Of a DNA stretch of 64,000 bases, positions 1-64,000 are shown one piece after another. Every line of letters starts with the position of its first letter. Within the stretch, counting starts at the first letter, position 1. Made by a program: the position numbers and the translations under genes. Below the pieces are notes generated by a model that did not search any database, was not told where the DNA came from, and saw only the letters and a program-made list of their open reading frames with translations. This DNA comes from Rhodamnia argentea (taxonomy: Eukaryota > Streptophyta > Magnoliopsida > Myrtales > Myrtaceae), in assembly GCF_020921035.1 (NCBI RefSeq), contig NC_063156.1:25468283-25532282 (forward strand), given 5' to 3'.

Positions 1-1990
1 ATAGCCTAATCGGAGATCGGATTCGATGGAAGAATATGGTTCCCCCGGTCAAAGGTTGACCGTAATATCCCCCCCTCATGGGGACATTGGGACATCAGAG
101 TTTGACCCAATAATCTTCTTAAAATCAAGATGCCGACATAGAAAAGACATCTTATGGAATTTTTTTGGATCAGTTCGGGCTTGGCACACGTGCTGAAAAT
201 TCGTGTCAAATTTGTCCGAAAGCCGCCGGATTTATTTGTCCGGCTTCTAGAAATTTTCTCTTTGTACTTCGGGGGACACGTGTCCTGGACCAAAGGTTTA
301 TAACGATGACCGAGAATGAGCCGAGATATTGAATCTCCATCGTTAGATCCACGAGAGACAGAAAGTGAAATTAAGGAGGCTCAACTACATACAATTAGCC
401 ATGTCTCCTTATTTGTATCAACCCGTAAATCCGACACAATGAGAGTGATGGAGGTGTTCCTCTCTCACAACGCTGCTCTTTCTAAAGTCCCTTTTCAACG
501 ATTTGGAATGGGCCAAGTGAGCAAATGAGCGACAAAGTTTGAGGGGAAGGCTGGATTTTGGCGGCTCCAATGAGGAAGGAAAGGAAGTTTAACAGCCGCA
601 TCGTCGCAATCGTAAGTGTTGGCCCGTGACACATGAACGTGGGGATTCCAACTACCCAAACGCCTACGAAAACGCCCTAGAAGCCCTTGAAATATTCATG
701 CGTGCGCAACTTTGCCTTTAGCGTCGATCACCTCGATGCGAAAGAGGTATAGAGTCAACTCCCAATCATGCAAACCTCCGATGGGTAGTGTTTGGATGTA
801 CACAGCATCAATGCTTCGAATAATATTACGAGATTCGGCACTTTCAATGAGAGGATTGTGTTATTGATAAGATTCTTATAGTGTAATTAATTCGATTACG
901 TAGAAGATTTGAAGAAGTCAGGAGAATTCGATCTTATGACGACATTGAAATGGACAGCGCTAGTTGCAACGAGATTATTTACTAAAACGATGTATCGAGA
1001 ATTCGAATGTTTTCAGACAAAATCAACAGAAATCTGGCACGTCTTTGTATAAAAACTTTCACTCAGTACGAGTTCAAAAGGCTTTTGTTGTAAGCTGGGC
1101 TCGACCCAGTTCCAACATCCATAGAAAATATTAAATTTTCTTTTCAGTTAGAATGACAGGGCTGGGCTAATTGGGCCCGAAAAGAAAATAGCTTAGCGGG
1201 CTAGAGCGGGCCCAATTGGTAGCACAAGCCCAATATTCTAAACAGTGGGCGGTCATTACCAAAACAACTTTGTTATTTCAAATTTTCTTCTTCCAAAATG
1301 ATGTTTAAGTACGATGACATAAGAGAGAGAGAGAGAGAGCAAAAGGCCATCCTTAATATCTTCATCTAAACAGTGGGAATGTCCCACTCTTATCTTGCTT
1401 TCATTTGCAATCTTTTTGAGGTTTTATATTAACGTCACAAGATGCCCCGTAAAAATTTTTTTAGTTTTTTCATCTAGTCGCTGTCTAGCCGGATGTCGTA
1501 ACCACTTTGCACATCGCGGTGGGCTGATCATAAAAATAACAATTTCCGGTTCTGATCGGTTCCATGTTGATCCCTAAATTAAAGCATTACCACACTTAAA
1601 ATAAGGTCTTCAATAGGGCTACCTGCGACTGGGGTCGGTGAAATCTGACTCTGCGGTGCCAACTATCTCCTATGCTTAATTGTCATTATCTTAATTACGT
1701 TTAATTAGCTTTGATTGGAAGAGAAATAAGGGCCATTCTATAAAGCTTAGGTCACCACCCAACTAGAGTACAAATCTAGCTCTGGCAGGACTCATGCCTT
1801 TCGGGAGAATCTCGATCTTTGAAAAATCCCCACTATTATTACCTAAATAAATAAATTCATCTCAGGGGCTTCACTGCAATTTCCTGCTTCATCAAGGGCT
1901 ACAAATACAAATTTTGTCACGGAAGAGCTGACACTTGTTTAATGTAAAATGGGTGTCCGTTACCCCCATGTTTTCGATTTTCTTTTGTTT
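1..1990. other. intergenic, no supported gene
   Basis: Short open frames here show no recognisable domain and no coding-like exon structure. A (GA)n microsatellite lies at about 1322-1339. The stretch near 1140-1230 is rich in GGGC/GCCC words but has no clear repeat ends. The last part carries the promoter of the Kelch gene. Confidence 0.6.
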
Positions 1991-1997
1991 TTCCTGG

Positions 1998-2004
1998 TAT
2001 AAAT
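1998..2004 (+). promoter_or_regulatory. TATA box of the Kelch gene
   Basis: TATAAAT lies about 120 bp before the chosen ATG at 2121, which would place transcription start near 2030 and leave a leader of about 90 nt. An ATG overlapping the TATA box (2003) opens a 60-codon frame but should lie upstream of the transcript. Confidence 0.6.
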
Positions 2005-2065
2005 GGAGAAGATCAGACCACAGTTCGGAGAAACCCAGGAGTCAAATTTCTTCGCTGAATCCCTC

Positions 2066-2109
2066 AAGCCGGCAGCAGAATCTACTGAAGCCGGCAGCAG
2101 AATCTACTG
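2066..2109 (+). repeat. 22-bp direct tandem duplication in the 5' leader
   Basis: Two identical 22-bp units (2066-2087 and 2088-2109) containing GCCGGCAGCAGAATCTACTG sit immediately before the start codon at 2121, inside the predicted 5' untranslated region of the Kelch gene. Confidence 0.85.
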
Positions 2110-2120
2110 GCTAAGCGGCG

Positions 2121-3867
2121 ATGTCTCTGGTTCAAGGGAAATGGGTCAAGGTCGGTTCTTTTCCCCTCCCTCTCTCTGTATATGATGATTTCTTGCTTGT
2201 AGGTGGCTGGCTTGTGTCGTGGCCACTCTCTGATCTGCACTGTCTTTCTCTATTTGCCCTCCTGCTGAGATGATCCAACTTTGTGTTGTTTCCTAATTTT
2301 TTTACCCAGTTTTCGTGACAACCCTGAAATGGGAAGAGAGATGGGTCGGTTCTTGCGATTTAGCGACAGGATTACATGTTTAGGTGGACCTCTTAGTAGT
2401 TGGAGTTGCAGAGGATGCCTCTGTTAGTTTGATACGAAGGAGAAAGAAAAGCCCTGTTGACTCTGGATATCAGTACATATACCTTCGGCTCGACTAATTA
2501 CTGATTTTGTTGTCACACGCCAACAATTCCTTGGTTGAAGAACATGATGGCGTTAGAATTATTGCCAGAAACATTAGACGAAATCGTCGAGCTGGTTTGC
2601 CCTTTCTTCCCTGACCCATAAAAGGGGAAGAAGATGTTTCTTTCTTATCATGCTCGAAGCGAAGTGAGTGCTTTCGTCGTTTTCCCCCCTCCTAGTTCTT
2701 CAATTTGTCAAGCTAGTTTGACCTCTCTGGTAAATTAGACTCCATTGACTTTGATCTGTTTTCACTTTGGAGTGATATTCAATTCAAGCTCACTCTTCCA
2801 TTCGTGTACTCGTCATCCAGATTCCAGAACGAGAAGGCACGCTATCTAGGTTTCATATTGGATGTTGCCCACATCTTTCATTAGTGAATTCTATGTTTTT
2901 GCCCTTCTCTGTTTATCAGATCAACCAGAAAGGAACTGCACCAGGGGCCAGAAGCTCACACGCCGTAGCAATTGTGGGTCACACAGTCTACGCGTTCGGG
3001 GGCGAATTTGCGCCGCGTGTCCCCGTCGACAACAAGGTCTACTTGTTTGACCTCAAGGAGCAGGCTTGGTCCGTGGCTGAAGCCTCTGGACACATCCCAC
3101 CTCCGCGCGTCGGTGTCTCCATGGCGGCGGTTGGTGACACCATTTACGTTTTCGGGGGTAGGGACAGCACCCACAAGGAACTCAACGAGTTCTATTCTTT
3201 CGATACGTGCACGAACAAGTGGGCCCTACTCTCGAGCGGAGACGTGGGTCCACCGCACCGGAGCTACCACTCGACGGCTGCCGATGACCGCCGGGTGTAC
3301 GTCTTCGGCGGGTGCGGTGTGGACGGGCGGCTCAATGATCTGTGGGCTTTCGACGTGGTCGATCAGAAGTGGACGCAATACCCGACCGCCGGAGAAAAGT
3401 GCAAGGGGAGAGGCGGGCCTGGGCTGGCGGTAGCCCAAGGGAAAATATGGGTCGTGTACGGTTTTGCGGGGAAGGAAGTGGATGATGTGCATTGTTTTGA
3501 CCCGGCGGAAAACGAGTGGACCCAAGTGGAAACTGGCGGACAGAAGCCCACCGCAAGGAGCGTGTTTTCTACGGTCGGCATCGGAAAGTACATAATAATA
3601 TGTGGCGGTGAAGTGGACCCGAGTGACTTGGGCCACCTCGGCGCAGGGAAATTCTCGGCTGAGAGCTACTGCTTGGACATGGAGACGCTGGCTTGGAAGA
3701 AGCTGGAGGACGGCCCCGATTCAGGCCATCATCCCGGGCCTCGTGGATGGTGTTCATTTGCAAGTGGAGAGCTGAATGGGGAAAAGGGACTTTTGGTTTA
3801 TGGTGGCAATTCACCCAGCAATGACCGGCTAGATGACATTTACTTCTTCACTCCCTGTCTTGCCTGA
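2121..3867 (+). CDS. Kelch-repeat protein, nitrile-specifier protein 5-like
   Basis: Two exons, 2121-2150 and 2920-3867, joined in phase 0 give 325 aa. The first ten residues MSLVQGKWVK fit the conserved N-terminus of NSP5-type Kelch proteins, and the length matches that family (about 325 aa). Six beta-propeller blades are visible, each with an aromatic/hydrophobic-GG core: YAFGG (34-38), YVFGG (86-90), YVFGG (137-141), VVYGF (188-192), ICGG (237-240), VYGG (303-306). In Brassicales, relatives divert glucosinolate hydrolysis to nitriles using an Fe(II) triad E-x3-D-x3-H. Here the site reads EVDPSDLGH: E241 and H249 are kept, but the middle position is Ser245, with Asp one residue later. Specifier activity is therefore doubtful and the native role is unknown. 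AATAAG-type signals follow near 3935. Confidence 0.9.
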
Positions 3868-4922
3868 AGACTCAATGAAGGTTTTGTGTTTTGTACTGTC
3901 TGGTGGGTGACTTTAGTGTCTGAGTGTGGTAAATGAATAAGAACATCGTTTCAGTTGAAGTAATTCTGTCTAGATTTGGATTGAAACAGAAGCGCATCTC
4001 CTACATGTAAATAAGACTAATATATTTGGCGTGCTTTATGAGAAATGCAAGTGCAAAACCTCACTCGATCTCTCCTCCGGCTCTGCTAAGGTTGATAATG
4101 GAGTTGATTCCTGGAGTTATGGTTGCCTTTTGAGCCTATTAATCAACCAAAAACAGAGAATGTGCCCAAATGTTCTTTTTAGAAACAGGATATCCTGCAC
4201 ATCTGTAGAAGAGCGTGCGAGTTCTCAGAGACAATGCATGCATTACTCTGATATCTGTAAAGGAAGTCTCAATGACAGATAAATGTTAGAGATAGTGGGT
4301 AAGATTACAAATTCTGCGACTGCGTAGCTTGGGGAACGGGAGGGCAAAATGAAGAAATCTTACATTAATTATCATGTTACACAGCACACCGATCGCCTCT
4401 AGACGACGCCTTGAGAAGATTCTGGCACAGTAGGCCCCGTAAAATTCGTATAAGTTAGAGAGTCTTCGGCGTAACGAGTGGTGCTTTAAAGCATCAAACA
4501 GTAACAGTAAAATTAGAAAGTCTTGGCCATCCCTAACTCAGAAGAAGGCACGGTGCACCGTGACTGTATGACTAGTATAATCATAGCGATCATCTTCTCT
4601 GGGAGAGGAGTTTTCTTTAGATAAAAAAAAAAAAAATCAGGTCGATTGATTAACATTGAATGCATAGCAAAAGGAGGTCTTATAAAAGAACAGCAAGTGG
4701 GGTTCCATCAGATGGCCCTTTCAAATTTTAATACATGAATGTGCATCAAGAGAAAACAAAGGGCCAACAGCACTAAATGCTTTAGAGGGAATCCAAAGTC
4801 TCCACCAGGGCAAAATTCAGAACAGAGCAGAGCATAACATGTCCTAAAACCCTAGTTCTTCACATCAGACCCACAAGTGGTAAGGGTATATGGAAAACAG
4901 AGCCAGCTTTAAAGGGACTAAC
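3868..4922. other. 3' flanks of two convergent genes
   Basis: The 3' end of the Kelch gene (+) and that of the membrane protein (-) face each other. An 83-codon plus frame at 4031-4282 contains a weak kinase-like stretch (VDNGVDSWSYGCLL), perhaps a relic or chance. I see no other gene. Confidence 0.5.
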
Positions 4923-5627
4923 TCAAGCTTCAATTTCAAACCCTGAGCACTTGATGGATCCCATGGATATGTCGATCTCGATCAAATTATCATCTTCCTC
5001 ATTCATCTCATTGATCTCAGCTAAGAGATCAGCTAGACAGCTCTGTTGGAAAAGGGAGTCTGGTGTGAAATCTGTGAATTTTGGCTTCAAACAGAACTTT
5101 GGCTCTTCCTCTTTTTGACCAACATAATGCCCACTTGGGATGGAAATCTCAATTAAGCTCTCCTCATCGGTGATCGAGCCGTCTGAGCAATCCGGGCTGG
5201 GATCCATGTCTTCCTTGAAAGGCCACTCCACTTCGGAATCTTCACTTGTGGAGAAGTTGTTGATGCATTCACTCTCTGAACTTGAATTCAGTGATGATCT
5301 AACTGTGCACCCTTCAGGCTGAAACATATTTGATTGTGCTTGGGCTTCTCTCATCTGGGGCATTGACTCAACTCGTGGCTGGGTAAGCACTGCTCCATCC
5401 TCTTTATTAGGCAGAGTTTGTTGATCAGATCTGAAAACCTCCTCCTCGAGAGGTTCTGCCATGAAGACTGGCTTTCGCCTTGATAGTGCGAAGAGAACAA
5501 TTGACGAGAGTAAAGCTATAGATGTGAAGAAGATTGATGCTAAACCAAACTCCAGTAGATAACCCAAAATCAGCCATGTAATCAGAACTGAAATCCACGT
5601 TAGTAGATCGCATATAAGGGAAGACAT
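4923..5627 (-). CDS. small membrane protein with acidic C-terminal tail, unknown function
   Basis: The open frame runs upstream to 5858, but that beginning is a TTG. The first in-frame ATG is at 5627, giving 234 aa that start MSSLICDLLTW. Residues about 5-24 and 28-48 form two hydrophobic membrane-spanning segments. A basic SRRK follows (49-52), and then a long polar tail very rich in Glu, Asp and Ser, ending in an acidic block (NEEDDNLIEIDISMG) and the C-terminus FEIEA. The conserved-looking acidic end and clean reading frame argue for a real gene. I do not recognise a catalytic domain. It resembles uncharacterised plant proteins with a short membrane hairpin and a cytosolic tail. No intron is needed inside this frame, though introns in the leader upstream of 5627 are possible. 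Confidence 0.7.
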   Translation of the reverse strand: MSSLICDLLTWISVLITWLILGYLLEFGLASIFFTSIALLSSIVLFALSRRKPVFMAEPLEEEVFRSDQQTLPNKEDGAVLTQPRVESMPQMREAQAQSNMFQPEGCTVRSSLNSSSESECINNFSTSEDSEVEWPFKEDMDPSPDCSDGSITDEESLIEISIPSGHYVGQKEEEPKFCLKPKFTDFTPDSLFQQSCLADLLAEINEMNEEDDNLIEIDISMGSIKCSGFEIEA

Positions 5628-8600
5628 TTGATTTCCAGTTTCAGTTTCCAGGATCTTTGACTTTTGGGGAAAGAAAGGAGGAAAATATTGATGCTGTTCT
5701 CTGAATGATGGACAAAGTGAAAAGATCGTCTTCCACTTTGTATGGATAGAAAAAGCACCAGATATGACGAGATAAGGATGCAGCTCAAACAGTGCTTTCT
5801 GTGGGAAAGTTGAGGAACAGGAAAGAAACAGAAGGCACCTTCTGCTGAAAATCAACAATCAAGCCAACCAAGGAGACATAAAAAAAGGCAGGAGATTGCT
5901 AGATGAAGTGCAATAGAATGGGAAACAAACACAGCAACTTGGCTAGCAGCAACTTATCCGCAGTCAGAGGAAGAGCGACACTTCGCCTCTTTGAGCTCAA
6001 GATGTTGCTGAAAGGTTTGTGGTAACCAAGAAAACTATAGAGGGGCTAGTGCTGCTGCTAAGACACCGCTTCAACAAGTATGTGGAAAAACATCACCACC
6101 AAAGTGACCCATATGAACATAACCTAGCAATCAGCATTGAAATTTTGGGAACAAGTACATGCCTGAATTGGGTTTTGCAGAACAAGAAACAAGTTGAGAT
6201 TGTTAAAAGGAAGAAACTAATTATTTTTTCTGGATTGTTTCTTTTATCACAGTATCATAAGTCACACTTCCCAAGTTTTTTTTATAAAGAACGGAAAGAA
6301 AATAAAAGGAACTCGGTTTTATGTTTCCCTACACCAATCAGACGGCTCTCTCCAGCAACTGATTCTCTGGGAAAACCCAAAACCCTGCCTTCCCTTGCAT
6401 TAGTTTACAGTGATTAGAGCTCGGAAATAGGAGGAGCCATGTGCTCACATCTGAGCTCAACACATGGCACTTTCCTTCCAAAACACCAAGCTCAAGCAGA
6501 AGCGGAGCAACAGTGACAGGAGAACAGCCAAGGTCATTATATCAGCTCCTCGTCCTGCCCCTTCTCTGCACCCGAGAAGACCCTGATATCAAAACCAATA
6601 CCTGAAGCTTCACCATGCACGAGAAAAGGGAGTCACATGAGACCCGTTTGACTGTTCAGGCTTTTCTTCAAACACTTCATCTGGATAACTAACCAGGAGC
6701 CTTTTCTCTTGAACGTTCGCTGAAGTTCCCCTTCGATTTCACCCCCAACCTTGCAAGCTCACTGGCGTCAGAGAAGCAGAACCACTTTCCTTCATTCAGC
6801 GCCCAGTGGGTCGGACTGAGAACCTGTGTCCAAGTTGAGACTATATGAACGTGAAGCAGCTCGGACTCGCCAGACCTGGAATAAAATATTCAAGAACTTT
6901 CACGAGAGATTCCAAAGCTTTACATCGGCCTCAAAAGATCAGTACAGTCGGCGGAAAAGCAAAGTAAGAGCGCCCATTTACAGAAGAAAAAAAAAATCCC
7001 AACATAACCATACCAAGCATAGGATCGTTCGACTTTGGCTCCATGTAATCAAATTCAGAAATGGGTCAAGAAAATTCCACTTCAAAAAATTTGAAAGCTC
7101 GAAACTTTAAGAGCGGGGGACAATCTAGCGATGCTGCTGCGATGGTTGTTCGCGCTCTTCACTTCCTTGTAATGATGGTTTAGATAACCCTTTGACATTT
7201 CGGAAGGAAAATTTATGGGTTCAACCCTGTGGCCATCATGGGAGTGTCCCCACCTGCCTCAAATAGTAGCCCAAACAAAAAAAAAAAAATTTCTCACCAT
7301 TAGAACTTTGGCGTGCACGGTGTTTATTGGCCGGCCAAATAGGCTCGTGTTTTTCCTCCATCTCCGTCTCGACCCCGCCTTTTGATTCGTGGGTTACAAA
7401 TATGAAGGCGTGATGATCTTCTCCCCATAAAAATGAATCGTAATATTTGGTAGGATTCGGCGGGCAATTGTAATGAAATAAAGCATAAAAGCGAAAAAGA
7501 AAAATCGAGACACAAAGTTTTATTATGACGTTTAGCAGAGTTTCACGATAATTAGCACCTCACAACCCCTTATTACATCACTTAATGACAAGATAAAGAA
7601 AAGAAAAAGAGATAATATATAGTAGTGGCCAAAAAATATATATGCTCAAACTATAAAAACCCTCTAGTGCTCGTGGGGCGTTGCCCCCTTCATGCCCCCC
7701 GCCGAGGCCTCTCCCCGGACCCCAACCTACTCACCCGAGATTGGGATCCCATGCTTTCTTGTCGATGGGAAGTATGAACTACACCCCAATAATATTAGCT
7801 CGTGGCAAAAAAATCAGATTATTTGCCCGAAGAATAACAAAATATTTACTCTATCACGATATGATGATCGATTAAGCCAATGGGATTAGTGACTTAGACA
7901 AAGTGAACATAGTTTACCAAACTAAATTTGTACTTCCGATCATTTTTATATCTGGATAGACTAATCGCAATAGACCAAGCTAACAATGTGCTCAAGCATC
8001 AATATCGGTTGAATTTAGATTAGGCGAGAAATATAAAATAATACAATTCCAACTTAGATATTTTACTCTATAGCTAGGTAGAACAACAGCGGACTAGAAA
8101 ATTTTGATATCAAATCAAATGTACCAGGAGCTGATCTTTCTTGGTTCCCACTCAACGGGTTCATCATTGCAATTCACAAATCATCTATCATTCATCGCCA
8201 CCTTATCCTAAATTTTATATGTATATAAACCCCTAGATTACTAGGAGAATTTCTTGAACTTTGAGAGCAGTTGTTTATTATTATTATTTTTTTTAATAAT
8301 CAAAGTTGGAATTTTCATTTTTCTTAAATAATCAAAGTGTAGTTATTTTTTTTAAATTACCTGAAATAACCATGATCATGAGGAGCTCTGAGATTGTTAT
8401 AATTTAGTGTACGTAGTTGATTGCATTATTGTGTTGAGCCCCTCACTAGTTGAGGGGTCGCCCCCGCCCCCCGGGCAGAAGGGGCAACTTAAATTAGGCT
8501 TAAAGATTATCTTCTTAATCTTGTCATAATTGCGGTTTTAGGTGTGATGGGTTCTCGTGCAATGTATGATAATGATGACTTCAACTACTATCAATTCCGG

Positions 8601-8776
8601 CTTGGCTATAGGAATATTCCTCTCCTCTCATTTTTCAACAAGTTTAATGGGCCTCTTTTGTAATAATAATAATAAAAAAAAGACACGTACAATAATTAAA
8701 CATCATCATTCTCCGGATCGGTATCATAATTTTTGATACTTTGGAGTTTTGAATTAGAAACATGACACAAGTGCAA
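5628..8776. other. long gene-poor stretch, possible minus-strand leader at its left end
   Basis: Directly upstream of the minus-strand gene (about 5630-7150) base composition is less AT-rich and several frames stay open (6019-6417, 6826-7110 on plus) without any domain. Leader exons or introns of the minus-strand gene are a possible reading. From 7150 to 8776 the DNA is AT-rich with homopolymer runs and no supported feature. Confidence 0.4.
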
Positions 8777-9440
8777 TGGGAAAATTATCAAAAAAGTCGT
8801 AAACTTATTGTATTTGTATCATTGCAATCCTAAACCTTTTTTTTTTTTGTCGATTCGATCATAAAAATTTGGCATTCGTACCAATTCAGTTCTTAGCCTT
8901 CTAAATTTGTGCCAATTCGGTCATTCTGATCAAGTTTGATCGGAAATCGCTAACGTGGCACGACCAACGTTGTCGTGGTCAATTGTTAATAATGTTTTTT
9001 CAATTTGTTATTTTCTTTCTCTTCCTCTTTTTTTCTTCCGCTAGCTGGCCATCGACGAGGACGAGCCTTGCCTAGCGACGGAGAGGTCCGGTGACTCGCC
9101 CTCGCCTTCGACCATTCGTCTAGCTCGGTGACCAACCTGAAGGAAGAAGAAGAAAAAAAAAAAAAGAAAGCAATACAAACAAAAGACAAAAATAAAAATA
9201 AATAGAAAATAAAAATTTAAAAATACTAAGACATCATTAAAAATTGATCAAGTCAGCACCGATCGCATCATGTTAGCAATTTCCAACTAAAATTGACTAG
9301 ATTGATTGAATTAGCACAAATGCAAAAGGTTTGGATTTTTTTTTTTATCAAAAATTTAGGATTGAATTGGCAAAAGAAAAATTTAAAATTAAAATGGCAT
9401 AATTATAATACATTTATGGATTTTTTTGATAATTTTCCCA
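8777..9440. mobile_element. MITE-like element with terminal inverted repeats
   Basis: The left end TGGGAAAATTATCAAAAAA (from 8777) is mirrored by the right end TTTTTTTGATAATTTTCCCA finishing at 9440. Inside, inverted segments continue imperfectly on both arms. There is no transposase frame, so it is non-autonomous. I could not settle the target-site duplication. Related phrases (reading in part CAAATGCAAAAGGTTTAG) recur near 24040-24110. Confidence 0.6.
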
Positions 9441-10070
9441 ATTATTTCAAAAAAATTAAATTGCATGCCAATCCATCTACAGTTTTGTCAATACTTTTTG
9501 CCCATTTCTTTACTACAAGGACTCTGGTACAGTCTAAATGAAATATAATTATTATTAACAGCATCCGTCCCCACCCTTTTCCCTTAAATGAAAAACAAAA
9601 TATATTATAAAAAAATGTGTAAATAATCTTATTCGAAAGGCACATTGAGATCATAAAAAATGTGTAACTAATTATTCATCTTGGAAGTAAATTAAATTCA
9701 AACACTCGCTAAACTCATGAAATGGGATTCTCTTTAGATCATCTCGACAAGGGTAAAGTATTATCGACCCATGCACGCATGATGGGAAAACCCTAATGCA
9801 AGTTGCCTCGTGCTCTTCCTACAATAAACATGGAAACCAACGAAGGCCCGATCGTCGGAGTTCGACTAAATAGAAAATGTCTCTCGAGTTTCGAGACGTT
9901 TTCCTAGAGATTAGGAGGATGTGATGTTGTTGAGTAACTCTAGGATTGCGATGTTTTCTTTAATTAGGTGTGGTTTTCTCGAGAATGATGGTCGGGGACC
10001 ATGCCTAGTCGATTGCTAATGTTATCATTGGAAAATATAACTCGTATAAGATATTCAAGGATCATCGATG
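9441..10070. other. AT-rich intergenic DNA
   Basis: No gene seen. A TGTTGAGTAAC start near 9926 together with a CTAACA end near 10528 could be the two ends of an old solo LTR that includes the tandem repeat at 10071-10340, but no target-site duplication or primer-binding site is convincing. Confidence 0.3.
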
Positions 10071-10340
10071 TTAGGGCGTGATTCATATTCTTCATAAATA
10101 AAAAGGCACGGGAGCAGCGCCCTCTAAACGTCATAAGGGTTTTTATAATTTGAACCCGTATTTTATTGGTAATTTGAGTTTGAGCCCACCAATAGCTACT
10201 ATTATATTAGGGCGTGGTTCATTTTCTCTATAGATAAAAAGGCACGGGGGCAACGCCCTATGAACGTAAAAGGATTTTTATAATTTGAACCCTTATTTTA
10301 TTGGTAGTTTGAGTTTGGGATCACGAATAGCTACTGTTAT
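10071..10340. repeat. two-copy tandem repeat, period about 136 bp
   Basis: Copy 1 (10071-10206) and copy 2 (10207 to about 10340) both begin TTAGGGCGTG and both contain AAAAAGGCACGGG, an ACGCCCT/GCGCCCT block, TTTTTATAATTTGAACCC, ATTTTATTGGTA and AATAGCTACT. The copies differ by scattered substitutions and small indels, so this is an old local duplication. Confidence 0.85.
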
Positions 10341-11690
10341 GTGTAATATCTTTCTTTTGTAATTGGGAATTGTAAATAGAGAGGATGAGGGTGCTAATTA
10401 CAATGGAATTATTTGCATAATGTAGCCTTAGTTTAAGAGCGAAGTACGATAAATCTCGCATCTTGATTTCTCTTTCCCACTATTACTTTCTATTTCGTTG
10501 TGTTTGCACATTTAATCCTAACAATTGATAGCATTTATTGTCATTTTCAGCTATTTTCGAACTAGCGAATCTCGGACACTTGCTAAGAAAACCCTTTGTC
10601 TAGTGGGTATACACTCCATGTCCCCACTAGTTCCAATGTAACAAGACCAAAATGGTCTACCAGCTATGTGGATTGCGCATATTCAATTTGTTATTGTTAA
10701 TCCGATCGATTAATTTGAGACCCCATCCATCCCGAAGCACGGGAGGTCTCTTTCCATCCTCCGGTTCTCTCAATAGTGACTCGTCGTGTCGTAACGAGCT
10801 AATCGAGATAGCGATAGCTAACTTTGCCCACGGGCCGAAAAAGCCCGAGACAAGCCTTTTTAGGTCTCAACCTAAGGCCCAGTCGTTACGTTTCAACCTA
10901 CGACTGACTTTGGAGCCAGCTCCCCAACTTTCATCAACTTGACTTTTCCCTCGTCCTCCTTTGTGATCCATATGCATCGACAATCTTCAGTTCAAAGTTC
11001 TACTCATCTTATTCTTCTCCATTAAAGTACATTTATTTCCCCATTTTCATCAATCTTTTTTTCTAAGCAAACTTGCAAACTTGTCAGTCCTCTGCGATAT
11101 GAGAGGCCAACATGCAGTATAATGGCTCGATTCGATCTACTTATGCCGTACTCTTCAATAAAAAATACCCGACGTGGTGACTAAACGCTCCATACGTCGT
11201 TACCGGTAATTTAGACACTCTCATATCACAATCAAATTAAATGGTGCTTTGTTCAACTTTGGTTAAATGGTTCTACAAATTATGAACTTGTACATAAGCT
11301 ATATGTACGTAGTAATATATCAAACTATGATTATGGTAAGGACGAGAATCATGGTCGCTTGCCGGTGAAACGCACCGTTTCCAAGCCCTAACTTTCTCCA
11401 ACTCTGTCTTGCCCCTACAGCTCAAAACCTTGAAAAGGAGGATTCTGTGGGATCTGCTAAGGCAAAAAGTTAATGGGACAAAATATATTTCTCATTTATT
11501 CATATTCTCTTGAATATGGCATATGCTAAATGAATATTACGGTCTCCATTTGAAAATATGGGCGACATCATTTTTTGATAAAAGAAAAATAATCAGCCGA
11601 AGATGACAAATTATAAGCTTTCCAGAAGCATATTTTTGTACATGCCAATGCAATTTAGCTATGGTTAATTAGTAATACAACCCCATCAAC
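10341..11690. other. intergenic, no supported gene
   Basis: A 96-codon frame at 10652-10942 has no domain or family resemblance I can name. Nothing else stands out. Confidence 0.5.
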
Positions 11691-12235
11691 TTGTAAATAT
11701 TTTGATTGTCCAAAGACGAAAAGATCGCTATAACCTAACCCAAAAAAAAGAGAGCGAAAAAAGGGAATTCTCTTTTCGCTTTGTTTTTCTCCTGTCTTTA
11801 TTTTGCACGAATCTTATCGTGTCTTTTTCATTTTTCACTATCCCGTAAATATTCTGGTTTCCCAAAGACGAAAAGATCGCTTATCGCCTAGCCAAAAATG
11901 GAAAGAAGGAAAATAAAAGGAACCCCCTTTTCGTTTTAGTCTTTTGTTCTTCCCTCTTTATTTTACAAGCATCTTATCAACCCTTTTTCGCGTATCGATT
12001 CGCATCACTCTTTTTTCCACTGCCTTGTAAATATTTCGATTGTCCAAAGACGAAGAGATTGCTTATCATCTAGCCAAAAACAAAAAAAAAAACGAAAAGA
12101 AATGGAACCCTCTTTTCGCTTTATGGTTTTTTTTTTTAATCTTCTCTTTATTTTACACGCATCTTATCGCGCCTCTTTTTGCATGCCTATTCCTTTCGTT
12201 CTTTTCACGTATTTTCCCACCATCCTATTCTATCT
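11691..12235. repeat. three-copy tandem repeat, units of about 153-210 bp
   Basis: Three diverged head-to-tail units start at 11691, 11844 and 12025. Each has the same order of landmarks: GTAAATATT, then CAAAGACGAAAAGATCGC (GAAGAGATTGC in unit 3), an A-rich tract, TCTTTTCGCTTT or a close form, a TCTTTATTTT block, CATCTTATC, and a C/T-rich end. The 124-codon plus frame at 12040-12414 lies largely inside unit 3 and is best read as repeat DNA. Confidence 0.85.
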
Positions 12236-13762
12236 CGGATCTTCTAAACGCGGCTCGCGGGAGGTGCAAAGTAATCATGACTCGATCCGTACATTTCGTG
12301 GAGGGTGGTGCGCCGATCCTTTTCATAACGTTCCGAAGGTCGCCACCGCTGGCCGCCCCTTCTCAACCCTCTTCGTTTAATCATAAGGGAAAATGTGTGT
12401 CGGACCAACACTAAAGATGTAACACATTCCAATGGCTGAGATCATCCTTTAGCAACTGAGAGAGAGAGAGAGAGATTTAAGGAAAGGTCTTCTCATGGAC
12501 TTAAGACATAAATACGTCACGGGCCACGAGGAATGATCCTAATGCGAAATCAAAATCCACGTTCTTCTCCGTGCCTCGGATGCAATGTGGTACCATATAA
12601 CCTCTATCCTCTCCTTGGTTAGAATCTAATCTATATAGCCTTCTTCACCTTCTTTAAAAATAGAAGTACGAGTAATATAAGAAACCAAATCTTTTGCATG
12701 GCTCTCCGATTGCAATGTGCGCGCGGTCTTTGTGGTTGGCTTTGCTTTGGATTTGTAGGTAGGCGTCGATAATTACAAGCTCTTCGTGGGTTGCTGAACG
12801 CTTCAACAAAGGGCCCCAGCTTAATTAATACAGTTCCTTAACGAATATATGTCTTTCATTTGAAGTGCGTTTTTCTGGCTCTGTAATTTTATGCTTGATG
12901 CGTAAAAAACCATGTTGATTGTTCGCTTTTCTCATAATTAAAAAAGGGAAGAAAATGCTTAGGAAAATAAAAGCAAAAAGAAAAAAAAAAAAAAAAGAGA
13001 AGCTCAACGGATTACATAATGCTCCTGTTACATCTCCTGCTTCCTAAGAAGTAAGAACCCAACAAGAAGTTCACGAATGCTCGGTTGGTGATTGCCTTTT
13101 GCCATAATGTCTGGGGTACTTTTGAGTTTATTTACGTATGAGAAGGTTTTGGATTTTATTTTGCGAATTTGGTAAGTTCTAACGAGGGATATGTTCACTA
13201 AAAGTCTTAAAACTTTTCATGAAAGTGCAATTATATTTTAAAATTTGCAAAAAGTACAATCGAGTCATAAAATTTTCTAAATTGACACAATTGATCCTTT
13301 CATTAACTCTATCAAATTTGACTAATGAAAATTGTTGTCTTGGCTTTTTTTAATATATCTTTTTGTGGTTAAATGAAGTTGTTTTTCTTCCACTTTTTTT
13401 TAATTTTAAAAGGAAAAAAAAAAAAAAAAAAAACGTGGGGCGATGACCCTCGTCTCTAGTTTTGCTTCTGCTTCTATTTTTTTAAATTAAATTAAATAAA
13501 AATTATATTAAAAATCGTATTAGTCCAAAATCACGTCATTTTAGCCGCTTCATCGCTAAGTAAGAGATAGAAAATATTTAAAAAAGCCACGTCAATATTT
13601 GACAAGTTTTAATATATCCTACGTAAGCATGACGATTCAAAATGGGGAGGCCGACAAGGGCCGTGCTCCTCCAAATGGGCGTTTTCAAATTTAATAAAAT
13701 ATTCATCCATAGCAAATAAAATTAGTAAAAAAATCCGTGGATAAAGTGGCGAGCAAGGATTC
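12236..13762. other. AT-rich intergenic DNA
   Basis: A short GA tract lies near 12460-12475. From about 13190 to 13620 there are phrases typical of degenerate inverted-repeat elements (reading in part CATAAAATTTTCTAAATTGA). No gene is supported. Confidence 0.4.
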
Positions 13763-14484
13763 TATGACAACGATTTTGATCCGAAAAAGTGATTTTGATT
13801 AGAATTGATTTTTTTTTATTCCGTTCTCCGGATGAGTTTTAGAAAATTAGAATGTATATGATAATTGCACAAAATTTCTGTTATTGAAAATAATTTCTCT
13901 TCCCGATTTTTGTCATTTAAGTTAGATAGTTGCATAGTTATTTTATGAAATTTCATCCTACATTTGGAATTAATTGAAATATTAATTCATATCGATTATC
14001 TTATATAACATATTGCATATTGCATAAAACATTTTTCCATGCTGTTTCATCATAACGAGATTTTAATCTTAAAAAAGAGAGATCATGTTGAGTCGGTGTG
14101 TGATTTCGGATTTGTTTAGTTAGTTACCTTTTAATTCTCACTTGTCCAAATAAATTTTAGGCTCTCATATGTAATTTTAGTGTGGTACAATGATTCATTA
14201 TTGAATGTGGCTACAATGAATAGATCAATTATAGTATAGAATTTAAATAGGGATGTTGATCATATATGTTTTTAACATGTTCGATTTTTGTATTTAAAAA
14301 GCAAAAAAAAATGTTTTTGAAAAGTTATTCTTTTTTTTTCAAAATCAGCATTTTTTAATTCTTATTTTTCCTTCAAAATTATTCTCGAAAATAGAATCAG
14401 AATAATTTATATTATTAAATGTGTTTCTCATTATTTTTTATTTTAAAAAATAAAATCAGAGGATCAAAATTGTTGTTATGAAAA
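13763..14484. mobile_element. probable non-autonomous DNA transposon
   Basis: The left end (TGACAACGATTTTGATCC, from about 13767) is matched in inverse orientation near 14465-14482 (GGATCAAAATTGTTGTTA on the plus strand). The interior is AT-rich and has no long frame. Its end sequences resemble sub-terminal parts of the element at 25456-26852. Precise ends and target duplication are unclear. Confidence 0.4.
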
Positions 14485-14910
14485 GGTAAAAATGGGAACT
14501 TTAATTGACATATAAAGAGGATGCCAGGATTCTCCTTGCTTGCAGCATGTGTCGTCGGGTTTCAAGATTCAGGTCAGTAGTAATTGGCAGGGAACATCAA
14601 TTCCTGTACGGCCGACCCCATTGTACTTTCGGAGAGACACGGGCCATGAATTCCCCTGTTCCCACCACGAGAGTTCCCCAAATTAGCACAGCGAGACCGA
14701 ACTGAACGAAAGCCAAGACAGAGTCACTGTCTTCTTCTTCTTCTTTCTTTGTATGCCGGAAGATTCTGCAGAGCGGTCGATTTTCTTGATTACTCGGGGG
14801 GGTCAAGAAACCGCAAGAATTCCGGCCGGCTTTCACGTGTGGGCGCGTGCGTGCTGATCCATGCCCTGCAAAGACAAAAACGGTGCGGTCAGGACCCATA
14901 TCCTCCCAAT

Positions 14911-14919
14911 TTATATATT
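14911..14919 (+). promoter_or_regulatory. candidate TATA box of PHYC
   Basis: TTATATATT lies in the only clear TATA context upstream of the PHYC leader. A leader intron ending at a TTTTTCAG/A acceptor near 15247 would fit the roughly 700 bp to the start codon. This is inferred from sequence context only. Confidence 0.35.
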
Positions 14920-15618
14920 GTTCTCTGAGTAAATTAGTTTGATCGGTGTTCTTATACTTTAGTGCAACGTTTTTGTTCTGTTCTCTGGTTTTCGCGCAGA
15001 GTCAGTTTGTTCGTATGTGCGAAGCTGTTTGGTAATTGGAGTTGGCTCATTATCCGAAGGCAAAATTTGATAAATTTAAGGTGGGCACCGAGTGACTAGT
15101 TCAGTGGATCTTGGCGCATCAGCCATTCAGCTTTCTTGGGTGGTTATCTTCAGTAGGGCTTTGTGAAGGCAGATTCAAGAAGGGCCAAAGGATTGCAATT
15201 CTCACTCGGCCTTTTTCCCCTCATGTTTGCCATTTTTTGTTTTTCAGATTGGGAATCTAAGAATTAGAACCCTCATGCGACTTCTGTAGCTTTTTATCTC
15301 TTCCTTTACCATTGCTTGATGGGTTTAGTACGAAAAAGACGGGTTTTCTAGATGATAATGAGATTCACTCTGTCGACTTTGACATCGAATCCTGGGTCCG
15401 ATGGAGCCAGTTGGTGATAAAGGGTTTCTCATTGGTTCTTGATTCTAGCTTTTCATTTTGGCATCTGATGGAATTTTCTCTTTTTCTGTGTACTCTTTCC
15501 GGAACATGTGGTTTGAGGATATGTCGGCGGGGTTTAGTGTGGTGGTTTTTGTAGTATCTTGAATAAATCGATTGCAAGTGTAGAAGGAAGATAGTGTGAG
15601 GAACTGGGGGAGTTGGAA

Positions 15619-18600
15619 ATGTCGTCCAAATCGACGAACAAGACGGACTGCTCACCAAGCAGCTCGGCTCGATCGAGGCACGGGGCGCGTGTCGTTGCCC
15701 AGACACCCATTGACGCGAAGCTTCATATCGACTTTGAAGAATCCGAACAGTTGTTTGATTACTCTACTTCAGTCGACTTCAACATCTCGAGCTCCACTGG
15801 CAATGTCCCCTCATTGACCATCTCGGCGTATCTTCAGAAAATGCAGAGGGGGCAGCTGATCCAACCCTTTGGTTGCATGGTCGCTGTCGATGAACAGAAT
15901 TTCACCGTTCTCGCCTACAGTGAAAATGCCCCAGAAATGTTGGACTTGGCCCCACATGCAGTTCCTAACATTGAGCAGCAAGAAGCCCTTACGTTCGGCT
16001 TGGATGTCCGAACTCTATTTCGGTCCTCGGGTGCGGCTGCCTTGCAGAAAGCCGCAAATTTTGGGGAAGTTAATCTTCTCAATCCCATATTAGTACACTG
16101 CAGAACTTCGGGCAAGCCCTTTTATGCAATTCTTCACAGAATTGATGTGGGCTTAGTCATAGATTTGGAGCCAGTGAATCCAGCTGATGTTCCTGTGACG
16201 GCTGCGGGAGCCTTAAAGTCTTATAAGCTCGCGGCAAAGGCCATCTCTAGATTGCAATCTTTGCCGAGCTGTAGTATATCTTTGTTATGTGACGTACTCG
16301 TTAAGGAAGTCAGCGAACTGACTGGTTATGATCGTGTCATGGTGTATAAATTTCATGAGGATGAGCATGGGGAAGTTATTGCTGAGTGCTGTCGGCCTGA
16401 TCTAGAACCTTACCTGGGGTTGCATTATCCAGCTACTGATATTCCACAGGCATCAAGGTTCCTCTTCATGAAGAATAAGGTCAGGATGATATGTGACTGT
16501 TCGGCTTCACCAGTTAAAGTAAACCAAGACAAGCGATTGGCCCAGCCACTAAGTCTTTGCGGTTCCACTTTGAGATCTCCTCACGGGTGTCATGCTCAGT
16601 ACATGGCAAACATGGGTTCAATTGCTTCTCTTGTTATGTCTGTTACCATTAATGAGGATGATGAAGACACGGAAAGCAACCAACAGAAAGGAAGAAAATT
16701 ATGGGGTTTAGTAGTTTGCCACCACACAATTCCCAGGTTTGTTCCATTTCCTTTGAGGTATGCTTGTGAATTCTTGATTCAAGTTTTCGGTGTACAAATA
16801 AACAAGGAAGTTGAGTTGGCAGCTCAGTCGAGGGAGAAGCACATCTTGAGAACGCAGACTGTTCTCTGTGACATGCTCCTTAGAGATGCTCCTCTAGGTA
16901 TTGTCACTCAATCACCAAATGTTATGGATCTCGTGAAGTGTGATGGGGCTGCTCTCTACTACCAGCAGAAGTTTTGGCTGCTCGGGGTCTGTCCTACAGA
17001 GGCACAGATTAAAGAATTAGCGGATTGGCTTCTTGAGTATCATAGTGGGAGTACTGGCTTAAGTACCGATAGCCTTATGGAAGCTGGTTATCCTGGAGCT
17101 TCGGTCCTCGGTGATACAATTTGTGGGATGGCAGCCATTAAGATTACTTCAAAGGACTTCCTTTTTTGGTTCCGCTCCCACACTGCAAAAGAGATCAAAT
17201 GGGGTGGCGCGAAACATGATCCTGGTGACAGAGATGATGGTAGACGTATGCACCCCAGGTCGTCATTCAGTGCATTTTTGGAGGTTGTTAAGCACAGGAG
17301 TGTACTGTGGAAGGATGTCGAAATGGATGCTATCCATTCCTTGCAGCTGATATTGAGGGAATCTTTGCACGATGATTTGATTCAAGATTCCAAGGTTCTT
17401 GTAAATGTTCCTTCACCTGAGAACCGGGCTGTCATTGATGATAGGATACAAAAGATGGACGAATTGCGTTTTGTCACAAATGAGATGGTACGCCTCATTG
17501 AGACTGCTGCTGTCCCTATCCTGGCTGTTGATGCATCTGGTAATATCAATGGGTGGAACGACAAGGTCGCTGAAATCACAGGTTTTTCGGTTCAGCATGC
17601 AATAAACATGCCTATAGTTGATCTAGTTGCAGATGACTCGGTAGATAGAGTGCGGAAGATGCTCTCGTTGGCCTTGCAAGGTATGTGCTTCTCAAGATCT
17701 TATCAGCTAGCTTAATCCAAAATCAATAGTTATACGTGCAATTTCGATATGTAGTTTTGACTAGTTGTGGTACTCAAACTGATTGACTGCACAGTCTGAA
17801 GCTGAAAAGTTGCGTGCTCGCTGCAGAGTGAAAGAAATATTCTTCAGTTATTCATACATAATTCACTTGAATTACCGCCATATCTTTATGGTGAATAGAT
17901 TTAGCTTACTAAAATTGGTGTGATTGTTCCGACTCTTTTTTCCATGTCTGTTAAGCAAATTCGCTGATGTTCTTAGTATCAGTTCCATACTTAGCAATTG
18001 TTCTACTGTCTGATGAAATGCCGTGTTTGTCAGGAATAGACAGCTATAATAATTATCAATGTATTGCTGGATTTTCTCTATACTACATGATGGTAGATAC
18101 CTGATATGTGTATGATAAGTACATATTAATATTATTAATAATCTTAACCCTTTGGAATCTTGACATAATTGTCTTAATGTTCTTGTCTGACTTTCGTTCT
18201 TCCTGTCTTGCATGTCTTCTGATTGGTTGAGGACTAATACGTGGCAGGTGTTGAAGAGCAGAATGTCGAAATCAAGCTAAAAAAGAATGGCATTCAAGAT
18301 GACAAAAGTCCTCTGGTATTGGTAGTTAATGCATGCTGTAGCCGTGATGCAAAGGAAAACGTGGTGGGAATATGCTTCGTTGGACAGGACATTACTGGAC
18401 AAAAGATGATTGTGGACAAATATACCCGTATCCAAGGTGATTATGTTGGAATTGTGCGGAATCCATCTGCACTTATTCCTCCAATTTTTTTGACCGATGA
18501 GTATGGACGGTGCTTGGAATGGAACGATGCAATGCAAAAACTCTCCGGTTTAAACAGGGAAGAAGTTGTTGACAGAATGCTACTTGGCGAGGTTTTCACG

Positions 18601-20719
18601 GTTAACAACTTTGGTTGCCGTCTAAAAGATCATGACACTTTAACCAAACTGAGGATCTTGTTGAATGGTGTAATTGCAGGACAGGATGGGGATAAACTTC
18701 TGTTTGGGTTCTTTGATCAGCATGGTAGGTATATTGAGGCACTAATTTCTGCAAACAAAAGAACAGACACCGAGGGAAAGATCACTGGGGTATTGTGCTT
18801 TCTTCATGTCACCAGTCCAGAGCTTCAGTATGCCATGCAGGTTCAGATGATGTCAGAGCAAGCTGCCGCTAATAGCCTTAAGAAATTGGCTTATATCCGC
18901 CAAGAGATTAGAAAACCTCTCAATGGGATAATATGCGTGCAAAATCTGATGGGGGCCTCTGATTTAAGCAATGAGCAGAGTGAACTTTTGAAGACGAGTA
19001 CTTTGTGTCGGGAGCAGCTAGAGAAGATTGTTAATGACACTGACATTCAAAGCATAGAAGACTGGTATGTTGTCCCAATGTGATGGTATACCTGTAAATA
19101 TGTATTCATCGAGGATGTAAAATTGGTTTTCGTCTTTGCTCTCTTCTTCTCCTTTGGGAGGCCAAGTGTCTTACTTCTTATGGAAAATTTCTGATTAAGT
19201 TGTTTTTCGTGGAACATCTTATGGGCACCTGTCTAAATCGTGGGAAACTTCTTAGAATTTGGAATTGCTATAAGGAAAACTGGTCTATTTTCTTTTTATT
19301 TTTAGATTTTTCTTGGCTTCGCCCCATGAAAGTTTACTTTTCCTGAATGAGTTACATGATTTCCTTAACTTTTAACTTTATTAATGAACTTTTCCTTGTT
19401 TGTCAATTATGGTGCCAATATGACAGTTATGGGGAACTGAACATGGGCGAGTTCAACCTTGAGCAAACGCTACGAGTTGTCATAAATCAAGCAATGATAC
19501 TGAGCCAAGAACGTGCGGTACAGGTCGTTCTTGATTTGCCTGTTGAAGTGTCGACCGTGCATTTATATGGTGATAAGTTGAGATTGCAGCAAGTTCTTTC
19601 CAATTTTCTGACAAATGTGATCCTTTTCACCCCCAACAATGAAGCATCATCTGTGATCCTGAGGGCAATTCCAAGAATGGAGCAGATAGGGAAGAAGATG
19701 CACATAGTCCACCTCGAATTTCGGTAATTTGCACATTCATAATATGATCTCAATGTTACCATCTTTCCCTGTATATTGCACCCATATATGCTTACAGAGC
19801 TCAAATTTGGAAAATTGTAACACTTGTGCTGGAATGTCATATTAGCTTTTTGAGCAGAATAACGTGTCTTCTAAATATGGTTAAGTTTGTGACTGATCTA
19901 CCTCCCTCGATGATTAATAGCTTTCATCATATAGTTGCATGAATATGTAGAAGTTCCAAAACGATGAGATAAGTTAGTCAAATCGCTCTATGTACTTTCC
20001 CTCCTTGGGTCTAGACATTGATGAGCATTTATTTGATGCTGCATTGGTTTCTCTGGTGGCATAAATATTGATCTTGTTGCTACTTTCTGAAAGTAAGGAA
20101 ACCATCACCGTTAATGCATCATCTTCATTGCACGGTACTTACAGTGATGATGAGGTAGCCTGTCATTGCACTTCTAAGTATTGTAGGTGCAGTTCATTTA
20201 CTTTTTTAGTAACTCGACCATTGCTCCAACACATTTATAGTTGCTTTAATGCTCTGATACATGCCCTGAGAACTGTTTCATCTTGTAGTTGTCAAAAGTT
20301 TCTAAAAGAATCTAAATGAAACGATAGTGCTGGTATTTTTGAAGACTGAATGGTCATGAAACATCAATGTGTTTATCAATAATATTTAGAAATGGTCATA
20401 GGTGATGTGGTTGTAAAACATCTGATCCCAGTTAGATGAAAATGCTTGATCTTGGCTGTTTCGGTGGTCAAATGCATGCTACAAATTCAGCACATTGAAC
20501 TGTGATTTCAGGATTACACATCCAGCACCTGGAATTCCAGAGAAATTGATTAACGAGATGTTTCACCACAGCCAAGGTGTGTCGAGGGAAGGCCTTGGAC
20601 TGTACATCAGCCAGAAGCTCGTAAAGATAATGAACGGAAGTGCTCAATATCTTAGGGAGGCAGAGAGGTCGTCCTTCATTATTCTGGTGGAATTTCCGCT
20701 TGTTGATCACTCCAGTTGA
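15619..20719 (+). CDS. PHYC: phytochrome C photoreceptor
   Basis: Four coding exons, 15619-17680, 18248-19064, 19427-19723 and 20512-20719, splice in frame to 1127 aa, normal for phyC. The frame opens at a TTG six bases earlier; ATG 15619 gives [10 protein letters not shown], typical of phyC rather than phyA, B or E. Order: N-terminal extension, PAS (about 70-185), GAF with bilin attachment Cys324 in [13 protein letters not shown] domain, two PAS repeats across the exon 1/2 junction, and a histidine-kinase-related module. The H-box region reads [12 protein letters not shown], so the phospho-accepting His is absent, as in plant phytochromes generally. The protein would be a red/far-red receptor that moves between cytosol and nucleus and acts in photomorphogenesis and flowering. 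No stop or frameshift was seen within the exons. Confidence 0.97.
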
Positions 20720-20857
20720 TGAAGTTTCTTTCAAAAGGCTTTTTAAGCAGACAAGTTCCTGTAGCCGCTCGCTGCCCCAAGAGGGGTCCATTCTCACGTC
20801 TGTTGAGTGCTTTTCTTGGTGCATGTGCATGCGGAATTTCGAGTGACGAGTTGCAAC

Positions 20858-20863
20858 AATAAA
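20858..20863 (+). terminator. polyadenylation signal of PHYC
   Basis: AATAAA lies about 140 bp after the PHYC stop codon, a usual distance for a plant 3' end. Confidence 0.5.
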
Positions 20864-20899
20864 CATGGTTCTCAATTTGTAAAGCAGAGTCAATTTTCA

Positions 20900-22224
20900 G
20901 AATCAGAAGTGGGGATGAATATTTGTATGGGTGGCTCTTTTCCACCAAGTCAACACTGGAAAAGTTTCTAGTGACTTGGGAATCCCACCAAGCCGTCTGT
21001 GGATTGTCATTTCGCCATGCTGTGTTTTCTCAGTGAAAATTCGAGTGTCTCGAACTGAATTGGGTTCAATTAGCAGATGGTGCAGAGCTGGTCATGTGGC
21101 GTGATAGCCTCAAGAAAATTCGATGGAGCTGATTTTTTCTTCGCTGAAATTCGAGGCCTGATAACCAGTTCAGTCTGGGGGGAAAAGGGAATAGAGGTAA
21201 GCGAGCCAAGCTTCTTTGTATATATTGCTGAGGAATGAAAAAGCAAAAAATGATTGCTGGCTGTATCCCTCTTGGTTGAAATAACAAGCCTCTTCGAAGG
21301 CGAGCTTTTTCGCAACAATTGCATTTACTTGTTCATATTGCGCTTCTTTCTCAGAATGCACTAGACTCATCCCAAAGTTCTTTGTCGGATGTACGTACTA
21401 ATTACATTGCAATGGGAGGAGGGAAACTCCTCTTGAAAGGAACCTTACATGTAGCTTCATGATAGGTTTGAGCTCCCGTATGTGTTTCTCTTGGGTGATC
21501 CGAGTGCATGCGCACCTAGTTCACTCAATTCGTGTTGAAATGCACGTGTGAGTTGTGTTAAAAAAGTCTCATATTGAAAGATTGTTGTGTTATTCTGTTG
21601 TGTTGTAGTTAATATATTTTAGTTGGCTAAAAACCCACCGACTTGATTTTTGAATGAATGTGGATCTAATTAAATATGTTGACAAACTCAAACTTGGGAT
21701 TCCTCTTGGATCTGCTCAGGTGAAGATATTGCGGTCAATTAAGGCAACAAAGTGAAGATTCGAGCTGAGACATGTTGATGCAGAAGGATGGGTGAATTTA
21801 TACTGAGCTCACACATAAGGGGATTGTTGAGATGCATGCATGAGTTTGTGCTGTGAAGTAGTAAATATATTCTAGTTGGCTCATGGTAAGTTGATATGTT
21901 GACTGGTTCGGACTTGAACTCTCTATTGTGATCTCCCTAGGTGAAAGTATCGATCTTCTATTGCCTGCTCCCAACAATCTGTTGGATCTAGTGGGGCTGA
22001 CGAGGGAGTCCCAGGAGTTGGCACTTGGCAGTTAGCATGCCTAGGTTCACCATAGGATGGCTCCTTTTGCGCACTCCTATTTGTTGAGCTGAAGATGCGG
22101 GTGTTTCCCACTTTGGCAATTCACTGCAAGAGACTAGGAAATTGACGATCAGCCAATCTCTTCAAGGATAATCAACCGGTTCTGGCTGTCGTGGCTTTTC
22201 TTCTTCGATTCTAAACATACGTGT
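20900..22224. other. intergenic with a dispersed-repeat remnant
   Basis: At about 21535-21720 the sequence (ATGCACGTGTGAGTTGTGTT, AAAAAGTCTCATATTG, GTTAATATATTTTAGTTGG, ATATGTTGACAAACTC) matches the layout of 54125-54320 and partly 21830-21960. These look like pieces of LTR or another dispersed repeat. No gene is supported. Confidence 0.45.
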
Positions 22225-22860
22225 GAATGCATCATGATGCGTCGGGAGACCGTCGCATTTTGGACTCAGGGAAGCTTTCTCCGACATTTTTGTGGAACAT
22301 ACTGGATATAGAGTTAAGCATTTGCCTTTTCATTTAATCTTTTCATTATCCTTTTCTCGAGTTGAAGGAGAACGATGCTTGAATTCAACTGGTCTGAGTT
22401 TACGGTATAGTCCATCGTAGACAGCATCGTACTCAGACGGGGTTTATTTCAAGCTTTGTATGTAAGTGTATGTACATGTAGTGCGTTTGACCAAGATATG
22501 GTTTCCCGACAGAGGTTGTGTCTCGATTCTATGCATCACACCGAGTCCCCGGACCAACATTGTGTCGACTGTTCAGACACTGCGCGTTCCACTTGGTCAC
22601 GGATTGTGAACGATCAGCTCGGTTTGGTTTATATCCTTGATACATGTTATCTTGCAAAGGTTTAATATCTATGTTGAGCTTCTTGTTTACCTATACGCTT
22701 GATGCGAACCGTCTGAAATAGACCCGGAGGATGCCAAGTTATTGGTTTGGTGGGATTCGTGATTTGATTGAATTGCCTTGGCTTTCCTTCGAATTGAGCC
22801 AAATTGTAACCCGGTTTCCCCTTACTCCAATAGCGAGTTTCGGACAGGCCAATCATGTTT
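22225..22860. repeat. dispersed repeat family R, copy 1
   Basis: It shares ordered blocks with copies at 28080-28515 and 28615-29200: GCGTCGGGAGAC; TATGTAAGTGTATGTAC; GACAGAGG..TGTCTCGATT; a CACG/CGCGTTCCAC block; GATTGTGAA; GCTCGGTTTGGT; TATATCC; CTTCTTGTTTAC; GCTTGATGCGAACCG; GGAGGATG; TTATTGGTTTGG. Frames inside differ between copies, so coding is unlikely. The class is unknown. Confidence 0.7.
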
Positions 22861-22899
22861 GCCCTAAGCAGAAACTTTTTTTTTTGAAGCAGAAATAAT

Positions 22900-23400
22900 A
22901 TTTCATTTCATTCACTTTCTCGGGACACAAGAGAGAAATATCGTAGTTCAACTACAAACCAAACAACTTCAAAACAAAACAAGCTTTAGATAATAAGATA
23001 AATCATCGGAACAAAAGTATGAGTCACAAGCTTAAAGAGCACATCTATGATTTCTTTACATCGTAATCGGCGGTCGATCATCGAATTCGTCTTCAATAAT
23101 AAGCGCACACCGAGAACTTCATTTGTTGCTACGGTTTTGCTTTTCAGCGATACACATCTAGATTTGGTGTCCCCAACACCATCACCGGGAAAAGTAAAAA
23201 AGTTGAATGAGCATAGATTTGACACTTGTGAGAACGAAACCTTCACGAAGCTCCTCCGATCTCCTTCAAAATTGGACTTGTTCACTAATGAAACCCGAGA
23301 AGAGCAAAACCCCGAAAACATACGCGTAGAAATCCCAAATCTAAACTAAACCGGGATAAAAATCTTCCAAAAATGAGATAGAAAAGCTTTTAGATCTAGA
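22900..23400. repeat. dispersed repeat family S, copy 1
   Basis: The stretch around 23090-23220 matches 52365-52505: AATAAGCxCACACC, ACACATCTAGATTT or its near form, a CCxxAACACCATCACCG block, and GAGCATAGA. Minus-strand frames in both copies share the short string DTKSRC, which hints at an old coding origin, but neither copy is open. The surrounding 22890-23400 is of the same composition. Confidence 0.5.
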
Positions 23401-23661
23401 CTAAATCGGAAGAGACAAGTTTTCAAATGGAATGAAAGCAAGAAGAAAAAAAATAGAAAATCAAAACAACTTGAGAAAAGGCAGAGGGGGAGGGATTTCT
23501 CTCTCCCTCGGAAAATGCTTTTCAAATGTTCCGCATGGAGTTTTAATATTTTTAAATATTTTAAATAATTTTTTTAATGGTTGAGAAAAGAAAAAGAAGA
23601 AAAAACAAAATATTTATTAAAATTATAAAAAAAATATTCATGTTAGCGCCAACCATGACAA

Positions 23662-23967
23662 GTATGTAGACATGGCCACGGGCCGGTTTGAGCTTGGAAC
23701 CGGCCCGGCCCCTCATGAGTCGGTTACGGTTTAAAAAAATTCAAAACCGGTTCCGAACCGCAAAAAAAAAAAAAAAAAGGAGAAAAGAGCCAACGGCTCT
23801 TCCCCCTCCCCCTCCCCAAACGACCTAAAATTGGGCCGAATCGGAACCGGCCTAGAACCGGGACTGCCCCTTTAAGGGCCGGTTCCAGTTCAAGCATAGC
23901 CACGAACCGGAACCGCCGGTTCATGAACCCGAATCGGCGGTTCACGGCTCGTGGCCATGTCTACACC
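23662..23967. mobile_element. hAT-like MITE, 306 bp
   Basis: Terminal inverted repeats TGTAGACATGGCCACG (23665-23680) and its complement (ending 23965) flank a GC-rich core containing repeated CCGGTT/AACCGG words. Flanking 8-mers CATGACAA and TATGACAA agree at 7 of 8 positions, which fits a hAT-type target duplication. It is inserted in an AT-rich, older repeat. The 73-codon minus frame here is an artefact of the core. Confidence 0.7.
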
Positions 23968-24189
23968 TATGACAACCGACGCCCACGTTAGCTAATTTTC
24001 GATCAAAATTGGCTAGATTAACTCAATTAACAAATATGCAAAAGATTTAGAACCGCATTGGCATCAATGCAAAAGGTTTAGTACTCTTGACATCAATACA
24101 AAAGGTTTAGGACTAGAAAAATTCCAAATGAGACTTTTCCTAATTTATTTAGTTTCTGATTCTAAGTCAATTCATTATTTTGTGACAAA

Positions 24190-24670
24190 ATTCCAACTAA
24201 GAGCTTGGAACTTATTTCAAGTAGGAGCTTGAAATGGCCATGTCGATATCAAATAAAGGCATGAAGTGACTATGGCGATTTCAAATAAGGGCCTCCCTTA
24301 TCAGCTGGCTGAATATTCCTATCGATCAAGGACATTTTCGCCTTAAAACCATTGTAATATTAATTTTTTTTGTTTTTTCTCATTAATTTTTTTTTTTTTT
24401 GGTTTACTATAGCCAGCGAGGGCTGGCCAAGCGACCCCCGCCCGGATCCGGAGCCCTCTTTGGGTATCATTAGAGACCGACCACCTGTGAAAAAGAAAGA
24501 AAAATGAAAAAAGGAAGAAATAAAGAAAAAATAATAATAAAGGACGATAATGCTCTTATTTGAGACTGTCATTGCCACTTTCGGCCCTTATTCGAAATCA
24601 TGTCCACTTCTATCCTTATTTAAAAAAATTATAACACTTTAAGCCCTTACTTGGAAATTTCCTATCTTTG
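24190..24670. mobile_element. imperfect long inverted-repeat element
   Basis: Left-arm phrases such as TTTCAAGTAGGAGCTTGAAA and CAAATAAAGGCATGAAGTG reappear complemented on the right (CTTATTTGAGAC, CACTTTCGGCCCTTATT, TTTAAGCCCTTACTTGGAAA). The centre is T-rich followed by a GC-rich block near 24410-24480. No transposase is present. Confidence 0.5.
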
Positions 24671-25455
24671 GTGCCGTGAGACTGGCTGAAATAAGTGACG
24701 AATGAAATTTGTTGCTATATATTTTTGTGAGTTTAGTGGCAAAATTCACATAAAAGGACACAAGAACATATTTAGGATCATTTCTTTTATTTCTTCTTTC
24801 TTCTTTCTTCTTCTTCCCTCAATCCCGACTGTAGAAGCTCACGCCTCACGAGCCACCTGTCTCCAATACCCGCCCACTCCCGTCCCCCCTTTCCATGCGG
24901 TTCCATCTAGGGATGGGCACAATGAATCGATTGGCGTTAGAACCACCCGAATCGAATCGAAAATTGCCTGGATCGGATAGAATTGGCCAATTGGGTCCGA
25001 TTCTGGAGGTCCCTAGTTCTTTAAGATGAAACTAGTGTCCGGACGGTCCGGGTCCAAGAGAAAACTAGACCGACCGGGCCGCCCAATCAAATTGATAATT
25101 TCCTTTCTAATTTTTCAAAAAATAAAAATGCTGAAGAAACAAGAAGAAGCTTCTTCGTTCCCAATTCCCATTCCGTGATCTACTATACAAACGCGAGACT
25201 CCTGCGAAATATTGATATAAATAATACGACATAAGATACACGCATTGCCCAGTGGAGTTTGACCTCGCAAATTTTACCACAAACGATATTCTCCCCCGAA
25301 AAAGATTTAATGAGTCTCCAGAACTGCGGGTCTATGAGAAAACCGAACCAACCCAGATCATGCTCACCCCATAGTTCCATCCGCCGTCGCTGCCCTCACA
25401 GGGGGCCTAATTGGTGGGCAAACAGGAGGACTTTTTGCCAAAGTTAGTAATCTAA

Positions 25456-26852
25456 GGGTTTGTTTGGCGGTGATTCTGTTTCCCAAAAATGATTCTGATC
25501 AAAATCACTTTTTTGATTCATTCCCCATGGATGATTTTTTGAGAATCAAAATGCGTTTGGTAACTGTTTAAAATTTTTGTTCCTAGAACAAAAACGCGTT
25601 TGGTAGCTGCACAAAATTTTCGTTCCCAATTTTTCATTTAAATCAAATAATTATATAATCACATTTGATGGCAAAGAGGGAAAATAATCAAATAGTGATT
25701 ATGGAGCAAAAAAAAAAAAAGTAACAAAATTTCCGTTCCCAATTTGTTTGTTGATTTTTCATGAGTATGCAATCGTTTATATTGTTTGAAAAGTAATTCG
25801 TATTACATTTACAGAATTTGTCTAAATCATTTGTTTGTTATTATTTCTCGTGACTTTTAGATTGATTACCAAAAAAAAAAAAAAATGAAAGAAAAGCTCC
25901 TCATTGTGCAACCGCCTATAGTTTTGCACTCTTGTAATTACACATCGTACAAGCTTACAAGACCTGCAACCCAACTACATTGATTTTTTCTTCACCCGAC
26001 TCGACAAACTTTTTTGTGCGGCTCGAAAAATGGAGAAAAAATGGAGATTTAGTTGAAGATGCGGAGGGTTGGGTCCAATCTTTAATAAAAAAAAAAACAT
26101 AAAAATTGAAAAAACATAATAGGAAATAAAAAATAAAACTTAATTAGAATAAAAAATAAAATAGCTAAAAATTCGAAAAAAAAATGCGTATTAGAGGTCC
26201 CTTAATATAAAAAATAAATTAGATTTAAAAATTTTCTAAAAACTAATTTTTTAAATATAAATATAAATTTAACTTGAATTTAAAAATAGGCTTAAAATTT
26301 TACAAAAAAAAAAACAATATTTTAAGAAAAAGGGGGGGGGGGAAGCGGTGACGAGAATTTTTTTTCAAAATTTTAGCTATTTTCAATCTAAATTTTTTTA
26401 ATTATTTTTAAATTATTAAATTAAAAATCTAAATATTTTTTATTTCCCCATTTCTTAAAATTTTAAATTTTTTTATTAAATTTTCCTTAAATAAAATTTT
26501 TAATTTAAGAAAATTAGTTTTTAGAAAATTTTAAAATTGAATTTTAATTTATTTTAATTTATTTAAAGTTGAAAATCCACGTGGACTTTTTTTTTAAATA
26601 GTACCATTTTATATTAAAATTTTAATTATAAGTATGAGAGATAAGTCATAAGTATATTGTGTAAAAAAGTGATCCTCAAAAGTGTTCCAAAACACCGTAA
26701 TCATCTTTTTTTTGTTTCTGAAACGTGGTCCAAAAGTGTTCCAGCAACCTTAATCAAAATCATTTTTTTTTTTCCATTACCAAACATGTTTTTGATCCTT
26801 TTTTGTTTCTAGGAACAGAAACAGAGGATCGGAATCACCGCCAAACAGACCC
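25456..26852. mobile_element. PIF/Harbinger (Tourist-like) non-autonomous element
   Basis: Both ends carry the inverted repeat GGGTYTGTTTGGCGGTGATT, and both are flanked by TAA (25453-25455 and 26853-26855), the target duplication expected for PIF/Harbinger elements. Length is 1397 bp. The interior is extremely AT-rich with poly(A) and poly(T) runs, and no frame long enough for a transposase or Myb-like partner exists. It is therefore a large deletion derivative or MITE that needs proteins supplied elsewhere. Confidence 0.8.
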
Positions 26853-26989
26853 TAAGTCGTCAATTTAGTTTACCATGAGTCTGCCATGTAAAGGATAAAA
26901 TTTCTGAGACTGAAGTTACCTTCCCTAGAAGTTTTAACATGCAAATGTGCCTACCTAAACTTAGAACATCCCAGTCCATGCAATTGCGA

Positions 26990-27086
26990 TGTCACATTTT
27001 TTGCTTCTTTCAAGCAAGCACCCACTATTTCACATGCGAGCAACCAAATAGTGGGTGCTTGCTTGAAAGAAGCAAAAAATATGACA
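26990..27086. repeat. near-perfect 41-bp inverted repeat (hairpin)
   Basis: The left arm 26990-27030 and right arm 27046-27086 are complementary over 41 positions with one mismatch (26995), separated by a 15-nt loop. The arm core is GCTTCTTTCAAGCAAGCACC. The hairpin abuts the hAT-like element that starts at 27096. It could be a very small MITE, a foldback element or a small-RNA precursor. No promoter evidence is seen. Confidence 0.9.
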
Positions 27087-27095
27087 CATAAAGAT

Positions 27096-27633
27096 TAGGG
27101 GTGTGCGATTTCATTGGATTTATGGGGGACAAGGATCGGATCACTCGAAAAATAAGTCCGAGAATCGGTTCCCATTCAAATCGATCCGAAAATCGGTTCT
27201 AAATTTTGGGAACTGGTTGGAATGGGCAGGTTCTCGGTTCCAAGTATTTTAGGAACCGGACCGGTTTTGGAACCGCTTTTTAGCAAATATTGAAAAAAAC
27301 CCTAGTCTCGCTAGCCTTTCCTCCTCAATTTTTTATGGATTATAATTTTTATTACTCATATTAGGGATTGTTGCTTTTGATGGATAGTGAATTTTATTAT
27401 TCATATTTTATTTTGAATTGTTTCATTGCTACTCATATTATTTTTATGAAAAAAAAAAAAAACAAGTTCTTGGGTAGACTCTGGAGCCGGATCGAAAAAA
27501 TAGGGTAGGTTCCAAAACAGATTCTAGGACAAACAAAATAGGTTCCGTGTTCCAAAAATTTGGAACCGGTTATAATAGAGTCGGTTTCGGGGTCTAGATC
27601 CGGAATTTACCCATCCGGCTATGCTCACCCCCA
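27096..27633. mobile_element. hAT-like non-autonomous element, 538 bp
   Basis: Ends are TAGGGGTGTGC and GCTCACCCCCA (9 of 11 complementary). Exact 8-bp target duplications ATAAAGAT lie at 27088-27095 and 27634-27641. The core has repeated GGTTC/GGAACCGG words like the element at 23662-23967. No transposase is encoded. The perfect duplication suggests a fairly recent insertion. Confidence 0.85.
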
Positions 27634-27763
27634 ATAAAGATCGAGACAATGGCAAGTTTTCTCTTTCTTATCGACAACATGAACATGGCTTTGACGTCGA
27701 AAGTATTTACAGCGGTTGATGCTCAAAAGCACCCGTTCAATCTTTCAAAACAACGTCGGACAG

Positions 27764-28012
27764 CGTGTCGAATTCACAGCGTTGAGGGAGAGCGAATCGT
27801 GTCTCGAGTGAAAGAACGAGGAAACAATCTGGAAAAAAATCAAGTTTTCCAACTTCGTGATCAAGGCGTATAGGCCGTGGCAACGGACGCGAGCGAACCG
27901 CTGCAATGGCGACGAACCGGTTAAGATTTTTTTTTTTTTAACGACTCAGTGGAGCATGTCCTTTGAATGCAATGGGCCGATTCAAGAAAGACAGCATTTC
28001 AGATCACAGGTA
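27764..28012 (-). pseudogene. fragment of the multi-pass membrane protein gene (last exon and intron)
   Basis: This stretch aligns by eye with 30826-31135, the last coding exon, last intron and the edge of the preceding exon of the minus-strand membrane-protein gene. Shared strings include GAATTCACAGCGTT, GAAACAATCTGGAAAAAA, ACTTCGTGATCAA, GCGTATAGGCCGT, CAATGGCGA, GGTTAAGATTTT, GGAGCAT and GAGAAAGACA/AAGAAAGACA. On the minus strand the end of the protein is frameshifted and cannot be read through. It lies about 3 kb upstream of the parent, on the far side of the peroxidase pseudogene. The plus-strand 74-codon frame at 27649-27873 is only its antisense. Confidence 0.75.
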
Positions 28013-28079
28013 TAGTTTAGTTTCGTTTTCAAGGGCGTTGTAACGTTCATAATTACACTCTTAAGTGAGAGAATCATAT

Positions 28080-28515
28080 TCGACGAGTTCATTTCGAGCC
28101 TTTTTTTTTTATTTTTATATGTAGGTGTATACACATTATGAATCTTTGACCGATATATTGTTTCCGGACAAAGGCTGCTTCTTGATTTTACGCATCAAAG
28201 CAAATCGCGAATCAACATTTTGACGGATATCCAGACAGTGCACGTTCCACGGTGCCACGGATTGGTAATAACTAGCTCGGTTTGGTGTATATCCACGGTA
28301 TACATCACATTTGCGATGGTTTAGCATGCATGTCGAACTTCTTGTTTACGTATAGGCTTGGTGTGAACCGGTTTGAGGCCGGACCGGAGGATGTCGGAGT
28401 TATTGGTTTGGTTAGGGTTGCGATTCCATTGACTTGGCCGAGATTAAGTCTTTCCTCTGGACCAGTATGGATTTCCGCTACTCCCATGCAGAGTTGGGAA
28501 GAAGCCAATCACTAA
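28080..28515. repeat. dispersed repeat family R, copy 2
   Basis: It contains the same ordered blocks as 22225-22860, from TATGTAGGTGTATAC, through GTTTCCGGACAAAGGCTG, GTGCACGTTCCAC, AGCTCGGTTTGGTGTATATCC and CTTCTTGTTTACGTATAGGC, to GGAGGATGTCGGAGTTATTG. There is no coding signal. Confidence 0.7.
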
Positions 28516-28614
28516 CTACGAACGAAGAGAACTCAAACTATACCCTCGAGACAAAAGCTATATCCAAATATGTTCTACCTAATAAATAGAAGCCACATCA
28601 TAAGATTACCGATA

Positions 28615-29200
28615 TTGCCTTGCGTCGGGAGACAGTCACGCTTTCGACTCGGAGAAGCATTCTCTAATGGGTTTTGTTAACACAACGGTCTTTCAATAAC
28701 TATGAGAGCAACAGCATGTTGTGTGAATCACAAATTCTTGAAGAGGCGGACTCCGCAAGAATTACTTGTTATTTTTTTATTTATTTTTTGAGGCTCGGAA
28801 CTGTTAATCTCACAGTGAATTAGGGATAACGACGTAATCACTTATTATAAGAGTGGATATGAGGGTTACGCGTTATATCCCCTATATGGCGGCATTTGGC
28901 TGTATATAGAGGGCTTACAAGTGTGGTTCCAAATAGGAAGTATCATTTGTTTCCGTCATTGTGGAAGCATCGTATTCGACGAGGTTTATTTCCGTACTTC
29001 GTATGTAAGTGTATGTACACGATAGTTCTACCGAGATATTGTTTTCCGACAGAGGCTATGTCTCGATTTCACGGATCGAAGCGCAATCGGAACCGACACC
29101 ATATCGCATATTCAAGCGCCGCACGCTCCACCGTGTCTCCGATTGTGAATGATCTAATTCGATTCGGTGTATATTCATGGTACAACCACATCATCGGTTC
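28615..29200. repeat. dispersed repeat family R, copy 3
   Basis: It begins with TTGCGTCGGGAGACAGTC, like 22235 onward in copy 1, and continues with CGTATGTAAGTGTATGTAC, TTTTCCGACAGAGGCTATG, TCTCGATTTCACGGAT, CGATTGTGAATGATC and GGTGTATATTCATGGTA. Copies 2 and 3 follow each other in the same orientation just upstream of the peroxidase locus. Confidence 0.65.
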
Positions 29201-29487
29201 AATCTCTTTTCTTCTTCTTCTTTTTCCCTTTTTTTTTGTACAAATTAATGAATAAAAAGGGCCGGTCGAGAAGAAACATACTACACATGGCAAAGCAAGT
29301 ACAAGAGCTAATGAACAAGAAGATGATCTCTTGCAGTCCAACCTCGTATGAGATTTCAGCAAGAAGTAGGAACAATTCAAAGGCTTGACGCTTTCAAAAG
29401 CAGCTTCCTTGGAATAAACGTTTTCTTCCGAACACAAACGCCGCGTCCACCACCTTTCCATCTTCATTCCTCTCTCTTCTTAGCCAT

Positions 29488-29494
29488 TATATAA
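29488..29494 (+). promoter_or_regulatory. TATA box of the peroxidase locus
   Basis: TATATAA lies about 75 bp before the ATG at 29566, so the promoter layout still looks intact although the coding region is damaged. Confidence 0.5.
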
Positions 29495-29565
29495 GTTGAT
29501 CACTCTCCCATTCTACTCTTTTTTAAGCTCTTTCGATTTATGTACTTTCTTGGACGGAAACGAAG

Positions 29566-30710
29566 ATGGGCGCGACGGGCCACGGAGGCTCTCGAGCTTC
29601 GGCATTAGTCTCTTGCGCGATCGTAATGTTCCTCTCCGTGTCCGCGGTGGCTTCTGTTCCGTGCAAGCCGTCGACTTTGAAGGTGGGGTTCTACAAATCG
29701 ACTGTCCACAGGTGGAGGTGATCGTGAGGACTGCCGTGAATAAGGCCGTCTCTCGCAACCCCGGCATCGGAGCGGGTCTCGTTAGGTTGCTCTTCCATGA
29801 TTGTTTTGTTAGGGTAATGTCACAGATAATCCTGCAATGTCGAACCAATTACACACACGCATTGCATTCGTATGGAAAGATATTGCTTAGACTCGGTCTA
29901 TCCATAAGCGTAATGTCACAGTAGACTGTTAACTAGTAACCGAGTTAAACTGTGATTGCAGGGCTCCGACGCTTCTCTGCTCTTAAATTCCAGCCCGGGA
30001 AATACGGCGGAGCGAGACCATTTTGTTAGCCGTAGCTTACGAGGATTTGAGGTAATTGATGAAGCCCACAGACGGTATCGTGTGCGGACATCCTCGCCTT
30101 TGCCGCTCGCGACAGCGCATATCAGCTAGGAGGGATTCGCTACGCGGTCCCTGCTGGCCGCTGCGATGGCCTCATCTCAAGCCAGGACGACATCTTTCAG
30201 AACCTGCCGGTCCCTTCCTCCAACACCAAGCAGCTGGTGGACCTTTTCGCTAGCAAAGGGCTGTCCGCGGACGAGATGGTGACGCTCTCGGGAGCGCACT
30301 CGATTGGCTTCTCACATTGCTCCAAGTTCTCAGACCGCCTCTACGATTTTGACAACGTAACCGGTGCCAGTGATCCGGCGTTGGATGCCAAGTACGCGGA
30401 TTTCCTCCGGACCATTTGCCTGAGGCCAGGGAGTGGAAACTCGGGCAGTGATCCTCTGGTGGCACTGGACTCGACGCCGACTCGTTTGGACAACAAGTAT
30501 TATCAGGATCTGCAGAATCCCCGTGGGGTATTAACTTCGGACCAGACCTTGTTCTCGAGCTCTGCAACAGCGGACATGGTCACCGACAATGCTCGCGACA
30601 GTAAGGCGTGGAGTCTCAAGTTCGCAAAGGCCATGGTGCGCATGGGCCCCATCGAGGTCCTCACAGGCTCACAAGATGAGATCAGAAGACAGTGCAGCTC
30701 TGTGAATTAA
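29566..30710 (+). pseudogene. class III secretory peroxidase, frameshifted
   Basis: Exon 1 is 29566-29813 and exon 2 is 29962-30710. ATG 29566 starts a good signal peptide (hydrophobic [18 protein letters not shown]), followed by LKVGFYKST. The frame is then lost by one base near 29701; the expected continuation CPQVEVIV is in the next frame. It runs through the distal-site [10 protein letters not shown] into exon 2 (GSDASLLLNSS). A second lesion near 30063-30080 removes the segment that normally joins VIDEA to CADI and shifts the frame again. The rest is open: AARDSAYQLGG, the proximal haem His in [12 protein letters not shown], and a normal C-terminus. The usually invariant Cys of GCDAS is Ser. 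A full family member has about 325 aa and is secreted to oxidise phenolics with H2O2. The closest resemblance is to peroxidase 5-like proteins. Confidence 0.85.
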
Positions 30711-30920
30711 AGCTGCGTTTGCATACATGTTCTCTTATGTAGCATTGGGGTGGTTTTGCCTTTGATGTATTCTGTTTCTGAATTCCGTGTGAGCTCTTTC
30801 TTTCGTATTGTGAGATTTACTGACATAAACGTTGAATTCACAGCGTTTCGTCTAATCTCTCCTTTTTCTATACAACAATACCCGAAAAGGAAATCCGAAT
30901 TGCGTCACAAGAAGAAGAAA

Positions 30921-33900
30921 CTAGAATGACCTTGTGAAAGAATGGGGAAACAATCTGGAAAAAATCGAGTTTTTCGACTTCGTGATCAACGCGTATAGGC
31001 CGTAGCACGGGACGTGAACCACAGCAATGGCGAAATACCTGTTGGATAAACAAACTGGTTAAGATTTTGACTGGCTCGGAGGAGCATATCATTTAAACGC
31101 CAAAAACGGATTCGAGAAAGACAACATACCAGACAGCACACCAAGGTGATGATACCTCTAGGAATGGATACGGCCACCTGCAAATGTTGATAGTTTCATT
31201 AGCTGCAGAATGAGAAGCGATTCGATGGTAGAAAGAACAGCCGGAGACAGAGATTAGCTTACCATGAGAAACCGCATGCATGTATGACCCACTGAAAGAT
31301 AACATAGATTGAACTCCAGAGGACAAAGTATGTGAGCCGGAACCAAGGAAATGGCTGAAAACAGTGGGTTAAAACAGGCAATGTCAATTCAATAAGACCA
31401 CTCATTTTTAGTTGAACCAGTCTCTGAGTGGAGGAATGCTTACGAGGCTGTTGAGTGAAGTATCAATCAGAAGGAAAAACACGTTTAACGTATGCATGCA
31501 GCCCATCAACTGCAAAATCAAGCATTGAACATCTCAATAGAGAGTATGCAATATGGATTGATTATGATTGGAGCACCAAAACCATGGAGCATTTTGAACA
31601 AGATGAATTTATGTTGCATTACAGAGAAGTCTGATATCATATACGGGACCAACAAAAGTCATAACTTGCAAAACCAAAATGCAGAATAGTTTCATTGTAT
31701 TGTGTTTTTGGATCTTTCCTACTTTTCTAAAATCTGGTCTTCAAATGCCACATTCCAATGATATCAAATCAGATATGATCCGTTATTACAAGCATTAGTG
31801 GCTTTTACACAGAGGATGTATAGTGTGGAAGATGAAAGCCATTGGACTGGGGTCTAATTTCAAATTCTGACAAACAGAACCTGAGGTAGATGATGTACAA
31901 CACTCACCAAATTTAGTCCAAGACGAGCATTTGACAGGAATGGTACAATTATGCACCAGAACACGACATCTGTGAGAATAACAGCACCTGCACTGGTCTA
32001 TAGCAAAACATATATCAGTTTCTACCACGACATATGTGATAAAAACAAGGAACCAACTTGTGAAATGGTTAACCTTACATGAGATAGGTCGTAAGGCGAC
32101 AAACCAAATTACAGGCAACAATCAATAAAGTCTGGTCATGATGAGATTAATTCAGCTAGTCCAATTGGGTAGATAAAAGAATTAGATTCTAGGGGCTAGC
32201 CAAGGCAGATGTTATGGCTATAGGTATTAATCAGATAATGAGCAATCATACAGGATTGCATATTAAAATCTGTATGTACAATGAAGATGAAACTGTTTGA
32301 AGATAATTGTCTGAACCTGTTTTGAAGAACATGAATTTGGATTCAGGATTAACTAACCTGATATATAATTTGCATAACATATCCCCAAAATCCAGCTCTT
32401 TGCAAAATCTCCTCTTCCGTGTAGCAGCTTCTCAATTTACTAACCCGAGTTTCCACTTTTTTTACCCCATAATTATTAGTGGCTGAAATTCGATTATCTT
32501 CCAAATCTCTGCCCAAAAGCTGATCTGTCAACCCATTTCCAGTGGAAGTTTGTCTTGAGTACACCCAGCATCCATATGCGGAAGCTACAGTACCCAGCTA
32601 CATCAAAAGGGCTTTGCATTAGCAGGAGCTGCTTCAAACAAGCATGTCAATAGACTCAGCACACATGCAAGACGCCCAACGTGTTACTTGGGTTTCCTAT
32701 TACATGGAAGTTGCTTATTAAGACTACATTTACTACCTCAACAAAAACTTCTCAAGGAAATTCCATAAAAAAAGTAAAGAAATGAGCATTTGGAAGTTTG
32801 TGAACATACTGCAAAATAGACCATGACAAGTGCGAAAGTCCACCTGCACAATTCCAGTGGAGATCGGTGAGCAATTGCTGCTACAGTTTCATTTAATGTC
32901 TAATTAGCAGGAAAATTCCTAATACTGAAAGAGAGGTGTCGAATGCTAATAAAGTCTGAAGTTAGTTCGTAACATCACAAGCAGCTCACACCTTGGACAA
33001 TTTGACAACTATTCAGTTACCATCCAAGAAAATGCAAAACCTGATTAAAATGGAAATTTACTGACAGAGAAGACATTGCAAAGGAAAGCACTCTGTACCC
33101 TAGAGCAGCTTTACATGATCAAGGTTGATTAGGACGGAATTTAGTGAATTACTGCTTTACATTGGCCCTGTGCTTACTAATGCCAAAATGACAGGATGAG
33201 ACACATAAGAGCTGCTCTACATGTAACAACTCCAAAATCTTTAGAAGTAATATGAAGTCTGGCAGGATTGTATCAGTATAGGCAAGATAAAACAAACAAA
33301 TAGCTGGAAGGCTAGTGTCAGAGGACAGTTTAGCACATGACGTTGGAACAAAAGGAATGCTGCCTCATCCATAGCCAACATAAGACAGATTTACCCAACC
33401 TTCGACAGACATAACTTGACAGATACAAGATCAAGCAAACATATTTAGATAATCCATTCTAAGCAAAAGCCTGCCATCAGTAAGTTATGGAATTGAAGAG
33501 CCATAAACAGGGGTGGATATGAGACGACGAGAAGCTAAAAGTGAAGAAGAACAGAAAGAAAAGTTCAATGGGAAGTAGCAAACTCCTCTTGAACTTCTAC
33601 GTAGTTCCTCCTGGTCTCTTCATATTGCCACAAGGCAAACCGCAAGACTGCTAGTGGATTCATGTTGTGAAACACATAATGCGACTACCGACCAGCAAAT
33701 CCCAGATCATCCCTAACAAGTAGACCCAGAAAGAAATGCTTATTGCAGCTAGCCAGAATCTCATTAAGGGCAGGGACTCAATGGCAAACCTTTGGCCTAC
33801 TGTTTTACACAATCTAAACACTAACTTGTTTGTCAAGCAACCCAACCGATCATGCCGGATCTAGAGATGCATTCATTTTCAGCACAATCAGCGACACTAC

Positions 33901-34500
33901 TCTAATAGATTGGATCATATCCACAATAGTGACTCAGAACAATCCCACTAAAACCTTGGACTTAATTGTAGCTAACCAATTCAAAGCCAATGACCAAATG
34001 CCATTCACAAAAAATCCATTTTCAATAGGTCATCATTCACACGATCACATCCCTACATAAGTAGACCAAAAAAACCAGCACAATACAACCCACCCTGCAA
34101 AAACTCGTCAGCTGCAGCACTTAAATCCGACCACAAAAGAATTAACACAAACTCACTCAGTGTAATAAACAAAAATGGTGGCATCCCACTCCACAATATC
34201 CCAAGCAAGGAAGCCCCCCATGACGGCGAGCGAGCCCAGCCGGGTCGCCAACAGCCAACCGGAATGGACCCCTCGCCAGCAACTGGTCCACAGGCAAGAA
34301 GAGTCGACGTGGCTCCGGGGCTTGGCCACCGAGTAGTGACCCTCGGGCTCGGGTCGACCCGACAGCAAGCTCTGGAAGATGGCATTGTCGTCCAATCGCG
34401 ACCCGCCCTCCTTCCTCCATATCACCCACAAGGAACCGAGAAAGGAGACAGCGACGATGCCGTAGCAGACGGCGTCGTACCAGTACACCACGAGACCCAT
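30921..34500 (-). CDS. multi-pass transmembrane protein, uncharacterised plant family
   Basis: Eight coding exons on the minus strand: 34157-34500, 32810-32843, 32358-32597, 31908-31997, 31444-31509, 31263-31354, 31130-31177 and 30921-31038. All junctions have GT-AG signals and keep frame, giving 343 aa. It starts MGLVVYWYDAVCYGIV, a hydrophobic segment; then comes WTSCWRGVHSGWLL, then five or six more hydrophobic stretches, with motifs WDATIFVYYTEWT, GFWGYVMQIIYQ, MGCMHTLNVFFLLIDTSLNSL, FQWVIHACGF, WWPYPFLEV and VPCYGLYAL. A polar insert of about 45 residues (exon 3) separates two membrane parts. The family is conserved in land plants and annotated only as transmembrane protein, distantly like FAR-17a/AIG1 or rolling-stone-type proteins (uncertain). 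Biochemical role unknown. It converges with the peroxidase locus, stops 210 bp apart. Confidence 0.85.
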
Positions 34501-35958
34501 TGCCCCTATAATTCTTCTCCTCGGGTGGGCAAGAGGGGGGCTATTGAAGAGGACCTGGGCACGTCGTCATTGATGCGGGGGTGACGAAAGTCTCGATCTT
34601 TTTCACGTTTTCAATTGTTGCCTTTAGGTGGTGGCGCTGTCAGGGGAAGGAGAGGAACGGTAGTTTTGACCGTTGGGTCGGGTGGACACGGATGGGGAGG
34701 AGAAAGAAAGAGGAAGAAAAGCAGGTGGTGGTGGTGGTCTGGTCATTGCGGTTGAAGAAGACGAAGAAGAATTCGGCCGGTGGCGACAGAATCCGGGAAA
34801 TTGAGGGAAAATTGGCATGTGGCAGTTTCGGCAGGGAAAATTCGCGGGGACGAGAAAGGCCCCCCGAGGTTGTAGCGTCCATTACATCCATATTCATGTT
34901 TTTTTTTTTTTTTTAACCGAAGTTTTCTATGTGCAATAGACTATTTCTCGAGATGATGGGAGTATGAGTGCCAATGCTACCAGTTAAGTTCCTCAAGATG
35001 AGGCCGGGGAAATTCGAACATGAGATCTCATCGGTTTAACTGTATGAGGTATATGGATCTCACCAACTCGGTCAACGCCTCATTGGCCATCCATACTCAT
35101 GTTTCTCTCCGATGTTCTTGTTAAAAGCCCGTTATTTTCCTCTTTGGCTCGAAATATTTTTCTTGAAAAGAGTATAATTTTTATTAGGTCCTTTATCGAA
35201 TTTACGAGAATGTCAAAGAAAAGCCAACAATTTCATAATTAATATTGGATGGGCGATAGATTTATGAAGACGGTATCTAATAAAAAAATGGGATTGTGTC
35301 AACGATAATCGTAACCGTAACCGTACTCTGTTAACCATGCTCGCTTAAACGAGGAAGTAATAATTCCAATGCACCGATTATAACAAATATCATTGTTTCA
35401 AAGATCGTAAGCTTATCCTATTTAAACTATTGAACAAGCAAGGATGGTTGTTAATAAATTCGGAAAAATAAATTATGATTTCCATTTGGTCGTGAAAGAA
35501 AATAGCATTATACGTGGAAACATTTCCGTCCTAATGATAATTTATATCTTTCGACAAAAAAAAAAATAATGATAATTTATATCTATATAGGGCTTACCAA
35601 ACATTCATATCTATAAAATAGCTTGATGACTTGTATTCCCGTTGCACATCTCAAAGGCTCTCTCATCTTTTTGTCAACGACTCCCAATTTTTTTAAATAT
35701 AGCATCTCTTTTTTTTCTTTTTCTTTTTTCTGGTTAATTTGTTTTCCGATTTGTCAGAAAGCCTAGCTCTATCAACTGCTCGCATGGCAGCAATTTTACC
35801 GTATAAATTAACTTCCGATAAGAAATTGATTTTTCTACTTTCAAGAAGAAGTAAATTTTTTTTTATTCTTCAAGTGGCTCTAAAACTATTTCTGACACAA
35901 AAAAAAAAATTGCTCCAAAAGTTAAAAAAAAAAAAAATGAAGTTGCCTAATCAAAAAG
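34501..35958. other. promoter side of the membrane-protein gene, then intergenic DNA
   Basis: The first 400 bp are GC-richer and probably hold the minus-strand leader and promoter. Open frames at 34581-34916 are compositional. A small direct repeat TAATGATAATTTATATCT occurs at about 35533 and 35566. No further gene is seen. Confidence 0.45.
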
Positions 35959-36532
35959 TAGGGATGAGCGATTCCAAGTTCCTTGCTGATTTCACTTGGA
36001 ATCTAAAACCTACCCGAAAACTTATCCATTATACTTTAGAACCTGGAATCTATCCTATCACAAGTTCTAGAATCGGTTTCAAGATACTCGAGAACATATC
36101 AATTTATTTTATTTTATTTTTTCATTTTTAGTTAAGCAAAATGAGAGTGAACGCCATAATATCTAAGAAAAAGTAGAGGTGAGTGGTTTTGGTTCCGTAC
36201 ATGTTACATTTAGAACCTAAAACCAATCTACTAGAACGCGTTTATCATTTTTTGGAACATGAAACCTAAAAATTTGTTTGGCTTCAAATTGTACACTCAT
36301 CATCGGACACCATAAAACATTGTAGAATCGTGCAAAAATATATATCAAGAAAAATATAAAAATTTATTTCGGGATCTAAAGTCCAGATTCTAGATTTCGG
36401 GTTCTATATAATAGAACCCGAAACCTACCCCGTTGAAACAAATTCCTCAATTTTTGGAATCTGAAACCAGACCGGATCCTACGGGTTCCGATTCCAGGTT
36501 CTCGGTTTTACCCTATAACTATGCTCACCCTA
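35959..36532. mobile_element. hAT-like non-autonomous element, about 574 bp
   Basis: Ends TAGGGATGAGC and GCTCACCCTA are inverted with one indel. Flanks read ATCAAAAAG on the left and ATCAAAAG on the right, close to an 8-bp duplication. The interior carries GGTTCC/GGAATC phrases similar to the element at 27096-27633, and a second internal terminus-like GTAGAGGTGAG near 36173 suggests a nested or duplicated copy. No transposase frame. Confidence 0.6.
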
Positions 36533-36773
36533 ATCAAAAGAATCCAGAAATAACGTTACTAAATAGATTTTTCTCCGGAAATATTGTCACGTGCTCTCAA
36601 ATCTAGCAATACAAGCTGGTATTGAAATACGTGAAATTAAACTCGTATCATTCGACGTTGATTTCAACTTTTTTGTTATGATTAGTCGAACACAAACGTC
36701 TTCTCGAAATTTTCAGCCTTTTAATTTATCGAAAGACCCCGCATCTTGCACAGAATGGCCAGCTCACCGCTCC

Positions 36774-37686
36774 TCACATGGCCGCGTAACTGTGACTCAC
36801 CACCGTGAATCCCCCGTCCACCGCCAGATTGTGCCCGCTTATGTACTCCGACTCGTCCGACGCCAGGAACAGCGCCGCCTCCGCCACGTGCCTCGCCCTC
36901 AGCACCACCCCCTTCAGGATCGCCGCCCCCGCGGTGTTCGTCTCCACCTCCTCCGGCGTCAGCCCGTACGCCGCGCACGACAGCGGCGTCGCCACCCCGT
37001 ACGGCGCCACGCAGTTCACCCGGATCCCGTGCGCCCCGAGCTCGCTGCACGCCGTCCTCACCAGCCCCACCAGCGCGTGCTTCGACACCGTGTACGCGTG
37101 CGGCCCCGACCCGCCGAGCGCCGCCGTGACGCTGGCGGTGCAGACGATCGACCCGCGGGTCCCCCCGGCGACCATGGCGCGGGCTGCGTGCTTGATCGTG
37201 GCGGCGACCCCGCGCACGTTGGTGGCGATGGTGGCGTCGAGGGCGGCGAGGTCGAGGTCGAGGATCCCGCCGAGGGGGCCGATGACGCCGGCGTTGCTGA
37301 AGAGGACGTCGAGCTTCTTGTGCTCCCGGATCGTGAAGCTCACGGCGGACTCGACCTGGGACTCGTCGCGGACGTCGCAGTGCTGGTAGGAGGCGCGGTG
37401 TCCGCCGATGGAGTCGGCGACTTTCTGGCCGAGCTCGTCTTGGACGTCGGCGAGCACGACGAAAGCCCCGTGCTCTGCAAACAGCCGCGCAGCTTCCTCG
37501 CCGATTCCACTGGCTGCACCGGTCACCAGTGCAACCTTTCCCTCCAACCTGAGAAAACGGGAAAAGATGCAATTTTTATAAATGCGCCAAGCCAATCGAA
37601 TCGGACCCGTTTAAGGAAGGAGCAGCAAGGAAACTCGCGTGGAAACAAAGAGGAGTTCTCAGAGCCTTTTACCTTAGCTTGGACAT
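36774..37686 (-). CDS. short-chain dehydrogenase/reductase (classical SDR)
   Basis: Two exons, 37673-37686 (only 14 nt, encoding MSKL and part of Arg5) and 36774-37547 plus the base at 37548, give 262 aa beginning MSKLRLEGKVALVTG. Visible SDR features: TGAASGIG cofactor motif (14-21), Asp39 at the end of the second strand (suggests NAD over NADP), NAG (90-92), Asn115, Ser144, Tyr157 and Lys161 as the catalytic set, and a C-terminal SGHNLAVDGGF. The type resembles xanthoxin dehydrogenase, zerumbone synthase and secoisolariciresinol dehydrogenase-like enzymes (SDR110C), which oxidise secondary alcohols of specialised metabolites; the substrate cannot be told. The coding exon is strikingly GC-rich, which leaves all frames open and produces long antisense shadows. 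The longer frame that runs upstream through the intron is not a coding start. Confidence 0.92.
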
Positions 37687-37771
37687 GATCCTCTGATTTG
37701 ATTATGGCGACGGACGATAACGAGTGAGACTGAGAAAGTGCTGCGAATTCGGATCTGCATTTGGGTTGAAA

Positions 37772-37779
37772 TTTATAAA
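37772..37779 (-). promoter_or_regulatory. TATA box of the SDR gene
   Basis: On the minus strand the sequence reads TTTTATAAAT about 85-95 bp upstream of the ATG at 37686, a normal spacing for a short leader. Confidence 0.55.
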
Positions 37780-38189
37780 AGGGTTGCTTGGCCCGGAGCT
37801 CGAGGACTCGTCGTGGGGGGTGACATAGGCGATTTCGACATGGTGGGGGCTTATAAGAATCCCGTGCGGTTCGTGTAATTTGGTCCTTATTGCAACTTCG
37901 CGTCTAGATTCCGGATCAACCGTTCATTCAAGTCAACGCCCCCATTGTTTGTCATTATTGACTGGCTTCAAGTGGGGATTTGAGATTTGAGAGCCCCAAC
38001 ACCATCTTGTCGATCTGTCTCTGAGTTTTATTATTAGTGTTGTGTCCTTTGAGTTTTTAGAGGTGATTCTTGGGTGAGTTTGCATCTTGGGGGTGGAATA
38101 TTGCTTCATGCAACGAACCGTGTGTATATCCACTTATGCCATATAAAACATGAATTGCTCTGCGTGCGAGACGGTATTGCCATGAACGT

Positions 38190-38915
38190 GTGAATCCCAC
38201 CCGCGCTACGAAGGCTTTGTAAAAACATGGTATATTCTCGACGTATTTGAATAGACGGAGTATTCTCCGAGATCTATAAGATGCGAATCATCGTTTTCTC
38301 CAGAAGAGCACACACAAAGGCAGTCGCTTTTAGTCGGGGGGACGGAATTCGGCTATTGTGAGATGATCCAACGTCGATCATCGATGCCTTTTGATCCTAC
38401 AAATTGAGAGTAGTAATTTGAAGTTAAATTCGACACTATATATCATGTTCCGTCTCCTACAAGTACGTGCACGATGCATACATGACTGCGCACATCGAAA
38501 TGACTTTGCTTCTTCAACCTTGGCATGCGATGGCATTGGGCATTATGTAATGAGACATCGCGGAAGCATCTGTTCACAAAGTTTTTTGGCCTCTTTTCGG
38601 TGGGTTGGGGTTCCACAGGGATCGATGCATACTTGGAAGGAGAGCCAAAGCATGTTGGTGGGTTAAAATGGTCACTTTTGGAGGATCCGAAGCTGGAGCG
38701 GAGTTTTGCCGACAGTCGAGCAGCATCATAGCTCGGGTATAGCTAGGTTTTAGATTGGTCTGCTCGAGCAAGTAACGTTTCTTTTTTATGCAGCGGCGGT
38801 TTGTCTGGGCTCCCAACTATTTTACATCATGTGCACACTTTTGAGGTGAGGCTTTTAATCAGATCCACCAATCACCCTTCTCCTTCCGGATGGAAATCAT
38901 GACCAGGCTTGCTTG
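38190..38915. repeat. duplicated segment, copy A left part
   Basis: From GTGAATCCCAC at 38190 to the retrotransposon at 38916 this matches 44831 to about 45560 with scattered substitutions and small indels. It corresponds to the 3' flank of the PP2C gene. Copy A continues after the retrotransposon at 44153. Confidence 0.9.
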
Positions 38916-39529
38916 TGTTGGGATTGGGATTCTCCTTAATTAGTTGGGTAAATCAAAACATTAAAGCTTTGTTGACTACGTAATCCCAATGCAACAACCT
39001 CGCACGAGAAAAATAGATTCTTGTGGCCCCATATATTAAAAAAATGCTTATCATCTTCATAAATCCACATTTATTAATTGGTGAAGTTTCTAGAGTATGG
39101 AAGAGAGGTCCCATTGCCATTTATAAATAGAGGATGAAGAGATAGGTTGAAGCAATCCCTTCCGCATCAAAGAAAGAAAGCGTCGGTAAGATCGACAGAT
39201 TCCACAAGTCATTCGACAAGAGAGATCCTCCGAGAGAGAGAGCGAGAAAGCCACCATTGAGTGAAGAGTTTGAGAGAGTATGATCCTCTTGAACTAGTGT
39301 ATTCCACCACAAAAGTGAGGGTGATCCACCAAATTCGGTGAGGAAAAATTGTTGTAATCCTACTATTATAGTAGAAGATATTTGTTGTTTTTCCCTTTCG
39401 TTTTCGAGGGATTTTCCACGTAAAATTCGTGTGTCTTAGCCTCTACATTACTTTATGTTTTCTTTTCCATCTTGATCAAGCAAAGTGGGAAAAAGGATTC
39501 GCTTCCGCATACTCGTCTTTTTCCCAACA
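38916..39529 (+). repeat. 5' LTR of the copia element (614 bp)
   Basis: It starts TGTTGGGATTGGG and ends TTCCCAACA, so the ends are TGTTGG/CCAACA. A TATA-like TTTATAAATAG lies at about 39119-39129, with downstream sequence that would be the R/U5 region. By eye, about two dozen mismatches to the 3' LTR occur in the first 260 bp, mostly transitions. Confidence 0.95.
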
Positions 39530-39530
39530 G

Positions 39531-39542
39531 TGGTATCGGAGT
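39531..39542 (+). other. primer-binding site (initiator Met tRNA type)
   Basis: TGGTATCGGAGT follows the 5' LTR after one base. The canonical site complementary to plant initiator tRNA-Met begins TGGTATCAGAGC, so this one carries two changes in the first twelve bases. Confidence 0.8.
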
Positions 39543-39570
39543 TTGGTTCAAGGGCATTGTGTGTTTCAAG

Positions 39571-42500
39571 ATGGAGGCCACCGTCACCCATGATGGTGAT
39601 ATGTTCAAACTTACAGCGGAGAACTATTCCTATTGGAAGCCCATGATGGAGGACCACCTCTATTGCAAGGACTTGTACGAGCCAATCCTAAATGAGGAGC
39701 AGCCGGAAGAGAAGAGCGACAAAGAGTGGGAACTCTTGAATCGTAAAGCGTTCGCCATGATCCGCAAGTACATTGATAAAAGTTTGTTCGAGCATGTGTC
39801 GACATACACTAATACTCACGAATTATAGACGAAACTAGAGTCCATGATTCAAAAGAAGACGTCTCGCAATAAAGCTCACCTAGTGCGACGATTGGTAAAG
39901 CTGGAGTACAAGGATGGTCAAAGTATGATCAAGCACTTAAACAATTTTAAGGGGCTCGTAAATCAATTGACGAAGATTGAGATGAAGATTGATGATGAGT
40001 TGCAAGCCTTTCTACTCCTCGGTTCCCTACTAGAAAGTTGGGACACGTTGGTTGTTACTCTAAGTAACTTAGCTCCGGAAGGGAAGCTCTCCATGGATGC
40101 CGTAGCTGATAGCCTTCTTAATGAAGAGGCTAGAAGAAGAGAACGAGGGACGTCCAACCAATATGAAGCCAATATCGTCGACATTCATGGGAAAAGAGAG
40201 ACCCCGTGGAAGAAGTAAAAGCCGCGATCATGACAAGTTTCGTGGGTGGTCTAAATCTCGCTCCAAAGTAACTTGTTATTATTGCGGGAAGTCGAGGTCA
40301 TAAGAAACCAGAGTGCCGGATTCTTAAGAGAGATCAAAAGTCCGACAATGTCAAGCCAGGCCAAGTTGACCCAAAGAAGGAGGGGAAGAGCACTACGATC
40401 GTCGCCGCAACCGAAGTTGATGATATCTTCCTAATTGGAGAAGCCAACTACCTCAATGTTGCCGACAATGATAGTTCGTGGATCGTTGACTCGGGTGCAT
40501 CCTTTCATGTCACTCCACATGAAAGCTTCTTTTCATCCTACCATAGTGGTGACTTTGGTACGGTCAAGATGGGAAACCGCGTCACCAGCAAAATTGTTGG
40601 AATTAGTGAAGTCACTTTGGTGACCAACGCGGGATATAAGTTAGTACTAAAGGAGGTGGGACATGTTCCAAATATGCACCTCAACCTTATCTCGACTGGG
40701 AAGCTAAACAATGTTGGGATGGTGAATCACTTTGGTGCGGGCAAATGGAAACTCGCCAAAGGGAGTATGGTCATCGCCCGAGGAAACAAAGAAGGCTCCT
40801 TGTACGTCATGCAAGGCAGAGTATGCAATGGAGATGCTAATGTTGCCCACGATGACTCAAGCGTGGAGCTATGGCACAAGAGGCTTGGTCATATGAGCAA
40901 GAAAGGCTTACGGATCCTCGCCAAGAAAGAACTAATCTCCGACGTAAAAGGCCAATTGTTGGAGCCTTGCACTCACCGGTTAACCGACAAACAACGCCGA
41001 GTGTCTTTCCGGAGATCAGATCGACCCGGAAGGAGAAGGTATGTTCTTGATTCGGTTCACACATATGTCCGTTCGATGATAGAGAAATCCCTTGGTGGTG
41101 CATACTACTCTATCATCTTTATCGACGATCACTCTAGAAAAGTATGGGTGTCTTTGTTGAGCACGAAAGATCAAGTTCTCCAAGCGTTCAAGGAGTACCA
41201 TGCCATGGTAGAACGGGAAGACAGGGAGGAAATTAAAGTGCGTGCGAGCCGATAATGGTGGTGAGTACCGTGGTCCATTCGAAGCATCTTGCAGGTCACA
41301 TGGTATTAAATTGGAGAAGACGCCACCAAAGACGGCTCGGCTAAATGGTGTAGCCGAGAGGATGAACCGAACCATTGAGGAAAGAGTCTTATGCATGTTA
41401 TCTCATGCCAAACTACCAAAATCATTTTGGGGTGAGACCGTAAAGACTGCAGTTAATGTAATCAACTTGTCACCATCAAAACCTTTGGATGCAGAAATCC
41501 CAAAGGAAGTTTGGACAAGAAAGAAGGCATCACACGATCATCCGAAAGTGTTCGGTTGCCGAGCGTTCGTTCATATTCCTAAAGACGAACGATCTAAGCT
41601 TGATGCAAAGACCAAGGAGTGTATTTACCTTGGTTCGCCAAGAGATGAGTTTGGTTATCGACTTTGGGATCCTATCAAAAGGAGGATTGTGAGAAGTCGC
41701 GATGTTGTATTTTTTGAAGATCAAACTCTTGAAGACATCAAGAAGCCCAAGATCAGGGTCGTTACCCATTCCAATCTCGTATTATGCTCTAAGGACATTG
41801 ATGATTCAGGGGGAGAAACATCGCAGAACAACAATGAAGAAGTTGGTGATGGCAATGTCAAACCACCAATAGAGGAGCTTGTCGAAACGACAAAGACAAA
41901 GCCGATCCAACTAGAGCCACGAGTTCAACCTCAATTGAGGCAATCCACCAGAATCAGGCGTCCCTCAACTATATATCCTACTGATGATTATACATTTCTT
42001 GCAGAAGAGGGGGAGCCTCGGTGCTATGAAGAAGTCGTGACCTGCGACGAGAAAGAATAATGGGTGAAAGCCATACAAGAGGAGATGCAGTCCTTACATG
42101 AGAATCATACCTATGACCTAGTTGAGTTATCGAAGGGAAGGCGAGTGTTGAAAAATAAATGGATGTGTAGACTCAAAGTTGATGAAAACAGCTCGCAGCC
42201 AAGATACAAAGCTCGAATTATTATCAAAGGATGTAACCGGAAGAAGGGCATCGATTTTGATGAGATATTTTCTCTGGTGGTAAAGATGTCATCGATTCGA
42301 GTTGTCCTTGGTATAGCCACCACCCTAAACTTGAAGATTGAACAACTCTATGTGAAGACTGCATTTCTTCATGGAGACCTAGAGGAAGAAACCTACATGG
42401 AGCAACCCGAGGGTTTCAAAGCTTTAGGTAAAGAACATTTGATGTGTCAACTCAAAAGGAGCCTCCATGGTCTAAAACAAGCACCAAGACAGTAGTACAA

Positions 42501-43495
42501 GAAGTTCGATTCGTTCATGGCGCAACATGACTTCAAGAAGACTGACGCCGATCATTGTGTGTTTATTAAGAGGTATGCCAATGGTGATTTCATCATTTTT
42601 CTACTTTATGTCGATGATATGCTGATAGTCGGGCAAGACTCAAAGAAAATCGATGCCCTTAAGAAGGTCTTGAGCCGGTTTTTTGCTATGAGAGATATAT
42701 CGAGAAGATTCTCAAGAGATTTGATATGCACAAGGCCAAACCAGTAAGTACTCCTCTTGTTGGATATTTCAAATTAAGTAAGAAATAGAGTTCATCGACT
42801 AAGAAAGAGAAAGAAGAAATGAACAAAGTGCCATATTCATCGGCGATTAGCGGCCTCATGTATGCTATGATATGCATCGGGCCCGACATTGCTCATGTTG
42901 TCGGTGTTGTGAGTCGATATCTTTCAAATCTAGGAAAGGAGCATTGGGCTGCTGTCAAATTGATATTTCGATATCTTCAGGGTACATTGAAAAGGTGTTT
43001 GTGTTTCGGCAAAGAAGAACTCGTGTTGGAAGGATTCACGGATGCAGATTTAGGTGGTGATGATGATTCGAGAAAATCAACGTCAAGGTATTTAACTATC
43101 TTTGCAGAGGGAGCTATGTCTTGGCAATCTAAGCTCCAAAAATGCGTTGCCTTGTCTACCACCGAAGCCGAATATATTGCAGCCACAGAAGCATGTAAAG
43201 AAATATTGTGGATGAAAAACTTCTTGCTTGAGTTGGTTCATAAGCAAGAAAAGTATGTATTGAGATGTGATAATCAAAGTGCCATACACTTGGCGAAAAA
43301 TTCAGCCTATCACTCTCAATCAAAACATATCGATATGCGTTATCATTGGATTCGGGATATAATAGAGGGAAGCATATACAACTCGACAAAGTTCACACCG
43401 ACAAGAATTGGTCCGACATGATGACCAAGGTTATTCCATCGAAGAAGTTCGATGAGTGTTGCGAAGGTGCCGATGTAGTAACCCCCTCTAATTAA
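39571..43495 (+). pseudogene. degenerate Gag-Pol polyprotein of the copia element
   Basis: ATG at 39571. Gag runs to about 40200, with an in-frame TAG at 39826. The CCHC zinc knuckle near 40273 is disrupted by a frameshift. Protease follows (WIVDSGAS, about 40480), then the GAG-pre-integrase HxxLGH-like region (about 40870), and the integrase core, broken near 41240 by a frameshift before RADNGGEY. The reverse transcriptase has a stop at 42058 before it and another at 42493; its catalytic YVDD is at about 42608-42619. A further shift lies near 42700. RNase H includes STTEAEYIAATEAC and a normal end near 43495. The element would need proteins from intact relatives. Confidence 0.9.
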
Positions 43496-43500
43496 GTCGA

Positions 43501-43513
43501 ATAGGGGGAGATT
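43501..43513 (+). other. polypurine tract
   Basis: A purine-rich run with GGGGGAGA lies just upstream of the 3' LTR, the usual plus-strand primer position. Confidence 0.8.
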
Positions 43514-43826
43514 TGTTGGGATTGGGATTCTCCTTAATTAGTTGGGTGAATCAAAGCATTAAAGCTTTGTTGACTACGTAATCCCAATACAACAACCTCA
43601 CACGGGAAAAATAGATTCTTGTGGCTCCATGTATTGGAAAGATGCTTGTCATCTTCGTAAATCCACCTTTATTAATTGGTGAAGATTCTAGAGCATGGAA
43701 GAGAGGTCCCATGACCATCTATAAATAGGGGATGAAGAGATGTATTAAAGCAATCCTTTCCGCATCAAAGAAAGAAAGCGTCGGTAAGATCGACAGATTC
43801 CACAAGTCATTCGACAAGATAGATCC

Positions 43827-43871
<45 letters not shown>

Positions 43872-44152
43872 AAGCCACCATTGTGTGAAGAGTTCGAGAG
43901 AATATTATCGTCTTGAACTAGTGTATTCCACCACAAAAGTGAGGGTGATCCACCAAATTCGATGAGAAAATATTATTGTAATCCTACTATTATAGTGGAA
44001 GATATTTGTGGTTTTTCCTCTCGTTTTCGAGGGGTTTTCAACGTAAAATTCGTGTGTCTTCGCCTCTACATTACTTTATGTTTTCTTTCCCATCTTGATC
44101 ACGCAAAGTGGGAAAAAGGATTTGCTTCCGCATACCCGTCTTTTTCCCAACA
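43514..44152 (+). repeat. 3' LTR of the copia element (639 bp)
   Basis: It has the same ends as the 5' LTR. It is about 25 bp longer, mostly because a GA run at about 43830-43868 has expanded compared with the short GA run near 39232-39244 in the 5' LTR. Confidence 0.95.
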
Positions 44153-44791
44153 GTTTGTAATTGGAAAATTTTCAATGGAATGAAGACCATCGATGGCCAT
44201 GTGGATCTCTGATCCCAGATGTGATGATCAGATCTAGTGTCCACCGTTTCCGGAGCGCAAAGCTATAAATGATTTTGTTAGGGACTGCACTATATACAAC
44301 ACCACCGCCGTAAACGATGAGAACATCAAAAAGGTCATCCATGGACAAGACGACGACCCAAAACTCAGCTGTGCTACACCATCGAAGCGTCTCCCTCGTT
44401 ACAGATTATGTACATGAAGCAACGGACCGAAATTGTAAGACTCGACGAACCCCACTTGAAGCAAGCCGAAGCAACAGTTGCAATTCCAAGATCCCTCCTG
44501 GACGGATGGAAGTTTCGCAAAAGGAATTGTTTATCCACGATCAATGGCCACCGCTGCCATCCAACTGGTTCCTCAAGCTGCAGAGCGCCTCGGCCGAGAG
44601 GCTGCAGCACCTCAACCTCAGTGGCCGAGGCGACGGCTGCTCCCAATGATCGAGGGGCGTGAAGCACACGACAATCACCGTGAGGTTGTCGGATGTGTTG
44701 AGGCGCAGCGCCTCCTTAACGAGATCCCTCGCGGACTGTTTTGGGTCGTCGTGCTGGCGGAGCTCACGACGCACGACGGCGTGCTGACTGG
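44153..44791. repeat. duplicated segment, copy A right part
   Basis: It matches about 45565-46224: the 3' untranslated flank and the 3' part of the last PP2C exon. Similarity stops sharply at ...GTGCTGACTGG (44791 here, 46224 in copy B). The 39 bases 44792-44830 between the two copies match neither. Confidence 0.9.
44541..44791 (-). pseudogene. PP2C last-exon fragment
   Basis: On the minus strand it encodes about 83 residues equivalent to the C-terminal end of the neighbouring PP2C, including [13 protein letters not shown] with the metal-binding Asp, up to the same stop. The frame is still open, with a 6-nt in-frame deletion and several substitutions (for example RGLRRH to RELRQH). Exons 1-3 and the first half of exon 4 are absent, so no phosphatase can be made. 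It lies in copy A of the tandem duplication. Confidence 0.9.
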
Positions 44792-44830
44792 GCGTAAAAG
44801 CCTCACCTCAAAGGAAGAAACAGAGAAATG

Positions 44831-46224
44831 GTGAATCCCACTCGCGCTACGAAGGCTCTGTAAAAACATGGTATATTCTCGATGTACTTGAATAAACGGA
44901 GTATTCTCTAGGACCTATAAGACATGAATTGTCGTTTTCGCCAAAAGAGCACATACAAAGGCGGTCGCTTTTAGTCGGGGGGGCCAGTGTTCTGCTATTG
45001 TGAGATGATCCAACGTCGATCATCGATGCCTTTTTATCCTACAAATCGAGAGTAACAATTTGAAGCTGAATTCGATACTATACATCATGTTCCGTCTCCT
45101 ACAAGTACGTGCATGATGCATACATGACTGCCCGCATCGAATGACCGAACGATCTTGCTTCTTCAACCTTGGCATGCCTTGTCATTGGGCATTATATAAT
45201 GAGACATCGCAGAAGCATCTGTTCAGAGTTTTTTGGCCTCTTTTTGGTGGGTTGGGTTTCCACATGGATCGATGCATAATTGGAAGGAGAGCCAAAGCAT
45301 GTTAGTGGGTAAAAAGGTCACTTTTGGAGGATCCAAAGCTGGAGCGGAGTTTTACCGACAGTCGAGCAGCATCATAGCTTGGGTATAGCTAGGTTTCAGA
45401 TTGGTCTGCTCGAGCAAGTGACGTTTCCTTTTTATGTAGCGGCGGTTTGTCCGGGCTCCCCACTATTTTAAATCATGTGCACACTTTTGAGGTGAGGCTT
45501 TTGATCAGATCCGCCAATCACCCTTCTCCTCCTTCCGGATGGAAATCATGACCAAGCTTGTCTGTAATTGGAAAATTTTCAATGGAATGAGGAACATCGA
45601 TGGCCATGTGGATCTCTGATCCCAGATGTGATGATCGGATCTAGTAACCACCGTTTCCGGAGCGCAAAGCTATAAATGATTTTATTACGGACTGCAATAT
45701 ATACAACACCACCGCCGAAAACAATGAGAACATCAAAAAGGTCATCCATGGACAAGACGACCCAAAACTCAGTTGTGCTACACCATCGAAGCGGGTCTCC
45801 CTCGTTACAGATTATGTACGCGAAGCAACGGACCAAAGTTGTAAGACTCGACGAAATTGCAACCAGCTCTTCTTCGGGGCCAACCCCACTTGAAGCAAGC
45901 CGAAGCAACAGTTGCAATTCCAAGATCCCTCCGGGGAAGTTTCACAGAAGGAATCGTTTATCCACGATCAATGGCCGCCGCTGCCATCCAACAGGTTCCT
46001 CAAGCTGCAGAGCGCCTCGGCCGAGAGGCTGCAGCACCTCAACCTACGTGGCCGAGGCGACGGCTGCTCCCGATGATCGAGGGGTGTGAAGCATACGACG
46101 ATCACCGTGAGGTTGTCGGATGTGTTGAGGCGCAGCGCCTCCTTAACGAGATCCCTCGCGGACTGTTCTGGGTCGTCGTGCCGGCGGAGCCCACGGCGCA
46201 CGACATTGACAGCGTGCTGACTGG
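44831..46224. repeat. duplicated segment, copy B (uninterrupted)
   Basis: A 1394-bp unit homologous to 38190-38915 plus 44153-44791. It includes the end of the functional PP2C gene and its 3' flank. At about 45556-45566 it has the empty site that corresponds to the retrotransposon insertion in copy A. Confidence 0.9.
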
Positions 46225-48718
46225 ACATCACGTCCCAAATCCCATCACAACCTATTATGAGGAATTCGTCGTCCTCCGTTAGCAGAGCTTGCCGGAACTC
46301 TGGCTCGGAAATCAGAGGCGAGGGAGAGCCCCGAGAGAACTTCATGTCCCAGTCGCCCAAGGCTCGAGTGACCGATAAGACGCCATTCAGGTATCCATCG
46401 TCAACAAAACCGCCCAGTTCTTTGACTCGCCTCTGTTCTGAAGGGTATATTGGTTTATGGTCTTGGGACATGTCGATGGCCTCGCCTCTCCGGCAGAGAA
46501 CTGCACGACAGTCACCAGCATTGGCCACCATGAGAAGCCTGAGGAGTTTTTAAAAGAAAGTGGAAACCATTAAATGAGAAAAGCAAGGTGCATCAAAGCA
46601 TTGAACAAGTGCATCATTTTGCCTAGCGGCAGATGGCACCAAAAAGTAATCACGAATAATGTCATCAGTTTTCGTCTAAGAAACCACATTAGAAGTCAAT
46701 TAGAAGAGGGGTGCTATTGGATTTTCATTTTGTCCAACTTATTTGTCGAAGAATGCTTCCAAGGTGGCCTACTGGAGAAGCGTACTGTGATGAATCCAAA
46801 TTTACCTTCCAAGTATCAAAGCAGTGAGAGCTGTAGTGCCAGAAGAACTACTGACGCTAGCATCATCCGCCAAAGCACGGTCCGCCAGAAGAAATGCTTT
46901 TCGGAGAGAATTCTCAACCTCACCCAAGTATGAGTCGTCAACTTCAGACGATTGAGGAAATTTGGCATCATCAAAGAAGACTCTGATAACATTTTTTCTG
47001 ATGAAGGCTGATGCTTCGGCTCCTCCGTGACCATCAAATACCTGTGTCATGTCATCGCTTTCAGTCAACATCATAAACAACGAAAACGAATCACTTGAGA
47101 TGCAACTTGAAGATTAAGAGTTCAATGTATTAATTACCCCATAAAAAGCACTTGGTTTAGGAAACCGGTAGGGTGATCCTAAATGCGTGGACAAATCATC
47201 CACGCAAATGTGCTCATCTTCCATAAATCTCCGGGGTCCAATGTCTGCAAAGCTACCAGAACGAATACTAGGCACAAACTGCGGAACAATTGACTCCAGA
47301 CACGCATCAGGAGTACTATCTGCCGGTGTGATTTCCTGAAATGAAACGAAATCAAGATGAAATTCCTTCCACAAACTCACACTATTACAAAGACTCGAAC
47401 CAAGGAAGAACTGACAATCGATTGACAAAGAAGATTGACTTGCCATAAAGAATAGCCAATGTATTAATTAGAAGCGAATCTTTCTTGGTTATGGAATCTT
47501 AAAATGTATTCACGACGAAAAAAGGTTTGATGCTGTTCATTAATTTTTTGCCGCCCTCAGAAATTCTCTCTCAGTTTTTCCTTGCTTGCAATTTGCAACA
47601 TAATCCTTTCAGATATAAGGGTCGTCTTCCATCTCTTTTGTCTGAATAATTGAGATTTGCAATTTAATGAACAAGAAGCAGCAGTAAAAATCAATTCTCC
47701 ACCTTAGTTTCTCCTCATGTACTGGAAAAGTACATTTATTGTCCCCGAGAACATTAGAAGTAGCATACATAGAAAATCCGAATGGCCAAACTTAAGCAAG
47801 CATTGTAAACAACAGATTTGCCGAGACCAATGGTCGTGTCAATCATGATTCAATCTCAGCATTCCCAGAAACTCCAAGGCAACATCATCATACAGTTTAC
47901 ACCAAAAATCGAAGTAGGGCCAAATTCAAGCATCCAATGCCACATCCCTTTAGTAATCAGCCTTTTGTATGTTTCTAGCATTATGCATGCATGGCAAAAA
48001 CTAGCAAATTTCGGGACAGGATCATCCGGGCTTACATCAGAAAGCTTTCAAATTCTCCACATCGTCCTCGAAACAACTAGTCGTACGGTAGCATTTGCTA
48101 CTAACAAACATAGAGGAGGATGGAGGATGAACAGCAATCCTTTTTCAAGCCCCAATAATGACCACATTCAGTTCTCGCAAGAAGATGTAAGACCTAACAC
48201 CAGACCTTAACACAACGGAGAAAATCATCATGATTCTTAAACTATGGCAGGTTTCATAAACTGCAACTTGCAATTTCCACTTTCCCTTTCCTTTCTTCTT
48301 ATTCTTTTGGCGGGGGACGAGGGTATAAAAGACGTTAATGATAATCATCAATTACAGAGTATCTCGATTACGTAAAGCTCTGTCTCGAAGACGAAACAAA
48401 AAACTCCATAAATAATCATTCAGCAGCATCTCAACCCCCCACTTAAGACATCCCCCAGAAGATCAATCGAACCGGAATTAATCAATTCGCACCTACAGAA
48501 CCGAAACTTGTTAAAAAAAAAAAAAAACTTACCACTTGAGAAGCGGGAACATCGGCGGAGACGGCCTCCGACACACGAACCCTCTCGACGGGAGGATGCG
48601 AGAGAGGCGAGGAGATGGTGACCAGCTCTTCAATCGGGCTCCCTCTCACGGCCGTGAAATACTGCACTTCCGGTGCAGGCACGCCCTGTTGACACACAAC
48701 CTCTGTTTCAGCTCCCAT
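45968..48718 (-). CDS. protein phosphatase 2C
   Basis: Four exons on the minus strand, 48533-48718, 47138-47335, 46806-47041 and 45968-46538, give 396 aa starting [21 protein letters not shown]. It is a plant PP2C (PPM family, Mg2+/Mn2+-dependent Ser/Thr phosphatase). Motifs: RRFMEDEH with Glu101-Asp102, VFDGHGG (129-135) with Asp131, [10 protein letters not shown] (211-220), ALGDWDMK (266-273), GCDGIWDV with Asp305, and NTSDNLTV with Asp348. All metal-coordinating acidic residues are present and the splice sites are good, so it looks functional. The N-terminal 60 residues are a non-catalytic extension. The resemblance is to the small group of PP2Cs such as Arabidopsis At3g17250 and At1g48040, distinct from the ABA co-receptor clade. 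The first intron is 1.2 kb. Its 3' end is duplicated downstream. Confidence 0.93.
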
Positions 48719-49400
48719 ACTTTTGTCTCCTCAGAATCTCAGCACCAAGCAAAACACGAAGCTCGCGACCAGCTCGAAAGACTTCCCCGCGCTTTCCGTC
48801 AGTAATTTCTCCCGGAAACTCGATTGCTATGGCAAAATCCCAGCTCAAACGAAGATACTGACTCGCAGAAACTGGATTGCTATCGGCCAAAAGTAAGCTA
48901 GAGCCTGACGATGAAGCTCGCCGGTCACGCACTGTCTTCTCGCACCTTCTCTGAACTTCTTCTTCTTCTTCTTCTTCTTCTTTTCCTCTCCGTCTGGGTC
49001 TTCGAATCCGAAAACGATCCAAAATTTCGACCGAGGCGTCCGGGAGCGGCGACTTATACGGACCGGCAACCGTTGGCTAGGGGTCAGAGAGGGTGACACG
49101 TGTGAGGCTGAGAGCCGTGCGATTGATTTCGCTCCCCACACGCTTCTTTGCGCTTTGTGGGCCCCCCCCCCGTGTTGACATGTGACTTTTCTCGGGTTGA
49201 CGCGCAAAACGGCTTCGAGCTTCGAATCGCCCGCCGAATTGACGGAAACGCCCTCGGCTTGCCTTGTGGGAATGAGCTGTCTTTAGTTGACTCACAATTT
49301 TTGCTTCCGGTTTACATTGCCCATAAAAATACATTCCAGCCCTCAAATTTATAATTTGACCCAAAAAAAAAAAAAAAAAGACCATCAAATTCATGAAAGA
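48719..49400 (-). promoter_or_regulatory. leader and promoter region of the PP2C gene
   Basis: Upstream of the ATG on the minus strand lies a purine-rich (GAA)n tract, seen as (CTT)n at about 48957-48982 on the plus strand, typical of plant 5' leaders. Further upstream the DNA is GC-richer until about 49270. Long frames here are compositional shadows. No clear TATA box was chosen. Confidence 0.4.
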
Positions 49401-51229
49401 AAATGCCTATATTTTTTATAATTAATAATCTCGTGAATCTAGAGGTGGAGATGCTCTGGGAGCATGGCCGACGTCGCCTACATGTATAGGATCGAACACG
49501 CTTAAGGACAGAACGCGAATATGATTGATAAGTTATGGTACAACATTAAAATATAGCCCTTTCTATGATAATTGAGATTGTCTTATTTTATACATCACGT
49601 GATGCCCTACATTGGGAGTAAAAGTCGTCTCTACTGGTCATGACCCGGGGTTGAAGGCGTGGTTAGGGGCAATATGGGGAATCCGCCTGCTTAAAAAAAA
49701 TATTTAAAAAGGAAAAAAACTTCGAAAAGCACCTTCTCATGCGTTTTACGCCATCGCTGACGCAAGGGGGGAGGGTTTCTCCCGTTGGTGAAGTCTCCCA
49801 GTCGGATGCTCGATGTCCGAATGGACGAAATTGCCCTCCCTCGTTGTTCGAGATCGGCAGCGCTTGGCAGTGCAGAGTGGGGGGCTTTCGGACTTTGTGC
49901 AAATCTCGGACACGGTCCGCGTGGCATCCTCGGTGGTCCAAATATGATCAGAGTTAAAGTCTTCTTTTTTTAATTGGAGATTCCCTGCACCTTCTTTCCC
50001 CCCATTTGTTTTTTTTTTGGAGTTCTATATCTTTTATGTTTCATCGTTTTGCGAAATGTCGGATATACCCTTCGATAATTAGGTGTGGCGCCGAGAAGCA
50101 TTTTTCCTAAGGGAGAGTAAAAAAAAGATCGAGATGAAGTGCATAACCTTTATTATTTCGATGATTTCTCATTACATGACGTAATTTTGTGTCGACAATA
50201 CAAATATCTCCGATGAGATGTGTTGCGAAGCCGCAGCCAGAAGTTCAATACTTTCATCAGAAGAGATTGTCAAAAGGGAGCCCAAACCTGAGCCCGTCAA
50301 TATATCCAATCGGACCCATATTTACTCAAAAACTTAAGCCAATGAATTGTTGGCCAATTTAGATATATTAACCGCTTCACGCCGCATTAATTATCCGATA
50401 TGAGACTTCTTTAACATAATGCACACGTGCATCCTAACAAGATGTGCATGGACAAGACTTGTAAAAGCCGATGGTGCCCACCGCCCTTCTAGAGCAAGAA
50501 GTTCTCTGATTTATAAATTGTTCGGCTATCGTAAATGTAACCATTAATCGTATGTAGGTCACAAAATTTATCCATGTCAAATATATTGGAAAATGTTTGA
50601 TCTAGTGTTTCTCTGGCAACTTTTCAAATGCAAAAGTCATACTATGTGAGCTTAGATCCATGGGATTTTAGTCCGGTCCAATGTTTCGAAAGTCAAACAA
50701 TGTGAAATCAATAGAAACTTGTGCATGCTGTGCTGAGTTGATTAATTCTTTAGATTTACTTGCTTTGTGGGATTTGGAACTTTTTTTTTTTTAAGTTCTG
50801 TATCTATGTCTACATTATATGTTTTGGCTTTTATCACTGGCTTACTTTTGTCTCGATTTTTTTTTTTTTTGGTCGGACTTAACTTTTTTCTTGATTAAGA
50901 GTGCGATGATGTATTGGTTAAACATTTGTCCTGTGGACGTGTCGTGATGTTGGGCATGCACAGCCACCGGAAATGAAGATCGAACACAACCAAAACTAGT
51001 GGGCGGAAAGAATTTATGAGACTAAGGTTGTTTTTTTTAGTCGGTAGGAAAATTGTCACTTCATATAAAAAAGATGTATATATCTTAAAGATAAAAATGC
51101 AACAAGTAAATTTGAAAAACAAATTAACTTGAAATAGTCCGTAAAGACTCGCTCATTCCACAAAAATGGAATCTGTCATAACATCAATGCACAATCAAGC
51201 AACCGATCATCGAATCACACATCATCATC
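49401..51229. other. intergenic, no supported gene
   Basis: AT-rich with several poly(T) and poly(A) runs. Frames at 49663-49973 on both strands overlap one another and show no domain. Short repeat-like phrases occur near 50345-50460 (AATTTAGATATATTAACC, ATGAGACTTCTTTAACATAA), similar in style to the remnants at 21540 and 54130. Confidence 0.45.
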
Positions 51230-52240
51230 GGTGATGAGTGTTGTATCTAGCAATATCACTTAGAGAGGATGAATAGGCGATTCGAACAGGTTTTGAAACT
51301 TAATACGAAATTTAAACAAGTTTAAAACTTGGGATGAGTAAGTTCAACAACAAGACATGCAAAAATCTAAATACATAAAAGTAAATTTAGAGTAAGAGAG
51401 AAATGCACGTAAAGTTTATAGTGGTTTGGCTTTAGCAAGCCTACATTCACTCTCCAACGCCGACAGCCGATTGGCTGAATTCCACTAATCATTGAAAGGT
51501 CACAAGAGGTGTCACTCTCAATTACTCTTACAAAACCTCTCAAGGATAATGTTTTAGCTCTGACAAGTTGTGAATAATAACTCACTTTTGAATTTTGGTC
51601 ACCATGGATATTCCTTTTACACTCATTCACCCCCAAACTAGTCGTTGGACGGGTATCGCTCTTCAATCGATGATTGGATGTCATCAATCTTGATTGAACG
51701 AGAATGTATCTAGAAAGATATAATGGCCGTTAGAGTAGAGTCTAAACCCTTCAGATTCGATCACACATACAACTAAATCATTTGTTTCCATAAGTAGAGT
51801 TAAATCAAATCTTTAACGGATCTTAATCTTGGAAGGTAATATCCAATCATAGATATTCTCCTAATTTGATTGGAAAATAATCATGTTAATCAAAGATTAC
51901 AGACTTTCATAAATAATGCAGCCAATAGGAAACCCGCCAAACGTAGGTCTTTAGAATTTGGCCAAACGATATTGCAGAATCCGAACATAATTCAGAACCG
52001 GTCTTCAAAAGTAGAAGAAACTTTTTGAATCTAAATAGACTAGAATAGTGACTACGAGCTTCAATAAAGTTCTAGCTAACGTGTCACAAAAGTTTTATCG
52101 AGATTAAGTTTTCAAAGACAACATCGTCTTCCATTTGAATAAAAAACTTTAACTATCTCTGAGGCAAACACGTGATGACTACACATTGAGTCTAAACGTT
52201 AGAATTAGAACAATATAAGTTTTTATTCACGTATTCATTC
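51230..52240. repeat. retroelement-like remnant
   Basis: The stretch from TGATGAGTGTTGTATCTAGC (about 51233), through TAGAGAGGATGAATAGGCG, to GTGGTTTGGCTTTAGCAAG and CACTCTCCAACGCC has the style of LTR-derived repeats common in plant genomes. No partner copy, primer site or target duplication is visible in this window, so the class is inferred. Confidence 0.35.
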
Positions 52241-52289
52241 ATGCAATAAAATATTTATTAGGCATTAAACACATTCTTTTTAAAGAAGG

Positions 52290-52620
52290 ATAGTATTGTC
52301 AAAATTAAAAAAAAAAAAAATTTGGTCGGATCAAAATCAAAATATTCAGAAGAAAGGTTTGCCCAACAATAAGCACACACCCCGATTTCCATTTCCAGTA
52401 GTTACACATTTTGCCCAAAGGCGATATGCATCTAGATTTAGTATCCTTAGCACTATCACCGTATGGAGACGACAACAATACAAATGTGTTGAAAGAGCAT
52501 AGAAAACTTATTTTAAATCCCGTAACTATATTTAGATCATAATAGAAGAGAACCAAAATTTAGATCTAGCTTTAAATCGGGAGAGAAGAGTAAATAGATA
52601 TCAGTTAATTACAAAATCAC
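52290..52620. repeat. dispersed repeat family S, copy 2
   Basis: It matches 23090-23400 in ordered blocks: AATAAGCACACACC, ATGCATCTAGATTTAGT, AGCACTATCACCG, GAGCATAGA, TTTAGATCTAG and AAATCGGGAGAGA. Same orientation as copy 1. Confidence 0.5.
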
Positions 52621-52851
52621 TTTTAGATAAACTAACTGCTGAAGGCATCAGTAGGGAGCCTTAGAGACTTGTAAAATGCTCAACTAACTAGGGTAAGTAC
52701 TCGAAGCCGGAATAAGCTAGCAGATTTGAAGAGACTAGTTTTTTCCGAGTCGCTTGCGCTTGATTTTCAGAGCTCACAGGGCAAAACTCTCTGCTTCCGT
52801 AGAGGATGTCGACCGCATTGTCCAAAAATCAACAAAGAAGTCTTGAAGCTT

Positions 52852-52854
<3 letters not shown>

Positions 52855-52886
<32 letters not shown>
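52855..52886. repeat. (GA)n microsatellite
   Basis: An uninterrupted run of about 16 GA units. Confidence 0.9.
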
Positions 52887-52889
<3 letters not shown>

Positions 52890-54124
52890 CCCTTTCTCCC
52901 TTAGGGATGAAGCTTCAGAAAAGGACGGGTAGGCCGCGGTTTCAGAAGGGAGGAAACCTAAGTTTGCTGTACCAATGTTGAGGAGATTTTTCAAGCAATT
53001 GTCGGTGCGAAGAACCTACTCTTACATGGTTCAGTTGTCAAGATGCTCGATATCCTCTGCACTGCACTCTAACAGCCTAGGCTTTCGAAGTAAATCGTCA
53101 CCCATGCTCGTCGATCGATATTAGTGGAAGCTTTTGAATTTGCCAAACCTTTCTTTCTTTCATGGATGATTAAGAGGATGCAAAAATCCAAAAACTCTAG
53201 CCTCGCTTCGAGCCATACATGCTCGTCGATTGATATTGCTTCGACCCGTTTGTTTGGCATCAAATTCATCGCAGCTCATGAGCTCGAATATCATTAAAAG
53301 GATGAATTTTTTTACACGATACACGGTTTGTGTGCTACACGATCCATTTGTGCGACAATTAATGTGGACAATTATTAGTTTGAAGGATTGACCAATTAGC
53401 CAAATCAATAGCAATGGACTTGGATTAGGTAACGAATGTATAGATAGGCCGCGTATGTAAAGTTAATGTTAAAAAAAAAAAAAAAAAAGGGAAAAAAGAG
53501 AATGCTTTGCATTAGGACTTAAGAATGACCCTAGATGGCAAACTCAAATATTTCCTATCACCAATCTAGGCCCAATTGTCAGGTGAAGTTGGCACCAAAT
53601 CGACAAAGGCCCGATTTGAAAATTCCCACGCTTTGTAAGGATGGAGAAGGATATAATCTTTCAATTTTCCCATGTCCATAAACCTTATTGCTATTTGAAT
53701 TAAAGTCTCGAGGCGGTATCGATGAATTAATGGCGTTGATCAGATAACGGACATAGAATACGAAATCACCTAGAGCCACACTTTGCGTCCGATGTCCTTG
53801 TTGGACGAAAAAAACTTTTCGATGCGTAACGACCGAGCAACTCCGTTGGCTTTCACAACAATAGAATTCCCAAGAGTTCAGGCCGACTTCAGGAAGTATC
53901 CGGATGCTGCTTCTTGTTCTTCTCTTTCCGTTTTAAGGTGTTATTGTCGAGCAAGAGCATGTCTTGTTTCCCTGTTTTATTCTCTTTCAATTTTTGACGA
54001 AGTCAAAGAGGAGCAGCTGACTTGAGGACTTTGAATAGCAAATGTGGGGCACTCAGCGTTTAAATGAATAAGTCCCCATTTGTTGAAAATTTCAACAACA
54101 GCAACAATAAAACCACAATTTCTA
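52887..54124. other. intergenic, no supported gene
   Basis: Short frames on both strands (for example 53783-54025) have no recognisable domain. Two nearby stretches repeat the phrase GCTCGTCGAT.GATATT (about 53107 and 53221), perhaps a small local duplication. Confidence 0.45.
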
Positions 54125-54320
54125 TTAGGATGCATGTGTGAGTTCGTGTTAAAAAAATCCCATGTTTGAGATTTGATGTGGTATAAAGCAGTTAGTATAC
54201 CTTAATTAGGTTAAATTTTTGAGTGAATGTTGATTCAACTAGATATATTGACGGACTTGAACTTGGACTTCCTTTCGACTGAAAATAGGTCAAACCGGAT
54301 ATATTGAGGGGCTCCAATTG
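54125..54320. repeat. dispersed repeat remnant related to 21535-21720
   Basis: Shared order: GCATGTGTGAGTTCGTGTTAA, AAAATCCCAT, a TTAGTATACCTTAATTAGG-type block, TTTTTGAGTGAATGTTGAT and GATATATTGACGGACTTGAA. Two shorter echoes (AAACCGGATATATTGAGGGG and ATTGACGGGCTCGAATTTG) follow at 54290 and 54357. Confidence 0.5.
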
Positions 54321-55184
54321 AGCTCCCTCTTAGTTGAAAATGGATCCAACATAATAGATTGACGGGCTCGAATTTGAGCCTCTCTTTTGGCGATCTTTTT
54401 GTGCAGGTGCCAACATTTTCCATGACCAATCACATGAATAGATTATAAATATGGGTATGAGGTGGTCAGAAAATGTGGGTCTTGACTTAAGAAAATGGTC
54501 GGTCTCGTATTAATGGTTTGGTCCTCCTTTTCATGCCAACCTAAACTTCACTCCACCTTCTTCTTTACGACATCGTTTTACCTTTTTTTTTTCCTTTAAT
54601 ATTAATGTTTTTTCTAAGATGTTGTTGTCGTGTCTCGTAGTTTGGCGAGCTGCGATGCATGTGGCTTTGGTGTTTTCGACAACGAATAATGATTTTTCAC
54701 AAATCGTAAGATCAAATTTTTTTTATTTCGTGGTTCACAGGAAGTTCAAGGTCACTTGCAAAGTCTACATGATATGGGAAATTTAGATCACGATATTTAG
54801 ATGGAAATGTTCGTAACATCTTTTGGGTAAATGGGCACGAGAAATTAAACGAAATTTCATATATTATGATGCGGAATTTCTAAATATCATGTGATGCAAC
54901 GTAAATGATTAACCGAAAAATTTGACGGCGTCCACCAGTTCTCTTTAGATTTGTCATTAGACATTCGTTGCACTTGTTTAAGTCGTTTTGACCCGAGTTA
55001 ATAGCTTTCGTAATCCTTTAACATACGTGTTTTGTTTCTTCGATTTTAACTATATATCGAATGTGGCAAATGTACGGTTAATTCATTATTTTCGCAATGG
55101 ACTGCACGATATGTTGGATTACCCCCATCTATTTTCAGGTATAAATTGAAGCAAATGGCATAGAGTGGAGGCTCTTAGTGGAAT

Positions 55185-56340
55185 GATGTGACGCCCTCAA
55201 ACATCGCGCACGGCACATGTCTTTTCTCATTTTATCTTTTAGTTAGTAATTACTCACGCGAAAACACAGCAAAATTTCTAGTGCACCCGTGCAAGAAATA
55301 GCACAAGTTCAATGAATATATTTATGCATCATTTATTGATGTTAAACATAAATTTACAACTTTACTACATCGTTCAAATAAAATACAAGAGTCCCGAGAA
55401 AATGATCTAGTCGACTAGCATCTCTACTCCATATTATACCAAAAGCGAGCCTAAATATTGACCAAACTACCATTCAACTCATGGGTTGATGATTACCAGC
55501 ATCATCTTGTCCCCTCCATCGTTATGTCCAGGGGACTATCCTACATACCTGAAAAATAGAGTGAGTCGAACTCTAGTAAATGAAATATCTAAGTTTAAGG
55601 TAGGAGATCAACTCACCACTTGACATGCTACCAATAAATAATGCGAGTTCAACCAATAAAGATAACCATGTATGACAAAGGCAAAAGCAATGCTATGTCT
55701 TTACTATCATATTATGCCAATGGAAATCGTTAACAAAATTACATAAGATCATTCATTCGGATGCAAGCAAGTGGCATATTATTTCATGATGCACCCGTCT
55801 CACCTAGTGGCTCGTCATTCTGCATGGGGAATATCTATTCCTTACCAATATACACAAGTTAGTTAATATTTTTCAGGAACCTCACTAACATATGCACAAG
55901 TGACTTCATACTAGTCATGAAGCTCACTAATATACATAGATGGCCAATAGCCATCTTGATTCATAAGGCATCACGAACACTCTCAAGGCATCCCAACACA
56001 CGGGGTATCGTCAACATCAACTCTCGGGGGACAAAATCGTAAGTACCTTTTTGCCACGCCACATAACTCAATCATCACGGGCGTCTTCTACATCAGCGAA
56101 GGTAAATACGCCATTGTACTACCGCATGATGATGGTCAACATAAGCTTAGGCGAGCCAACTCAAGCTACATAAGTCAACTTATATCGTGCGTAAATTATA
56201 GGACTTTCATGTCCCTTCAAGTTCGTAGAGAACCATCTCATACTGTAGAACATGTGGCTAACTCCATAATCGTTCACACATAGTCATATAAGGGTATCGG
56301 CTATGGCAAAAGTCTTCCTCGCATAGCATCATAGTCTTTT
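55185..56340. repeat. probable LTR-retrotransposon fragment
   Basis: It starts TGTGACGCCCTCAAACATCG near 55188 and continues with GTCCAGGGGACTATCC and CATACCTGAAAAATAGAGTG, phrases in the style of plant gypsy-type LTRs. No second LTR, primer site or target duplication can be assigned in this window. No coding region is present. Confidence 0.35.
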
Positions 56341-57600
56341 TTTTTTTTTTTTGTCGAAATCACATGGCAACATAGTCATACTCATTATTTTAACATAACA
56401 ATTGTCATGTACATCACAATGATTTATTATTTCTCATGCAATTAACGACAAACAATGAATTACTTGTAATTCGACGCTTGTATCCCCACTTTTATAACAT
56501 GAACATCGACAATCCAAATAATGAATAGCGCGAACATCAACAACTCAAAAAATGAATCACGCGAACATCGACAACTCAAATAATGTTTTATCACGGATAA
56601 CAATTTATATCCAAATATTTTCGTGAATAAGAAAAATAGTTTTCGTACGTTTTTTATAAGCGACATGAATAATCATTTTTATGAAAACGTCTTTCAAATC
56701 ACTTATTTTTTTTCGAGATAAACGGAGACTGCATCTCAATCTACAATCAAAATCGGGTGGAAAAAAGAGGTTTTAATAGTATTATCCGATCCGACTCAAA
56801 CTAAATTGGACACGTCCCGTTTCGAGGTCGAATAGGATAAACGAATCCATGCATCCTCCTCTCTCGGATGAAACTTCCGCATCTCAAACGCCGAAGACCC
56901 AAAAAGAAAAGAAGAAACAGAGAAATGGTGTCTCATGATAATTTCTGCTTTTGCCATGCGTTTATCAGAACATCGCTGTTTCAATGTCATGATTAAAGGC
57001 TAATGCAGATCTAGTCTGTCTCATATTTGCTTTTAGCTTTATGTTTTGGCCGAAAGTGGTCAATTCTCTCTCTCTCTCCCCTGTTCTGAATAATAATGAT
57101 AATTTGGCTAGGCGACAAGAAACTCACAGTCTAGCCATCCAGCCCACAATAAAGAAAAGCGGAAATACTCACTGTCAGAGTTTGATTATTCAATGAAAGA
57201 AAGAGAGAGAAAGCTTTCTCTTTTTTGAAAGTGGAGCTGTGGGGACAAGAAATGAACAGGCGAGGTTTGAACGGTCAAAAAGGTGAAGAGACGGTCAAAA
57301 GCGAAGACCCAGATTTAGAAAACCGCCCCCCCCCCGGGGCTCTTCCCCTCCCAAAAAAATAAATAAATAAATAAAAGAGAATGATGTATTCAATTCAATA
57401 AACAAGAGAAGAACATAATTTCTTGGGTTGCCGTCGTTTGTCACTGTTTTGACTGACTCCTCCACCACATTACAACCAAGCCAGAGCCAAAAAGAAGAAA
57501 GAAAGAGAGAGAGAAAACGAAAATCAACAATGCCAGGCCGATAAAAAAGGAAGGAACTTGTCCAAATTCCACCCATTTCCCCCTTTCTCCTTCTCCTCCT
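56341..57600. other. intergenic and promoter region of the GSK3-like kinase
   Basis: AT-rich DNA up to about 57000, then CT-rich tracts (TCTCTCTCTC near 57066) and GAAAGAGAGAGAG stretches near 57490, as often seen upstream of plant housekeeping-type genes. No additional gene. Confidence 0.45.
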
Positions 57601-58993
57601 CCTCCTTCCGGTCAAGAATCACCCAGACAGCTGATAAAGAAGAACGGCAAGAACAGTTTCCGGTACTGAGATTCAAGCAAGTGAACGTTTGATTGTTTGG
57701 GCAAGAACCCCGGTTTTTTGTTTGGGGTTTACCCGATTGGTAAAGTGAATTCTCTTGTCACTCTTTTCCCCCTGTTCTATACTTCTTTGTTGCATGGTTA
57801 GTTAAGCTCCTTTGCTTTTGCTAGAAATTTTTGGATCTGGGGGGTTGATTTGAGCTGACCCTTTGTTGATGGGGTCATTAAGATCTGTTTCTAGTGTTGC
57901 CATTTTTCCCCTTGAGTTAACCCTCTAGCTATTATCCCTTTATTTGAGAGTCGTTTCTCTTTTCTTTTTCCCTATCTACTGGCTATGCAACAAAGGCCCC
58001 CAAAAATTTAGCCTCTGAGGTTACTTGTATGATTCATTCTGCTGGTTAGGGACTCTCTGCATTTGTTTGGTTCTTTTATCTTTGAACTTGCCATTTTCTT
58101 ATGAAATTTGAGGATAGCATATTCATATATCTATCTCTGTGTTGGAACCTAGTCCTTTTGGAGGTTTATCAAGTGAAAAGATCTTCTTTTCCTGCGTTGA
58201 TTACCTGAAAGGCGAATTTTTTGCATTTTTCCGGGGCTAAGATTGCAACAATTTGCTTCCTTTAGCATCCATTTCTGGGGAGGGGAAAAATAACCTTGGG
58301 AACTATATGGTTTGGAAGAGCTTTTTCAGCATCATCTCAATGGATTTTGAGATTTTCAACCGTCTTTAGGTGGACTCTGTTAGCAGCAATTCCTGATGTA
58401 ATATCCGCCCGCCTTGTTTGTGAAGAGATTTTTACAAGCTTCAGACCAAGTGTTTCGAAGAGATCCGTCAGTTTGAGAATGTGTTCAGATGCATCAAGTT
58501 GCATCCCTTGATAAGTCGAGGCCGGTCTGGTGGACGATTTTGTCCAATTGCTTCAGACAAGAATCGTGCGGTGTGAAGTGATTAAGAAAGCATCGACATT
58601 AGATGGCCCGCTATCACGGCTTTAAAACCCACATTGCCGTATTCTAGTGTTTTTCCAGATTTGCAGTTTTCTCTCCATATTTGGTCATAACTGCCGGTTG
58701 CAATAACAGCTGATGCTTAGGGTTCTGTAAATGGTCAAACTTTTACAGTTGATTCATTCTGTATTCTGCATTTAGTTTTTCTTCTCTCCTAAGAAGGGCT
58801 TTTATTTTCCCAGATGTTACTTTAAGTACTTTAGTTTTCAAATACGAGTCCCATTCATCTTGCGGTTTCTTGAATAGGAATCCTGCGTGACAGAGCCATG
58901 CTCTTGGACTCTTGGTTTTGATTGCTCTTATGTGTGCTGGTGCTCTATTTGTTTGCCTCCATGTTGATCATTATCTTGTCTGTACAAATGCAG
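57601..58993 (+). other. 5' leader exon and leader intron of the GSK3-like kinase
   Basis: A non-coding first exon appears to end at 57739 (ATTG/GTAAAG) and a T-rich intron to end at 58993 (AAATGCAG/GTAAC), leaving 69 nt of leader before the ATG at 59063. A leader intron is common in this kinase family. Transcript data would be needed to fix the start. Confidence 0.55.
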
Positions 58994-59062
58994 GTAACTT
59001 GTTGATATCTGACATTGAGAAGAGAGCACAAATTGGACTGTGAACTACCTGTACATGATATA

Positions 59063-62328
<3,266 letters not shown>

Positions 62329-64000
62329 CGCGCTACCTTCCTTTTGTAGAGAAGATTAGCTAGAGGCCTTCTTTTGTTTGTTTCGCTATGGAAATGTTGG
62401 CTTTCTTTTACCGTGTACCCCCACACATGTTCGTTCCTTCATCTGATTTGTTTTGCCCCCGCGTTAAATTATGCGCCGCCGTGCTACGATGCAGATGAAA
62501 GAGGTTCTGCTTAAGAGTATGCTTTGACTATCGGAAACCGAGTATGCTGACCGTGATTCGCTATGTGATGGGACTGTAACACTGTATTTAGTAGTGAGAG
62601 AAGTTTGTTCATCTCAAAAGTTCTAGCTCTAGGATCATTCTGACTGCTTACGTAATGTCCTTCGTGAGGCTGCCGAGACGGGGTCGGGTTTTGCACGGTG
62701 CCCTGTGGATCATCGATGGGTCGGATGTAATAATCCCATGATTGAATTGAAGTGGGAGATGAGCTAATCAAGCGTGCTTTGATTGATGGTCCAATCGGCC
62801 AATCTTTCTTCAGTCCAAGCTTTGTAAGCAATAGTCAATTTTGGTGGACTACTAACCAGCCGTCGGTCCAATTATTCCATGAAGACTCGAGATTATTAGG
62901 TAGCGAACCATCGTCCATAGTCGTGTTAATAGGAAGATTAAATGTTCTTGTTTTTTTATCTTATTGGCAAGAGGGCATGTCAACTAACTTCATAATTGAT
63001 ATTGATTTTGATTAATACAATCGCCTTAGTCCTTTTACTTTGACTGACTGGTTTCATTATACCGAAATCGAAAAAGCCCCGAAATAATCCTCGATTTGAA
63101 TGAACGGAAACAATTTCTTGTTTTCTTGACCGACTAGTTTCATTATACCGAAATCGTAAAAGTTCCTGAAATAATCCTCGATTTGAATGAACGGAAACAA
63201 TTTCGATCGGGGTCTTCCGGAATCCTCAACACCAGCTGAAATTTATTTGGCATCGTAGCGAATGAATCTATTTGCGAGTGACGGGATATATTACTAATCA
63301 TCTAATGGGCATTCCAAGATAGCTCCTTACGCATTATTTCGAAAAAACACACGAAACAGGAAATCATAACATGCGGCCTTTGCTCTTGGAAGTATATTGT
63401 AATTTGATGAAACTAGTCAATTATAGATCATAACCGAACGCATTCTCAAGATTTCCATTCTTACTTTCGAAATTTTCATTTTTGACAAACTAAGCACCTT
63501 TACCAAACCGGTACACCCGTGATTCATTCTCAAACTAATTTTTTAATCACCTCAAACCTCAAACCGGTACACTAGCGACAAATTTATTCTCGGTTAGTTT
63601 TCATCAAATTTTACCGTCGAATTGCCAAGTTAAACGACACACGGTAGCTGACATGTATACCGATTTAGAATTTTTACCTTCCATTCATCACGTGTATAGC
63701 GGTTTAGGATTTTTCGAGGTTTTCCACTTGAAATGGAAACTCAAAACGCATTGGCGCTTTTAACCTCCTGGCAAATTGATGACACTGACCCAAATGGCAC
63801 TTCAACTTTTCTCGAGCACTTCATGAAAATCACTTGGCAATTGGTTAGCAGTAGATCACTGAGAATCACTTTTGACGAAAAAAAAAAAAACATGAATATT
63901 AAATTTGAATAAGTCAAATTTGGAAATTTTTCCAGATCCCCTTGCCCCACCCGAAAAAAAAAAAGAAATTAATCATTCAAGTCTTGATCTTGATTTTTCT
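62329..64000. other. 3' flank of the kinase and intergenic DNA
   Basis: The kinase 3' untranslated region extends about 250-300 bp past the stop. Beyond it no gene is visible. The last 500 bp are AT-rich with phrases such as AAACCGGTACAC repeated near 63507 and 63562. Confidence 0.5.
63041..63206. repeat. two-copy tandem repeat, period 86 bp
   Basis: Units begin at 63041 (TGACTGACTGGTTTCATTAT) and 63127 (TGACCGACTAGTTTCATTAT). Both include ACCGAAATCG, GAAATAATCCTCGATTTGAA and TGAACGGAAACAATTTC. There are few differences, so the duplication looks fairly young. Confidence 0.9.

Follow-up and report, generated by a model that had tools for sequence, protein, structure and literature searches.

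The window, the whole 64,000-nucleotide stretch of Rhodamnia argentea DNA that was analysed (C7:25468283-25532282), was compared with itself and with the assembly (347 Mb in 74 contigs). It holds two tandem copies, A and B, of a unit of about 1.4 kb that forms the 3' end of a PP2C gene, and an LTR retrotransposon lies inside copy A. Table 1 lists the features of the locus.

Table 1. Features of the duplicated PP2C locus, with positions in the window
Feature	Position	Strand	Description
Copy A, left arm	38190..38915	.	3' flank of the PP2C unit; ends with target repeat GCTTG, 38911-38915
5' LTR	38916..39529	+	614 bp, TGTTGGG...CCCAACA
Element interior	39530..43513	+	Decayed gag, pre-integrase, integrase C-terminal and reverse transcriptase pieces in several frames
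3' LTR	43514..44152	+	639 bp; 26 extra bp in GA-repeat relative to 5' LTR
Copy A, right arm	44153..44791	.	Target repeat GTTTG, 44153-44157, then 3' flank and last PP2C codons
Joint filler between A and B	44792..44830	.	39 bp
Copy B	44831..46224	.	Empty target GTCTG, 45560-45564; 3' flank and last codons of the longer PP2C gene
PP2C open piece, C-terminal domain part	45968..46549	-	PF00481, E 1.7e-48, profile 114-254 of 255
PP2C open piece, earlier domain part, outside the duplication	46802..47113	-	PF00481, E 9.1e-08, profile 30-111

The duplicated end of the PP2C gene

The PP2C gene is on the minus strand with copy B as its 3' end, and its stop codon in B ends at 45968. PF00481 is present in two open pieces of this gene, and the piece with the C-terminal part of the domain crosses the right boundary of the duplicated unit. 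No Pfam family was matched in 47114-47467. The right arm of copy A contains the last 82 whole PP2C codons and the stop, also on the minus strand, with the stop ending at 44541. The frame is still open in A and is 6 bp shorter than in B, but the rest of the gene is absent, and this fragment alone matches no Pfam family.

Once the 5,237-bp element is set aside, copy B is colinear with copy A from end to end. In the self-comparison of the window, 38190-38911 matches 44831-45560 at 89.9% and 44153-44777 matches 45560-46204 at 88.9%, both with E printed as 0.0. Global alignment of A (38190-38915 joined to 44158-44791) with B gives 96 substitutions in 1,347 ungapped sites (73 transitions and 23 transversions) and 10 indels. 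The initial annotation had described these tandem copies and taken the unit to be the 3' end of a PP2C gene; the PF00481 matches in the gene attached to copy B confirm the identity, and the self-comparison and the global alignment show its coordinates to be correct almost to the base. The left arm is more diverged between the copies than the right arm (62/718 versus 32/624, p 0.013), also when compared with the noncoding right part alone (19/373, p 0.038), and constraint near the gene end in B could explain the difference. No conversion tract between A and B was apparent, the longest identical run of 67 being as expected (permutation p 0.46).

Among the matches listed for copy B in the assembly are only B itself, both arms of A, and a 304-bp stretch (81%) of a PP2C paralog on the same contig. 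This paralog (L004), 3.4 Mb away, is similar to the PP2C gene over several blocks within 45912-48740. Copy B gave a single match there among those listed, so that at this sensitivity the end of the paralog showed no tandem copy. Of the 13 exon differences between A and B, 12 fall where the paralog aligned, and it polarises 10 of them, 7 as derived in A and 3 in B, the other 2 being without polarity. The 6-bp exon gap is polarised as a loss in A. This polarity fits with A as the unconstrained copy, with numbers too few to carry much weight.

The doubled sequence could also be imagined as an assembly artefact, in which A and B are alleles or misjoined haplotypes, since 7% allelic divergence is conceivable in a very diverse outcrosser. 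However, uncollapsed haplotypes normally double long stretches, whereas here the doubling is tandem and limited to 1.4 kb; the flanks are distinct, and the patched 39-bp joint lies within a 30-Mb contig. We therefore consider an artefact highly improbable.

Other repeats are found elsewhere in the window. There is a tandem duplication at 10068-10340 (two copies of about 138 bp, 85.5%), and 11690-12168 contains three tandem copies that match over 99-142 bp at 76-81%. The stretches 22413-22751 and 28114-29068, which are 74-81% alike and lie near a peroxidase piece at 30063-30707, are possibly tandem peroxidase genes. A near-perfect inverted repeat at 26990-27086 has 41-bp arms that are 98% complementary with 15 bp between them, and is adjoined by AT-rich inverted repeats at 26132-26544. 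Phytochrome-type domains occur in two open pieces at 15595-19080, with PAS_2, GAF, PHY and PAS followed by PAS and HisKA.

The copia element and its LTR family

The element occupies 38916-44152 between the two arms of A. Directly after its 5' LTR is TGGTATCGGAG, which we take to be a primer-binding-like site, and directly before its 3' LTR is the purine-rich GGGGGAGATT, presumably the purine tract. The open pieces, scanned separately, gave Pfam matches to copia gag (PF14223), Pol_BBD, gag_pre-integrs, the integrase SH3-like domain and RVT_2, the last in two pieces (42061-42495 and 42496-42747). Both gag_pre-integrs (in 40272-41255) and SH3_retrovirus (in 41212-42060) are upstream of RVT_2. No rve core was matched in the pieces scanned, and the open pieces 42789-43421 and 43274-43495 matched no Pfam family at E 0.001, so that they gave no RNase H match. 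Because the open pieces are in different frames or separated by stops, and because the second RVT_2 match stops short, at position 198 in a profile of 244, the element is decayed. The order of gag, pre-integrase, integrase C-terminal domain and RVT_2, the TG...CA LTRs and the 5-bp target repeats are those of Ty1/copia elements, from which it differs in its stops, frame changes and truncated RVT_2 match and in the missing rve core and RNase H matches. It is thus a decayed Ty1/copia retrotransposon. Its Pfam domains, two direct LTRs and target repeats (one mismatch in 5 bp) bear out the initial annotation, which had recognised a 5.2-kb copia element in copy A only.

The assembly contains at least 30 matches to the 5' LTR, and a tree of 25 rows was built after the 5 shortest matches (L030-L034) were dropped. 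In this tree the two LTRs of the element form a group with support 95/85, and the branch that joins them is 0.0056 long. In plain identity, however, the 3' LTR differs from its own 5' LTR by 7.5% and is closer to at least 4 others (6.4% to C11b_5p, 7.0% to C11b_3p, 7.1% to C2 and 7.4% to C11a_5p). By substitutions, the nearest row of the 5' LTR is its own partner, and the others are at 8.0% or more; in BLAST it is 92% identical to the C11 copies versus 89% to its partner, the latter value being low because of the 26-bp gap in the GA-repeat. Since the joining branch is short and the 3' LTR is nearer to other copies, the pair makes a fair clock, though not a clean one. Partial exchange of an LTR with another element is possible. 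Recombination between LTRs of different elements was considered and not adopted, as the tree keeps this pair together. With 4 outgroups, relative-rate tests gave no significant difference between the two LTRs (p 0.14-0.65), and the sole check for a recombinant stretch gave a longest identical run of 62 (permutation p 0.27).

Among 10 LTR pairs of the family, which include two LTRs 1.4 kb apart on C5 counted as a pair, K ranges from 0.022 to 0.084, and the value of this element (0.080) is the third highest. Other members are also flanked by 5-bp repeats, for example aaacg/aaacg on C4 and ggaag/ggaag on C5, as read from the flanks. Two members appear to be solo LTRs (L022, C2:8351379-8351956, and L017, C8:27761993-27762607), and their flanks, read by eye, are ctctt/ctctt on C2 and gattc/aattc, with one mismatch, on C8.

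Another two members, C11d and C11e (L010 and L013; C11:2673400 and C11:2704723), have in common a duplicated segment made up of the 3' LTR and 1.5 kb of right flank, the flanks being 97.3% alike. There the duplication includes the LTR, which is the opposite case to the PP2C locus. The two differ at 27/617 sites in the LTR versus 38/1497 in the flank (p 0.037), which hints that LTRs evolve faster; this would favour duplication first at the PP2C locus. We rejected this rate control as proof, since it is a single case and the flank contains a P450-like open frame of 215 aa (read from the sequence), without which the contrast becomes 27/617 versus 24/847 (p 0.11).

The empty site and the joint

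At the place that corresponds to the insertion in A, copy B has a single uninterrupted target, with A and B colinear across it; the initial annotation had placed an unoccupied target near 45556-45566, in agreement with this. Compared with copy B, the 5' LTR gave no match and five interior pieces of the element just three, of 11-14 bases (E 0.14-0.47). The 3' LTR and the rest of the element have no match in B at E 1e-5 in the self-comparison of the whole window. A remnant of the element or of its target duplication in B, which the initial annotation had named as evidence against its reading, was therefore not detected. Among the papers searched there was no direct precedent for an empty site in a duplicated copy, although one may well have been published elsewhere.

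When an LTR element is lost, the usual trace is a solo LTR flanked by two target repeats, and copy B has neither the solo LTR nor the paired repeats. This argues against a history in which the element inserted before the duplication, both copies were filled, and B then lost its element, either precisely or through conversion by an empty allele. The LTR-LTR point estimate, slightly above that of A-B (see below), is in its favour; all the same, such a history is hardly credible.

The likeness of A and B ends at 38190/44831 and at 44791/46224 (ends read by eye), with none past the unit ends in the self-comparison. In the filler between the copies, which the initial annotation had left out, 18 of the 39 bp (44795-44812) are exactly the reverse complement of 38840-38857 in copy A; as read from the A-B alignment, B departs from this 18-bp sequence only at its last base. 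When the filler was shuffled 20,000 times and compared with the unit, the longest match was 15, and none of 2,000 shuffles reached 18 against the surrounding 13 kb. When natural 39-mers from elsewhere in the window were compared with the same 13 kb, 7/2,000 matched 18 or more. The last 18 bp of the filler found a best match of 12 of 18 in nearby sequence, and 53/60 shuffles did better.

Because of the 18-bp inverted match, the sequence of the joint suggests end joining with template switching and not unequal crossing-over between homologous sequences. Synthesis-dependent end joining in plants is linked to polymerase theta. The joint resembles alternative (synthesis-dependent) end joining, as outlined in PMC7407515, in that its insert is templated in inverted orientation from nearby sequence; it differs in that no priming microhomology is assigned here and no template was identified for about half of the filler. 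Tandem duplications of 10-1000 bp in rice have been ascribed to double-strand-break repair (Vaughn and Bennetzen 2014, as summarised in PMC7407515). These are likewise tandem with extra sequence of nearby origin according to that summary, but the unit here, at 1.4 kb, is above their size range.

Divergence of the two pairs and order of events

The K2P divergence is 0.0757 (0.061-0.092) for A-B and 0.0798 (0.058-0.105) for LTR-LTR. Their difference is -0.004, with a 95% range of -0.033 to +0.023, and A-B is the smaller value in 61% of bootstraps. Fisher tests of A-B versus LTR gave p 0.78 for all sites, 1.0 for the noncoding part and 0.59 for transversions. Without CpG sites, 5.2% of A-B sites and 6.7% of LTR sites differ (p 0.22), which widens the gap in the direction of the point estimates. 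The left arm alone gives 8.6% versus 7.5% (p 0.48), which is in the predicted direction but is one among several partitions examined: A-B is below LTR-LTR for all sites and also when CpG sites are left out, just above it for the noncoding part, and above it for the left arm. The two divergences are indistinguishable, being equal within error. An A-B divergence equal to or above that of the LTRs, as the initial annotation expected, is compatible with these values within error, although the point estimates lie slightly the opposite way; an A-B divergence clearly smaller than LTR-LTR, which would have spoken against it, was not found. In simulations, an LTR divergence of 0.046 versus 0.076 (a 39% deficit) was detected 64% of the time and one of 0.036 was detected 91% of the time, so that the comparison could reveal only a large gap.

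The claim that the order of events is readable by comparing the two clocks is not supported, both because the divergences are equal within error and because two histories predict the same relation. In the second history, the element inserted on one haplotype first, and the duplication then joined the filled copy (A) to the empty one (B) through inter-homolog exchange or end joining. Since filled and empty haplotypes would also have split before the insertion, both histories need A-B to equal or exceed LTR-LTR, and the clocks cannot tell them apart. The haplotype join would give the same anatomy and allows near-equal divergences, but it requires homologs to be joined at non-homologous ends, and a local templated patch with no similarity beyond the unit ends would be simpler to obtain within a chromatid or between sisters. 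We regard it as unlikely.

For illustration, both divergences would correspond to about 8 My at a slow rate of 5e-9, which we chose, and to about 3 My at the grass rate of 1.3e-8 per site per year quoted in PMC7251063. In the account of nested elements given there, about one fourth have an LTR divergence above that of their host element, which is the same kind of clock failure as at the PP2C locus.

The history that we consider probable is an end-joining tandem duplication, followed by the copia insertion into A and then decay. The order rests on the clean empty site in B and not on the clocks, and duplication first is favoured by simplicity and by the nature of the joint; the order proposed in the initial annotation is thus probably right, and its proof by clocks is no proof. 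The 1.4-kb stretch, with the last PP2C codons and about 1.1 kb downstream, would have been duplicated in tandem through error-prone end joining, and the joint would have been patched with the 39 bp, 18 bp of which were copied inverted from inside the unit. From this match we infer template switching of the polymerase-theta kind as a likely source of the patch. The longer gene would have retained copy B as its 3' end, leaving copy A as a downstream fragment without the rest of the gene. The Ty1/copia element would then have entered copy A by ordinary integrase action, producing the 5-bp target repeat, and would have decayed after integration. All the components are of known kinds. That the near-equal divergences reflect one episode, with duplication and insertion within a short time, is very unlikely; the cause would perhaps have been that the newly repaired and freshly duplicated stretch offered an unusually open target.

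Judged by the power figures, paired clocks of 1.35 kb and 0.61 kb cannot resolve the order of events separated by less than about half their age, and the join of a filled and an empty haplotype remains compatible with them, which makes the locus useful as a caution. With the empty site beside the filled site and the duplication joint preserved, it is also a tidy teaching case.
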